A stretch of 36,659 nucleotides of DNA from Acidimicrobiales bacterium (GTDB lineage: Bacteria; Actinomycetota; Acidimicrobiia; Acidimicrobiales; DASWMK01), in assembly GCA_036399815.1 (NCBI GenBank), contig DASWMK010000047.1, positions 1 to 36,659 of the forward strand. Direction: 5' to 3'. Below the pieces are notes generated by a model. The model made no database searches. It was not told the DNA's origin and saw only the letters and a list, made by a program, of their open reading frames with translations. The position numbers and the translations under genes are program-made. Shown here piece after piece: positions 1 through 36,659 of this stretch (position 1 is its first letter; every line of letters starts with the position of its first letter).

Positions 1-1
1 C

Positions 2-403
2 GCGTTCGCGGTCGGCATGGCCCAGGCCGCCCTGGACGCGGCGGTCGCCCACGCCGCCGCCCGGGAGGCGTTCGGCCGGCCCCTGCGCGAGTTCCAGGCC
101 GTCGCCCACCGCCTGGCCGACATGGCCACGGCGACGGCCGCCGCCCGCCTCCTCGTCCACGACGCCGCCCAGGCCGTCGACGCCGGCGACCCGGACGTCA
201 CCACCCGGTCGGCCATGGCCAAGCTGCTCGCCACCGAGACGGCCCAGCGGGTGGTGGACGACGCCGTGCAGCTCCACGGGGCGGCCGGGCTGGAGCGGGG
301 CCACCTGCTGGAGCGCCTGTACCGGGAGGTGCGGGGGCCGAGGATCTACGAGGGAGCGAGCGAGGTGCAGCGCACCGTGATCGCGAGGGGGTTGTACCGG
401 TGA
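2..403 (+). CDS. Acyl-CoA dehydrogenase, C-terminal part (5' end outside window)
   Basis: The reading frame is open from the window edge, so only about the last 133 residues are present. They form the alpha-helical C-terminal domain of a flavin-dependent acyl-CoA dehydrogenase, which introduces the alpha-beta double bond into an acyl-CoA and passes electrons to ETF. Family marks are 'REAFGRPLREFQAV', 'VDDAVQLHGAAGLERG' (normally QxxGGxG) and the terminal 'PRIYEGASEVQRTVIARGL', which aligns with the IYEGTxEIQ motif. The stop overlaps the GTG start of the tryptophan dioxygenase gene, so the two are probably cotranscribed and translationally coupled. The acyl substrate cannot be told from this part. 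Confidence 0.93.
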   Translation, partial: AFAVGMAQAALDAAVAHAAAREAFGRPLREFQAVAHRLADMATATAAARLLVHDAAQAVDAGDPDVTTRSAMAKLLATETAQRVVDDAVQLHGAAGLERGHLLERLYREVRGPRIYEGASEVQRTVIARGLYR

Positions 404-1161
404 GCGACCGACCGTCGTCCAGCTTCGGCGAGGAGGGCGGCCGGCTCAGCTACGGCAGCTACCTCGCGCTCACCGAGCTGCTGGCCGCCCAGCGGACGCT
501 CACCGACGCGCCCGACGAGCTGCTGTTCATCGTCGTCCACCAGGCCTACGAGCTGTGGTTCAAGGTGCTGCTGTGCGAGCTGGAGCGGGCGAGGGACGCC
601 GTCGCCGACGACGACCTGCTCGCCGCCCGCCACCACTTCCGGCGGATCAAGGCGGTCGAGCGGCTGCTGCTCGAGCAGGTCGACGTGATCGAGACGATGG
701 CGCCCGGCGACTTCCTGAAGTTCCGCTCCGAGCTGGCGCCGGCCAGCGGGTTCCAGTCGGTGCAGTTCCGGGAGATCGAGTACGTGTCCGGCCTGAAGGA
801 CGACGGCGCCGTGCTCAGCCGGCTGGCGTCCACCCCGGAGGAGCGGGCCAGGCTCGAGCGGCGCCGGTCCGAGCCGACCCTGTGGGACGCGTTCTGCGGC
901 CTGCTGGAGCGGCGGGGGTCGCCGCCGCTCGCCGAGGTCGTCGCCGGGCACCGCTCCAACGCCGACCTGTTCGAGGTGGCCGAGGCGCTGATCGACCACG
1001 ACGAGGCCATCCTGCTCTGGCGCTTCCGCCACGTCGCCATGGTCGAGCGCCAGATCGGCACGAAGATCGGCACGGGCGGCTCCACCGGGGCCGCCTACCT
1101 GAAGGCGACCCTGGAGAAGCGCTTCTACCCCGAGCTCTGGCAGGTCAGGGCCGAGCTGTAG
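400..1161 (+). CDS. kynA: Tryptophan 2,3-dioxygenase
   Basis: This heme enzyme oxidises L-tryptophan to N-formylkynurenine, the first step of the kynurenine pathway. The 253-aa protein is close to the usual bacterial length. Recognisable parts are 'SYGSYLALTELL' near the N-terminus, 'ELLFIVVHQAYELWFK' with the active-site histidine (H47), 'FLKFRSELAPASGFQS', and 'RHVAMVERQIGTKIGTGGS' with the heme-ligand histidine (H211) and the GTGGS loop. The GTG start overlaps the upstream TGA and is preceded by a GAGGGGG ribosome-binding stretch. No other kynurenine-pathway gene is visible in the window. It converges on the Asp-box gene with only 12 bases between stops. Confidence 0.97.
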   Translation: MSDRPSSSFGEEGGRLSYGSYLALTELLAAQRTLTDAPDELLFIVVHQAYELWFKVLLCELERARDAVADDDLLAARHHFRRIKAVERLLLEQVDVIETMAPGDFLKFRSELAPASGFQSVQFREIEYVSGLKDDGAVLSRLASTPEERARLERRRSEPTLWDAFCGLLERRGSPPLAEVVAGHRSNADLFEVAEALIDHDEAILLWRFRHVAMVERQIGTKIGTGGSTGAAYLKATLEKRFYPELWQVRAEL

Positions 1162-1173
1162 CGGCCCCCGCGC

Positions 1174-2892
1174 TCACCCGCCTCCCGCGCCGGGGATCGG
1201 CTCGGCGTCGACCATGACGTCGGACTGCTGGTGCGGCGGGTTGTTGCCGGGCTCGTTGCGCTCGCCGAAGCGGGCGTCGGTCCAGGCCGGGAAGGCGGTC
1301 CGGGCGTTGACGTCGAGGCCGTTGTAGTCGCCGATGAACGTGCCCAGCCGGAAGGCGAAGTCCGGGTTCCAGGACACCTCGCTCACCCGCCGCGTGCTGT
1401 ACGTCGCCCCGGCGTCGGTCGATACCGACAGCGAGGTGTCGATGCGGAGCGGGCCGTTGTAGCGGCGGTCGAAGTAGGTGACGACCACGGTGCCCTCCGG
1501 CGAGACGGCCAGCCACGGGAACCACTGGTCGTCCTCCGAGGTGCCCGTGAGGTTGCGGGCCGGCGACCAGGTGGCGCCGCCGTCCCTGGACGTCGTCACG
1601 AACACGTCGGTGTTCGTGTCGGTGGGCGAGCCGTTGCGGTTGTCGGCCCAGGTCAGGTACAGGTCGCCGTTGCGGGGGTCGAGGTCGATGTTCCCGTTGG
1701 CGTTGACCCTGGCGCACATGAGGTCGAGCGTCTGGCTGCCGAAGCAGGTCGGGTAGGTGTCGGCGCCGTCGACCACGCGGGTGGCGAGCACCGGGCGGGA
1801 CCACGTCTGGCCGCCGTCGTCGGAGTGGGTGACGAGGTAGCGGTTGAACACCGTGGACGGCGTATTGAAGTTCTCGAAGGCGACGTAGACCCGGCCGGTG
1901 CGGGGGTCCGTCACCGGGATGGCGAACTGGCTCTCGTCGCACTGGCCGTCGGCGTCGCCGAACTGGAACTCGCAGAACGGGGCCCGGCCGTTGATCTCCA
2001 TGCCGGGGCTCCAGCTGCGGCCCTCGTCGTCGGACATCGACAGGTAGATCGGCGCGTCGTTGAAGCCGAGGCCGCCCTCGCCGAAGTCGAAGCGGGTCCA
2101 CACGACGTAGAGGCGGTCGGCGCCGACGTGGTCGGGGTTGGTCCCGGGCAGCAGCTCGACGCCCTCGGGACGGGGACCGGCGGCGATCCACTCCTTGTCG
2201 TGGAAGATCCGGCAGTCCTCGGGGCCGCCGTTGTGGGCCACGATCCCGTCCCCGACGACGAGGCCGGTGCCGGCCGACTCGCCGCCGACCGGGGCGCTCC
2301 ACGTGACGCCCTTGTCGTAGGACCGGCTGACGGCGACGTAGGAGTCGCAGTCGGCCCGGCCGAAGGAGATCACCGCTGAATAGGCCACGCCGGCCCGGTC
2401 GAAGGCGATGGCCGGGTCGCCGGTGCCGAGCATGCGCCGGTCCGGGGTGATGACCTGGGGGATGAACCGGCTGAGGGAGAACGTGCGGCCCTCGTCGAAG
2501 GAGGCGTAGAGCCCCATCACGCTGTCGACCACGTGCTCGTAGTCGTTCGCCCCGACGAGCACGTTCGACGGGTCGGTCGGGTTCACGGCCGCCGCCGTCT
2601 CGTTCTGCGGGAAGCCCTCGCCGCTGCCGTACTGGTCGTCGGTGTCCCGCTTGTTGTCGCCGTTGGCCTGGACGTCGTCGGACGCCCGGGGCGCCGACGC
2701 CGCGCCGGCGGGGACGGCCCGCCCGGTGAGGGTGGCGAGCGACGGGTCGGCCGCGCCGGACAGGCGGGGACGGCCCGGTCCCGGCTGGTAGCCGAAGCGG
2801 CCCGCGGGCGAGGCCTCCGAGACCGTCGGGGCGACGACCACGAGGCCCCCCACGACGAGCGCGATCGCTGCGGACAGGGCACGGACTCGCAT
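1174..2892 (-). CDS. Secreted Asp-box (BNR/sialidase-fold) protein
   Basis: A 572-aa exported protein with an N-terminal signal peptide ('MRVRALSAAIALVVGGLVVV', then an Ala-rich cleavage region near residue 27). The body carries at least five Asp boxes (S-x-D-x-G-x-T-W type): SYDKGVTW, SDDEGRSW, SDDGGQTW, SRDGGATW and STDAGATY. These mark blades of a six-bladed sialidase-like beta-propeller. I do not see a convincing arginine triad or nucleophile Tyr of true sialidases, so an enzymatic role is uncertain. The start is fixed by an AGGAGG at 2899-2904, so a longer upstream extension of the frame is rejected. It shares fold and phrases such as 'DKEWIA' with the larger secreted protein at 30265-32568. 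Confidence 0.85.
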   Translation of the reverse strand: MRVRALSAAIALVVGGLVVVAPTVSEASPAGRFGYQPGPGRPRLSGAADPSLATLTGRAVPAGAASAPRASDDVQANGDNKRDTDDQYGSGEGFPQNETAAAVNPTDPSNVLVGANDYEHVVDSVMGLYASFDEGRTFSLSRFIPQVITPDRRMLGTGDPAIAFDRAGVAYSAVISFGRADCDSYVAVSRSYDKGVTWSAPVGGESAGTGLVVGDGIVAHNGGPEDCRIFHDKEWIAAGPRPEGVELLPGTNPDHVGADRLYVVWTRFDFGEGGLGFNDAPIYLSMSDDEGRSWSPGMEINGRAPFCEFQFGDADGQCDESQFAIPVTDPRTGRVYVAFENFNTPSTVFNRYLVTHSDDGGQTWSRPVLATRVVDGADTYPTCFGSQTLDLMCARVNANGNIDLDPRNGDLYLTWADNRNGSPTDTNTDVFVTTSRDGGATWSPARNLTGTSEDDQWFPWLAVSPEGTVVVTYFDRRYNGPLRIDTSLSVSTDAGATYSTRRVSEVSWNPDFAFRLGTFIGDYNGLDVNARTAFPAWTDARFGERNEPGNNPPHQQSDVMVDAEPIPGAGGG

Positions 2893-2898
2893 GGCGGC

Positions 2899-2904
2899 CC
2901 TCCT
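2899..2904 (-). promoter_or_regulatory. Ribosome binding site that fixes the Asp-box protein start
   Basis: A perfect AGGAGG on the minus strand lies 6 bases before the ATG at 2892, which begins a signal peptide. This decides the start against an in-frame extension reaching 3114. Confidence 0.8.
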
Positions 2905-2965
2905 AGGGTCGCTCCGGACCGTACGCCCGCCGGCCCCCGCTGTCGAGGGGTGGCAGGCTGGCCCG

Positions 2966-4078
2966 GTGAAGCTGCTGGCCGTGGAGCTGCGGCGGGTGGA
3001 GCTGCCGCTCGTCACCCCGTTCCGCACCTCGTTCGGCACCCAGACGGTGCGGCGGGCGCTGCTCGTGCGGGTCGAGGGCGACGGCGCCGAGGGCTGGGGC
3101 GAGTGCGTCGCCATGGAGGAGCCGGCCTACTCGCCGGAGTTCCTCGACGGCGCGGCCGACGTGACCCGCCGGTTCCTGCTGCCGTCGCTGTTCGCGACGG
3201 GCGACGTCACCGCCGCCAGGGTCGCCCTGGCGCTCGCCTGGGTGAAGGGCCACCCGATGGCCAAGGCGGCGGTGGAGGCCGCCGTCCTCGACGCCGAGCT
3301 GCGGGCCTCCGGGACCTCGCTGGCCTCGTTCCTCGGCGGCGTGCGCGACGCCGTCCCCGCCGGGGTCTCGGTCGGCATCCACCCGTCGGTCCCCGAGCTC
3401 CTCGACGCCGTCGCCGGCTACCTCGACGACGGCTACCGGCGGATCAAGCTGAAGATCGAGCCGGGGTGGGACGTCGAGCCGGTGCGGGCCGTGCGGGAGC
3501 GCTTCGGCGACGACGTCCTCCTCCAGGTCGACGCCAACACCGCCTACACGCTCGCCGACGCCCCCCACCTCGCCCGCCTCGACCCGTTCGGGCTGCTGCT
3601 GATCGAGCAGCCCCTGCCCGAGGACGACGTGCGGGGCCACGCCGCGCTGGCCGCCCGCATCCGCACGCCGGTGTGCCTGGACGAGTCGATCACCTCGGCT
3701 CGGGCGGCCGCCGACGCCATCGCCCTCGGCGCCTGCTCGATCGTCAACGTGAAGCCGGGGCGGGTGGGCGGCTACCTCGAGGCCCGCCGGGTGCACGACG
3801 TCTGCGCCGCCAACGGCGTCCCCGTCTGGTGCGGCGGGATGCTCGAGACGGGGATCGGGCGGGCGGCCAACGTCGCCCTCGCCGCCCTGCCCGGGTTCGT
3901 GCTGCCCGGCGACGTCTCGGCCTCCCGCCGGTACTACGAGGTCGACGTCACCCCGCCGTTCGAGCTGGTGGACGGGTGCCTCGCCGTGCCGGCCGGGCCG
4001 GGGATCGGGGTCGACCCCCTCCCCGACGTGCTCGACGAGGTGACGGAGGAGCGCGAGGTCGTCCGACCCCCCGCCTAG
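2966..4078 (+). CDS. menC: o-Succinylbenzoate synthase / N-acylamino acid racemase family enolase
   Basis: A 370-aa enolase-superfamily enzyme of the MenC/NSAR group, the usual size. It dehydrates SHCHC to o-succinylbenzoate in menaquinone synthesis; some relatives racemise N-succinylamino acids. The N-terminal capping domain contains 'VTPFRTSFGTQ' and 'GWGECV'. The barrel shows the catalytic K-x-K (K161/K163 in 'RIKLKIEPG'), metal ligands D189 ('QVDAN'), E214 ('LIEQPL') and D239 ('CLDES'), and K263 ('NVKPGRVGG'). The GTG start at 2966 gives the family N-terminus; the longer frame is an extension into the divergent promoter region. No other men genes are near, so MenC versus racemase activity is not settled by context. 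Confidence 0.9.
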   Translation: MKLLAVELRRVELPLVTPFRTSFGTQTVRRALLVRVEGDGAEGWGECVAMEEPAYSPEFLDGAADVTRRFLLPSLFATGDVTAARVALALAWVKGHPMAKAAVEAAVLDAELRASGTSLASFLGGVRDAVPAGVSVGIHPSVPELLDAVAGYLDDGYRRIKLKIEPGWDVEPVRAVRERFGDDVLLQVDANTAYTLADAPHLARLDPFGLLLIEQPLPEDDVRGHAALAARIRTPVCLDESITSARAAADAIALGACSIVNVKPGRVGGYLEARRVHDVCAANGVPVWCGGMLETGIGRAANVALAALPGFVLPGDVSASRRYYEVDVTPPFELVDGCLAVPAGPGIGVDPLPDVLDEVTEEREVVRPPA

Positions 4079-4089
4079 CATCGCCCGCC

Positions 4090-5763
4090 GTGCCTCGCCC
4101 GGTCCTCGCCTGCCTCGTCGCGCTCGGCCTCGTGGCCGCCGCCTGCTCCGGCTCCGGCTCCGGGTCGGGCGACGGCGGCGGGCGCGGCGGGGCCGCCTCG
4201 TCCTCGACGACGGCGACGACGACGGGCGCGGTCACCGTCGCCGACGTGGCCGTCGAGGAGGGCCCGCACTCGACCCTGTCGGCCGTGCTCACGTTCACGA
4301 CGTCGGTCGCCACCCTTCCGGTCGTCGCCGTGCGGGGCGGCGGGCGGTCGTGGGTGGTGCCGACCAGGGGCGCGTCCGACGAGCACGAGATCCCCCTCGT
4401 CGGGCTCCGGGCCGAGACCGAGTACGAGGTGACGGTGGGCGGGCTCGGGGTCGAGGAGCCGGCCGTCGCCACGTTCACCACCGGCGCCCTGCCCGAGGGG
4501 ATGCCCCGGTTCGAGGTGGTGCGGTCGGACCCGTCCCGGATGGCGCCGGGGGTGACGATGTTCGACGCCATCCCCCTCGGCGGGCCCGACCCGGCGACCA
4601 CGCCGGCGGCCGACGCCCCCGACGCCGGCTGGGTGCTCGCCGTCGACGCCGAGGGCGAGGTCGTCTGGTACTACCGGGCGCCCCAGCCCATCGGCGACGT
4701 CCGCCAGCTGGAGGACGGCCACCTGCTGCTCGAGTACGACAACCTGGGCGCGAGGGAGATCGACGTGCTCGGCACCACCGTGCGGGAGTGGGCCGGGTCC
4801 CTCGTGCGGGGCCGGCTGGCCGAGGACCGCTACGGGCGGCGGATCATCGGCGACGACGCCATCCCCGTCGAGACCGACAGCATCCACCACGAGGTCGGCC
4901 CGCTGCCGGGAGGGAACCTCCTCGCCCTGTCGACCGAGCTGCTCGACGTGCCGTTCCCGGCGCCCCGCTGCGGCGAGGACCCGGCCACCTTCCCCGGCCG
5001 GTACCAGCTGGTGAGCGACGTGGTCGTCGAGTTCGACCCCGACACCGGCGAGGTGGTGGGGGAGTGGCCGCTCGGCGACCTGCTCGACCCGGTGGCCGAC
5101 CCGGCGCAGGCGGCCGTCTGCTCGTTCACGTCGCCGACCATTGTCCCGACGTTCATGTACGCCTCGATGGGCGACGTGAAGGACTGGAGCCACGCCAACT
5201 CGGTCGTGCTCGACGAGGGGCGGGACGCGCTGCTCGTCTCCGTGCGGCACCTGGACGCGGTGATCGCCGTCGACCGGGCGACCGGCGAGCTGCGCTGGCG
5301 CCTCGGGCCGGGCGGGACGCTGCGGATGGAGGGGGACGGGCGCTGGCCGTACCACCAGCACGCCATCCACGTGCTCGACGACGGCGACCTGTTGCTCTAC
5401 GACAACGGGAACGGCCGGCCGGTCCCGCCGGGCACGCCGCCCCAGAGCCGGGCCGTGCGCTACGAGGTCGACGAGGAGGCCGGGACCGTGCGGCAGGTGT
5501 GGGAGTACCCGTCGGTGCTCGACGGGCAGCCGGCGTTCGCGTTCTTCGTCGGCGACGCCGACCCGCTGCCGAACGGGAACGTCCTGATCGACGACGGCGG
5601 CCTCAGCAGCGAGACGACCGAGGTCAGCGCCCGCCTGCTCGAGGTCGACCCGGCCGACGGCCCGAGCGGCGGCGACCCGGTGTGGGAGCTGCGGCTGTAC
5701 GACGACGCCCCCGACTGGGCCGTCTACCGGGCCGAGCGCCTGGCGTCCCTGTACGGCCCCTGA
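4090..5763 (+). CDS. Arylsulfotransferase (ASST)-like lipoprotein
   Basis: A 557-aa predicted lipoprotein. The signal peptide ends in a lipobox-like 'LVAAAC' (Cys19), followed by a Ser/Gly/Thr-rich linker, an Fn3-like domain at about residues 48-135 and an ASST-type beta-propeller. Bacterial arylsulfate sulfotransferases move sulfate from one phenol to another in the periplasm. Candidate active-site residues are H266/H267, H368 ('DWSHANSV'), R386 ('LLVSVRHLDAV') and a His at 422-427 ('YHQHAIH'). The spacing of the first three resembles H252, H356 and R374 of E. coli ASST; the fourth lies nearer than H436 does. The GTG start has a TAGCAT box 8 bases upstream and no Shine-Dalgarno, suggesting a leaderless mRNA. 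Confidence 0.82.
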   Translation: MPRPVLACLVALGLVAAACSGSGSGSGDGGGRGGAASSSTTATTTGAVTVADVAVEEGPHSTLSAVLTFTTSVATLPVVAVRGGGRSWVVPTRGASDEHEIPLVGLRAETEYEVTVGGLGVEEPAVATFTTGALPEGMPRFEVVRSDPSRMAPGVTMFDAIPLGGPDPATTPAADAPDAGWVLAVDAEGEVVWYYRAPQPIGDVRQLEDGHLLLEYDNLGAREIDVLGTTVREWAGSLVRGRLAEDRYGRRIIGDDAIPVETDSIHHEVGPLPGGNLLALSTELLDVPFPAPRCGEDPATFPGRYQLVSDVVVEFDPDTGEVVGEWPLGDLLDPVADPAQAAVCSFTSPTIVPTFMYASMGDVKDWSHANSVVLDEGRDALLVSVRHLDAVIAVDRATGELRWRLGPGGTLRMEGDGRWPYHQHAIHVLDDGDLLLYDNGNGRPVPPGTPPQSRAVRYEVDEEAGTVRQVWEYPSVLDGQPAFAFFVGDADPLPNGNVLIDDGGLSSETTEVSARLLEVDPADGPSGGDPVWELRLYDDAPDWAVYRAERLASLYGP

Positions 5764-5806
5764 TCGGAGCGGCACGGCCCGGCCGGTCGGCTACGCTGGC
5801 CGCTCC

Positions 5807-5880
5807 GGGCCGTTGGCGCAGTTGGTTAGCGCACTTGCATGACGCGCAAGGGGTCGGGGGTTCGAGTCCCTCACGGCCCA
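5807..5880 (+). tRNA. tRNA-Val (anticodon GAC)
   Basis: A full cloverleaf can be drawn. The 7-bp acceptor stem pairs 5807-5813 with 5873-5879. The D stem is GCGC/GCGC (5816-5819 with 5829-5832). The anticodon stem is CTTGC/GCAAG around loop ATGACGC, giving anticodon GAC at 5841-5843 after U33. The T arm has loop TTCGAGT at 5861-5867 with one G-U pair. The discriminator is A5880 and the next bases are CCG, so the final CCA is not encoded in full. G37 is unusual, as Val tRNAs usually have A. A TACGCT box at 5792-5797 is a candidate -10 element. The accessory island begins directly after it. Confidence 0.95.
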
Positions 5881-6663
5881 CCGGAACGCCGCAGGTGAAG
5901 CGCTGTGCGGCCGGGCGCCGTTCGGTGGCATCGCGCAGGGGACCCAAGCGGAGGCGGCTTTCGGCTCCCTGGCCACCCTGGCGGAGGTCGACATGGCCCG
6001 GCGACCCGTGGTCCGGTGGAACGAAGGCGAGCAGCGGTGGAGTGCGCGCGGGAGCCGCTCTGGAGTTGGTTGCCCCGCTCCCGCCTCTCAGGACGGGTGC
6101 GCACCCTCGATGCCGCCATGGTGACCCCGTGGCTGGCGTCGAGGCGCGCCGGCGAAGCGCACCCGATGATCGATCGGCGCACCCGGACGCGGCGGATCCT
6201 CACGCCGTCGCCCACCGAGTCCTCTAGTCCGAGGGCGACGTCGCCGAGAGCGGATTGCAGACCAGCGGCGGCCCGGAGATCTGCGTCGGCGACGAAGTCG
6301 TTGCCCGCCGCCCAGCGCGAGACCTACACCCCGACGGGGCCGCGCGCCTATGTGCGCAACCGCTCACGGGGGACGACGTTGTGGGGTCGCGTTCCACTCG
6401 ATCGCGGTGGTGTGCGCCAAGCTGTTACTTCGATAGGGTGAAGCCGCTCAACTCCGGAGAGCGGCCCGAATCCGGCGACCCGCTAGTCGGCGGCGGGGGC
6501 CCACTCGTAGGCCCCGGCCGCGTGCGCGAGGAGCCGCAAGTCCTTGTCGTCCACGTCAGTTCCACGCGGCCGCTATACAAGGGCACCGTCGGTCCACGGT
6601 AGTGCGGGTCCTGGGCGGCTCGGGGTTGCCGCGTTCAGGTGTGCATGGTGCCTGTGGCGTTCG
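5881..6663. other. Gene-poor, decayed stretch between tRNA-Val and the CBASS operon
   Basis: No intact gene is convincing in these 783 bases. Open frames are short and lack the strong codon bias of the neighbours, and the DNA is less GC-extreme. It contains a frameshifted relaxase-like remnant (separate entry). On the minus strand around 6485-6560 there is a short frame reading 'DDKDLRLLAHAAGAYEW', which resembles the start of small phage or plasmid proteins but stops early. I found no integrase and no copy of the tRNA 3' end. Confidence 0.6.
6090..6435 (+). pseudogene. Remnant of a MobF/TrwC-type conjugative relaxase-helicase
   Basis: Three pieces in the right order, spread over two frames, read like the helicase part of actinobacterial MobF relaxases. 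One frame at about 6106-6172 gives 'WLASRRAGEAHPMI' (compare 'W...R.AGE..PMIA.TR'). A second frame at about 6264-6340 gives 'GPEICVGDEVVARRPARDLHP' (compare 'GxEIRVGDxVVxRxNDR'). The first frame resumes at about 6346 with 'AYVRNRSRGT' (compare 'YVRNGSRGTV'). At least two frameshifts are needed, so this cannot make a protein. The assignment rests on motif memory, not on an alignment. It would be the trace of an integrative conjugative or mobilisable element next to the tRNA. Confidence 0.5.
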
Positions 6664-8121
6664 TCAGTTCGGGATGAGGAACGCTTGCTCGTAGCCGTCG
6701 GCCTTGAGGTCTTCGTAGGTCTGGGTGTCGGGGAGCCGGTCCCATACGTGCCCGAGCAGCAACGAGAACGCTCCCGGCGCCGCGAGGAACAGGTGCACGG
6801 CGGGCGGGCGTAACGACGCGGTGAGCCGGCGAACCTCGTCACGGACGGCGAGCGCGGTGGCCCATGCGTGATCGGCGCCGGTCAGGGCGTGCGAGCCGAT
6901 GCCGGCGGCGAGGTTGAGGCGGAGGAGTCCGGCGGACGGCACATGGGCGGCGAGGTAAGCGGCGGCGGCGTCGCCCGGGTCGGCGGAGATGGCGACGGCG
7001 AGGGCGAGCGGCTCGCCCGGCACCGGATCACGCAGCGGCGTTGGCGTCAGCGTGGGTAGAGCTGGCGGGGTGCGGTCGGTGGACCACAGTTCGCCGGTCT
7101 GGACGGTGGCGACGTGGTAGCCGCGGGTCCGCGCGAGCTGCGCGCCAACGGCGAACCACACCGGCAGCCGCGCCTGCCCGCGAACGAGCACCCGCTTGGT
7201 GTGCAGGGCTCGCTCGGCCGCGGCGAGCTCGTCCCGCAAGACCGTGTTCCACTCCTGGGGTCGGTGCAGGCCGCGGCGGGTGCGGGCCTCGTCACCGACG
7301 AAGCGGTCGACCCAGTCGAGCACGGCCGCGGCGTCGCTGGTGTCTGCCTCGGTGTCCAGCGCCTGGACCACGAGCACTTCCCAGGGGTCGGCGAGCCGGA
7401 GCCCGAGCCGGTCCACCGCGGCATTGACGTCGGCGACCGTCTTCTCCGCCCGCGAGGTCTTCACCCACTCCCGGACCTCGGCGAGACCGAGCCGCACGGC
7501 GGCTTCGGTGGCCTGCAGGCCGAGGCTGATGCTGAGGTGCTGGATGTGCTCGATCCACGCCGCTTCGGACGCGTCGGTGCGCAGGCGCACGCAGTCGAGG
7601 AAGGCGCAGGTCGCCTCCTCGGAGACGCCGAGGTGGTCGGCAAGCTCAACCCGGGCGGCGACGGTGCGTCGGTCGCTCGCGCGCCGGAGCCGGTCTGCGA
7701 CCCGGTCGCGGCGGTCGCGGAGGACGAGGATCGGGTCATTGGGGTCGATCGACCGGTTCGTGATGAGTTGCAGCTCTGGTGTGCGACCTGCCGCGGCGGC
7801 CTGCCCGTAGAAGTAGTGGAAGCGCCCGAGGATGCTGGGGCCGCCGCTCGCGGTCGGACTGGTGAGCCATCCGATCGAGGCCGGCTCGATGGCGGCGACG
7901 GCGGCCTTCACCTGCAGGTACTCGTCGGGGGGTGCCGCGTGCCGGACGACCACGTCGTCGACGTTGCCTGCCTTCGCGGCCTCCACGGCGATGGCGGTGA
8001 TGCCGGAGCGGGGCTGCACCGCCCGCAGCGCGTGGTACCAGGCAATCGCGTGCTGCGTGTCGTCCCCGGTGAGGCGCGCCCCGCTGGCGCTCGGAGGCGG
8101 CGTCGCGCTCGCCAGCGACAT
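6664..8121 (-). CDS. cap4: CBASS effector Cap4: DUF4297-type nuclease fused to SAVED sensor
   Basis: A 485-aa two-domain effector. The N-terminal part (about 15-230) matches the DUF4297/Cap4 endonuclease: 'LTGDDTQHAIAWYHALRAV', 'NVDDVVV' and 'YLQVKAA', the last giving the D...QxK active site of a PD-(D/E)xK nuclease. The C-terminal half (about 260-485) is a SAVED domain, which binds cyclic oligonucleotides; its end 'AVHLFLAAPGAFSLLLG' and 'YEDLKADGYEQAF' is characteristic. In known Cap4 proteins, ligand binding oligomerises SAVED and unleashes indiscriminate DNA cutting that kills the infected cell. Its ATG overlaps the TGA of the TRIP13-like gene, and it is the last gene of the CBASS operon. 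Confidence 0.88.
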   Translation of the reverse strand: MSLASATPPPSASGARLTGDDTQHAIAWYHALRAVQPRSGITAIAVEAAKAGNVDDVVVRHAAPPDEYLQVKAAVAAIEPASIGWLTSPTASGGPSILGRFHYFYGQAAAAGRTPELQLITNRSIDPNDPILVLRDRRDRVADRLRRASDRRTVAARVELADHLGVSEEATCAFLDCVRLRTDASEAAWIEHIQHLSISLGLQATEAAVRLGLAEVREWVKTSRAEKTVADVNAAVDRLGLRLADPWEVLVVQALDTEADTSDAAAVLDWVDRFVGDEARTRRGLHRPQEWNTVLRDELAAAERALHTKRVLVRGQARLPVWFAVGAQLARTRGYHVATVQTGELWSTDRTPPALPTLTPTPLRDPVPGEPLALAVAISADPGDAAAAYLAAHVPSAGLLRLNLAAGIGSHALTGADHAWATALAVRDEVRRLTASLRPPAVHLFLAAPGAFSLLLGHVWDRLPDTQTYEDLKADGYEQAFLIPN

Positions 8122-9035
8122 CAGGAGCGGTCGCCGAACGGCTTGGTCGGCGCGTGCCGGGCGACCTGCTCCAGGACGACGGCGGCGGTGAGCGGCCGGT
8201 CGGGGTACGCGGCCAGGATCGCCGCCGGCACCAGCCGGTTCACGATGTCGGAGTGGGCGTAGCCGTACGGCCGGTCGGTGGTCGGCCCGGTGGCGGCGAC
8301 GAGCTTTTTGATGTCGGCCGGGGTGAACCTTGCCTCGGCAAACAGCTCAGTGAGCATCGCGTGCCGCTGGGCGTCGTCGGGCCGGCCGAACGGGAACGAC
8401 GCAGCAGCGCGGCGGCGCACCGCTGGGTCGATGTCGTCGGCACGGTTGGTGCACAGCACGACGATGATGCCGAGCTTGCGCTCGTTCGTGAGCGCGTCGA
8501 TGCCGCGGATGAGCGCGTTCACCCCGGCGCGGTCCTCGTGGTGCATCTGGCCGGCCTCGCGGGACTGCGCGATGGCGTCGGCCTCGTCGACGACGAGCAC
8601 GGTCGGGCGGTTGGTGCGGTGCTTGCGCGCCTCACCGAGCACGAAGTCGAACGCGGCGCCGAGCAGCCGCGTCATCTCCCCGACGGCGCCGCTGCCTCGC
8701 GCGCGCAGGCTGAGCCGGTGCACCTTGACCGAGACGCGGTGCCGCCGGGCGATGTCGCTGGCGAACGTCTCCGCCAGCGTCGTCTTGCCGCTGCCGACGT
8801 CGCCCTCGAACACGAACAGCGGTGCCCGGTCCTCCATGCGGCGCACCGCGGTGAGGACGGTGCCGTGGTGGTCCTTGCTCCACTGCTCGATGAGCGCCGG
8901 CTGCAGGATCAGCTCGGCTTCCTTGGCCAGCCTGGCCTTGGTGTCGTCGAGGCCCATCAGCTGGTGGTAGCGGCGGTCGGCGTCCGGGTCAGGGAGATCG
9001 AGGTCCTCCTCGAACAGGTCGGCGGGGTTGGTCAT
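8121..9035 (-). CDS. cap6: TRIP13/Pch2-like AAA+ ATPase (Cap6)
   Basis: A 304-aa single-ring AAA+ ATPase. Walker A is GDVGSGKT at residues 78-85 and Walker B is VLVVDEAD at 146-153, followed by sensor-1 'VLCTNRADD' and arginine-finger candidates in 'DPAVRRRAAASFPF'. In type III CBASS, Cap6 disassembles the HORMA-cyclase complex and so keeps or returns the system to the off state, as TRIP13 does with eukaryotic HORMA proteins. The ATG overlaps the HORMA gene stop (ATGA) and its own TGA overlaps the cap4 start, so the three genes are translationally coupled. The start at 9035 is preferred over the longer frame because of this overlap. Confidence 0.92.
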   Translation of the reverse strand: MTNPADLFEEDLDLPDPDADRRYHQLMGLDDTKARLAKEAELILQPALIEQWSKDHHGTVLTAVRRMEDRAPLFVFEGDVGSGKTTLAETFASDIARRHRVSVKVHRLSLRARGSGAVGEMTRLLGAAFDFVLGEARKHRTNRPTVLVVDEADAIAQSREAGQMHHEDRAGVNALIRGIDALTNERKLGIIVVLCTNRADDIDPAVRRRAAASFPFGRPDDAQRHAMLTELFAEARFTPADIKKLVAATGPTTDRPYGYAHSDIVNRLVPAAILAAYPDRPLTAAVVLEQVARHAPTKPFGDRS

Positions 9036-9538
9036 GCCACGAACATCCGGCGGGACGCCCCGCTGCCGTCGACGGAGAAGGTGCGGTCGCTGGCGTAGCG
9101 GCCGGCGGCGTAGCCGGCCTCGTCGCTCGGCGTGCGGTCGAAGGGCAGCAGCCGGCGGACCTCGTCGCGCTCGCCCGGGCTCAGCCGGTCCCACGCCGAC
9201 GAGAAGTAGAGGTAGCTACCGAACGCGGCGCCGTCGCGGCTGAAGGTGTGCCGCACGCCGCCGGCCCGGTCGTCACCGACCAGGGTGCCGTCGTAGCGGA
9301 ACGTGTACTCGAGCGTGAGCACCCAGATGCCGTTGCGCTGGAACCCGTACTTCACCCGGTCGACCAGGCCGCGGGAGGACAGGACGACGAGCTCTTCGTG
9401 GTACGCATCGATCCTGGCGTCCGACGGCTCGCCGTACCAGCGCTGGAACTGCCGCAGGTCCGTCTGGACCTTCGACGCAACGTACTTCGCCTTCGACGTC
9501 GTGAACGTCTGCGTGCTGGTGGTCGTGTAGGTACTCAT
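9032..9538 (-). CDS. cap7: Bacterial HORMA-domain protein (Cap7)
   Basis: A 168-aa protein of the bacterial HORMA family linked to CBASS. The N-terminus 'TQTFTTSKAKYVASKVQTDL', the middle 'YHEELVVLSSRGLVDRVKYGF' and the end 'DRTFSVDGSGASRRMF' follow the pattern I know for these proteins; the last part is the C-terminal safety-belt region. In type III CBASS the HORMA protein recognises a peptide, closes, binds the CD-NTase and switches on second-messenger synthesis. It sits between the cyclase (7-base gap) and the TRIP13-like gene (4-base overlap). GGAGACGA just before the ATG is the ribosome-binding site. There is only one HORMA gene here; some type III systems have two. Confidence 0.88.
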   Translation of the reverse strand: MSTYTTTSTQTFTTSKAKYVASKVQTDLRQFQRWYGEPSDARIDAYHEELVVLSSRGLVDRVKYGFQRNGIWVLTLEYTFRYDGTLVGDDRAGGVRHTFSRDGAAFGSYLYFSSAWDRLSPGERDEVRRLLPFDRTPSDEAGYAAGRYASDRTFSVDGSGASRRMFVA

Positions 9539-9545
9539 TCGTCTC

Positions 9546-10517
9546 CTAGCCCTTGAACGATGTTCCGAACACGACCTGCCAGCACTGCACGGCCTGCGCC
9601 TTCGTGGTCGCGAATCTGGCCTCGGTGACGGCGTCGAGCGCCTCCTCGGCGGCGACGACGATGCGCTTTCGGTCGGTGTCCGTGTAGCGCTTCGCCACGT
9701 TGTTGGCGGCGTTCACCGGGTCGAGGATCTCGATCGGCGCGTCGCCGCGCGCGGGGATCTGCGATGCCGGCGTGAAGTCGGTGAACGCGATCTGTTCCCG
9801 CAGCTCGGTGCGGACGACGTACTCGAAAAAGGCGTCGAGCGCGGCGGCGTGGTTGGTGAACGACACGCCGGCGTCCAGCAGGTGCGCGGCGATCAGCTCG
9901 CCCATGAACGACTTGAACTTGAAGTCCGGGTCGGCGTTCTTGTGCTGCTTCGCCCACCACTTCACGAACCGGATGACCTGCGCCCAGTCGTCGGGGCAGC
10001 GCTTCTTGCGGCTGCGGACGAACTCCAGGTGCAGCGACACGCTGGTGAGCAGCCGCTCGCCGCTGTCCTTGGACACGAGGAACCCGCAGTCGTTGTCCGC
10101 TCCCTCGTACAGGACCGGCACGACGTCCACCATCGTGCCGGTGCCCTTGAACGTGATGGTGGCGCAGTGCGGGCCCAGTTGTACCTGGTCGGGGTCGATC
10201 AGCCCCCTGTAGGCGTCGCGGAGCCGCTCGACCATCCACGACACCAGCTGGTCATCGCCGACCGGAGCGTCGTCCTTCTTCACGTACACGGCGACGTCGA
10301 AGTCGTTCACCGTGCGCAACGCGGTGCCCTTCGCGACCGAGCCCGCGTGGCGCATCTTCACCAGGGAGAAGCCCGGCTCCTCGTCGATCTTCTTTTCCAG
10401 CCGCTTGCGCAAGGTGTTGACCTGCTCGCGCTTCTCCGCGGCCACCGACGGGGGCAGGTTCACCTTGTTCTCGGCGAACGCGGCGAGGTCGTCGGCGGTG
10501 ACCTTCTCGTCGGGCAT
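9546..10517 (-). CDS. CD-NTase (cGAS/DncV-like nucleotidyltransferase), CBASS signal synthase
   Basis: A 323-aa nucleotidyltransferase that makes a cyclic di- or tri-nucleotide alarm signal on phage infection. The active site is complete: GS at residues 59-60 ('HAGSVAKGT'), D72 and D74 ('NDFDVAVYV') and the third carboxylate D131 ('MVDVVPV'). The C-terminal helical domain contains 'VIRFVKWWAKQHK' and 'KSFMGELIAAHLL'. It is the first gene of the four-gene minus-strand operon, with an AGGGAG ribosome-binding site before the ATG at 10517. HORMA/TRIP13 partners are usually found with CD-NTase clades C and D. I cannot assign the clade or the nucleotide product from sequence alone. A longer frame to 11183 runs through the divergent regulator and is not real. 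Confidence 0.93.
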   Translation of the reverse strand: MPDEKVTADDLAAFAENKVNLPPSVAAEKREQVNTLRKRLEKKIDEEPGFSLVKMRHAGSVAKGTALRTVNDFDVAVYVKKDDAPVGDDQLVSWMVERLRDAYRGLIDPDQVQLGPHCATITFKGTGTMVDVVPVLYEGADNDCGFLVSKDSGERLLTSVSLHLEFVRSRKKRCPDDWAQVIRFVKWWAKQHKNADPDFKFKSFMGELIAAHLLDAGVSFTNHAAALDAFFEYVVRTELREQIAFTDFTPASQIPARGDAPIEILDPVNAANNVAKRYTDTDRKRIVVAAEEALDAVTEARFATTKAQAVQCWQVVFGTSFKG

Positions 10518-10730
10518 TGGCGTTCGTCTCCCTGTCCCGGTTGCTGCGGTGCCGCGTGACCCCCGATGGTCGGTCGGCCGGTGCGAGAGCCCGCGGTGGT
10601 TCGACCCGAGATTACCAGGGACGTCAGCGATAGCAACAGAGGTACATCGCCAGTGACACGGACATGTCGTCGACCATGCTGGCCACCTCCCGTGTCCGTG
10701 TCGTTGACGCGGAGTGATGGGGCGGTCACA
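10518..10730. promoter_or_regulatory. Divergent control region between CBASS operon and regulator pair
   Basis: This 213-base gap separates the CD-NTase start from the XRE regulator start, so it must carry both promoters. It is less GC-rich than the genes around it. The inverted repeat at 10655-10702 (separate entry) is the most obvious candidate operator. I could not pick out convincing -35/-10 pairs for either direction. Confidence 0.7.
10655..10702. promoter_or_regulatory. Inverted repeat, candidate operator of the XRE regulator
   Basis: GACACGGACA at 10655-10664 and its exact reverse complement TGTCCGTGTC at 10693-10702 are separated by 28 bases. The second arm ends 28 bases before the regulator's ATG. 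Ten perfect bases per arm in a divergent intergenic region fit a binding site for a dimeric or tetrameric HTH protein controlling both directions. A hairpin with an RNA role is also possible. Binding by the neighbouring regulator is an inference. Confidence 0.5.
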
Positions 10731-11159
10731 ATGTGGTTCGTGCCGGACCTTGAGCTTCAGCCCGAGTACCGACAGATCGGCGAGGCGCTGCGCCGGCTGC
10801 GACGGGAACGCGACCTGTCGCAGGAGTCGGTTGCGTCGTCGTGCGGCATGAGCCGGTCGGCGCTCGCCAACATCGAGGCCGGGCAGCAGCGGCTCGCGGT
10901 CCATCACCTCCTTGCTTTGGCCCGGGTGCTCGGGGTCGACGCCGCGTCGCTGCTGCCGGACGCAGGTGCCCGGAGCCTGCAGCCGCTGGATCGGGAGCTG
11001 GTCGATAAGGGCGTGCCGGAGGCTGCGGCGCGGGCCGTCGCCAGGATGATGGGCGAGTACGAAGGAGACGAGATTGCCGCGAGTACCAGGCAAAGTCGAG
11101 CGGGCCGCACGCCAGCTGCTCGACGCGGCCGGCGTGACCAAGCCGCCGGTTCCGGTTGA
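10731..11159 (+). CDS. XRE-family HTH regulator, CapH-like
   Basis: A 142-aa protein whose residues about 13-70 form a lambda-repressor-type helix-turn-helix: 'IGEALRRLRRERDLSQESVA', then 'MSRSALANIEAGQQRLAVHHLLALARVLGV'. The rest is a short helical region and a basic tail coded in the 86-base overlap with the metallopeptidase gene. XRE plus ImmA/IrrE pairs work as a repressor and the protease that inactivates it. Next to CBASS operons such a pair, CapH/CapP, represses the operon until DNA damage triggers cleavage of CapH. Position and orientation, divergent from the CD-NTase, suggest that role. The ATG at 10731 is the best start for the HTH; an earlier frame start would run through the operator candidate. 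Confidence 0.85.
   Translation: MWFVPDLELQPEYRQIGEALRRLRRERDLSQESVASSCGMSRSALANIEAGQQRLAVHHLLALARVLGVDAASLLPDAGARSLQPLDRELVDKGVPEAAARAVARMMGEYEGDEIAASTRQSRAGRTPAARRGRRDQAAGSG
11062..11067 (+). promoter_or_regulatory. Ribosome binding site deciding a TTG start
   Basis: AAGGAG lies 6 bases before the TTG at 11074, inside the upstream regulator gene. It supports TTG as the start of the metallopeptidase and indicates separate translation from within the overlapping upstream gene. Confidence 0.75.
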
Positions 11160-11610
11160 GAAGCTCGTAGCCGCCGAGGGCATTCGCCTGGCGTTCGACT
11201 CGATCGGGGGGCAGGACGTCTCGGGGATGCTCTATCGCCGCGGCGCGGTCACCGTCATGGTGGTCAACCAGGACCATCATCGGCACCGGCAGCGCTTCAC
11301 CATCGCGCACGAGCTCGGCCACCACCGCCTGCATGACGCTGACGCGTACCTCGACGGGACGGCAACGCTGCGCTTCCGCGACGGGACCTCGGCGGCCGGC
11401 ACGGATCGCGAGGAACGTGAGGCCAACAGCTTCGGCGCCGCTCTCCTGATGCCCGCCGACTGGGTCCGTGACAACTTCATGAGCCTGGTCACGGCCCGCC
11501 GCGGCGTCGATGAGGACACCGCGGTTGCCCGGCTGGCGCATCAGTTCGACGTTAGCGAGCAGGCGATGCGGTTCCGTCTCGTCAACTTGGGGCTCATTGA
11601 CCCGACGTGA
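11074..11610 (+). CDS. ImmA/IrrE-family zinc metallopeptidase, CapP-like
   Basis: A 178-aa protease with the zinc motif HELGH at residues 79-83 ('FTIAHELGHHRLH') and the following 'EREANSFGAALLMP', whose Glu is the likely third metal ligand. The C-terminal 'VARLAHQFDVSEQAMRFRLVNLGL' is the usual helical end of the family. ImmA proteins cleave their partner XRE repressor. CapP, the CBASS-associated version, is activated by single-stranded DNA and cuts CapH. The gene overlaps the regulator by 86 bases and starts with TTG behind a good AAGGAG. Its stop overlaps the GTG of a multicopper oxidase, an unrelated function, which suggests a junction rather than a designed operon. Confidence 0.92.
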   Translation: MPRVPGKVERAARQLLDAAGVTKPPVPVEKLVAAEGIRLAFDSIGGQDVSGMLYRRGAVTVMVVNQDHHRHRQRFTIAHELGHHRLHDADAYLDGTATLRFRDGTSAAGTDREEREANSFGAALLMPADWVRDNFMSLVTARRGVDEDTAVARLAHQFDVSEQAMRFRLVNLGLIDPT

Positions 11611-12527
11611 ATCGCCCACCCGCGCCTCTACGGGCGTGCGCCGACGAGCACGACTGGGCGGCCATGGACGCTGCCATGCTCGAGACGATCTCGTCGTTCC
11701 CGGCCGAGACCGAGGGCACCGGCAACGAGACGCTGGAGCCGACCGTGCTCCCCGACGGCACCAAGCAGTTGGAGCTGACCGCGGCGGTCACACCGTGGGA
11801 GGTGGAGCCCGGCCGGGTCGTGGACGCGTGGACGTACAACGGCACCGTCCCCGGCCCGATGGTGCACGTGGAGGACGGCGACCGGGTCCGGGTCGTGTTC
11901 CACAACGACCTCCCGGTCATGAGCGACATCCACTTCCACGGCGTCGACGTGCCGAACTCGATGGACGGCGTCGCCCCGATCACCCAGGACCCCGTCCTTC
12001 CCGGCGAGTCCTTCACCTACGAGTTCACCGCGGAGGGCCCCGCCGTCGCCAGGTACCACGCGCACGCCCACGGCGAGATGGCCGTGCCCAACGGGCTGTT
12101 CGCCGTGTTCCTCGTGGGCGAGCTGCCGCTGCCGCTGCCGGCGGGCGCGACCGTCGACCAGGAGATCCCCATGGTCCTCAACGACGCCGGGGTGATCGGC
12201 CTGTCCCTCAACGGCAAGAGCTTCCCTGCGACCGCACCGATCGCCGCTCGGGCCGGCGACTGGGTGCTCATCCACTACTTCAACGAGGGCCTCCAGGTGC
12301 ACCCCATGCACCTGCACCAGTTCGACCAGCTGGTGGTGGCCAAGGACGGGTTCCCCCTCGACCAGCCCTACTACGCCGACACCGTGCTCGTCGGCCCGGG
12401 CGAGCGCTACAGCGTCCTCGTCCACCTCGACGACCCCGGCACCTGGGTGTGGCACTGCCACATCCTCAACCACGTCGAGCGGGATACCGGGATGTTCGGC
12501 ATGGTCACGGCCATCGTCGTCGAGTAG
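11607..12527 (+). CDS. Multicopper oxidase core, apparently lacking its N-terminal export region
   Basis: A 306-aa two-cupredoxin multicopper oxidase. All four copper motifs are intact: HFHG at 109-112, HAHAH at 151-155, HPMHLH at 232-237 and HCHILNH at 283-289, with M296 as possible axial ligand. Relatives I know carry an N-terminal membrane or export segment and then a linker like 'DWAAMDAAM...FPAETEG', which is where similarity begins here, at about residue 14. No signal peptide or membrane helix precedes it, yet such enzymes act outside the cell. The GTG start overlaps the metallopeptidase stop. The simplest reading is loss of the 5' end at the island boundary, leaving a cytoplasmic or inactive remnant. 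Confidence 0.8.
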   Translation: MNRPPAPLRACADEHDWAAMDAAMLETISSFPAETEGTGNETLEPTVLPDGTKQLELTAAVTPWEVEPGRVVDAWTYNGTVPGPMVHVEDGDRVRVVFHNDLPVMSDIHFHGVDVPNSMDGVAPITQDPVLPGESFTYEFTAEGPAVARYHAHAHGEMAVPNGLFAVFLVGELPLPLPAGATVDQEIPMVLNDAGVIGLSLNGKSFPATAPIAARAGDWVLIHYFNEGLQVHPMHLHQFDQLVVAKDGFPLDQPYYADTVLVGPGERYSVLVHLDDPGTWVWHCHILNHVERDTGMFGMVTAIVVE

Positions 12528-12545
12528 CGCGGGCTGGCGGAGTGC

Positions 12546-13802
12546 TCAGTCGCTGGGCGTGACGGCCTGGAACAGGACGGCGACGTGGTGGGCCGCAGCG
12601 GTGAGCGCCGCCTGGTCGGCGGGCGACAGGCCGAGGGACCGGGCGTAGCCGGGGGGGTTGGCGACGAGGGTGCCGACGAAGTCCAGGCGTTGGCCGGGCG
12701 AGATCTCGACGGGGGACTCGCCGGTGCCCTCGAGGGCGACCCAGATCCGCCGGTCGGGGCCCGAGCCGACCCAGAACCCCTCGTCGGCGGGGACGCCGAG
12801 GACCTGCACGCCCGACGCCTCCACCCGGTGACCGGCGAACGCCGCCAGCTCGTCGGGGGCCAGGTCGAGGAGCGTGCGGTCGTCGACGGTGAGCGCAGCC
12901 GTGTCGGCGGTCGGCGTGGTCGTCGCCCGGGACGGCTCGGTGGGCCCGGGCTCGGCCGGTTCGGTGGACGTGGCGGTGGCCACCGGGGCAGGGGGCGGCG
13001 TCTCGGGCGGTCGGGCGGCGACGACGGCGGCGGCGGTGACGGCGACGGCGACGGCCGTCGCTCCTGTCGCGGTGGCCGCCGGGTGGGCCCTGGCCTTGGC
13101 GACGAGGCGGCGGGCGCCCATGGCGGCGACGGCGAAGGGGAGGAGGGCGGTCAGGGCCCGGCGACGTTCGGCGAGGGGCGGGGCGAGCGACGCGCACGTC
13201 GGGCACGAGAGGAGGTGGTCGCCGGCGGCGAGGGTCCGCTGCCGGCGGCGGTCGCCGGCCGAGATGGCGACGAGCACGGGCCGGCAGGCGTCGCCGGGCA
13301 GGTCCACGCGTCGCAGCGCGATGAGGTACTCGACGCGGAGGCGGGCGCGAGCCCGGGCCAGGCGGGCTGCCGTCGCCCCCGGGGTGGTGGCCGTCGTCGC
13401 GGCCAGGGCGTCGAGTCGGGCGCCGTGCACCTCGTGGGCGACGAGGGCGGCGCGGTCGGCCGGTGGGAGGTGGTCGAGGGCGTCCTCGACGGCGTCGCGC
13501 TCCTCGGCGTCGAGCAGGAGGTCCTCGGGCTCGGCCGGCGGGACGCGGTCGAGCATGCGGGGAAGGTGGCGCTCGAGCCGCTCGCGGCGCCTGGCCGCCT
13601 CGATGACGACCGTCCGGGCGACGGTCGCCGCGTACGGGGCGAGGGCACCGCCGTTCAGGCGCTCGCGGGCCGTCGCCAGGCGGACGAAGGCCTCCTGGAC
13701 GAGGTCGTCGACCGCCGCCTCGTCGCGGACCCTGCGCCGGACGATTCCCCTGACGAGGGGCTCGAGCGCCTCCACCTCGCCGTCGGTGAGCTGGCGCGTC
13801 AT
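12546..13802 (-). CDS. ECF sigma factor fused to a membrane anti-sigma-like domain
   Basis: A 418-aa protein. Region 2 lies at about residues 12-75 ('AAVDDLVQEAFVRL', 'PYAATVARTVVIEAARRRERLERHL') and region 4 at about 100-160 ('DALDHLPPADRAALVAHEVHGARLDALA'). A zinc-binding anti-sigma-like segment follows, with H196-C200-C203 (HLLSCPTC, the HxxxCxxC signature). A transmembrane helix spans about 243-263, then a Pro/Thr-rich linker and an extracytoplasmic domain to the end. A sigma factor carrying its own anti-sigma anchor would be tethered to the membrane until released. It is divergent from the TM_helix/stress operon, a likely target. Its ATG is preceded by the nested inverted repeat at 13842-13871. 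Confidence 0.8.
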   Translation of the reverse strand: MTRQLTDGEVEALEPLVRGIVRRRVRDEAAVDDLVQEAFVRLATARERLNGGALAPYAATVARTVVIEAARRRERLERHLPRMLDRVPPAEPEDLLLDAEERDAVEDALDHLPPADRAALVAHEVHGARLDALAATTATTPGATAARLARARARLRVEYLIALRRVDLPGDACRPVLVAISAGDRRRQRTLAAGDHLLSCPTCASLAPPLAERRRALTALLPFAVAAMGARRLVAKARAHPAATATGATAVAVAVTAAAVVAARPPETPPPAPVATATSTEPAEPGPTEPSRATTTPTADTAALTVDDRTLLDLAPDELAAFAGHRVEASGVQVLGVPADEGFWVGSGPDRRIWVALEGTGESPVEISPGQRLDFVGTLVANPPGYARSLGLSPADQAALTAAAHHVAVLFQAVTPSD

Positions 13803-13841
13803 GGCGCGCCCTCTGGCGCGTTCCTCTTCGTGACCGGCGAC

Positions 13842-13871
13842 GACGGCTTCACCGCTCGGTGTCCGGCCGTC
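13842..13871. promoter_or_regulatory. Nested inverted repeat upstream of the sigma factor gene
   Basis: The outer arms GACGGC (13842-13847) and GCCGTC (13866-13871) enclose the inner arms CACCG (13850-13854) and CGGTG (13857-13861). The element is 40 bases before the sigma gene start in a divergent region, so it could be an operator or a leader hairpin. No function is shown. Confidence 0.35.
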
Positions 13872-13988
13872 AATTCGACGCGCCGTGATACATCAATAGT
13901 GGCGCCGGAAATCTGGAAATGAGCACGGCTCGCTGCCGCCGGAATGGGGTACGGAAGACCGGTCGTTCGCCGCACAAGGGGTTGCGTC

Positions 13989-14768
13989 ATGACCGCAGTT
14001 CTCGCCGACATCGAGTTCAGCCAGGGCATCGAGGATGCCTGGTCGGACATCGCCGCGTTCGTCCCGAAGTTCGTCGGCTTCCTGGTCATACTCGTCATCG
14101 GTTACTTCGTCGCCAAGATCATCGCCCGAGTGGTCGACAAGGTGCTCGAGGGGGTCGGGTTCGACCGTGCGATCGAGCGCGGCGGCATCGGCCGGGCGCT
14201 CGAGAGCTCGAAGTACGACGCCAGTGACGTCGTCGGGAAGCTCGTCTTCTACACCCTCTTTCTCTTCGTGCTCCAGATGGCGTTCGGGGTCTTCGGCACG
14301 AACCCCGTCAGCGACCTGCTCGCGTCGGTCATCGCGTACCTGCCCAAGGTGTTCGCCGCCATCCTCATCGTGGTCGTCGTCTCGGCGATCGCGGCCGCCG
14401 TCCGTGAGCTGCTCGAGGCGACCATGGGCGGCCTGTCCTACGGGCGGGCCCTGGCGAACGGCGTCGCCGTGGCGATCATCGTCGTCGGCGTCTTCGCGGC
14501 GCTCAACCAGCTCCAGATCGCCCCGGCCATCGTGACCGGGCTGTTCTACGCCCTGCTGGCCATCGTGGTCGGCGTCACCGTCGTCGCCGTCGGCGGCGGC
14601 GGCATCTGGGCCATGCGCGACCGGTGGCAGCGGGCCCTGAGCCGTCTCGACCAGGAGCTGCCCGTCGTCCGCCAGCAGACGCGCGCGACCCGCAGCGTCG
14701 ACCTCCGCCAGCCGCCGGCCGCCGGCACCGGCACCGCCGGAGCCACCACGGCGAGGACCACCCGCTGA
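13989..14768 (+). CDS. TM_helix / mechanosensitive-channel-related membrane protein
   Basis: A 259-aa integral membrane protein with about five hydrophobic helices (near residues 23-45, 80-100, 112-135, 150-168 and 175-200). The pattern 'VPKFVGFLVILVIGYFVAKIIARVVDKVLEGVGFDR', repeated as 'YLPKVFAAILIVVVVSAIAAAVRELL', is the duplicated TM_helix unit of CmpX-like proteins related to small mechanosensitive channels. The MscS beta domain is missing, so channel activity is not certain. The polar C-terminal tail is Arg/Thr-rich. The start at 13989 is preferred because AAGGGG lies 7 bases upstream. It is the first of four same-strand genes that look like an envelope or osmotic-stress operon. Confidence 0.8.
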   Translation: MTAVLADIEFSQGIEDAWSDIAAFVPKFVGFLVILVIGYFVAKIIARVVDKVLEGVGFDRAIERGGIGRALESSKYDASDVVGKLVFYTLFLFVLQMAFGVFGTNPVSDLLASVIAYLPKVFAAILIVVVVSAIAAAVRELLEATMGGLSYGRALANGVAVAIIVVGVFAALNQLQIAPAIVTGLFYALLAIVVGVTVVAVGGGGIWAMRDRWQRALSRLDQELPVVRQQTRATRSVDLRQPPAAGTGTAGATTARTTR

Positions 14769-14803
14769 GCCTGTCCCCCCGGAACCCCGACGGAACGAGC
14801 ACC

Positions 14804-15556
14804 GTGACCACCACACCCAGCAGCGACGCGACCGCGTGGGTCGGCCGCACCCTCGTCGACCGCGACGGCGGGAAGATCGGCACCGTCGAGGACGTGTACC
14901 TCGACGACCCCAGCGGGCAGCCGGAGTGGCTCGCCGTCAAGACGGGGCTCTTCGGCGGCGACCTCAGCTTCGTCCCGATCTCGGGGGCGACGACCGCCGG
15001 CGACGACGTGCGCGTCCCGTACGAGGCCTCCCTCGTCAAGGACGCGCCCAACGCCGCCGCCGACGGCCACCTCAGCCCCGAGGAGGAGCGCCGGTTGTAC
15101 GACCACTACGGCCGCGACTTCGGCGACTGGTCCTACGACCGGTCCGGGACGACCACGGGGTACGACACCAGCGGGCCGACCACCGACGACGCCATGACCC
15201 GATCCGAGGAGGAGGTCGCCGTCGGCACCCAGCGGGTCGAGGCCGGCCGGGCCCGGCTGCGGAAGCACGTCGTCACCGAGAACGTCACGACGACGGTCCC
15301 CGTCGAGCGCGAGGTGGCCCGCCTCGAGCGGGAACCGATCACCGACGCCAACGTCGCCGCCGCCACGAGCGGCCCCGACATCACCGAGGCCGAGCACGAG
15401 GTCGTGCTCACCGAGGAGCAGCCGGTGGTCGAGAAGCAGGTCGTGCCCAAGGAACGGGTGCGGCTCGCGACCGACACCGTCACCGAGGAGCAGCAGGTCA
15501 GCGCCGACGTGCGCAAGGAGCGCATAGAGGCGGAGGGCGACGTCCCGGGTCGCTGA
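14804..15556 (+). CDS. PRC-barrel and DUF2382 stress protein
   Basis: A 250-aa soluble protein. Residues about 8-85 form a PRC barrel ('WVGRTLVDRDGGKIGTVEDVYLD', 'EWLAVKTGLFGG', 'FVPISGA'). A flexible Asp/Thr/Ser-rich linker follows, then a DUF2382 domain at about 130-245 with the alternating pattern 'EEEVAVGTQRVEAGRARLRKHV', 'VPVEREVARLEREP' and 'VPKERVRLATDTVTEEQQVSADVRKERIE'. Proteins with this architecture are common in radiation- and desiccation-tolerant actinobacteria and Deinococcus; the molecular role is unknown. The GTG start at 14804 begins the PRC barrel properly. It lies 35 bases after the membrane-protein gene and shares the DUF2382 domain with the last gene of the operon. Confidence 0.85.
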   Translation: MTTTPSSDATAWVGRTLVDRDGGKIGTVEDVYLDDPSGQPEWLAVKTGLFGGDLSFVPISGATTAGDDVRVPYEASLVKDAPNAAADGHLSPEEERRLYDHYGRDFGDWSYDRSGTTTGYDTSGPTTDDAMTRSEEEVAVGTQRVEAGRARLRKHVVTENVTTTVPVEREVARLEREPITDANVAAATSGPDITEAEHEVVLTEEQPVVEKQVVPKERVRLATDTVTEEQQVSADVRKERIEAEGDVPGR

Positions 15557-15597
15557 CCCGGGCGCACGACGAGCCACGAGAGCACGAGAGGAGCACC

Positions 15598-16272
15598 ATG
15601 GACGAGCGGTCGGTCGGCGACGACCGGGCCCACGACCTGCCGTCGGCGGCGGCCGACGTCCGCAGCGGAGGGATCCGCGTGCGGCGGGCCGGCGACGACG
15701 TCGGCATCGAGGAGGCGAGGCGGCACTTCGGCGGCCTCGACCCGCTCGCCACCGTCGCCGGCCTGCTGGCCGCGCTCGGGACGATGGTGCTCCTCGGTGG
15801 CCTCGCCGGCGCCGCCGGCACCGTCGGCTACCAGCTCGGCGAGGCCGACGAGGGCGACCTCTCCCTCGGCGGGCTGGTCGCCGGCATCGTGGTCCTCCTC
15901 GTCGCCTTCTTCGTCGGCGGGTGGGTGGCCGGCCGGGTGGCGAGGTACGACGGTGGTCGCAACGGGCTGGTGACGGCGCTGCTGTTCGTGCTGCTGGCAG
16001 CGGGCCTCGCCGCCCTCGGCGCGTGGCTCGGCGAGAAGTACGACGTCCTGGCGAACGTGGACCTCCCGCAGTGGTTCTCGGGCGACCGGACCGGCATCGC
16101 CGCCATCGTCAGCGCGGTCGCCGGCGCGGTCGCCGCGCTCGCCGCCGGCTGGTTCGGCGGCAAGCTCGGCGAGCGGTACCACCGCCATGCCGACGCCCTC
16201 GTCGCCCGCACCCGCGAGGGCGGCGTCGGCGGGCTCGGCGACGACCGTCGCCTGATCGTCAGGAGGCCGTGA
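15598..16272 (+). CDS. Four-helix membrane protein of unknown function
   Basis: A 224-aa membrane protein with a charged N-terminal tail (about 45 residues) and four hydrophobic helices at about 49-78, 87-113, 121-143 and 166-190, rich in Ala, Gly and Leu, ending in a basic tail. The helices repeat the pattern 'GG.VAGRVARYDGGRNGLVTALL' seen in TIGR04086/YrzE-like membrane proteins, but I cannot name the family with confidence. GAGAGGAG just before the ATG is a strong ribosome-binding site. The stop overlaps the next ATG (ATGA-type), so it is cotranslated with the DUF2382 gene. Confidence 0.78.
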   Translation: MDERSVGDDRAHDLPSAAADVRSGGIRVRRAGDDVGIEEARRHFGGLDPLATVAGLLAALGTMVLLGGLAGAAGTVGYQLGEADEGDLSLGGLVAGIVVLLVAFFVGGWVAGRVARYDGGRNGLVTALLFVLLAAGLAALGAWLGEKYDVLANVDLPQWFSGDRTGIAAIVSAVAGAVAALAAGWFGGKLGERYHRHADALVARTREGGVGGLGDDRRLIVRRP

Positions 16273-16688
16273 TGACCGCCCACCACGAGGATCGCGACGT
16301 CGCCGAGGTCGTCCGCTCCGAGGAGGAGCTCGCGGCCGGGACGACCCGCGAGGAGGCCGGCCGGATCCGGGCCCGCAAGGTCGTCGAGTCCGAACCGGTC
16401 GAGGAGGTCGTCGCCGTCGGCATCGAGCACGCCGACGTCGAGCGCACGGCGGCGCCCGCCGGCGACAGCGGGCTCGTCGAGACGTTGCCCGACGGGTCGG
16501 TCTCCATCCCGGTGTTCGAGGAGCAGCTCGTCGTCGAGAAGCGCCTCGTCGTCCGAGAGCGGATCATCATCCGCAAGCACACGGTCACCGAGGACCGCGT
16601 CGTCACCGCCGAGCTGCGCAAGGAACGGGTCGAGGTCGACGCCGACGACGCCGTCGCCGACCGCATCGTCGACGACCGCCAGCCGTAG
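16272..16688 (+). CDS. DUF2382 domain protein
   Basis: A 138-aa protein consisting almost only of a DUF2382 domain: 'SEEELAAGTTREEAGRIRARKVV', then 'VFEEQLVVEKRLVVRERIIIRKH' and 'DRVVTAELRKERVEVD'. It is a shorter paralogue of the C-terminal half of the protein at 14804-15556, so the operon carries two copies of the domain, one with and one without a PRC barrel. The ATG overlaps the TGA of the membrane-protein gene. DUF2382 is thought to be linked to stress responses, but no activity is known. Confidence 0.82.
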   Translation: MTAHHEDRDVAEVVRSEEELAAGTTREEAGRIRARKVVESEPVEEVVAVGIEHADVERTAAPAGDSGLVETLPDGSVSIPVFEEQLVVEKRLVVRERIIIRKHTVTEDRVVTAELRKERVEVDADDAVADRIVDDRQP

Positions 16689-16700
16689 AGCGCCGCCCTC

Positions 16701-16732
16701 GAGCCGGCGCGTCGAGCCAGCCGGCCCGGCTC
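16701..16732 (+). terminator. Possible hairpin terminator after the stress operon
   Basis: GAGCCG at 16701-16706 can pair with CGGCTC at 16727-16732, with GC-rich bases between that can pair further. It lies 12 bases after the DUF2382 stop codon. There is no T-run, so it would be an atypical or factor-assisted terminator. Confidence 0.3.
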
Positions 16733-16751
16733 GGCCTCCAGTGACCGACGA

Positions 16752-16771
16752 CGACCATCTGCGACCATCTG
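16752..16771. repeat. Tandem 10-base direct repeat
   Basis: CGACCATCTG occurs twice back to back (16752-16761 and 16762-16771), about 70 bases before the small zinc-ribbon ORF. It may be a regulator site or a replication slip. Confidence 0.6.
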
Positions 16772-16841
16772 CTCGGGTAGGTCCCGCCATCGTGCGCCCG
16801 ACGGCCGACCGCGGGTCCGGGATGCGGTCTACCGTCGAGCC

Positions 16842-17006
16842 ATGTTGAACTGTGGCGGCTGCGGCAAGCCGATCGAGCGGAACCCGATCATCATCTCGCG
16901 ACCGTGGGACGGATGGTCTTCGGCCGCGTGCTCGATCGAGTGCGGGGCCAAGGTCGTTCAGGAGCGGACGGTTACGTCGGGCGGCGGCCCGCGACCTGGA
17001 GATTGA
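16842..17006 (+). CDS. Small zinc-ribbon-like protein, hypothetical
   Basis: A 54-aa frame beginning 'MLNCGGCGKPIERNPIII' with C4-x2-C7 and a second pair C30-x3-C34 ('CSIECG'), the layout of a minimal zinc ribbon. The tail after residue 40 is polar and probably disordered. The ATG has no clear Shine-Dalgarno, but a TACCGT box ends about 10 bases upstream, compatible with a leaderless transcript. It stands alone between the DUF2382 gene and the convergent phosphotransferase gene. The cysteine spacing is the main reason to believe it; otherwise it is unsupported. Confidence 0.5.
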   Translation: MLNCGGCGKPIERNPIIISRPWDGWSSAACSIECGAKVVQERTVTSGGGPRPGD

Positions 17007-17212
17007 TGGCCAATCGGCTCGACGCTGTACTCCACGGAGTGGTGCGTCGGCCGACGCGGTCTCGCCGGGCGCCCTTCCAGACTGCCGAAGCATCGGTGAC
17101 CACTCGCTACTGCTAGTGCCACGCCGCGCATGACGAGCGGCGCAGTGGACCGCCCCGGCGCGACTCTCGACACGCTCGGCCAGCAGCGCTCACACCGAGA
17201 ACCGGAAGCCCG
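17007..17212. other. Intergenic stretch with no recognised gene
   Basis: These 206 bases between the small zinc-ribbon ORF and the end of the phosphotransferase gene have weak codon bias and no frame I recognise. The short palindrome CTCCACGGAG is the only obvious structure. Confidence 0.5.
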
Positions 17213-18010
17213 TCAGAGGAGGGCGGCGGCGAAGCGGGCGCGGTGGGCGGTCCACCAGCGGCGGCGGCGGGCGTACTTCTCGCTGCCGCCGGTCTGGTTC
17301 CACAGGGCGATCGCGGTCGGGTCGGCGGCGGCGGCGAGCATGCGGCGGGTGGCGCTCTCGATGCGGTCGAGGGCGTCGTCGATCGCCGCCAGCAGCTCGG
17401 CCCGGCCGTCGCCGTCGAGCCCGTAGGCGTCGGCGACGAGCCGGAGGCGGGCCGGCCGGTCGGCGGGCCGCCAGCCGAGCCTCGCCCGGTCGACGGCGTC
17501 GTCGATCGGCACCCACAGGCGGGCGAGGTGGGCCAGGTCGTACACGGGGCGGCCGGGGGCGGCGAACTCGAAGTCGAGCAGGGCGACGGCGACGCCGTCC
17601 CGGAACACGACGTTCGACGGCTCCACGTCGTTGTGGCCCACGAGCGTCCCGCCGGCCGGGTCGGCCAGCGCGCCGTTCCACGTGCGGCCCCGGGGGTCGA
17701 ACCCGCGGGCGGCGTCGTGGAGGCCCCGCAGCAGCCGGGCGACCGACGCCATCGCGGCGTCGGACTGGCTCCACGCCGGGTAGGGCGGCACGGGCACGTC
17801 GCCGTCGACGAACACGAGGCGCTCGCGGCCGTCCTCGTCGATGCCGACCGGCGACGGGACACCCTCGAACCCGGCCTCCCGCACCGCCCGCAGGAAGGCG
17901 TGGACCGACGCCGAGTGCGGGCCGGAGGGGCGCAGGACGTGCGGGCCGACGCGGACGACCCGGCCGGCGTTGGCGATCCCGCCCTCGAGCCGCTGCTCCA
18001 CCTCGGCCAT
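17213..18010 (-). CDS. APH/choline-kinase-type phosphotransferase
   Basis: A 265-aa kinase-like protein of the aminoglycoside phosphotransferase superfamily. The catalytic loop is 'VGHNDVEPSNVVF' (H126, catalytic D128, N133) and the metal-binding Asp is D146 in 'LLDFEFAAPG', followed by 'VYDLAHLARLW'. The N-terminal lobe is short. These families phosphorylate many small hydroxyl compounds, and the sequence does not tell the substrate or prove antibiotic resistance. The ATG at 18010 is chosen because it begins the conserved region; the longer frame would cross into the divergent LAL regulator gene, whose start is 68 bases away. Confidence 0.82.
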   Translation of the reverse strand: MAEVEQRLEGGIANAGRVVRVGPHVLRPSGPHSASVHAFLRAVREAGFEGVPSPVGIDEDGRERLVFVDGDVPVPPYPAWSQSDAAMASVARLLRGLHDAARGFDPRGRTWNGALADPAGGTLVGHNDVEPSNVVFRDGVAVALLDFEFAAPGRPVYDLAHLARLWVPIDDAVDRARLGWRPADRPARLRLVADAYGLDGDGRAELLAAIDDALDRIESATRRMLAAAADPTAIALWNQTGGSEKYARRRRWWTAHRARFAAALL

Positions 18011-18077
18011 CCCGGCCACCTTGGCAGAGGCGACGTGCCGGCGCCGGTCCACGCTCCCGGGGGATGATCCCGGCATC

Positions 18078-20756
18078 GTGGGATCCGTGGGAACGACTCC
18101 GCTGCTGGCGACGAAGCTGCACGCACCGCGGCGGCGGCGCGAGCTGGTCTCCCGGTCGCGGGTGAGCGACCGGCTGGGCCGGGGGAGCGAGGCGGCGCTC
18201 ACCGTGGTGTCGGCGCCCGCCGGGTTCGGCAAGTCGACGGCGGTGACCGAGTGGCTGGCGACCGAGGCGGCGGCGGGCCGGGCGACCGCGTGGCTGTCGC
18301 TCGACGAGGGCGACGACGATCCCACGCTGTTCTGGTCCTACGTCGTCGCCGCGCTGCAGACCGCCGTCCCCGGGGTCGGCGCCGACGCCCTCCCGCTGCT
18401 CGAGTCGGGCCGGCCGGCGGTGGACACCTTCCTCCCGACCCTGCTCAACGACCTCGCAGCGGTCCCGGTCGACGTCGTCCTCGTGCTCGACGACCACCAC
18501 GTGATCCGGGCGCCCGAGGTGCACGAGGCGATGGCCTTTCTCGTCGCGCACCTGCCGCCCCGTGTGCACCTCGTGCTCGTCGGCCGGGCCGACCCGCCGT
18601 TGCCACTGGCCCGGCTGCGGGCGCGCGGCGAGGTGGTCGAGCTGCGGGCCGCCGACCTGCGGTTCACGGCGGACGAGGCGGCGACGTACCTCCGCGGATC
18701 GATGGGGCTCGACCTGGCCGCCGGCGACGTCGACGCGCTGGCCGCCCGCACCGAGGGGTGGATCGCCGCGCTCCAGCTCGCCGCGCTGTCGATGCAGGGG
18801 CGAGACGACGCCGCCCGGTTCGTGGCCAGCTTCGCCGGCGACGACCGCTTCGTCGTCGACTACCTCGCCGAGGAGGTCCTCGAGCGCCAGCCCGACGACG
18901 TCCGGCGCTTCCTCCTGGACACGGCCGTCCTCCACCGGCTGACCGGTCCCCTGTGCGACGCCGTCACCGGGGGGCGAGGCGGCCGGGCCATGCTCGAGCG
19001 GCTGGACCGGGCCAACCTGTTCATCGTCCCGCTCGACGACCGCCGTCGCTGGTACCGCTACCACCACCTCTTCGCCGACGTTCTCCGCGCCCGGCTGCTC
19101 GACGAGGACCCCGACCGCGTCCGCCGGCTGCACCGCCGGGCCAGCGCCTGGTTCGCCGACGACGGCGACCGGGCCGAGGCGATCGCGCACGCCATGGCCG
19201 GCGACGACCCGGAGGGCGCGGCGCGGCTGATCGAGCTGGCCGCACCGGCGCTGCGCCAGGCCCGGCAGGAAGCCACCCTCTGCCGCTGGCTCGAGGCGCT
19301 GCCACCGGGCCTGTTCCCGGACCGCCCCGTCCTGAGCGCCGCCTTCGCCGGCGCGCGCATGGCGACCGGCGACGTCACCGGCGCGGCGCCGCTGCTGGAC
19401 ATCGCGCAACGGTGGGTCGAGGGCCGGGCCGACGGGTCGCCGATCGTCGCCGACCGGGACGAGCTGGCCCGGCTGCCGGCTCAGGTGGCGATGTACCGCG
19501 CCGGGTCGGCGCTCGTCGCCGGCGACGTGGCCGGCACGATGGCCCACGCCGAGCGGATCGTCGAGCTGGCCGATCCGTCGGAGCACGTGCTGCTGGGCGC
19601 GGCCACGGCGCTGACCGGCCTGGCCCACTGGCGGGTCGGCGACCTGGAAGCGGCGAGGGCGCGGTACGCGGAGGCCGTCGGTCACTTCACCGAGGCGGGG
19701 TTCGTCCCCGACGTCCTCGGGTGCTCGCTGGCGCTCGGCGACATCCAGGTGGCGCAGGGTCGCCTCGACGCCGCGAGGGCGACGTTCGAAGCCGGCCTGG
19801 AGCAGGCGCGCGACCGGCCGGGGCTCCGGGGCAGCGCCGACCTGCACGTCGGCCTGAGCGAGCTGTTCCTCGAGCGGGGCGACCTCGACGGGGCGGCCCG
19901 GCACGTCCAGGTGGCCAGGGAGCTCGGCCGGGCCGCCGGGCTCCCGCAGCACGAGTACCGCTGGCGGGTGGCCACGGCCCGCCTGCTCGCCGCGAGGGGC
20001 GACCTCGACGGCGCGCTCGTGCTCCTCGACGAGGCCGAGCGGGTGTACGACACCGACTTCTCGCCGTCGGTCCGGCCCGTCCCCGCGCTGCGGGCCCGGC
20101 TCCACCTCGCCAGGGGCGACCTCGCCGCCGCCCGGCGGTGGGCGAGCGACCGGGGGCTCACCGCCGACGACGAGCTCGACTACCTCCACGAGTTCGAGCA
20201 CGTCACGCTCGCCCGCACCCTGCTGGCCGCCGGCGACGCCCGCTCGACCGACGGCGCCGCCGGCCTGCTCGACCGGCTGCTCGCGGAGGCGGAGCGAGGT
20301 GGGCGGGGGAGCGTGGTCGAGATCCTCGTGCTGCGGTCGCTCGCCCACCACGCCAGGGGCGACGGCGCCGCGGCCGCGGCCTCGCTGGAGCAGGCGCTCG
20401 CCCGCGCCGCGCCCGAGGGCCACGTCCGCGTGTTCCTCGACGAGGGCCCGACGATGACCGCGCTGCTGCGGGGCGCGTCGCTGCACGGCGTCGCCCGGGA
20501 CCACGCCCGCCGGGTCCTCGCCGCCGGCTCGGGCGGACCGGCGGCGCCGTCGCGCCCGGCGCTGGTCGAGGAGCTCAGCGGTCGCGAGCTCGACGTCCTC
20601 CGGCTGCTGCGCAGCGACCTGAGCGGGCCGGACATCGCCAGGGAGCTGCTCGTGTCGCTGAACACGCTGCGGACCCACACCAGGCGCATCTACGCCAAGC
20701 TCGGCGTGAACAGCCGGCGGGAGGCGGTCCGGCGGGCCGCCGAGCTCGGGCTGTAG
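18078..20756 (+). CDS. LAL-type (MalT-like) ATP-dependent LuxR transcription regulator
   Basis: An 892-aa regulator. The N-terminal STAND ATPase has P-loop 'APAGFGKST' at residues 46-54 and a Walker B-like 'DVVLVLDDHHVI' at about 135-146, then a winged-helix region. A long TPR-like helical section spans about 400-800. The C-terminal LuxR HTH ('LSGRELDVLRLLRSDLSGPDIARELLVSLNTLRTHTRRIYAKLGV') occupies the last 65 residues. MalT-type proteins bind ATP and an inducer, oligomerise and activate target promoters. The target is unknown, but the DUF4386 operon begins only 72 bases downstream, behind an inverted repeat. An in-frame GTG at 18087 is an alternative start. Confidence 0.92.
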   Translation: MGSVGTTPLLATKLHAPRRRRELVSRSRVSDRLGRGSEAALTVVSAPAGFGKSTAVTEWLATEAAAGRATAWLSLDEGDDDPTLFWSYVVAALQTAVPGVGADALPLLESGRPAVDTFLPTLLNDLAAVPVDVVLVLDDHHVIRAPEVHEAMAFLVAHLPPRVHLVLVGRADPPLPLARLRARGEVVELRAADLRFTADEAATYLRGSMGLDLAAGDVDALAARTEGWIAALQLAALSMQGRDDAARFVASFAGDDRFVVDYLAEEVLERQPDDVRRFLLDTAVLHRLTGPLCDAVTGGRGGRAMLERLDRANLFIVPLDDRRRWYRYHHLFADVLRARLLDEDPDRVRRLHRRASAWFADDGDRAEAIAHAMAGDDPEGAARLIELAAPALRQARQEATLCRWLEALPPGLFPDRPVLSAAFAGARMATGDVTGAAPLLDIAQRWVEGRADGSPIVADRDELARLPAQVAMYRAGSALVAGDVAGTMAHAERIVELADPSEHVLLGAATALTGLAHWRVGDLEAARARYAEAVGHFTEAGFVPDVLGCSLALGDIQVAQGRLDAARATFEAGLEQARDRPGLRGSADLHVGLSELFLERGDLDGAARHVQVARELGRAAGLPQHEYRWRVATARLLAARGDLDGALVLLDEAERVYDTDFSPSVRPVPALRARLHLARGDLAAARRWASDRGLTADDELDYLHEFEHVTLARTLLAAGDARSTDGAAGLLDRLLAEAERGGRGSVVEILVLRSLAHHARGDGAAAAASLEQALARAAPEGHVRVFLDEGPTMTALLRGASLHGVARDHARRVLAAGSGGPAAPSRPALVEELSGRELDVLRLLRSDLSGPDIARELLVSLNTLRTHTRRIYAKLGVNSRREAVRRAAELGL

Positions 20757-20776
20757 GGAGCACGATCACCACACCG

Positions 20777-20794
20777 ATCACCAGATGAGGTGAT
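20777..20794. promoter_or_regulatory. Inverted repeat ATCACC-N6-GGTGAT, candidate operator
   Basis: The arms are exact (20777-20782 and 20789-20794), and GATCACC also occurs at 20764-20770 as a direct copy. The repeat covers an ATG and a GTG that could otherwise start the next gene, which favours the later GTG at 20829. It sits between the LAL regulator and the DUF4386 operon, so it may bind that regulator or another one. Confidence 0.45.
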
Positions 20795-20828
20795 GTGCGG
20801 TCACCAGGTCCGTCCGTACGGTCCGGAC

Positions 20829-21110
20829 GTGACCGCAGACGACCGCACACCCGACGGCGCTCCGGCTGCGGACCACGACGGCGTCCCCCGGTACGAGATC
20901 CACGTCGCGGGACGTCTCGGGCCCCGCTGGTCGGCCTGGTTCGACGGGCTGAGCCTCACCAGCGAGCCGGACGGCACCACCGTCCTCCGCGGGCCCGTCG
21001 TCGACCAGGCGGCGCTGCACGGCCTGCTCCAGAAGCTGCGCGACGTCGGCATCCCCCTGGTCTCCCTCGCCCAGCTCCCGCCCGACGCACCACGAAGGGA
21101 ACCGACATGA
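20829..21110 (+). CDS. Small conserved protein upstream of DUF4386 gene
   Basis: A 93-aa soluble protein with core 'PRYEIHVAGRLGPRWSAWFDGLSLTSEPDGTTVLRGPVVDQAALHGLLQKLRDVGIPLVSL'. This core is a known conserved small-protein type in actinobacteria that accompanies DUF4386 or regulator genes; its function is unknown. The GTG at 20829 is preferred over in-frame starts at 20790 and 20793, which lie inside an inverted repeat. Its TGA overlaps the next gene's ATG, so the two are translationally coupled. Confidence 0.78.
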   Translation: MTADDRTPDGAPAADHDGVPRYEIHVAGRLGPRWSAWFDGLSLTSEPDGTTVLRGPVVDQAALHGLLQKLRDVGIPLVSLAQLPPDAPRREPT

Positions 21111-21847
21111 CCACCACCACCACCCGACGCCCGATGTCCCGCACGAGGAAGCTGGCGCTCGGCGCCGGCCTGTTCTACCTGGCCACGTTCGTCTTCTCGA
21201 TCCCGGCGCTCGGCTTCTACGACGGCGTCCTGAACGACGCCGGCTTCGTCCACGGCGCGGGCGGCGACGGCGGCGTCCTGTGGGGCGGCCTCTTCGAGGT
21301 GCTCACCGGGCTGACGGGCATCGGCACCGCCGTCATGCTCTACCCGGTCATCAGGCGGCACGGCCAGACCGGTGCGATCGGCTTCGTCGCCTCCCGCACG
21401 CTCGAGGCGGCCACGATCTTCGTCGGCGTCGTCGCCCTCCTCGCCGTCCACACCCTCCGCCAGGACCTTGCGGGGACCGACGCGGCCGGCCTCTCCACGG
21501 TGGCGGACGCGCTGGTCGCCGTCCACAACTGGACGTTCCTGTTCGGGCCCGGCGTCATGGCCGTGGTGAACGCGCTGTGCCTCGCCACCGTGCTGTACCG
21601 GTCGCGGCTCGTGCCCCGCATCATCCCGACCATCGGGCTCGTCGGCGCCCCGATCCTCGCCGCCTCCTCCACGGCGACGCTGTTCGGCGCCTGGGACCAG
21701 ATCTCCGGGCCGGCGGTGCTCTTCGCCCTGCCCATCGCCACCTGGGAGCTCTCCCTCGGCGTCTGGCTGACCGTGAAGGGCGTGCGGCCCACGTCGGTCG
21801 ACGACACCGCCGCCGTCGTGGCCACGCCCGTCCCGGCCTTCGCCTGA
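21107..21847 (+). CDS. DUF4386 family membrane protein
   Basis: A 246-aa integral membrane protein with about six hydrophobic helices. Recognisable DUF4386 features are 'ALGAGLFYLATFVFSIPA' at the N-terminus, 'RTLEAATIFVGVVALLAV', 'HNWTFLFGPGVMAVVNALCLATVLYRSRLVPRIIPTIGLVGAPIL' and 'LPIATWELSLGVWLTVKG'. The family is widespread and has no proven function. It is coupled by an ATGA overlap to the 93-aa gene upstream, and both lie behind the LAL regulator. Confidence 0.88.
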   Translation: MTTTTTRRPMSRTRKLALGAGLFYLATFVFSIPALGFYDGVLNDAGFVHGAGGDGGVLWGGLFEVLTGLTGIGTAVMLYPVIRRHGQTGAIGFVASRTLEAATIFVGVVALLAVHTLRQDLAGTDAAGLSTVADALVAVHNWTFLFGPGVMAVVNALCLATVLYRSRLVPRIIPTIGLVGAPILAASSTATLFGAWDQISGPAVLFALPIATWELSLGVWLTVKGVRPTSVDDTAAVVATPVPAFA

Positions 21848-21888
21848 CCATGGCCGGCGACCGCCCGGGCTGCGATGCTGGGGCCGGG

Positions 21889-22611
21889 ATGTCGCTCCGA
21901 CTGGTCGCACTGTGCGTCGACGCCGACGACCCGCTGCGCCTCGCCCGGTTCTGGGGCGAGGCGCTGCGGTGGGCGGTCGCCGACGGGACGGAGGACCGGG
22001 TCCCCGTCCTGCCGACCGACGGCACCGGGTTCCGGATGGAATTCGTGCGAAACCCGGCGCCGAAGGTCGGCCCGAACCGGCTCCACCTCGACCTGACGAG
22101 CACGTCGCTCGACGACCAGCGGGAGTTCGTGGAGCGGCTCCTCTCGCTCGGCGCCCGCCACCTCGACATCGGCCAAGGGCCCGACGAATCCCACGTCGTC
22201 CTGGCCGACCCCGAGGGCAACGAGCTGTGCGTGCTCGAGCCGGGCAACTCGTTCGTCTCGGACTCCAGCCGTCTCGGGTCGATCACCTGCGAGGGCACGA
22301 GGGAGGTCGGGCTCTTCTGGAGCGCGGCGCTGGGCTGGCCGCTGGTCTGGGACCAGGACGAGGAGACCGCCGTCCGCGCGCCCGACGGGACCCACACGTT
22401 CATCACCTGGGGCGGGGCGCCGCCGCCGAAGGTGGGCAGGAACCGGCTGCACCTCGAGGTGGCGCCGGCCGGCGGGGCGGCGCAGGAGGCGGAGGTCGAG
22501 CGGCTCGTGCCGCTCGGCGCGACCCTGCTCGACCGCGGCGAGGGCGGCGCCGACCGGGTCGCCCTGGCCGACCCCGACGGCAACGAGCTCTGCGTCCTGC
22601 CGCCCGCGTAG
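21889..22611 (+). CDS. Two-domain VOC (glyoxalase-like) protein
   Basis: A 240-aa protein made of two tandem VOC modules of the glyoxalase_6 type. Module 1 (about 1-118) has 'VDADDPLRLARFWGEALRW', 'PNRLHLDL' and 'VVLADPEGNELCVLEPG'. Module 2 (about 125-240) repeats these as 'VGLFWSAALGWPLVW', 'RNRLHLEV' and 'VALADPDGNELCVLPPA'. VOC proteins use a metal for isomerase, dioxygenase or lyase chemistry, or bind drugs; the substrate is unknown. The ATG has GATGCT 9 bases upstream and no Shine-Dalgarno, suggesting a leaderless mRNA. Confidence 0.87.
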   Translation: MSLRLVALCVDADDPLRLARFWGEALRWAVADGTEDRVPVLPTDGTGFRMEFVRNPAPKVGPNRLHLDLTSTSLDDQREFVERLLSLGARHLDIGQGPDESHVVLADPEGNELCVLEPGNSFVSDSSRLGSITCEGTREVGLFWSAALGWPLVWDQDEETAVRAPDGTHTFITWGGAPPPKVGRNRLHLEVAPAGGAAQEAEVERLVPLGATLLDRGEGGADRVALADPDGNELCVLPPA

Positions 22612-22711
22612 CCGCCCGGCCCGTCCGCGGACCCGACGCCCGCCGGCCATTGCCCCGGCCACCGGAGCGGGGGATGCTGTGGGCCCACCGCCGAGCAGGG
22701 AGACGGATTTC

Positions 22712-23206
22712 GTGAGAAAGCGACTCGTAGGGCTGGGCGTCATGGCCTCGGCGGTCGGGGTCGTCGCCGGCATCGTGTGGATGAGCTCGGCCGGCGCCAT
22801 CACGTCGGCCGTCACGTTCACGGTCGTCGCCCCGAACACCGAGGAGACCAACCTCGACCTCCGCCCGGCGGGCCCGTCCCGGGGCGACCAGTTCATCTTC
22901 AGCGGGCCGCTCCTGCGCAGCCCGAGCCAGGAGGCGGCCGGTCGCATCGACGGCCACTGCGTCACGACCAGCGTCCCCGGTGGCGGCACGGCCGAGAACC
23001 GCCAGCAGTGCTTCGTCACCGCCACCATCGGCACCGAGAACGGCGAGACCGAGATCGAGCTGGCCGGCGTCGGGCGCATCGAGGCCGAGGACGTCCTCCT
23101 CGCCGTCACCGGCGGCACCGGCCGCTACCAGAACGTCCGCGGCCAGGCGCTGTTCGACTTCACCGCGCCCGACCGGGTGACGATCGCCTTCTCGCTCATC
23201 CCCTAG
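22712..23206 (+). CDS. Exported allene-oxide-cyclase/dirigent-like barrel protein
   Basis: A 164-aa protein with a signal peptide ('MRKRLVGLGVMASAVGVVAG', cleavage near Ala28) and a beta-barrel body like plant allene oxide cyclase and dirigent proteins: 'RGDQFIFSGPLL', 'GRIDGHCVTTS', 'QCFVTATI', 'IELAGVG', 'AVTGGTGRYQNVRGQALFDF'. Bacterial members are exported; their ligands are unknown. The GTG start follows AGGGAGA at a good distance. It lies upstream of the RiPP cluster on the same strand but is separated from it by a perfect palindrome and about 180 bases, so I do not count it as part of that cluster. Confidence 0.75.
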   Translation: MRKRLVGLGVMASAVGVVAGIVWMSSAGAITSAVTFTVVAPNTEETNLDLRPAGPSRGDQFIFSGPLLRSPSQEAAGRIDGHCVTTSVPGGGTAENRQQCFVTATIGTENGETEIELAGVGRIEAEDVLLAVTGGTGRYQNVRGQALFDFTAPDRVTIAFSLIP

Positions 23207-23212
23207 CGGGGA

Positions 23213-23228
23213 CCACCGCCGGCGGTGG
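23213..23228. terminator. Perfect 16-base palindrome before the RiPP cluster
   Basis: CCACCGCC (23213-23220) is followed at once by its reverse complement GGCGGTGG (23221-23228), 7 bases after the stop codon of the exported barrel protein. It could end that transcript or be an operator for the P450 gene. It lacks a T-run. Confidence 0.35.
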
Positions 23229-23384
23229 CGCAGCGGGAGACGCGATCGCCCCTACGTGGGGTCGGAGGAGACGAGGCGGCAGCTCGAGGAGGGCGCGTCC
23301 GAGCTGGTCGGCCTGCGCCAGGAGGCGCTCGCCGGCGGGGCCGGACGGCTCGCCGCTTGTCCCGGCCGGGCGCGGGGCGGGACA

Positions 23385-24773
23385 GTGGCGGCGGTGGGAC
23401 CGGACACGCTGGCGGGCCTCCCCGGGCCCCGGCTGGGGCGGGACGAGGTGCGGGGGCTGGAGCTCGTCGCGCACCTGCTCGGGACGGCGGCCGCCCACCC
23501 CGGCACGGTCGTCTGCCACGCCGTCGGGCCGTTCTTCGCGTCGCACATGGGGACGGTCGGCTGCGTCGAGGTGCGGGGCGCGGCCGGCATTCGCGAGGTG
23601 CTGACGAACGCGTCGGACTTCGGCACGCTCCAGCCCGACGTGGCCGACCTGCCCGACGACGTCCGGTCGATGAGCCGGGGCGTGTTCACGTTCCACGGCC
23701 CCGGCCACGCCCGCCACCGGGCCGAGCTGCGGGACCTCGTCGTCCTCGACGACCGCACCGTGGCGGCGCTGCTCGGCGCCGTCCGGGAGGCGGTCGGCCG
23801 CTGGCCGGGCCCGCCGGTCGACCTGGCCGCCGCCTGCCGGGCCGTGGCCCGCCACGTGTGGAGCGCGGTGCTCTTCGGGCCGGGGGAGCGGGGCCTCGCC
23901 CTCGGGCGGGGGGTCGGCGCCGTCGTCGACGGCCGCCGGGCCCGGCGCCTGGCCACCACGCCGCTCGCCCGCCGGGCCGCCCACCGCCAGACCGTCCACG
24001 CCAGCCGGGCCCTGGCCCGGGAGCTGGCCGGCTGGCTCCGCCGGCCCGGCCGCGACGGCCTGCTCGCCGGCCTGGGCGACGGCCTGGCGGAGGGCGACGA
24101 CGACGAGGCCCTCACCCTGGCCGTGGCCCACGCCACCGCCGTCGCCGCGGCGTCGACCGAGCCGGCCGCGGCGAGCCTGGCCTGGGCCGTCCTCGCCCTC
24201 ACCCAGCGGCCCGACCTGCAGGACGAGCTGCGGGCGGCGCCGCCGGCGTTCGACGGCGGGCGGCCCCGGCGCGGCGAGCGGGACCTGCTCGACCGGGTGC
24301 TGGTCGAGAGCCAGCGCCTCCTGCCGTCCAGCGCGCTGGTCACCCGGGCCACCCTCCGGCCCGTGACCGTCGCCGGCCACGGCCTGCCGGCCGGCTGCGA
24401 GGTGATCGTCAGCTCGCTGGTCGCCCACCGCGACCCGGACCGGTTCCCCGACCCCACCCGCTTCGCCCCCGAGCGGTGGGCGGGCCTCGAGGTCACGCCG
24501 TTCGAGTTCTTCCCGTTCGGCGCCGGCGTCCGCGGCTGCCTCGGCGCCACCGTGGCCCGGGCCATGCTGCGGGCCACCCTGGCCGAGCTGCTGGCCACGG
24601 GCACGGTCCACCTGGCCTTCGACACCAGGGTCGGCTGGCAGGTGCCGGACGCGCTCGTGCCCGCCCCCGGCGTCCCGGTCGTCCTCGTGCCGGGCGACGC
24701 CGCCGCCGGGCCGCGCGGGCGGGCCGAGGGGCCGATCACGACCATCGTCGACTTCGGGCGGTTCGCCCCTTGA
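23385..24773 (+). CDS. Cytochrome P450, predicted RiPP crosslinking enzyme
   Basis: A P450 of about 462 aa. The heme-binding loop is 'FFPFGAGVRGCLG' with Cys385 as thiolate ligand, the K-helix ExxR is E308-R311 ('VESQR') and the PERW segment is present. In the I-helix the usual A-G-x-D/E-T reads 'AASTEPAAASLAW': the acid-alcohol pair is reversed (T-E), which may mark non-hydroxylating chemistry. It lies immediately upstream of a precursor peptide ending Tyr-Leu-Trp-Asp and an MNIO/B12-rSAM operon, so it probably links the aromatic rings of Tyr and Trp. Redox partners are not encoded nearby. GTG codons at 23385, 23394 and 23256 are possible starts; 23385 or 23394 gives the family N-terminus. 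Confidence 0.9.
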   Translation: MAAVGPDTLAGLPGPRLGRDEVRGLELVAHLLGTAAAHPGTVVCHAVGPFFASHMGTVGCVEVRGAAGIREVLTNASDFGTLQPDVADLPDDVRSMSRGVFTFHGPGHARHRAELRDLVVLDDRTVAALLGAVREAVGRWPGPPVDLAAACRAVARHVWSAVLFGPGERGLALGRGVGAVVDGRRARRLATTPLARRAAHRQTVHASRALARELAGWLRRPGRDGLLAGLGDGLAEGDDDEALTLAVAHATAVAAASTEPAAASLAWAVLALTQRPDLQDELRAAPPAFDGGRPRRGERDLLDRVLVESQRLLPSSALVTRATLRPVTVAGHGLPAGCEVIVSSLVAHRDPDRFPDPTRFAPERWAGLEVTPFEFFPFGAGVRGCLGATVARAMLRATLAELLATGTVHLAFDTRVGWQVPDALVPAPGVPVVLVPGDAAAGPRGRAEGPITTIVDFGRFAP

Positions 24774-24798
24774 CCACCCTGGTGGGCGTGCCTAGGTT
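24770..24798 (+). promoter_or_regulatory. Candidate promoter of the RiPP precursor
   Basis: TTGACC (24770-24775) and TAGGTT (24793-24798) are separated by exactly 17 bases and resemble housekeeping -35 and -10 boxes. The -35 box overlaps the P450 stop codon. Transcription would begin near 24805, leaving a 5' leader of about 50 bases before the precursor ATG. This would let the peptide be made in excess of the P450. Confidence 0.55.
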
Positions 24799-24855
24799 GG
24801 GCCCCGGTCCGGCGCCCCACGCGGGTGGGTCGCGGGCCTCGAGCGGAGGTGCTCC

Positions 24856-25059
24856 ATGGAGAGCAGCGAAGGCGGGAAGTACCAGGCGCGGCAGGGCGAG
24901 GGCGGCAGGAGCCTCGAGCTGTCGTTCGACGTGAGCGGCGACCGCCGGGACCAGATCATGCGGTGCCTGGAGAGCGGCGAGCTGCGGATGGTGCTGCAGG
25001 ACGTCGACGTGGAGCAGCTGTCCCGCGGCGACCTCGGCGGCGGCTACCTCTGGGACTGA
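24856..25059 (+). CDS. RiPP precursor peptide with C-terminal Tyr-Leu-Trp-Asp
   Basis: A 67-aa peptide with a perfect GGAGG 6 bases before its ATG. The leader (about residues 1-55) is charged and helical ('RRDQIMRCLESGELRMVLQDVDVEQL'). The end is 'SRGDLGGGYLWD', a Gly-rich hinge followed by Y64-L65-W66-D67 at the very C-terminus. It sits between a P450 and an MNIO/RRE/B12-rSAM/methyltransferase operon. By analogy with the aminopyruvatide pathway, the P450 would join the two aromatic rings, the MNIO would convert Asp67 to aminopyruvate, and the other two enzymes would methylate. I do not recognise the leader from a named family. The core assignment is inference from position and motif. Confidence 0.85.
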   Translation: MESSEGGKYQARQGEGGRSLELSFDVSGDRRDQIMRCLESGELRMVLQDVDVEQLSRGDLGGGYLWD

Positions 25060-25081
25060 GCCGGCCGCGGCGACGGTCGGC

Positions 25082-25933
25082 GTGAACGACGGCGGCGGGG
25101 CCCGGCCGGCGGTCGGCCTCGCCTGGGGCCCGGCGGCGCGCGCCCTGCTGCGGTCCGACCCTGCCCTGGTCGACCACGTCGAGGTGCCCTTCGAGCACCT
25201 CCGCCACGACCCGGGCACCGTCGACGCGCTCGGCGACGTGCCGGTCGTGCTGCACTGCGCGTCGATGTCGGTGGCCGGCTTCGTCGAGCCCGACGACGCC
25301 ACCCTGGCCGACATCCGGTCGTGGGCCGACCGGGTGGGCACGCCGTGGATCGGCGAGCACCTCGCGTTCGTGCTGGCCGACGACCCCGAGGCGCTCGTCG
25401 CCGGCACCGAGGGCGAGCCCACCCGGCTGACCTACACGATGGCCCCGCAGCTGAGCGAGCGGGTGCTGCGCCGGGTCGGCGAGAACCTCGACCGGCTGCG
25501 GGAGCGGTTCGACCACGAGCTCATCGTCGAGAACAACCCGCAGTACCTGGACGTGCCCGGCTCGGAGATGAGCCAGGTGGAGTTCGTGGCCGAGGTCGCG
25601 GCGCGCTTCGACGTCGGCCTGCTCCTCGACCTGACCCACCTCGCCGTGTCGGCCCACAACCTCGGCTTCGACCCGGCCGCCGCCCTCGCCGCGCTGCCCC
25701 TCGACCGGGTCGTCGAGGTCCATCTCTCCGGCATGTCGGTGCAGGGCGGCGTGGCCTGGGACGACCACGCCAGCCTGGCCCCGCCGGCCGTGCTCGACCT
25801 GTTCGCCACGGTCGCCGAGGAGGCCGCGCCGAGGGCCGTCACCCTCGAGTACAACTGGGCGCCCGACCACCGCCTCGACGCCGTCGTCGACCAGATCCTC
25901 GCCGTGCGGGCCGCGGTCGGCCGTGCCGGCTGA
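25082..25933 (+). CDS. MNIO (DUF692) multinuclear iron oxidative enzyme
   Basis: A 283-aa TIM-barrel enzyme of the MNIO family (MbnB, TglH), which uses two or three irons and O2 to remodel residues of a precursor peptide. Metal-ligand candidates are H58 ('VVLHCASMS'), E92/H93 ('GEHLAF'), E150-N151 ('VENNPQYL'), D183 and H186 ('LLDLTHLAVSAHN'), H214 ('VEVHLSG'), D228/H229 ('WDDHASL') and E256 ('LEYNW'). The family usually has Asn where H186 stands ('LLDxxN'), a difference worth noting. The GTG start is 22 bases after the precursor gene, and the stop overlaps the partner gene. In aminopyruvatide synthesis the MNIO acts on a C-terminal Asp, matching Asp67 of the precursor. Confidence 0.92.
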   Translation: MNDGGGARPAVGLAWGPAARALLRSDPALVDHVEVPFEHLRHDPGTVDALGDVPVVLHCASMSVAGFVEPDDATLADIRSWADRVGTPWIGEHLAFVLADDPEALVAGTEGEPTRLTYTMAPQLSERVLRRVGENLDRLRERFDHELIVENNPQYLDVPGSEMSQVEFVAEVAARFDVGLLLDLTHLAVSAHNLGFDPAAALAALPLDRVVEVHLSGMSVQGGVAWDDHASLAPPAVLDLFATVAEEAAPRAVTLEYNWAPDHRLDAVVDQILAVRAAVGRAG

Positions 25934-26681
25934 CACCGCCGCCGACCCGGCGTACTGCCACGCCGTGCTCGCCCGCCTGGTCGAGGACCCGGGCCGGGCG
26001 GCGTCGCCGGTGCCCGAAGGGCTCGACACCGAGCGGGTCCGCCGCCTCACCGGGTTCATCACCAAGGTCCGCCACAACCCGGTCCGGTTCCACCTGCCGC
26101 TGACCATGCGGGCCCTCGCCGCGGCCGGCGTGGAGATCGACTTCTTCGCCGACCTGGCGCCCGAGTTCGGCGAGCGCCGCCGCCGGGGGCTGTCCGACGC
26201 CGAGCGCGTCGCCCTGTTCGCCGACGCCCTGGACCGCTGGCTCGACCCCGCCGACCCCGCCCACCGCCTCGTGGCCGACGTGCTGGCCCACGAGCGGACG
26301 ATGGCCGAGGTGGCCGCCCACCCGCCGGTGCCGCCGCCCGACACCGGCGCCGTCGTCGGCCCGGCCAGCCGGCCCCGCCGCCGGCCCGGCGTGCGGGTGC
26401 TCCACCTGACCGTGCACCCGCCCGACGTGGCCGACCCCCCGCCCGGCGGCCTCGACCGGTCGCCCCGCTGCCACTGCTACGTGCCCACGCCGGCCGGGCC
26501 GCGCGTCAAGCGGCTGGAGCCGGCGCTCGCACCCCTCCTCGCCGCGGCCGACGGCTCGGCCACCGTGACCGCGATCACCCAGGCGCTCGGGCTCGACGGC
26601 GGCGCCGTGCCCCGGGTGGCCGAGGTGTTCCAGGTGCTGGCCCGGCGGGGGCTCCTCGACGTGGAGGGACCGTGCGCCTGA
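25923..26681 (+). CDS. MNIO partner protein with C-terminal RRE-like winged helix
   Basis: A 252-aa protein. The N-terminal two thirds are helical ('ERVRRLTGFITKVRHNPVRFHLPLTMRALAAAGVEIDFFADLAPEF'), as in MbnC/TglI-type partner proteins. After a Pro-rich linker comes a small alpha/beta segment ('PGVRVLHLTVHPP', 'RCHCYVPTPAGPRVKRLEPALAPLLAAADGS') and a winged-helix-like end ('VTAITQALGLDGGAVPRVAEVFQVLARRGLLD'). The last part resembles a PqqD-type RRE, the domain that binds leader peptides. Its likely job is to present the 67-aa precursor to the MNIO. The GTG overlaps the MNIO stop by 11 bases and its stop overlaps the radical SAM start. Confidence 0.85.
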   Translation: MPADTAADPAYCHAVLARLVEDPGRAASPVPEGLDTERVRRLTGFITKVRHNPVRFHLPLTMRALAAAGVEIDFFADLAPEFGERRRRGLSDAERVALFADALDRWLDPADPAHRLVADVLAHERTMAEVAAHPPVPPPDTGAVVGPASRPRRRPGVRVLHLTVHPPDVADPPPGGLDRSPRCHCYVPTPAGPRVKRLEPALAPLLAAADGSATVTAITQALGLDGGAVPRVAEVFQVLARRGLLDVEGPCA

Positions 26682-28579
26682 CCCTGGTCGACAACCTCGT
26701 GTTCCCGGTGGGCCGCCAGCACACCGACTTCGACGTGCACCCCAACATCGGGCTGGCGTCGCTCGCCGCCGTCGTGCGCCTCGCCGGCCACGACGTCCGC
26801 ATCGTCGACCCCAAGCGCGAGGTCAGGCAGGGCCGGCTGGCGCTCGGGCCCGACCTCTACCGCGACGCCGCCGAGGCCCTCCTCGCCGGCTCGCCCGACG
26901 CCGTCGGGTTCACCACGCTCGGCTGCTCGTTCATCTTCACGGTCAGGGTGGCCGAGCAGCTGAAGCGGCTGGCCCCCGGCCTCCCCGTCCTCCTCGGCGG
27001 GCCCCACGCCACCGTGCTCGACCGGGCCATCATGGAGGCCTTCCCGGTCGTGGACGTCATCGTCCGCCACGAGGCCGAGGACACGATCGGCCCCGTCCTC
27101 GACGCCCTCCCCACCATGCGCCTCTCCGCCGTGCCCGGCGTGACCTACCGGACGGGCCGCACGGCGCTCGGCATCCGCGCCAACGCCGGCGCGCCGAAGG
27201 TCGACGACCTCGACACCCTGCCCTTCCCGGCCTACGACCTCTATCCCGTCGAGGACCTGGACCTGCCCTACCTGCGGGTCGAGGCCGGCCGGGGCTGCCC
27301 GTGGGCGTGCACGTTCTGCTCGACGGCGACGTTCTTCCAGCGCTCCTACCGGCTGAAGTCGCCGGCCCGGCTCGTCGCCGACCTCGACACCCTGCACGAG
27401 CGGTACGGGCACACGACCTTCAAGCTCGAGCACGACCTGTTCACGGTCAACAAGCGCAAGGTGGCGGCGTTCTGCGACGCCGTGCGGGACCGGGACTACG
27501 AGTGGATGGCGTCGGCCCGCATCGACTGCGTGGACGAGCCCCTGCTCGAGCGCATGGCCGAGGCCGGGTGCCGGCAGCTGTACTTCGGGGTCGAGACCGG
27601 GTCGGTGGCCCTCCAGGCCTCGCTGCGCAAGCGCCTCGACCTGTCGCTGCTCGAGCCCGTGCTGCGCAAGGCCGGCGAGGTCGGGATCGAGGCCGTCACG
27701 TCGTTCATCACCGGGTTCCCCGAGGAGACCGAGGAGGACCGGGACGCCACCCTGGTCACCATCGGCGCGCTGACGACCGGCCTCGACCCCGCGCCGACGG
27801 CCCAGCTCCACCTGCTCCTGCCCGAGCCCGGCACCGGCGAGTTCGAGGAGCACCGGGACGAGCTGGCCTTCGACGGCTACGTGGCCGAGTTCAACGCCGA
27901 GCCCCACCGGGGCGACCACGACCTGATCGCCGCCCACCCGTCGATCTTCGCCACCTACCACCACTACCCGGGACTGATCCCGCGCCAGGAGCAGGTCGCC
28001 GTCGTCGAGGTCACCCGCCGGTTCCTCGCCCTCGGGCCGCTCGTGCTGCGCGAGGTGCTGGCGGCCAGCGGGCTCGACCTCGCCGCGCTCGTGCTCGACG
28101 CCTGCCGCCACGCCGGGGACCGGCGCGACGCCGCCCTCGTGGTCGACGACGCCGTCCGCCGCTTCGGCCGCGACCACCTCGTCACCTCGCTCGTCCGCCT
28201 CCGCGTCGGCCTGGCCGAGCCGCCGGCCGACCGGTCGCCGAGCGACGGCGCCACCCTCGTGCTGTCGCCCTACGCCGTGCTGTTCGACGACCTCCACGAC
28301 TGCGGCCGGGCCCTCGACCACCTCGTCAACCGGCCCGGCGAGCCGCTCCCCGACGAGCTGACGGCCGCCCGGCACGACTACGTCGCCGTCCGCACGCCGG
28401 GCGGGGTGCGGCTGTTCCAGGTCGACCCGCTGACCCACCTCGTGGCGTCGGCCTTCGCCGTCCCGGCCACGCCGGCCGGCGTGAAGGAGCGCCTCGACGG
28501 GCTGGTCGGCGGCGACGTGCCGGTCGACGGGGTCGTCGAGCGCCTCGTGCGGGCGGAGGCGCTCGTCGCCGGTGCCTGA
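26672..28579 (+). CDS. B12-binding radical SAM enzyme, predicted peptide C-methyltransferase
   Basis: A 635-aa class B radical SAM protein. The N-terminal cobalamin-binding fold (about 1-150) has 'PNIGLASLAAVVRLAGHDVRIVD', 'VGFTTLGCSF' and 'PVLLGGPHATVLD'. The radical SAM barrel has the cluster motif C209-x3-C213-x2-C216 ('GCPWACTFC'), then 'TFKLEHDLFTVNK' and 'YFGVETGS'. The C-terminal 230 residues are a cluster-specific extension with a possible winged-helix end. Such enzymes methylate unactivated carbons, for example the beta-carbon of an aromatic residue, using methylcobalamin. In the aminopyruvatide pathway the equivalent enzyme makes beta-methyltyrosine, so Y64 or W66 of the precursor is the probable target. 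Confidence 0.9.
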   Translation: MRLTLVDNLVFPVGRQHTDFDVHPNIGLASLAAVVRLAGHDVRIVDPKREVRQGRLALGPDLYRDAAEALLAGSPDAVGFTTLGCSFIFTVRVAEQLKRLAPGLPVLLGGPHATVLDRAIMEAFPVVDVIVRHEAEDTIGPVLDALPTMRLSAVPGVTYRTGRTALGIRANAGAPKVDDLDTLPFPAYDLYPVEDLDLPYLRVEAGRGCPWACTFCSTATFFQRSYRLKSPARLVADLDTLHERYGHTTFKLEHDLFTVNKRKVAAFCDAVRDRDYEWMASARIDCVDEPLLERMAEAGCRQLYFGVETGSVALQASLRKRLDLSLLEPVLRKAGEVGIEAVTSFITGFPEETEEDRDATLVTIGALTTGLDPAPTAQLHLLLPEPGTGEFEEHRDELAFDGYVAEFNAEPHRGDHDLIAAHPSIFATYHHYPGLIPRQEQVAVVEVTRRFLALGPLVLREVLAASGLDLAALVLDACRHAGDRRDAALVVDDAVRRFGRDHLVTSLVRLRVGLAEPPADRSPSDGATLVLSPYAVLFDDLHDCGRALDHLVNRPGEPLPDELTAARHDYVAVRTPGGVRLFQVDPLTHLVASAFAVPATPAGVKERLDGLVGGDVPVDGVVERLVRAEALVAGA

Positions 28580-29567
28580 CCGGCGCTCGGTCCACGACGC
28601 CGTCGAGGGGTTCCACGTGGCCGCGCTGGTCGCCGGCCTCGACCGGCTGGGCGTGCTCGACGCCATGGCCGAGCCGGCGAGCCCGGCCGACCTCGCGGCC
28701 CCCGCCGGGCTCGACGCCGGCCTGCTCGGCCTCTGCCTCGAGTATCTCGCCGGGGTGACCGACCTGGTCGAGCGGCGGGGCGAGCGCTACGCGGTGACGG
28801 GGCGGTGGGACGCCTACGCCAGGGCGTGCGTCCGCCAGTACGTCGGCGCCTACGGCCCGCTCTCGCTCGACCTGGCCGCCGTGCTGCGCGACGCCACGAC
28901 GGGGGCCGGGCTGGTCGACCGGGGCGAGCACGCCCGCAGCTTCTCGGGCGCGCCGACCGTCGCCGGCGTCGTCGCCGACCTCGTCCTCCAGCTCGGCCTC
29001 GCCCCGACCCTCGACCTCGGCTGCGGCGCCGGCGGGCTGCTGGCCGACCTCGGCCGGCGGGACCCGGCCTTCGTCGGCTGGGGGGTCGACGCCAGCCCGG
29101 CGATGTGCGCGGCGGCCAGGGAGCGGCTGGCCGGCGACGGGCTGGCCGGCCGGGTGACCGTGGTCGAGGGCGACGCCTTCGACCCGGCCGCGGTGGCCGC
29201 CGCCGTGCCCGCCGGGGAGGTCCGCTCGATCACGGCGACCAGCCTGCTGAACGAGCTGTGGCGCGACGGGCGGGACGGGCGGCCGACCGTCGCCGGTTGG
29301 CTGCGGTCGCTCGCCGGCGGCTTCCCGGGCCGGGCCGTCGTCGTCACCGACTACTTCGGCCGCCTGGGCCGCCGGCCGCCGCCGTGGCCGGCGCCCGGCG
29401 CCCTCCACGACCTCGTCCAGGCCCTGTCCGGGCAGGGGGTCCCGCCCGCGGACCACGACGGCTGGCGGGAGGCCTACCGGGAGGCCGGCGCCCAGGTGCT
29501 GCACCTGGCCGAGGACGGCGCCCGGTCGTTCTTCGTCCACCTCCTGCTCCTGCCCGGCCGCCGCTGA
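28572..29567 (+). CDS. Class I SAM-dependent methyltransferase of the RiPP cluster
   Basis: A 331-aa protein. An N-terminal winged-helix dimerisation region (about 1-80: 'DAVEGFHVAALVAGLDRLGVLDAM') is followed by a Rossmann domain with motif I 'LDLGCGAGG' from residue 147, acidic loop 'GVDASPAM' and 'VVEGDAF'. This is the layout of O- and C-methyltransferases such as those acting on natural products. The GTG overlaps the radical SAM stop by 8 bases, making it the last gene of the operon. In the published aminopyruvatide pathway a methyltransferase acts on the beta-carbon of the C-terminal alpha-keto acid, so that is the expected role; acting on a different group cannot be excluded. Confidence 0.88.
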   Translation: MPDRRSVHDAVEGFHVAALVAGLDRLGVLDAMAEPASPADLAAPAGLDAGLLGLCLEYLAGVTDLVERRGERYAVTGRWDAYARACVRQYVGAYGPLSLDLAAVLRDATTGAGLVDRGEHARSFSGAPTVAGVVADLVLQLGLAPTLDLGCGAGGLLADLGRRDPAFVGWGVDASPAMCAAARERLAGDGLAGRVTVVEGDAFDPAAVAAAVPAGEVRSITATSLLNELWRDGRDGRPTVAGWLRSLAGGFPGRAVVVTDYFGRLGRRPPPWPAPGALHDLVQALSGQGVPPADHDGWREAYREAGAQVLHLAEDGARSFFVHLLLLPGRR

Positions 29568-29569
29568 CC

Positions 29570-29590
29570 GGCGCCCGCCGGCCCGGCGCC
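29570..29590. terminator. Hairpin between convergent genes
   Basis: GGCGCC at 29570-29575 and again at 29585-29590 can form a 6-bp stem with a 9-base GC-rich loop. It lies between the stop codons of the RiPP methyltransferase and the minus-strand VOC gene, where a bidirectional terminator would be expected. No T-run is seen. Confidence 0.4.
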
Positions 29591-29591
29591 G

Positions 29592-30203
29592 TCAGCGCAG
29601 CAGCGTGCTGCCCGATGGACCGTCGACGCGGGCGACGAGCGCGGCGACCGGCGCGGCCGTGACGGTCACGACGGCGCCGAGGGCCCGGAGGACGGCGGCC
29701 AGCCCCTCGGGGTCGGGGTGCTCGACGGTGAGGTCGGCGAGGGTGAGGCCCGGGGGAGCGGACGACGCGGGGTGGGGCGTGGTGCCCCAGTCGATGAGGA
29801 ACGGCACCGGGCCGCCGCCCCGCGCGTTCGCCGTGAGCCGCCAGCGGAGGACGGCGCCCGCCGGCGTCGTGCGGGTCATCTCGACCGGGTCCCCCGGGTC
29901 GTGCCCGGCGGCGCGAGCCCGGGCGACGGCGGCGTCGACGTCGTCGCAGCCGACCGCCCAGCCGACCAGGCCGGGCGCGCGGAGCCCGTCGAGCCCGAAG
30001 GGGCGGGGCCGGGGCGGCGGCGGCTGGTCGGGGTCGGGCGCGATGACCTCGAGGTACGTCGTCGGCCCGAGGGCGACCAGCGCGTTGTGCGTGCCGACGC
30101 CGGCGTGCCGGCCTCCGGGCGCGACGCGCACGCCGAGGCGGCGCTCGAGGTCGTCGACGGCGGCACCGAGGTCCGGCGCGCCGTAGACGAGGTGGTCGAT
30201 CAC
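29592..30203 (-). CDS. VOC superfamily protein (Glyoxalase_3-like)
   Basis: A 203-aa protein beginning 'MIDHLVYGAPDLGAAVDDLERRLGV', then 'GGRHAGVGTHNALVALGPTTYLEVIAPDP', the hallmark of the glyoxalase-like VOC family in which His and Glu are metal ligands (H4, E52). The second half is more divergent ('PFLIDWGTTPHPA'). The GTG start at 30203 begins directly in the first beta strand and has no clear Shine-Dalgarno. Its substrate is unknown. It faces the RiPP cluster and is not part of that transcript. Confidence 0.87.
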   Translation of the reverse strand: MIDHLVYGAPDLGAAVDDLERRLGVRVAPGGRHAGVGTHNALVALGPTTYLEVIAPDPDQPPPPRPRPFGLDGLRAPGLVGWAVGCDDVDAAVARARAAGHDPGDPVEMTRTTPAGAVLRWRLTANARGGGPVPFLIDWGTTPHPASSAPPGLTLADLTVEHPDPEGLAAVLRALGAVVTVTAAPVAALVARVDGPSGSTLLR

Positions 30204-30264
30204 CTGGCGGTCGGCATGCGCCGGGCCGGTCGCCCGGCCCGGCGCGTGCCGCGAGCTGCCGTGG

Positions 30265-32568
30265 TCAGGACGGCCGGGTGATGGCGAGGTTCACGCAGAA
30301 CATCGTCCCCGAGTCGCCGCCGGCCAGGTCCGTCCACCGAAGGGTCCAGGTGCCGTTCACCGTGGCGCCCTGGAGGCCCGACAGCGGCTGGTCGGGCGTG
30401 AACGTCCCGTTGAACGGGGCCACCCCCGACCCGATCGGCGTCGCCGCCGAGTCGTCGAACCCCGTCAACGTGCCGGCGCAGCTGGTGGTGCCGCTGCCGA
30501 AGTTGTCGCCGTCCGCGCCCCGCCGGTTGGCCAGCATCACCTGGGTGCCGTCCGGCGAGATCAGCGAGACCTGGACGTCGCTGTCGTAGGTGTGGTTGGC
30601 CCGGATGGACACGTTCACGTCGACGGCCCGCGTCCCGGCCGGGGCCGACACGGTGATCGGGACGTTCGTCGTGGTCACGTCGGCCAGCGGGGTGGCGATG
30701 TTCCCGGTGCTGGCGTTCGTCACCACCGTGCTGCCCGGGTCGATCGTCGTGGTCACCGAGCGGTTGTTGTCGCTCTGGTCCGGGTCCTTCGTCCCCGTCG
30801 TGAGCGAGGCCGTCGTCGTGACGGTCCCCGAGCCGGCGGCGAACGCGTCGGCCTGGACGGTGACGGTCGCGCCGGCCGGGATGCGGCCGAGCCGGCAGAC
30901 CGCGGTCTGCCCGCCGTAGCACGTGCCGGCCGACGGGGTGACGTCCTCGGCGACGAGGCCGGGCCCGAGCTTGACCGTCAGGAACACGACCTGGGCGGTC
31001 TTCGTCCCGGTGTTCGTCACCGTGGCCGAGAACGTGGTCGTGCCGCCCTGGGTCACCGGGTCGGGGGCGTCGCTGAACGCGAGGCTGACGTCGGTGGCGC
31101 CCTTGGCCGGGACCTTGGCGTAGCGGACGTCGGGCTGGTTGGCGTGCACCGAGTTGCCGTCCCGGTTGTCGCCCCACACCGGGAAGAAGCTGGCGTCGGT
31201 GGCGGCGATCTGGTCGTAGTCGCCCATGTACACCGGGTTGATGACCGGGTCCTGGCCGATGGCCACCGGGAACACCGGGCTCATGGCGAACTCGGTGTTC
31301 AGGGCGAGGGTGCCGGCCGGCGCCTTGCCGACGCGGCCGTAGCGCTGCATGCCGAGGTTGGCGGCGTCGTTGCGGCGGTCGTACCACGACACCATCCCGT
31401 TGTTGCCGTTCGGCGTGAACGCGATCGTCGGGAAGAACTGGTCGTTCGTGGTGGCGTCGGTGTTCATCCGCACCCGCGGCGACCACGACGACCCGCCGTT
31501 GGTCGACGACACGTAGTACACGTCCGAGCGGTCGACGCCGGCCGGGTCGTCGTTGAACACGACGAAGATGGCGCCGGTCACCGGGTGGACGGCGACGTGC
31601 GGGAACGCGTTCGAGCGGAACCCGCCGTTGAGCCCGAGGTCGCCGTTGGTGCCGGGGCTGAGGATGTCGGTGACGAGCACGGTCGGCCCGAAGGAGACAC
31701 CGCAGTCCGTCGACTTCCGCACGTTGATCACGTTGCCGGCGCCGAGCCAGAAGTAGTACACGCTGTGGTCGGGGCCGACGGCGACGTACGCGCCCTGGGA
31801 CGTGCCGAGCACGATGTCGAGCCCGCCGCTCGGGCCCCACGTGGCGCCGTGGTCGGTCGACCGGGTGAACTGCATCCCCTCGTTGGCCCCGCCGAACTGG
31901 CGCCAGCCGAGGTACACGTTGCCCTGGCAGGTGCCAGGGAAGTTGTCCACCGCCATCCACTCCTTGTCCTGCTGCGACCCGGCCGGCATCCCCGGCGTGG
32001 CGTTCACCGGCGCCTGGAACGACTGGCCGCCGGTGTCGGAGCGGAACAGCTGGATGTTGGCCAGCGAGTTGAACTCGAGCGTCGCCAGGTAGACCCGCCC
32101 GGTCGCCTGGTTGGCCGCGAGCACGGGGTCGCCCGCGTCACCGCCGGGGCTGTTGGGCAGCGCGCCCATGTCGGTGAACGAGTTCCCCGAGTTGGTGGAC
32201 ACCGACCAGCCGGTGAAGTGGTTGTTGGACCCGGTGTAGGAGCCGGAGTCGTTGTAGGCGACGACGACGTTGGTGCCGACGGCGACGGCCGACGTCTCGC
32301 TCTGGGTGTCGCGGGCGGTCGTGTCGGCCGCCGGGTTGTTGACGAGGGTCGTCGGGTCGGTCACGACGGCGACGACGTCGGAGTCGAACTGCCCCGGTGG
32401 GAACCGTGCGGCGAGCGCCGCTCGGCGGTTGAAGGCGGCTCCCGACATGGCGGTGGCGGTCGGCGGGCCGGGCTTGGTGGTCGGTCGCGACGCCTCGGCA
32501 GGAGACGGGGCGACGAGCGCGATCACGACGGCGGCGATCAAGGCCGCGCGCCGGTACGGACGGTGCAT
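30265..32568 (-). CDS. Large secreted Asp-box protein with DUF11-like and P domains
   Basis: A 767-aa exported protein. A signal peptide (residues 1-27, 'RAALIAAVVIALVAPSPAEA') is followed by a sialidase-fold propeller (about 60-480) with Asp boxes such as STNSGNSF, SDTGGQSF, STDHGATW, STDCGVSF and STNGGSSW. Next is a CARDB/DUF11-like beta domain (about 500-620, 'PVTQGGTTTFSATVTNTGTKTA'), then a proprotein-convertase-type P domain to the end ('IRANHTYDSDVQVSLISPDGTQVML', 'VNGTWTLRWTDLAGGDSGTM'). The function is probably surface adhesion or glycan binding; sialidase activity is not evident. The ATG at 32568 follows a strong GGGAGGGAG. The frame continues upstream to 35709 only as a shadow of the transporter gene. 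Confidence 0.87.
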   Translation of the reverse strand: MHRPYRRAALIAAVVIALVAPSPAEASRPTTKPGPPTATAMSGAAFNRRAALAARFPPGQFDSDVVAVVTDPTTLVNNPAADTTARDTQSETSAVAVGTNVVVAYNDSGSYTGSNNHFTGWSVSTNSGNSFTDMGALPNSPGGDAGDPVLAANQATGRVYLATLEFNSLANIQLFRSDTGGQSFQAPVNATPGMPAGSQQDKEWMAVDNFPGTCQGNVYLGWRQFGGANEGMQFTRSTDHGATWGPSGGLDIVLGTSQGAYVAVGPDHSVYYFWLGAGNVINVRKSTDCGVSFGPTVLVTDILSPGTNGDLGLNGGFRSNAFPHVAVHPVTGAIFVVFNDDPAGVDRSDVYYVSSTNGGSSWSPRVRMNTDATTNDQFFPTIAFTPNGNNGMVSWYDRRNDAANLGMQRYGRVGKAPAGTLALNTEFAMSPVFPVAIGQDPVINPVYMGDYDQIAATDASFFPVWGDNRDGNSVHANQPDVRYAKVPAKGATDVSLAFSDAPDPVTQGGTTTFSATVTNTGTKTAQVVFLTVKLGPGLVAEDVTPSAGTCYGGQTAVCRLGRIPAGATVTVQADAFAAGSGTVTTTASLTTGTKDPDQSDNNRSVTTTIDPGSTVVTNASTGNIATPLADVTTTNVPITVSAPAGTRAVDVNVSIRANHTYDSDVQVSLISPDGTQVMLANRRGADGDNFGSGTTSCAGTLTGFDDSAATPIGSGVAPFNGTFTPDQPLSGLQGATVNGTWTLRWTDLAGGDSGTMFCVNLAITRPS

Positions 32569-32654
32569 AGGTTTTCTCCCTCCCGCCGGGCAGCGTACGC
32601 CCTCACGCTCCGCCGTGGGCTGGAGCGCGGTCGCGGCGCGGCCGAGCCGTGCGC

Positions 32655-33116
32655 CTACGCCGGTGCGAGGAAGTCCACGGCGACCCGCACCGGCCCGTCC
32701 GGGTGGACGGCGTGGGGCACGCCGGGCGGGACGGGCTGGGCGTCGCCGGCCCGCAGCACCCGGTCGACGGGCGGGTCGGTGGCCATCGTGAACCGCAGCG
32801 ACCCGTCGAGCACCCGGACCACCGCCCACGTGCCCTCGGCCACCCGGTGGTCGCGCCGCAGGCCGGCGGGCACGGTGGCGGCGTCGAACGGGCCGGCCGT
32901 GCGCACCGTCCGCAGGCCATCGGGCGGCTCGGCCCGGTCGCAGAGCGGGCAGTCGAGCGCGGTGCCCACCCGGCCGGCACGGCCCTCCTCGGTCGTCACC
33001 CACGGGCGCTCCCGGAACGGCGGCTGGTGGCGCACGTGCTGGCCGTGCCGGCAGGACAGCTCGGCCACCCAGTCGCCGGCGTCGTCCCGGTGGAACCCCT
33101 CGATGGTGCGGCGCAC
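32655..33116 (-). CDS. DUF3565-DUF1971 fusion protein
   Basis: A 153-aa protein joining two small domains. Residues 1-65 match DUF3565 ('TIEGFHRDDAGDWVAELSCRHGQHVRHQPPFRERPWV', ending in a CPLC pair), and residues 67-153 match DUF1971/TehB-N ('PDGLRTVRTAGPFDAATVPAGLRRDHRVAEGTWAVVRVLDGSLRF', 'PPGVPHAVHP'), a cupin-like fold found in tellurite-resistance proteins. The GTG at 33116 begins exactly at the first domain; the longer frame to 33218 would overlap the divergent hydrolase gene. The biochemical role is unknown, and a link to tellurite or metal stress rests only on the domain name. Confidence 0.8.
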   Translation of the reverse strand: MRRTIEGFHRDDAGDWVAELSCRHGQHVRHQPPFRERPWVTTEEGRAGRVGTALDCPLCDRAEPPDGLRTVRTAGPFDAATVPAGLRRDHRVAEGTWAVVRVLDGSLRFTMATDPPVDRVLRAGDAQPVPPGVPHAVHPDGPVRVAVDFLAPA

Positions 33117-33168
33117 GACGGGAGCGTTCCCCGCCGGCCCCCCGGGGTAGGGGAGGGGCCTCGCCGAC

Positions 33169-33175
33169 AGGGAGG
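33169..33175 (+). promoter_or_regulatory. Ribosome binding site deciding a TTG start
   Basis: AGGGAGG lies 5 bases before the TTG at 33181. No in-frame ATG or GTG exists nearby that would keep the conserved N-terminal strand of the hydrolase, so this site fixes the start. Confidence 0.75.
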
Positions 33176-33180
33176 CCGGC

Positions 33181-34116
33181 TTGCGCTCGGACGTCGCCCA
33201 CGCCAACGGGATCACCATCGCCTACGACACGTTCGGGTCGCCCGCCGACCCGCCGGTGCTGCTGGTGATGGGCCTCGCCACTCAGCGGATCGCCTGGCCC
33301 GACGAGCTGTGCGAGGACCTGGCCGCCGCCGGCCGGTTCGTCGTGCGCTTCGACAACCGCGACGTCGGCCAGTCCACCCACCTCCCCGAGCTCGGCACGC
33401 CGAGGCTGCGCGACCTCGCCCGGCGGCGGTCGCCCTACCGGATCGACGACCTGGCCGACGACGTGGCCGGCCTGCTCGACGCCCTCGGCCTCGACTCGGC
33501 GCACGTCGTCGGCGCGTCGATGGGCGGGTTCGTGGCCCAGACCGTCGCCCTCCGCCACCCGGCCCGCGTCCGCACCCTCACCCTGATCATGACGTCGACG
33601 GGGAGCCGGCGGGTCGGCCGGCCCGCCCTCGGCCTCGTGTGGCGGCTCGCCCTCCGGCGGCCGGCGTCGAGCCGGGCGCGGGCCGTGCGCCAGGTGGTCG
33701 ACACGTTCCGGCTGATCGGGTCGCGCGGCTACCCCTTCGACGAGGAGTGGACCCGGCGGATGGCCGCGGCCGCCTACGACCGGGGCCACGACCCGGCCGG
33801 GCACCGCCGCCAGCTGGCCGCCATCACGGCCCAGCCCGACCGCACGGCCGACCTGGCCAGGCTGACCCTGCCCACCCTCGTCGTCCACGGCCTCGACGAC
33901 CGCCTCGTCAGCCCGACCGGCGGCCTCGCCCTCGCCCGCACGATCCCCCGGTCCACCTTCGTCGGGTTCTCGGGCATGGGCCACGACCTGCCCCGCCCGC
34001 TGTGGCCGGCCATCACCAGGGAGCTCGTGGCCCACACGGCCGCCCCGGCGCCCGGCCGGCCCCTCGCCGCCGTCGCCGCCGGCCCGTATCCGGCGCCGTC
34101 GCCCGAGGAGTGGTAA
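33181..34116 (+). CDS. Alpha/beta hydrolase
   Basis: A 311-aa single-domain hydrolase. The N-terminus 'ANGITIAYDTFGSPADPPVLLVMGL' gives the oxyanion-hole region. The nucleophile elbow is 'VVGASMGGFVAQ' with the catalytic Ser, followed by 'VVHGLDDRLV' with the acid and 'FSGMGHDLP' with the His. 'RFDNRDVGQSTHL' is typical of the esterase/haloperoxidase-like group. The substrate is not predictable. It starts with TTG behind a strong AGGGAGG and is followed after 39 bases by the transporter gene on the same strand, so the two may be cotranscribed. Confidence 0.9.
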   Translation: MRSDVAHANGITIAYDTFGSPADPPVLLVMGLATQRIAWPDELCEDLAAAGRFVVRFDNRDVGQSTHLPELGTPRLRDLARRRSPYRIDDLADDVAGLLDALGLDSAHVVGASMGGFVAQTVALRHPARVRTLTLIMTSTGSRRVGRPALGLVWRLALRRPASSRARAVRQVVDTFRLIGSRGYPFDEEWTRRMAAAAYDRGHDPAGHRRQLAAITAQPDRTADLARLTLPTLVVHGLDDRLVSPTGGLALARTIPRSTFVGFSGMGHDLPRPLWPAITRELVAHTAAPAPGRPLAAVAAGPYPAPSPEEW

Positions 34117-34155
34117 GCCCTGCGTGGCGTGTCCACCACGGGGAGGGGCGGCATC

Positions 34156-36654
34156 ATGCAGCGGTTCTGGTCGCGGTTCGCGGTCGTCATGGGGAAGCGG
34201 GCGGGGCTCGTCTCGCTCGCCGGCCTGGTCGTGACGCTGGCGCTCGGCGCGGGGATCTCCCGGCTGGACTTCGCCACCGGCCAGGACAGCTACCTGGAGC
34301 GGGACAGCACGGTCTACCGGGACAACGTCGCCTACCAGCGGCTGTTCGGCGGGCAGGCGATGCTGGGCGTGATCACCATGGACGAGGGCCACACGGTGGC
34401 CGAGCTGTTCGACGACGGCGCGTCCGAGCTGCGCCGCCTGCACGACGACCTGGCCGCCACCGGTGACTACCAGGGCGTCGTCACCCCGGTCGAGGCCCTC
34501 GAGTTCTCCGACCGGCTGGTGGGGGCCGGGCCGCCGGCCTGCGACCCGACCACGGGCGTGGCCGGGCAGCTGCTGGTGCGGGCGCTCGGCCTGGAGACCG
34601 ATCCCGACCGGCAGGCCGTCCGGCTGGCCAACGCCGGGGAGACCCTCGAGCGGATCAACGCCGTGCCGTGCGAAGAGCGCACCCTCGACAACCCGGAGTG
34701 GGTCGACTTCCTGCTCCACGAGGCCAACGGGGAGGTCAGGGCCTCGGCCCGCTCGTTCTTCCCCGACGACCGGCACGCGCAGGTGCTCGTGCGGCTGCGG
34801 GGCAACCTGTCGATCGAGGACGAGGGCGCCAACGCGGTGGTCGCCCAGGAGCGGATGCGCCGCCTCGACCTGCCGAACGCCACGGTCGTGGCGACCGGCG
34901 CGCCGATCCTGCTGAAGGACATCAACGACTACCTGCGGGGCGGGATGCTGGTGCTCGGCGGCATCGCCGCCGCCGTGATGGTCGTGATCCTGCTGCTGCT
35001 GTTCGACGTGCGGTGGCGGCTGCTCCCGCTCGCCGTCATCCTCGTCGGCGTCGTGTGGGCCTTCGGCGTGGCCGGCTACCTCGGCATCCCGCTCACGATC
35101 GCCACGATCGCGGGACTGCCGGTCATGCTCGGCGTCGGCATCGACTACGCCATCCAGCTCCACGCCAGGGTGGAGGAGGAGGCCGTCCTCGACCGGGCCG
35201 AGCACCCCATCCAGGAGACGGCCCGCAACCTGAACCCGGCCCTCCTCGTCGTCACCTTCGACGCCATCTTCGCCTTCGCCGCCCTGCGGTTCGCCAAGGT
35301 GCCGATGATCCGCCAGTTCGGCCTGCTGCTCGCCGTCGGCATCGCCGTGATCTGCCTGTGCTCGATCGTGCTGCCCACCGCCATCCTCGGCATCCGGGAG
35401 TTCCGGTCGCCGACGAGGGGCAGGGACTTCCGGGGCGGCGCGCTGGGCCGCCTCACCGAGTTCCTCGGCCGGCTGCCCCAGGCCTTCGCCCTCCCGCTCG
35501 CCGTGCTCGCCGTCGTCGTGTTCGCCGGCGGCATCCTCGTGGAGGACGACCTGACCCTCCAGACCGACCCGATCCAGTGGGTCAACCAGGAGTCGGAGAC
35601 GATCAGGGACATCCGCACGGTGGAGCGGGAGGTCGGCAGCTCGAGCGAGCTCGGCGTCTACGTGCGCTCCGACGACGTGTTCAGCGACGACACCGTCGCC
35701 TTCCTCCACGACTTCACCGCCGAGCAGCTGCGGGACTTCGGCGCCGACCGGGCCGACGTGCCCAGGGGCTTCGTGACCGCGGCGAGCATGGAGGCCACCC
35801 TGGCGTCGCTCGTCGCCCTACCGGGGGCGAGCGACGTCACCCCGCTCGGGTCGGAGGTGCGGGCCGCCTCGGAGATGGCGCCCGAGGACGTGCGGCGCCT
35901 CCTCGTGAGCGACGACGGCACGGCGGCCAACGTGGTCTTCCGCGTGGAGCCCGGCGCGGTCGGCGACCTGGCGACCGTGGTCGACGAGATCCGCGACGGC
36001 ACCGACCCGCCCGAGGGCGTGTCGGCCACCCCATCGGGGCTCGGCGTGGTGGGCGTGGGGCTGCTCGAGAACCTCGAGGCCAACCGCGTCGTCCTCACCT
36101 ACCTCGCCATGGCGTTCGTGTTCCTGTTCCTCACCGTCCGCCTCCGCTCGCTCGTGCGGGCCCTGCTGTCGCTCGTGCCGGTGGCCATCGCCGTCGGCAC
36201 GGCGTCGCTCGTCGCCTACGCCGCCGGCTTCCGGCTCAGCCCGCTCACGGCCGTGGGCGGCCCGCTCGTCGTCGCCCTGTGCACCGAGTTCACCTCGCTG
36301 ATCCTCCTGCGCTTCGTGGAGGAGCGGCAGCGGGGGCACGAGCCCCAGGAGGCGGCCGACGTGGTCGGCCAGCGCACCGGCCGGGCGTTCATCGTCTCCG
36401 CGCTCACCGCCATCTCCGGGGTGGCCGTGCTGTCCCTGTCGTCGCTGCCCCTGCTGCGGGACTTCGGGCGCATCGTGGCCATGAACGTCACCGTCGCCCT
36501 CCTGAGCGCCCTCGTCGTCCTCCCGCCCCTGCTGGTGTGGGCCGAGCGGCGGGGCTGGGTGACCCGCGGGCTGGTGCGGCGGCAGGAGCCGTTCATCCCG
36601 ACCGACCGCCCCGCCGCCGACCCGGCCAGGGCCGGCGGGCCGGTCACCGCCTGA
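34156..36654 (+). CDS. MMPL/RND-family membrane transporter
   Basis: An 832-aa transporter, a full-length duplicated RND protein of the MMPL/HpnN type. Helix 1 (about 17-37) is followed by a large external domain to about residue 255 and helices 2-6 (about 260-420, 'GGMLVLGGIAAAVMVVILLLLFDVRW', 'PVMLGVGIDYAIQLHARVEEE'). The second half repeats this: helix 7 at about 445-465, an external domain, then helices 8-12 from about 640 to 800 ('LTYLAMAFVFLFLTVRLRSLVRALLSLV', 'PLVVALCTEFTSLILLRFVEE'). The Asp in 'GIDYA' is the probable proton-relay residue; the second half has 'CTEF'. Cargo is likely a lipid or hydrophobic compound. The ATG at 34156 follows GGGGAGGGG and is preferred over an in-frame start at 34129. 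Confidence 0.92.
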   Translation: MQRFWSRFAVVMGKRAGLVSLAGLVVTLALGAGISRLDFATGQDSYLERDSTVYRDNVAYQRLFGGQAMLGVITMDEGHTVAELFDDGASELRRLHDDLAATGDYQGVVTPVEALEFSDRLVGAGPPACDPTTGVAGQLLVRALGLETDPDRQAVRLANAGETLERINAVPCEERTLDNPEWVDFLLHEANGEVRASARSFFPDDRHAQVLVRLRGNLSIEDEGANAVVAQERMRRLDLPNATVVATGAPILLKDINDYLRGGMLVLGGIAAAVMVVILLLLFDVRWRLLPLAVILVGVVWAFGVAGYLGIPLTIATIAGLPVMLGVGIDYAIQLHARVEEEAVLDRAEHPIQETARNLNPALLVVTFDAIFAFAALRFAKVPMIRQFGLLLAVGIAVICLCSIVLPTAILGIREFRSPTRGRDFRGGALGRLTEFLGRLPQAFALPLAVLAVVVFAGGILVEDDLTLQTDPIQWVNQESETIRDIRTVEREVGSSSELGVYVRSDDVFSDDTVAFLHDFTAEQLRDFGADRADVPRGFVTAASMEATLASLVALPGASDVTPLGSEVRAASEMAPEDVRRLLVSDDGTAANVVFRVEPGAVGDLATVVDEIRDGTDPPEGVSATPSGLGVVGVGLLENLEANRVVLTYLAMAFVFLFLTVRLRSLVRALLSLVPVAIAVGTASLVAYAAGFRLSPLTAVGGPLVVALCTEFTSLILLRFVEERQRGHEPQEAADVVGQRTGRAFIVSALTAISGVAVLSLSSLPLLRDFGRIVAMNVTVALLSALVVLPPLLVWAERRGWVTRGLVRRQEPFIPTDRPAADPARAGGPVTA

Positions 36655-36659
36655 GGGCG

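What the first reader, a model, noticed from the sequence alone, without database searches (positions are those of the whole stretch)
23385..29567. Complete aminopyruvatide-like RiPP gene cluster in an actinobacterium
Seen: P450, 67-aa peptide, MNIO (DUF692), RRE-type partner, B12-binding radical SAM enzyme and class I methyltransferase in one run on the plus strand, the last four genes overlapping. Known: the published aminopyruvatide (apy) pathway uses the same set (P450 biaryl crosslink, MNIO conversion of a C-terminal Asp to aminopyruvate, B12-rSAM beta-methylation, methyltransferase on the alpha-keto acid). Inferred: this cluster makes a related but different product. There is no dedicated protease or transporter inside the cluster.
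Basis: partly seen in the sequence, partly recalled or inferred. Interest (0 to 1): 0.93.

Follow-up and report, generated by a model that had tools for sequence, protein, structure and literature searches.

The report
Divergent Tyr-Trp aminopyruvatide gene cluster
This actinobacterium carries six neighbouring genes that are predicted to turn the end of a small peptide (Tyr-Leu-Trp-Asp) into a ring with a reactive tip, likely a protease inhibitor, and its ring-closing enzyme belongs to a separate branch that would have to recognise its peptide without the arginine that the known enzyme needs.

Summary
Six open genes on the plus strand (23385-29567) encode a P450, a 67-aa precursor, an MNIO, its RRE partner, a B12-radical SAM enzyme and a methyltransferase. 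Each has its best NCBIfam match in the matching aminopyruvatide (Apy) model. The precursor passes both ApyA cut-offs; the five enzymes fall below their strict equivalog cut-offs. Trees place the MNIO inside ApyH and the P450 as sister to ApyO. What is new is a distinct branch. Its four known precursors all end YLWD and lack the Arg/Lys at position 1 that nine of nine ApyO-type precursors have and that ApyO needs in vitro (PMC13192836). Its P450s differ at four of five substrate-pocket residues that I could map by motif, including loss of the residue equivalent to Asp422 (kept in 0 of 14, against 10 of 10). The likely product is a Tyr-Trp-crosslinked, beta-methyl-Trp aminopyruvatide made by a P450 with altered substrate recognition. 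Crosslink chemistry, processing and activity are untested. New variant of a known kind.

The parts
23385..24773 (+). apyO-like cytochrome P450 (462 aa), predicted Tyr-Trp crosslinking enzyme; member of a branch sister to ApyO
   Evidence: PF00067 E 1e-34; NCBIfam ApyO 283.3 bits, cut-off 525, next model 85.5; tree; AlphaFold2 pLDDT 90
23925..23927 (+). P450 Val181, at the position taken to be ApyO Phe181 (Leu7 pocket; mapped by the conserved YF motif)
   Evidence: F in 10 of 10 ApyO-type, V in 14 of 14 of the branch
24147..24149 (+). P450 Ala255, at the position taken to be ApyO Val260 (Leu7 pocket)
   Evidence: V/I/M in 10 of 10 ApyO-type, A in 14 of 14
24633..24635 (+). P450 Gly417, at the position taken to be ApyO Asp422 (Arg1 pocket)
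   Evidence: D in 10 of 10 ApyO-type, G 13 and A 1 of 14 in the branch
24648..24650 (+). P450 Asp422, at the position taken to be ApyO Ile427 (Leu7 pocket)
   Evidence: V/I in 10 of 10 ApyO-type, D in 14 of 14
24845..24849 (+). Shine-Dalgarno-like GGAGG, six bases before the precursor ATG
   Evidence: read in sequence
24856..25059 (+). apyA-like precursor, 67 aa, ends RGDLGGGYLWD
   Evidence: NCBIfam ApyA 58.9 bits (cut-off 47) and broader ApyA 57.2 (cut-off 40); only such hit in the genome at E <= 0.1
24964..24978 (+). CLESG = conserved C-B-X2-3-G motif (Cys37), the motif needed by ApyHI in the published system
   Evidence: motif and its role from PMC11117315
25030..25032 (+). Asp59 at substrate position 1, where the ApyO-type precursors fetched have Arg or Lys
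   Evidence: requirement from PMC13192836
25045..25056 (+). C-terminal Tyr64-Leu65-Trp66-Asp67, predicted modification site
25082..25933 (+). apyH-like MNIO (283 aa), predicted to convert C-terminal Asp to aminopyruvic acid
   Evidence: PF05114 E 4.5e-41; ApyH 380.2 bits, cut-off 400; tree
25923..26681 (+). apyI-like MNIO partner (252 aa)
26340..26678 (+). C-terminal RRE-type winged-helix domain of the partner (residues about 140-252)
26672..28579 (+). apyD-like B12-binding radical SAM enzyme (635 aa), predicted beta-methylation of Trp66
   Evidence: PF02310 and PF04055; ApyD 742.2 bits, cut-off 750
28572..29567 (+). [quoted passage not shown]
   Evidence: ApyS 353.2 bits, cut-off 400; second model is 2-ketoarginine methyltransferase, 51.5 bits

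Best explanation
The window holds six open genes, in the order apyO-A-H-I-D-S, of a divergent branch of the aminopyruvatide RiPP class, and their enzymes are predicted to crosslink Tyr64 to Trp66, beta-methylate Trp66, convert Asp67 to aminopyruvic acid and C-methylate that residue. Shown here: gene content and order, family identity of each protein, the TglI-like fold model of the partner, and the tree positions of the MNIO and the P450. Inferred from the published Burkholderia pathway: each reaction and the order (crosslink and beta-methylation first, then ApyHI, then ApyS). Also inferred, with lower confidence (about 0.6): the P450 no longer reads an Arg/Lys at substrate position 1. In this branch that position is Asp, Glu, Asp or Asn, and the P450 has lost the residue equivalent to the Arg-contacting Asp422 and changed the Leu7 pocket. 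[quoted passage not shown] The confidence given is for the class and the four reactions.
For: Six adjacent genes each hit the matching Apy model best. The precursor has the C-terminal Asp, the CBX2-3G motif and aromatics at -2 and -4, which the discovery paper ties to presence of a P450 (PMC11117315). Ten of ten readable P450-bearing loci (window, L003-L011) have those aromatics; L012 and L013, where no P450 was found, do not. MNIO tree: the window is in a 17-row clade (100/100) inside ApyH (100/99). P450 tree: 15-row branch sister to ApyO. Partner fold TglI-like. Co-variation: position 1 is R/K in 9 of 9 ApyO-type precursors and in 0 of 4 of the branch (Fisher P 0.0014); four of five mapped pocket positions share no residue between the groups, against 58 of 405 columns overall, P = 0.0017. 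ApyO crosslinks a Y8W variant of ApyA with -2 Da (PMC13192836). Desmethylaminopyruvatide A inhibits cathepsins L and B and papain at 0.3-0.6 nM.
Against: No experiment. Five of six proteins are below the strict NCBIfam equivalog cut-offs. The P450 is only 28-31% identical to ApyO-types, so it could do another oxidation. ApyO numbering was mapped by motif spacing, because the ApyO sequence itself was not available; Glu20 could not be mapped, and Asp459 only doubtfully. The branch is long, so disjoint columns are not rare: among 62 columns invariant in ApyO-types, 15 are lost in the whole branch, and the pocket's share of these (2 of 3) is not significant (P 0.14). Only 4 precursors carry the position-1 result; apart from the window, their pairing with branch enzymes rests on one equal contig length (P0124 with MNIO P0011). 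Rows related by descent are not independent, so both P values are optimistic. Expression is unknown.
Confidence: 0.8

Rival explanations
1. Ordinary aminopyruvatide cluster (rival to the recognition part only): the P450 works exactly like ApyO, and the sequence differences at position 1 and in the pocket are neutral drift on a long branch.
For: Same gene set; ApyO accepts Y8W; many columns differ between the two P450 groups (58 of 405); the residue taken for Asp459 is not conserved even among ApyO-types.
Against: In ApyO every change of Arg1 was deleterious, with only R1K keeping about 8%, yet all four branch precursors have D, E, D or N there; the Asp422 equivalent is lost in 14 of 14 branch P450s while 10 of 10 ApyO-types keep it.
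Confidence: 0.35
2. The P450 does something other than a Tyr-Trp crosslink, for example hydroxylates Trp or Tyr, or links Leu, and the MNIO acts on the uncrosslinked or hydroxylated peptide.
For: P450 is only about 30% identical to ApyO-types; Leu7 pocket changed (F181V, V260A, I427D by my mapping); Foldseek shows only a general P450 fold.
Against: Both aromatics are kept at -2 and -4 in 4 of 4 branch precursors, the pattern reported only with P450s; in the published pathway ApyHI needs the crosslink.
Confidence: 0.12
3. A silent or decaying cluster that no longer makes a product.
For: Not found in the other genomes sampled near it: ApyD in 0 of 197 other relatives, ApyH in 0 of 396 others of the order, as expected of a patchily held, dispensable cluster.
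Against: All six frames open, motifs intact, tight overlaps; metagenome relatives of the precursor keep the same core at 57-69% identity, which suggests continued selection.
Confidence: 0.05

Closest known systems
Aminopyruvatide (apy) cluster of Burkholderia thailandensis E264 (PMC11117315)
   Same: Same six gene functions; precursor with CBX2-3G and C-terminal Asp; overlapping H-I-D genes; no protease in the cluster
   Different: YLWD instead of YLYD; no Arg at position 1; five enzymes below equivalog cut-offs; P450 in a separate branch from the ApyO-types (the Burkholderia ApyO itself was not in the tree)
ApyO substrate study (PMC13192836): natural WxY (26) and YLW (2) precursors of 53
   Same: The YLW motif is already on record in two precursors and ApyO crosslinks an engineered YLW peptide
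   Different: No natural YLW enzyme was studied in the sections read and the YLW linkage was not solved there; loss of Arg1 together with a P450 pocket change is not described in the passages read
Apy clusters L003-L011: Planosporangium thailandense (Actinomycetota), Bradyrhizobium, Bryobacterales, Nitrospira, Tahibacter, Burkholderiaceae, two Lysobacterales, Dyella
   Same: P450, precursor, MNIO, partner, B12-rSAM, methyltransferase in the same order
   Different: YLYD, YKYD or WLYD cores with R/K at position 1; ApyO-type P450s at 469-645 bits in the seven scored against 283 here; 48-54% MNIO identity
TglHI (3-thiaglutamate pathway, Pseudomonas syringae), MNIO + partner structure 8hi7/8hci
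   Different: Acts on a C-terminal Cys (Table 1 of PMC12452194), not Asp; absence of P450 and B12-rSAM there is recalled
Biphenomycin-like clusters (PbsA/PbsCD; PMC12257519, abstract start in the listing; Table 1 of PMC12452194)
   Same: MNIO acting in a macrocyclic RiPP pathway
   Different: MNIO hydroxylates Phe to ortho-Tyr; the window MNIO's best model is ApyH

Membership tests
Aminopyruvatide (apy) RiPP class | MNIO of the ApyH family with its RRE partner (called class-defining in PMC11117315) | tested here: met
   ApyH best model 4.9e-114, though 380.2 of 400 bits; ApyI 1.9e-38, though 132.3 of 200; tree inside ApyH; partner fold TglI-like
Aminopyruvatide (apy) RiPP class | Precursor with central CBX2-3G and C-terminal Asp | tested here: met
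   CLESG at Cys37 and C-terminal Asp67; both ApyA models over cut-off
Aminopyruvatide (apy) RiPP class | B12-rSAM and methyltransferase of the ApyD and ApyS families in the cluster (97% and 93% in the survey) | tested here: met
   ApyD 4.7e-223 (742.2 of 750), ApyS 1.3e-105 (353.2 of 400): best models, both under cut-off
Aminopyruvatide (apy) RiPP class | C-terminal aminopyruvic acid in the product | not testable with these tools
   needs mass spectrometry and NMR
ApyO equivalog (NCBIfam NF050147) | Score at or above 525 bits | tested here: not met
   283.3 bits; four branch relatives 247-276; six other Planosporangium-genus P450 matches 141-165 next to the ApyO of L003 at 616. L004 (484.6) and L008 (469), which are ApyO-type by tree, also miss it
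ApyO-type P450 and substrate | Arg/Lys at substrate position 1 with Asp422 in the P450 | tested here: not met
   Asp at position 1; Gly at the position mapped to Asp422
ApyO + branch P450s as one family | Monophyly against other P450s | tested here: met
   25 rows 100/98 against 14 P450s from three genera; a wider P450 sample was not tested
RRE-containing MNIO partner (PME type 2) | TglI-like two-domain fold: helical domain plus RRE-type winged helix | tested here: met

The most novel reading that the evidence does not exclude
This branch has swapped the charge logic of substrate recognition. Its P450 lost the acidic pocket that grips Arg1 (Asp422 to Gly, with an Arg gained two residues before it and an Asp-to-Arg change near the N-terminus) and instead binds an acidic or neutral residue at position 1. 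It thereby closes a Tyr-Trp macrocycle of new connectivity beside a beta-methyltryptophan, giving a new aminopyruvatide subclass of Cys-protease inhibitors.
Probability: 0.33. Interest if true: 0.66.

Novelty: new variant of a known kind. Interest (0 to 1): 0.52.

Why it matters
Aminopyruvatides pair a P450-made ring with an MNIO-made alpha-keto acid; the desmethyl form inhibits papain-type proteases below 1 nM. The published work says that the P450 needs Arg1. Here is a natural branch that does without it, in which substrate and enzyme differ together. That gives a direct experiment on how peptide-crosslinking P450s choose their substrates, a native YLW system whose crosslink chemistry is not reported in the papers read, and a second P450 scaffold for making macrocyclic protease inhibitors.

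Tried and rejected
Considered and rejected: MNIO or P450 outside RiPP clades; a bufferin, HvfB-type, chryseobasin or methanobactin MNIO (BufB 118.8 bits, HvfB 76.0, ChrH 25.4, MbnB 19.4 against ApyH 380.2); a second precursor in the genome (one hit only at E <= 0.1); decay (all frames open).

Rows dropped: L015 (Massilia; broken reading frames in P450, precursor and methyltransferase) from the P450 and precursor tables, though its MNIO fragment is in the tree. L012-L014 are not in the P450 comparison: no P450 match was found in them; L014 is a 5.7 kb contig, so absence there means little. P0139 (336 aa fragment) is in the trees but not in the 14-row pocket counts (it reads VGW..PD, so it agrees at 422 and 427). 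P0136 was cut after residue 335 because its annotated start is too far upstream. Alignment A1 holds 32 of the 120 listed MNIO hits (563 in all) plus the window; the tree likewise holds 32 of them, a slightly different set. Of the 23 P450 loci, 11 entered the tree together with three; five were window or ApyO copies or pieces of L021 and were left out by hand, and seven did not pass the match or length filter. The tree tool warned of long branches among the outgroup MNIOs.
Full report
OBSERVATION. The six genes are present at the stated coordinates, all on the plus strand and all open: P450 23385-24773, precursor 24856-25059, MNIO 25082-25933, partner 25923-26681, B12-radical SAM 26672-28579, methyltransferase 28572-29567. 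The last four overlap by 11, 10 and 8 bases. The published cluster also has overlapping H, I and D genes (PMC11117315). The window is bases 1-36659 of contig 47 of a 4.16 Mb genome in 287 contigs. Thirteen WhiB hits support Actinomycetota (the marker role of WhiB is recalled).

FAMILY IDENTITY. In NCBIfam each protein's best model is the matching Apy model: ApyO 2.9e-84 (283.3 bits, cut-off 525), ApyA 5e-16 (58.9, cut-off 47) and broader ApyA (57.2, cut-off 40), ApyH 4.9e-114 (380.2, cut-off 400), ApyI 1.9e-38 (132.3, cut-off 200), ApyD 4.7e-223 (742.2, cut-off 750), ApyS 1.3e-105 (353.2, cut-off 400). So the precursor passes, and the five enzymes are near or far misses of strict equivalog cut-offs. 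The second-best models are far behind (BufB 118.8 for the MNIO, pentalenene oxygenase 85.5 for the P450, BchE 120.1 for the rSAM, 2-ketoarginine methyltransferase 51.5 for ApyS; none for ApyI). All 33 members of MNIO alignment A1 match ApyH at E <= 1e-100. The genome holds one MNIO and one ApyA-like precursor.

TREES. MNIO tree, 55 rows: 46 ApyH rows separate from nine other MNIOs of the same host genomes (100/99). The window lies in a 17-row clade (100/100, stem 0.53) whose 16 other members are unnamed proteins, 65-81% identical in the 15 that were aligned. The one named actinobacterial row, Planosporangium (L003), falls outside it. The tool warned of long branches among the outgroup rows. 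P450 tree, 39 rows: window plus 14 unnamed P450s form one group (100/100, in 100% of 200 bootstrap trees); ten ApyO-type P450s form another (99/98); together they stand apart from 14 other P450s of the window's genome, the Planosporangium genus and Dyella (100/98). So the P450 is sister to ApyO-types on a long stem (1.28). The Burkholderia ApyO itself was not available for the tree.

RELATED LOCI. One scan of the species-genome collection gave 36 pattern matches and 13 loci. Nine (L003-L011) hold P450, precursor, MNIO, partner, B12-rSAM and methyltransferase in this order. Their precursors end YLYD (1), YKYD (1) and WLYD (7). In L012 and L013 no P450 was found and the precursors end DTQD and QLID; L014, on a short contig, ends KQID. 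This agrees with the discovery paper's rule that aromatics at -2 and -4 go with a P450. Near the window's organism the cluster is rare: the only match in 198 relatives, 396 of the phylum, 395 of the class (ApyD) and 397 of the order (ApyH) was the window's own genome (overlapping samples).

WHAT IS DIFFERENT. In the ApyO study (PMC13192836; abstract, results, discussion and legends read, supplements not) position 1 of the substrate is Arg in 74% and Lys in 22% of the precursors; any change of Arg1 was deleterious, R1K keeping about 8%; only 2 of 53 precursors are YLW. The window precursor ends GDLGGGYLWD: position 1 is Asp. Its three relatives in the 5.8-billion protein set (P0122, P0123, P0124; the search returned four proteins, one of them the window's own) all end GGGYLWD with Glu, Asp and Asn at position 1. 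The window has an Arg two residues earlier, but the relatives have Ala, Gly, Gly there, so it is not a shifted Arg1. All nine ApyO-type precursors fetched have Arg (5) or Lys (4). The 4% of published precursors without R/K is about two peptides, perhaps the two YLW ones; that is a guess.

P450 POCKET. The AlphaFold3 model in that paper places Arg1 among Glu20, Asp422 and Asp459, and Leu7 among Phe181, Val260, Pro265 and Ile427. Counts over 10 ApyO-types and 14 branch P450s: 181 F 10 to V 14; 260 V/I/M 10 to A 14; 265 P in all; 422 D 10 to G 13, A 1; 427 V/I 10 to D 14. Four of five positions share no residue, against 58 of 405 ungapped columns overall (hypergeometric P 0.0017). Against this: on the stricter test of columns invariant in ApyO-types (15 of 62 lost, 35 kept) the pocket is not special (P 0.14); rows are related by descent; the residue taken for Asp459 varies among ApyO-types too; Glu20 is unmapped. 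Near the lost Asp422 the branch gains an Arg (R415, 13 of 14 basic) and loses acids at 407 and 429, and an N-terminal Asp (8 of 10) becomes Arg (14 of 14); but 14 columns across the protein gain a conserved basic residue, so a charge swap is a hypothesis, not a result. Pairing of genes in the unnamed contigs is by equal longest-contig lengths only: precursor P0124 with MNIO P0011 (1944), P450s P0126, P0132, P0138 with MNIOs P0004, P0013, P0017 (3625, 6962, 4524).

MECHANISM. From the published pathway (PMC11117315: abstract, first part of the results, the sections on ApyO/HI/S and on the Cys, and the discussion): B12-rSAM beta-methylates the penultimate residue and the P450 crosslinks the aromatics at -2 and -4; ApyHI then turns the C-terminal Asp into aminopyruvic acid, needing the unmodified Cys of CBX2-3G; ApyS methylates its beta-carbon. 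Transferred to this peptide (inference): Tyr64-Trp66 crosslink, beta-methyl-Trp66, Asp67 to aminopyruvic acid, then 3-amino-2-oxobutanoic acid. ApyO formed a -2 Da crosslink on an engineered YLW peptide, but its linkage was not solved in the text read; for WLY it was indole N to Tyr C-epsilon. Desmethylaminopyruvatide A inhibits cathepsins L and B and papain at 0.3-0.6 nM but not trypsin, chymotrypsin or the SARS-CoV-2 main protease; the crosslinked YLW pentapeptide without the keto acid was tested at 25 uM and is not reported as an inhibitor. So inhibition of papain-type proteases is the likely activity and would rest on the keto acid.

NOVELTY. The class is known, and Actinomycetota members are reported. 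Searches for 'aminopyruvatide' (6 papers, 4 listed), 'aminopyruvatide' with 'YLW' (1 paper) and the names ApyO, ApyH, ApyA (25 papers, 20 listed, most of them unrelated uses of the letters) found no description of the Arg1-less branch in the sections read; supplements could not be read. A search for methyltryptophan with radical SAM, RiPP and B12 (50 papers with three of four terms, 15 listed; listing only) does not settle whether beta-methyl-Trp would be new in RiPPs. Verdict: new variant of a known kind.

Noticed in passing
window 6664-11183 (-): CBASS-like anti-phage operon: SAVED-PDDEXK effector (6664-8121), TRIP13-like ATPase (8121-9194) and an oligonucleotide cyclase in the C-terminal part of a 545-aa frame (9546-11183) whose first 225 residues have no listed match.
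   Followed up: partly
window 22679-23206 (+): Possible secreted protein with weak dirigent / allene-oxide-cyclase-barrel matches, ending 178 bases before the P450 on the same strand; its link to the cluster is unknown.
   Followed up: no
window 33181-34116 and 34129-36654 (+): Alpha/beta hydrolase next to an MMPL-family transporter, 3.6 kb and more downstream; could serve maturation or export, but nothing ties them to the cluster.
   Followed up: no
window 30265-35709 (-): Very long minus-strand frame with DUF11 and proprotein-convertase P-domain matches and no matched peptidase domain; its upstream part overlaps the MMPL gene on the other strand, so probably only part is coding.
   Followed up: no
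L005, L006, L013, L014: Apy-type clusters or ApyH-like genes in Acidobacteriota, Nitrospirota and Bacteroidota, beyond the Pseudomonadota and Actinomycetota named in the text of the discovery paper.
   Followed up: partly
L012, L013, L014: ApyH relatives whose candidate precursors keep the Cys motif and C-terminal Asp but have no aromatic pair, and no P450 was found; perhaps a crosslink-free type in which the MNIO acts without the ring that ApyHI needs in the published system. The L013 genome gave no ApyA-model hit and L012 only a weak one.
   Followed up: partly
L015 (Massilia sp. H-1): Apy cluster with broken reading frames in P450, precursor and methyltransferase; decay or sequencing error, not resolved.
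   Followed up: no
window 2533-5763 (+): Large frame whose C-terminal third matches arylsulfotransferase (ASST).
   Followed up: no
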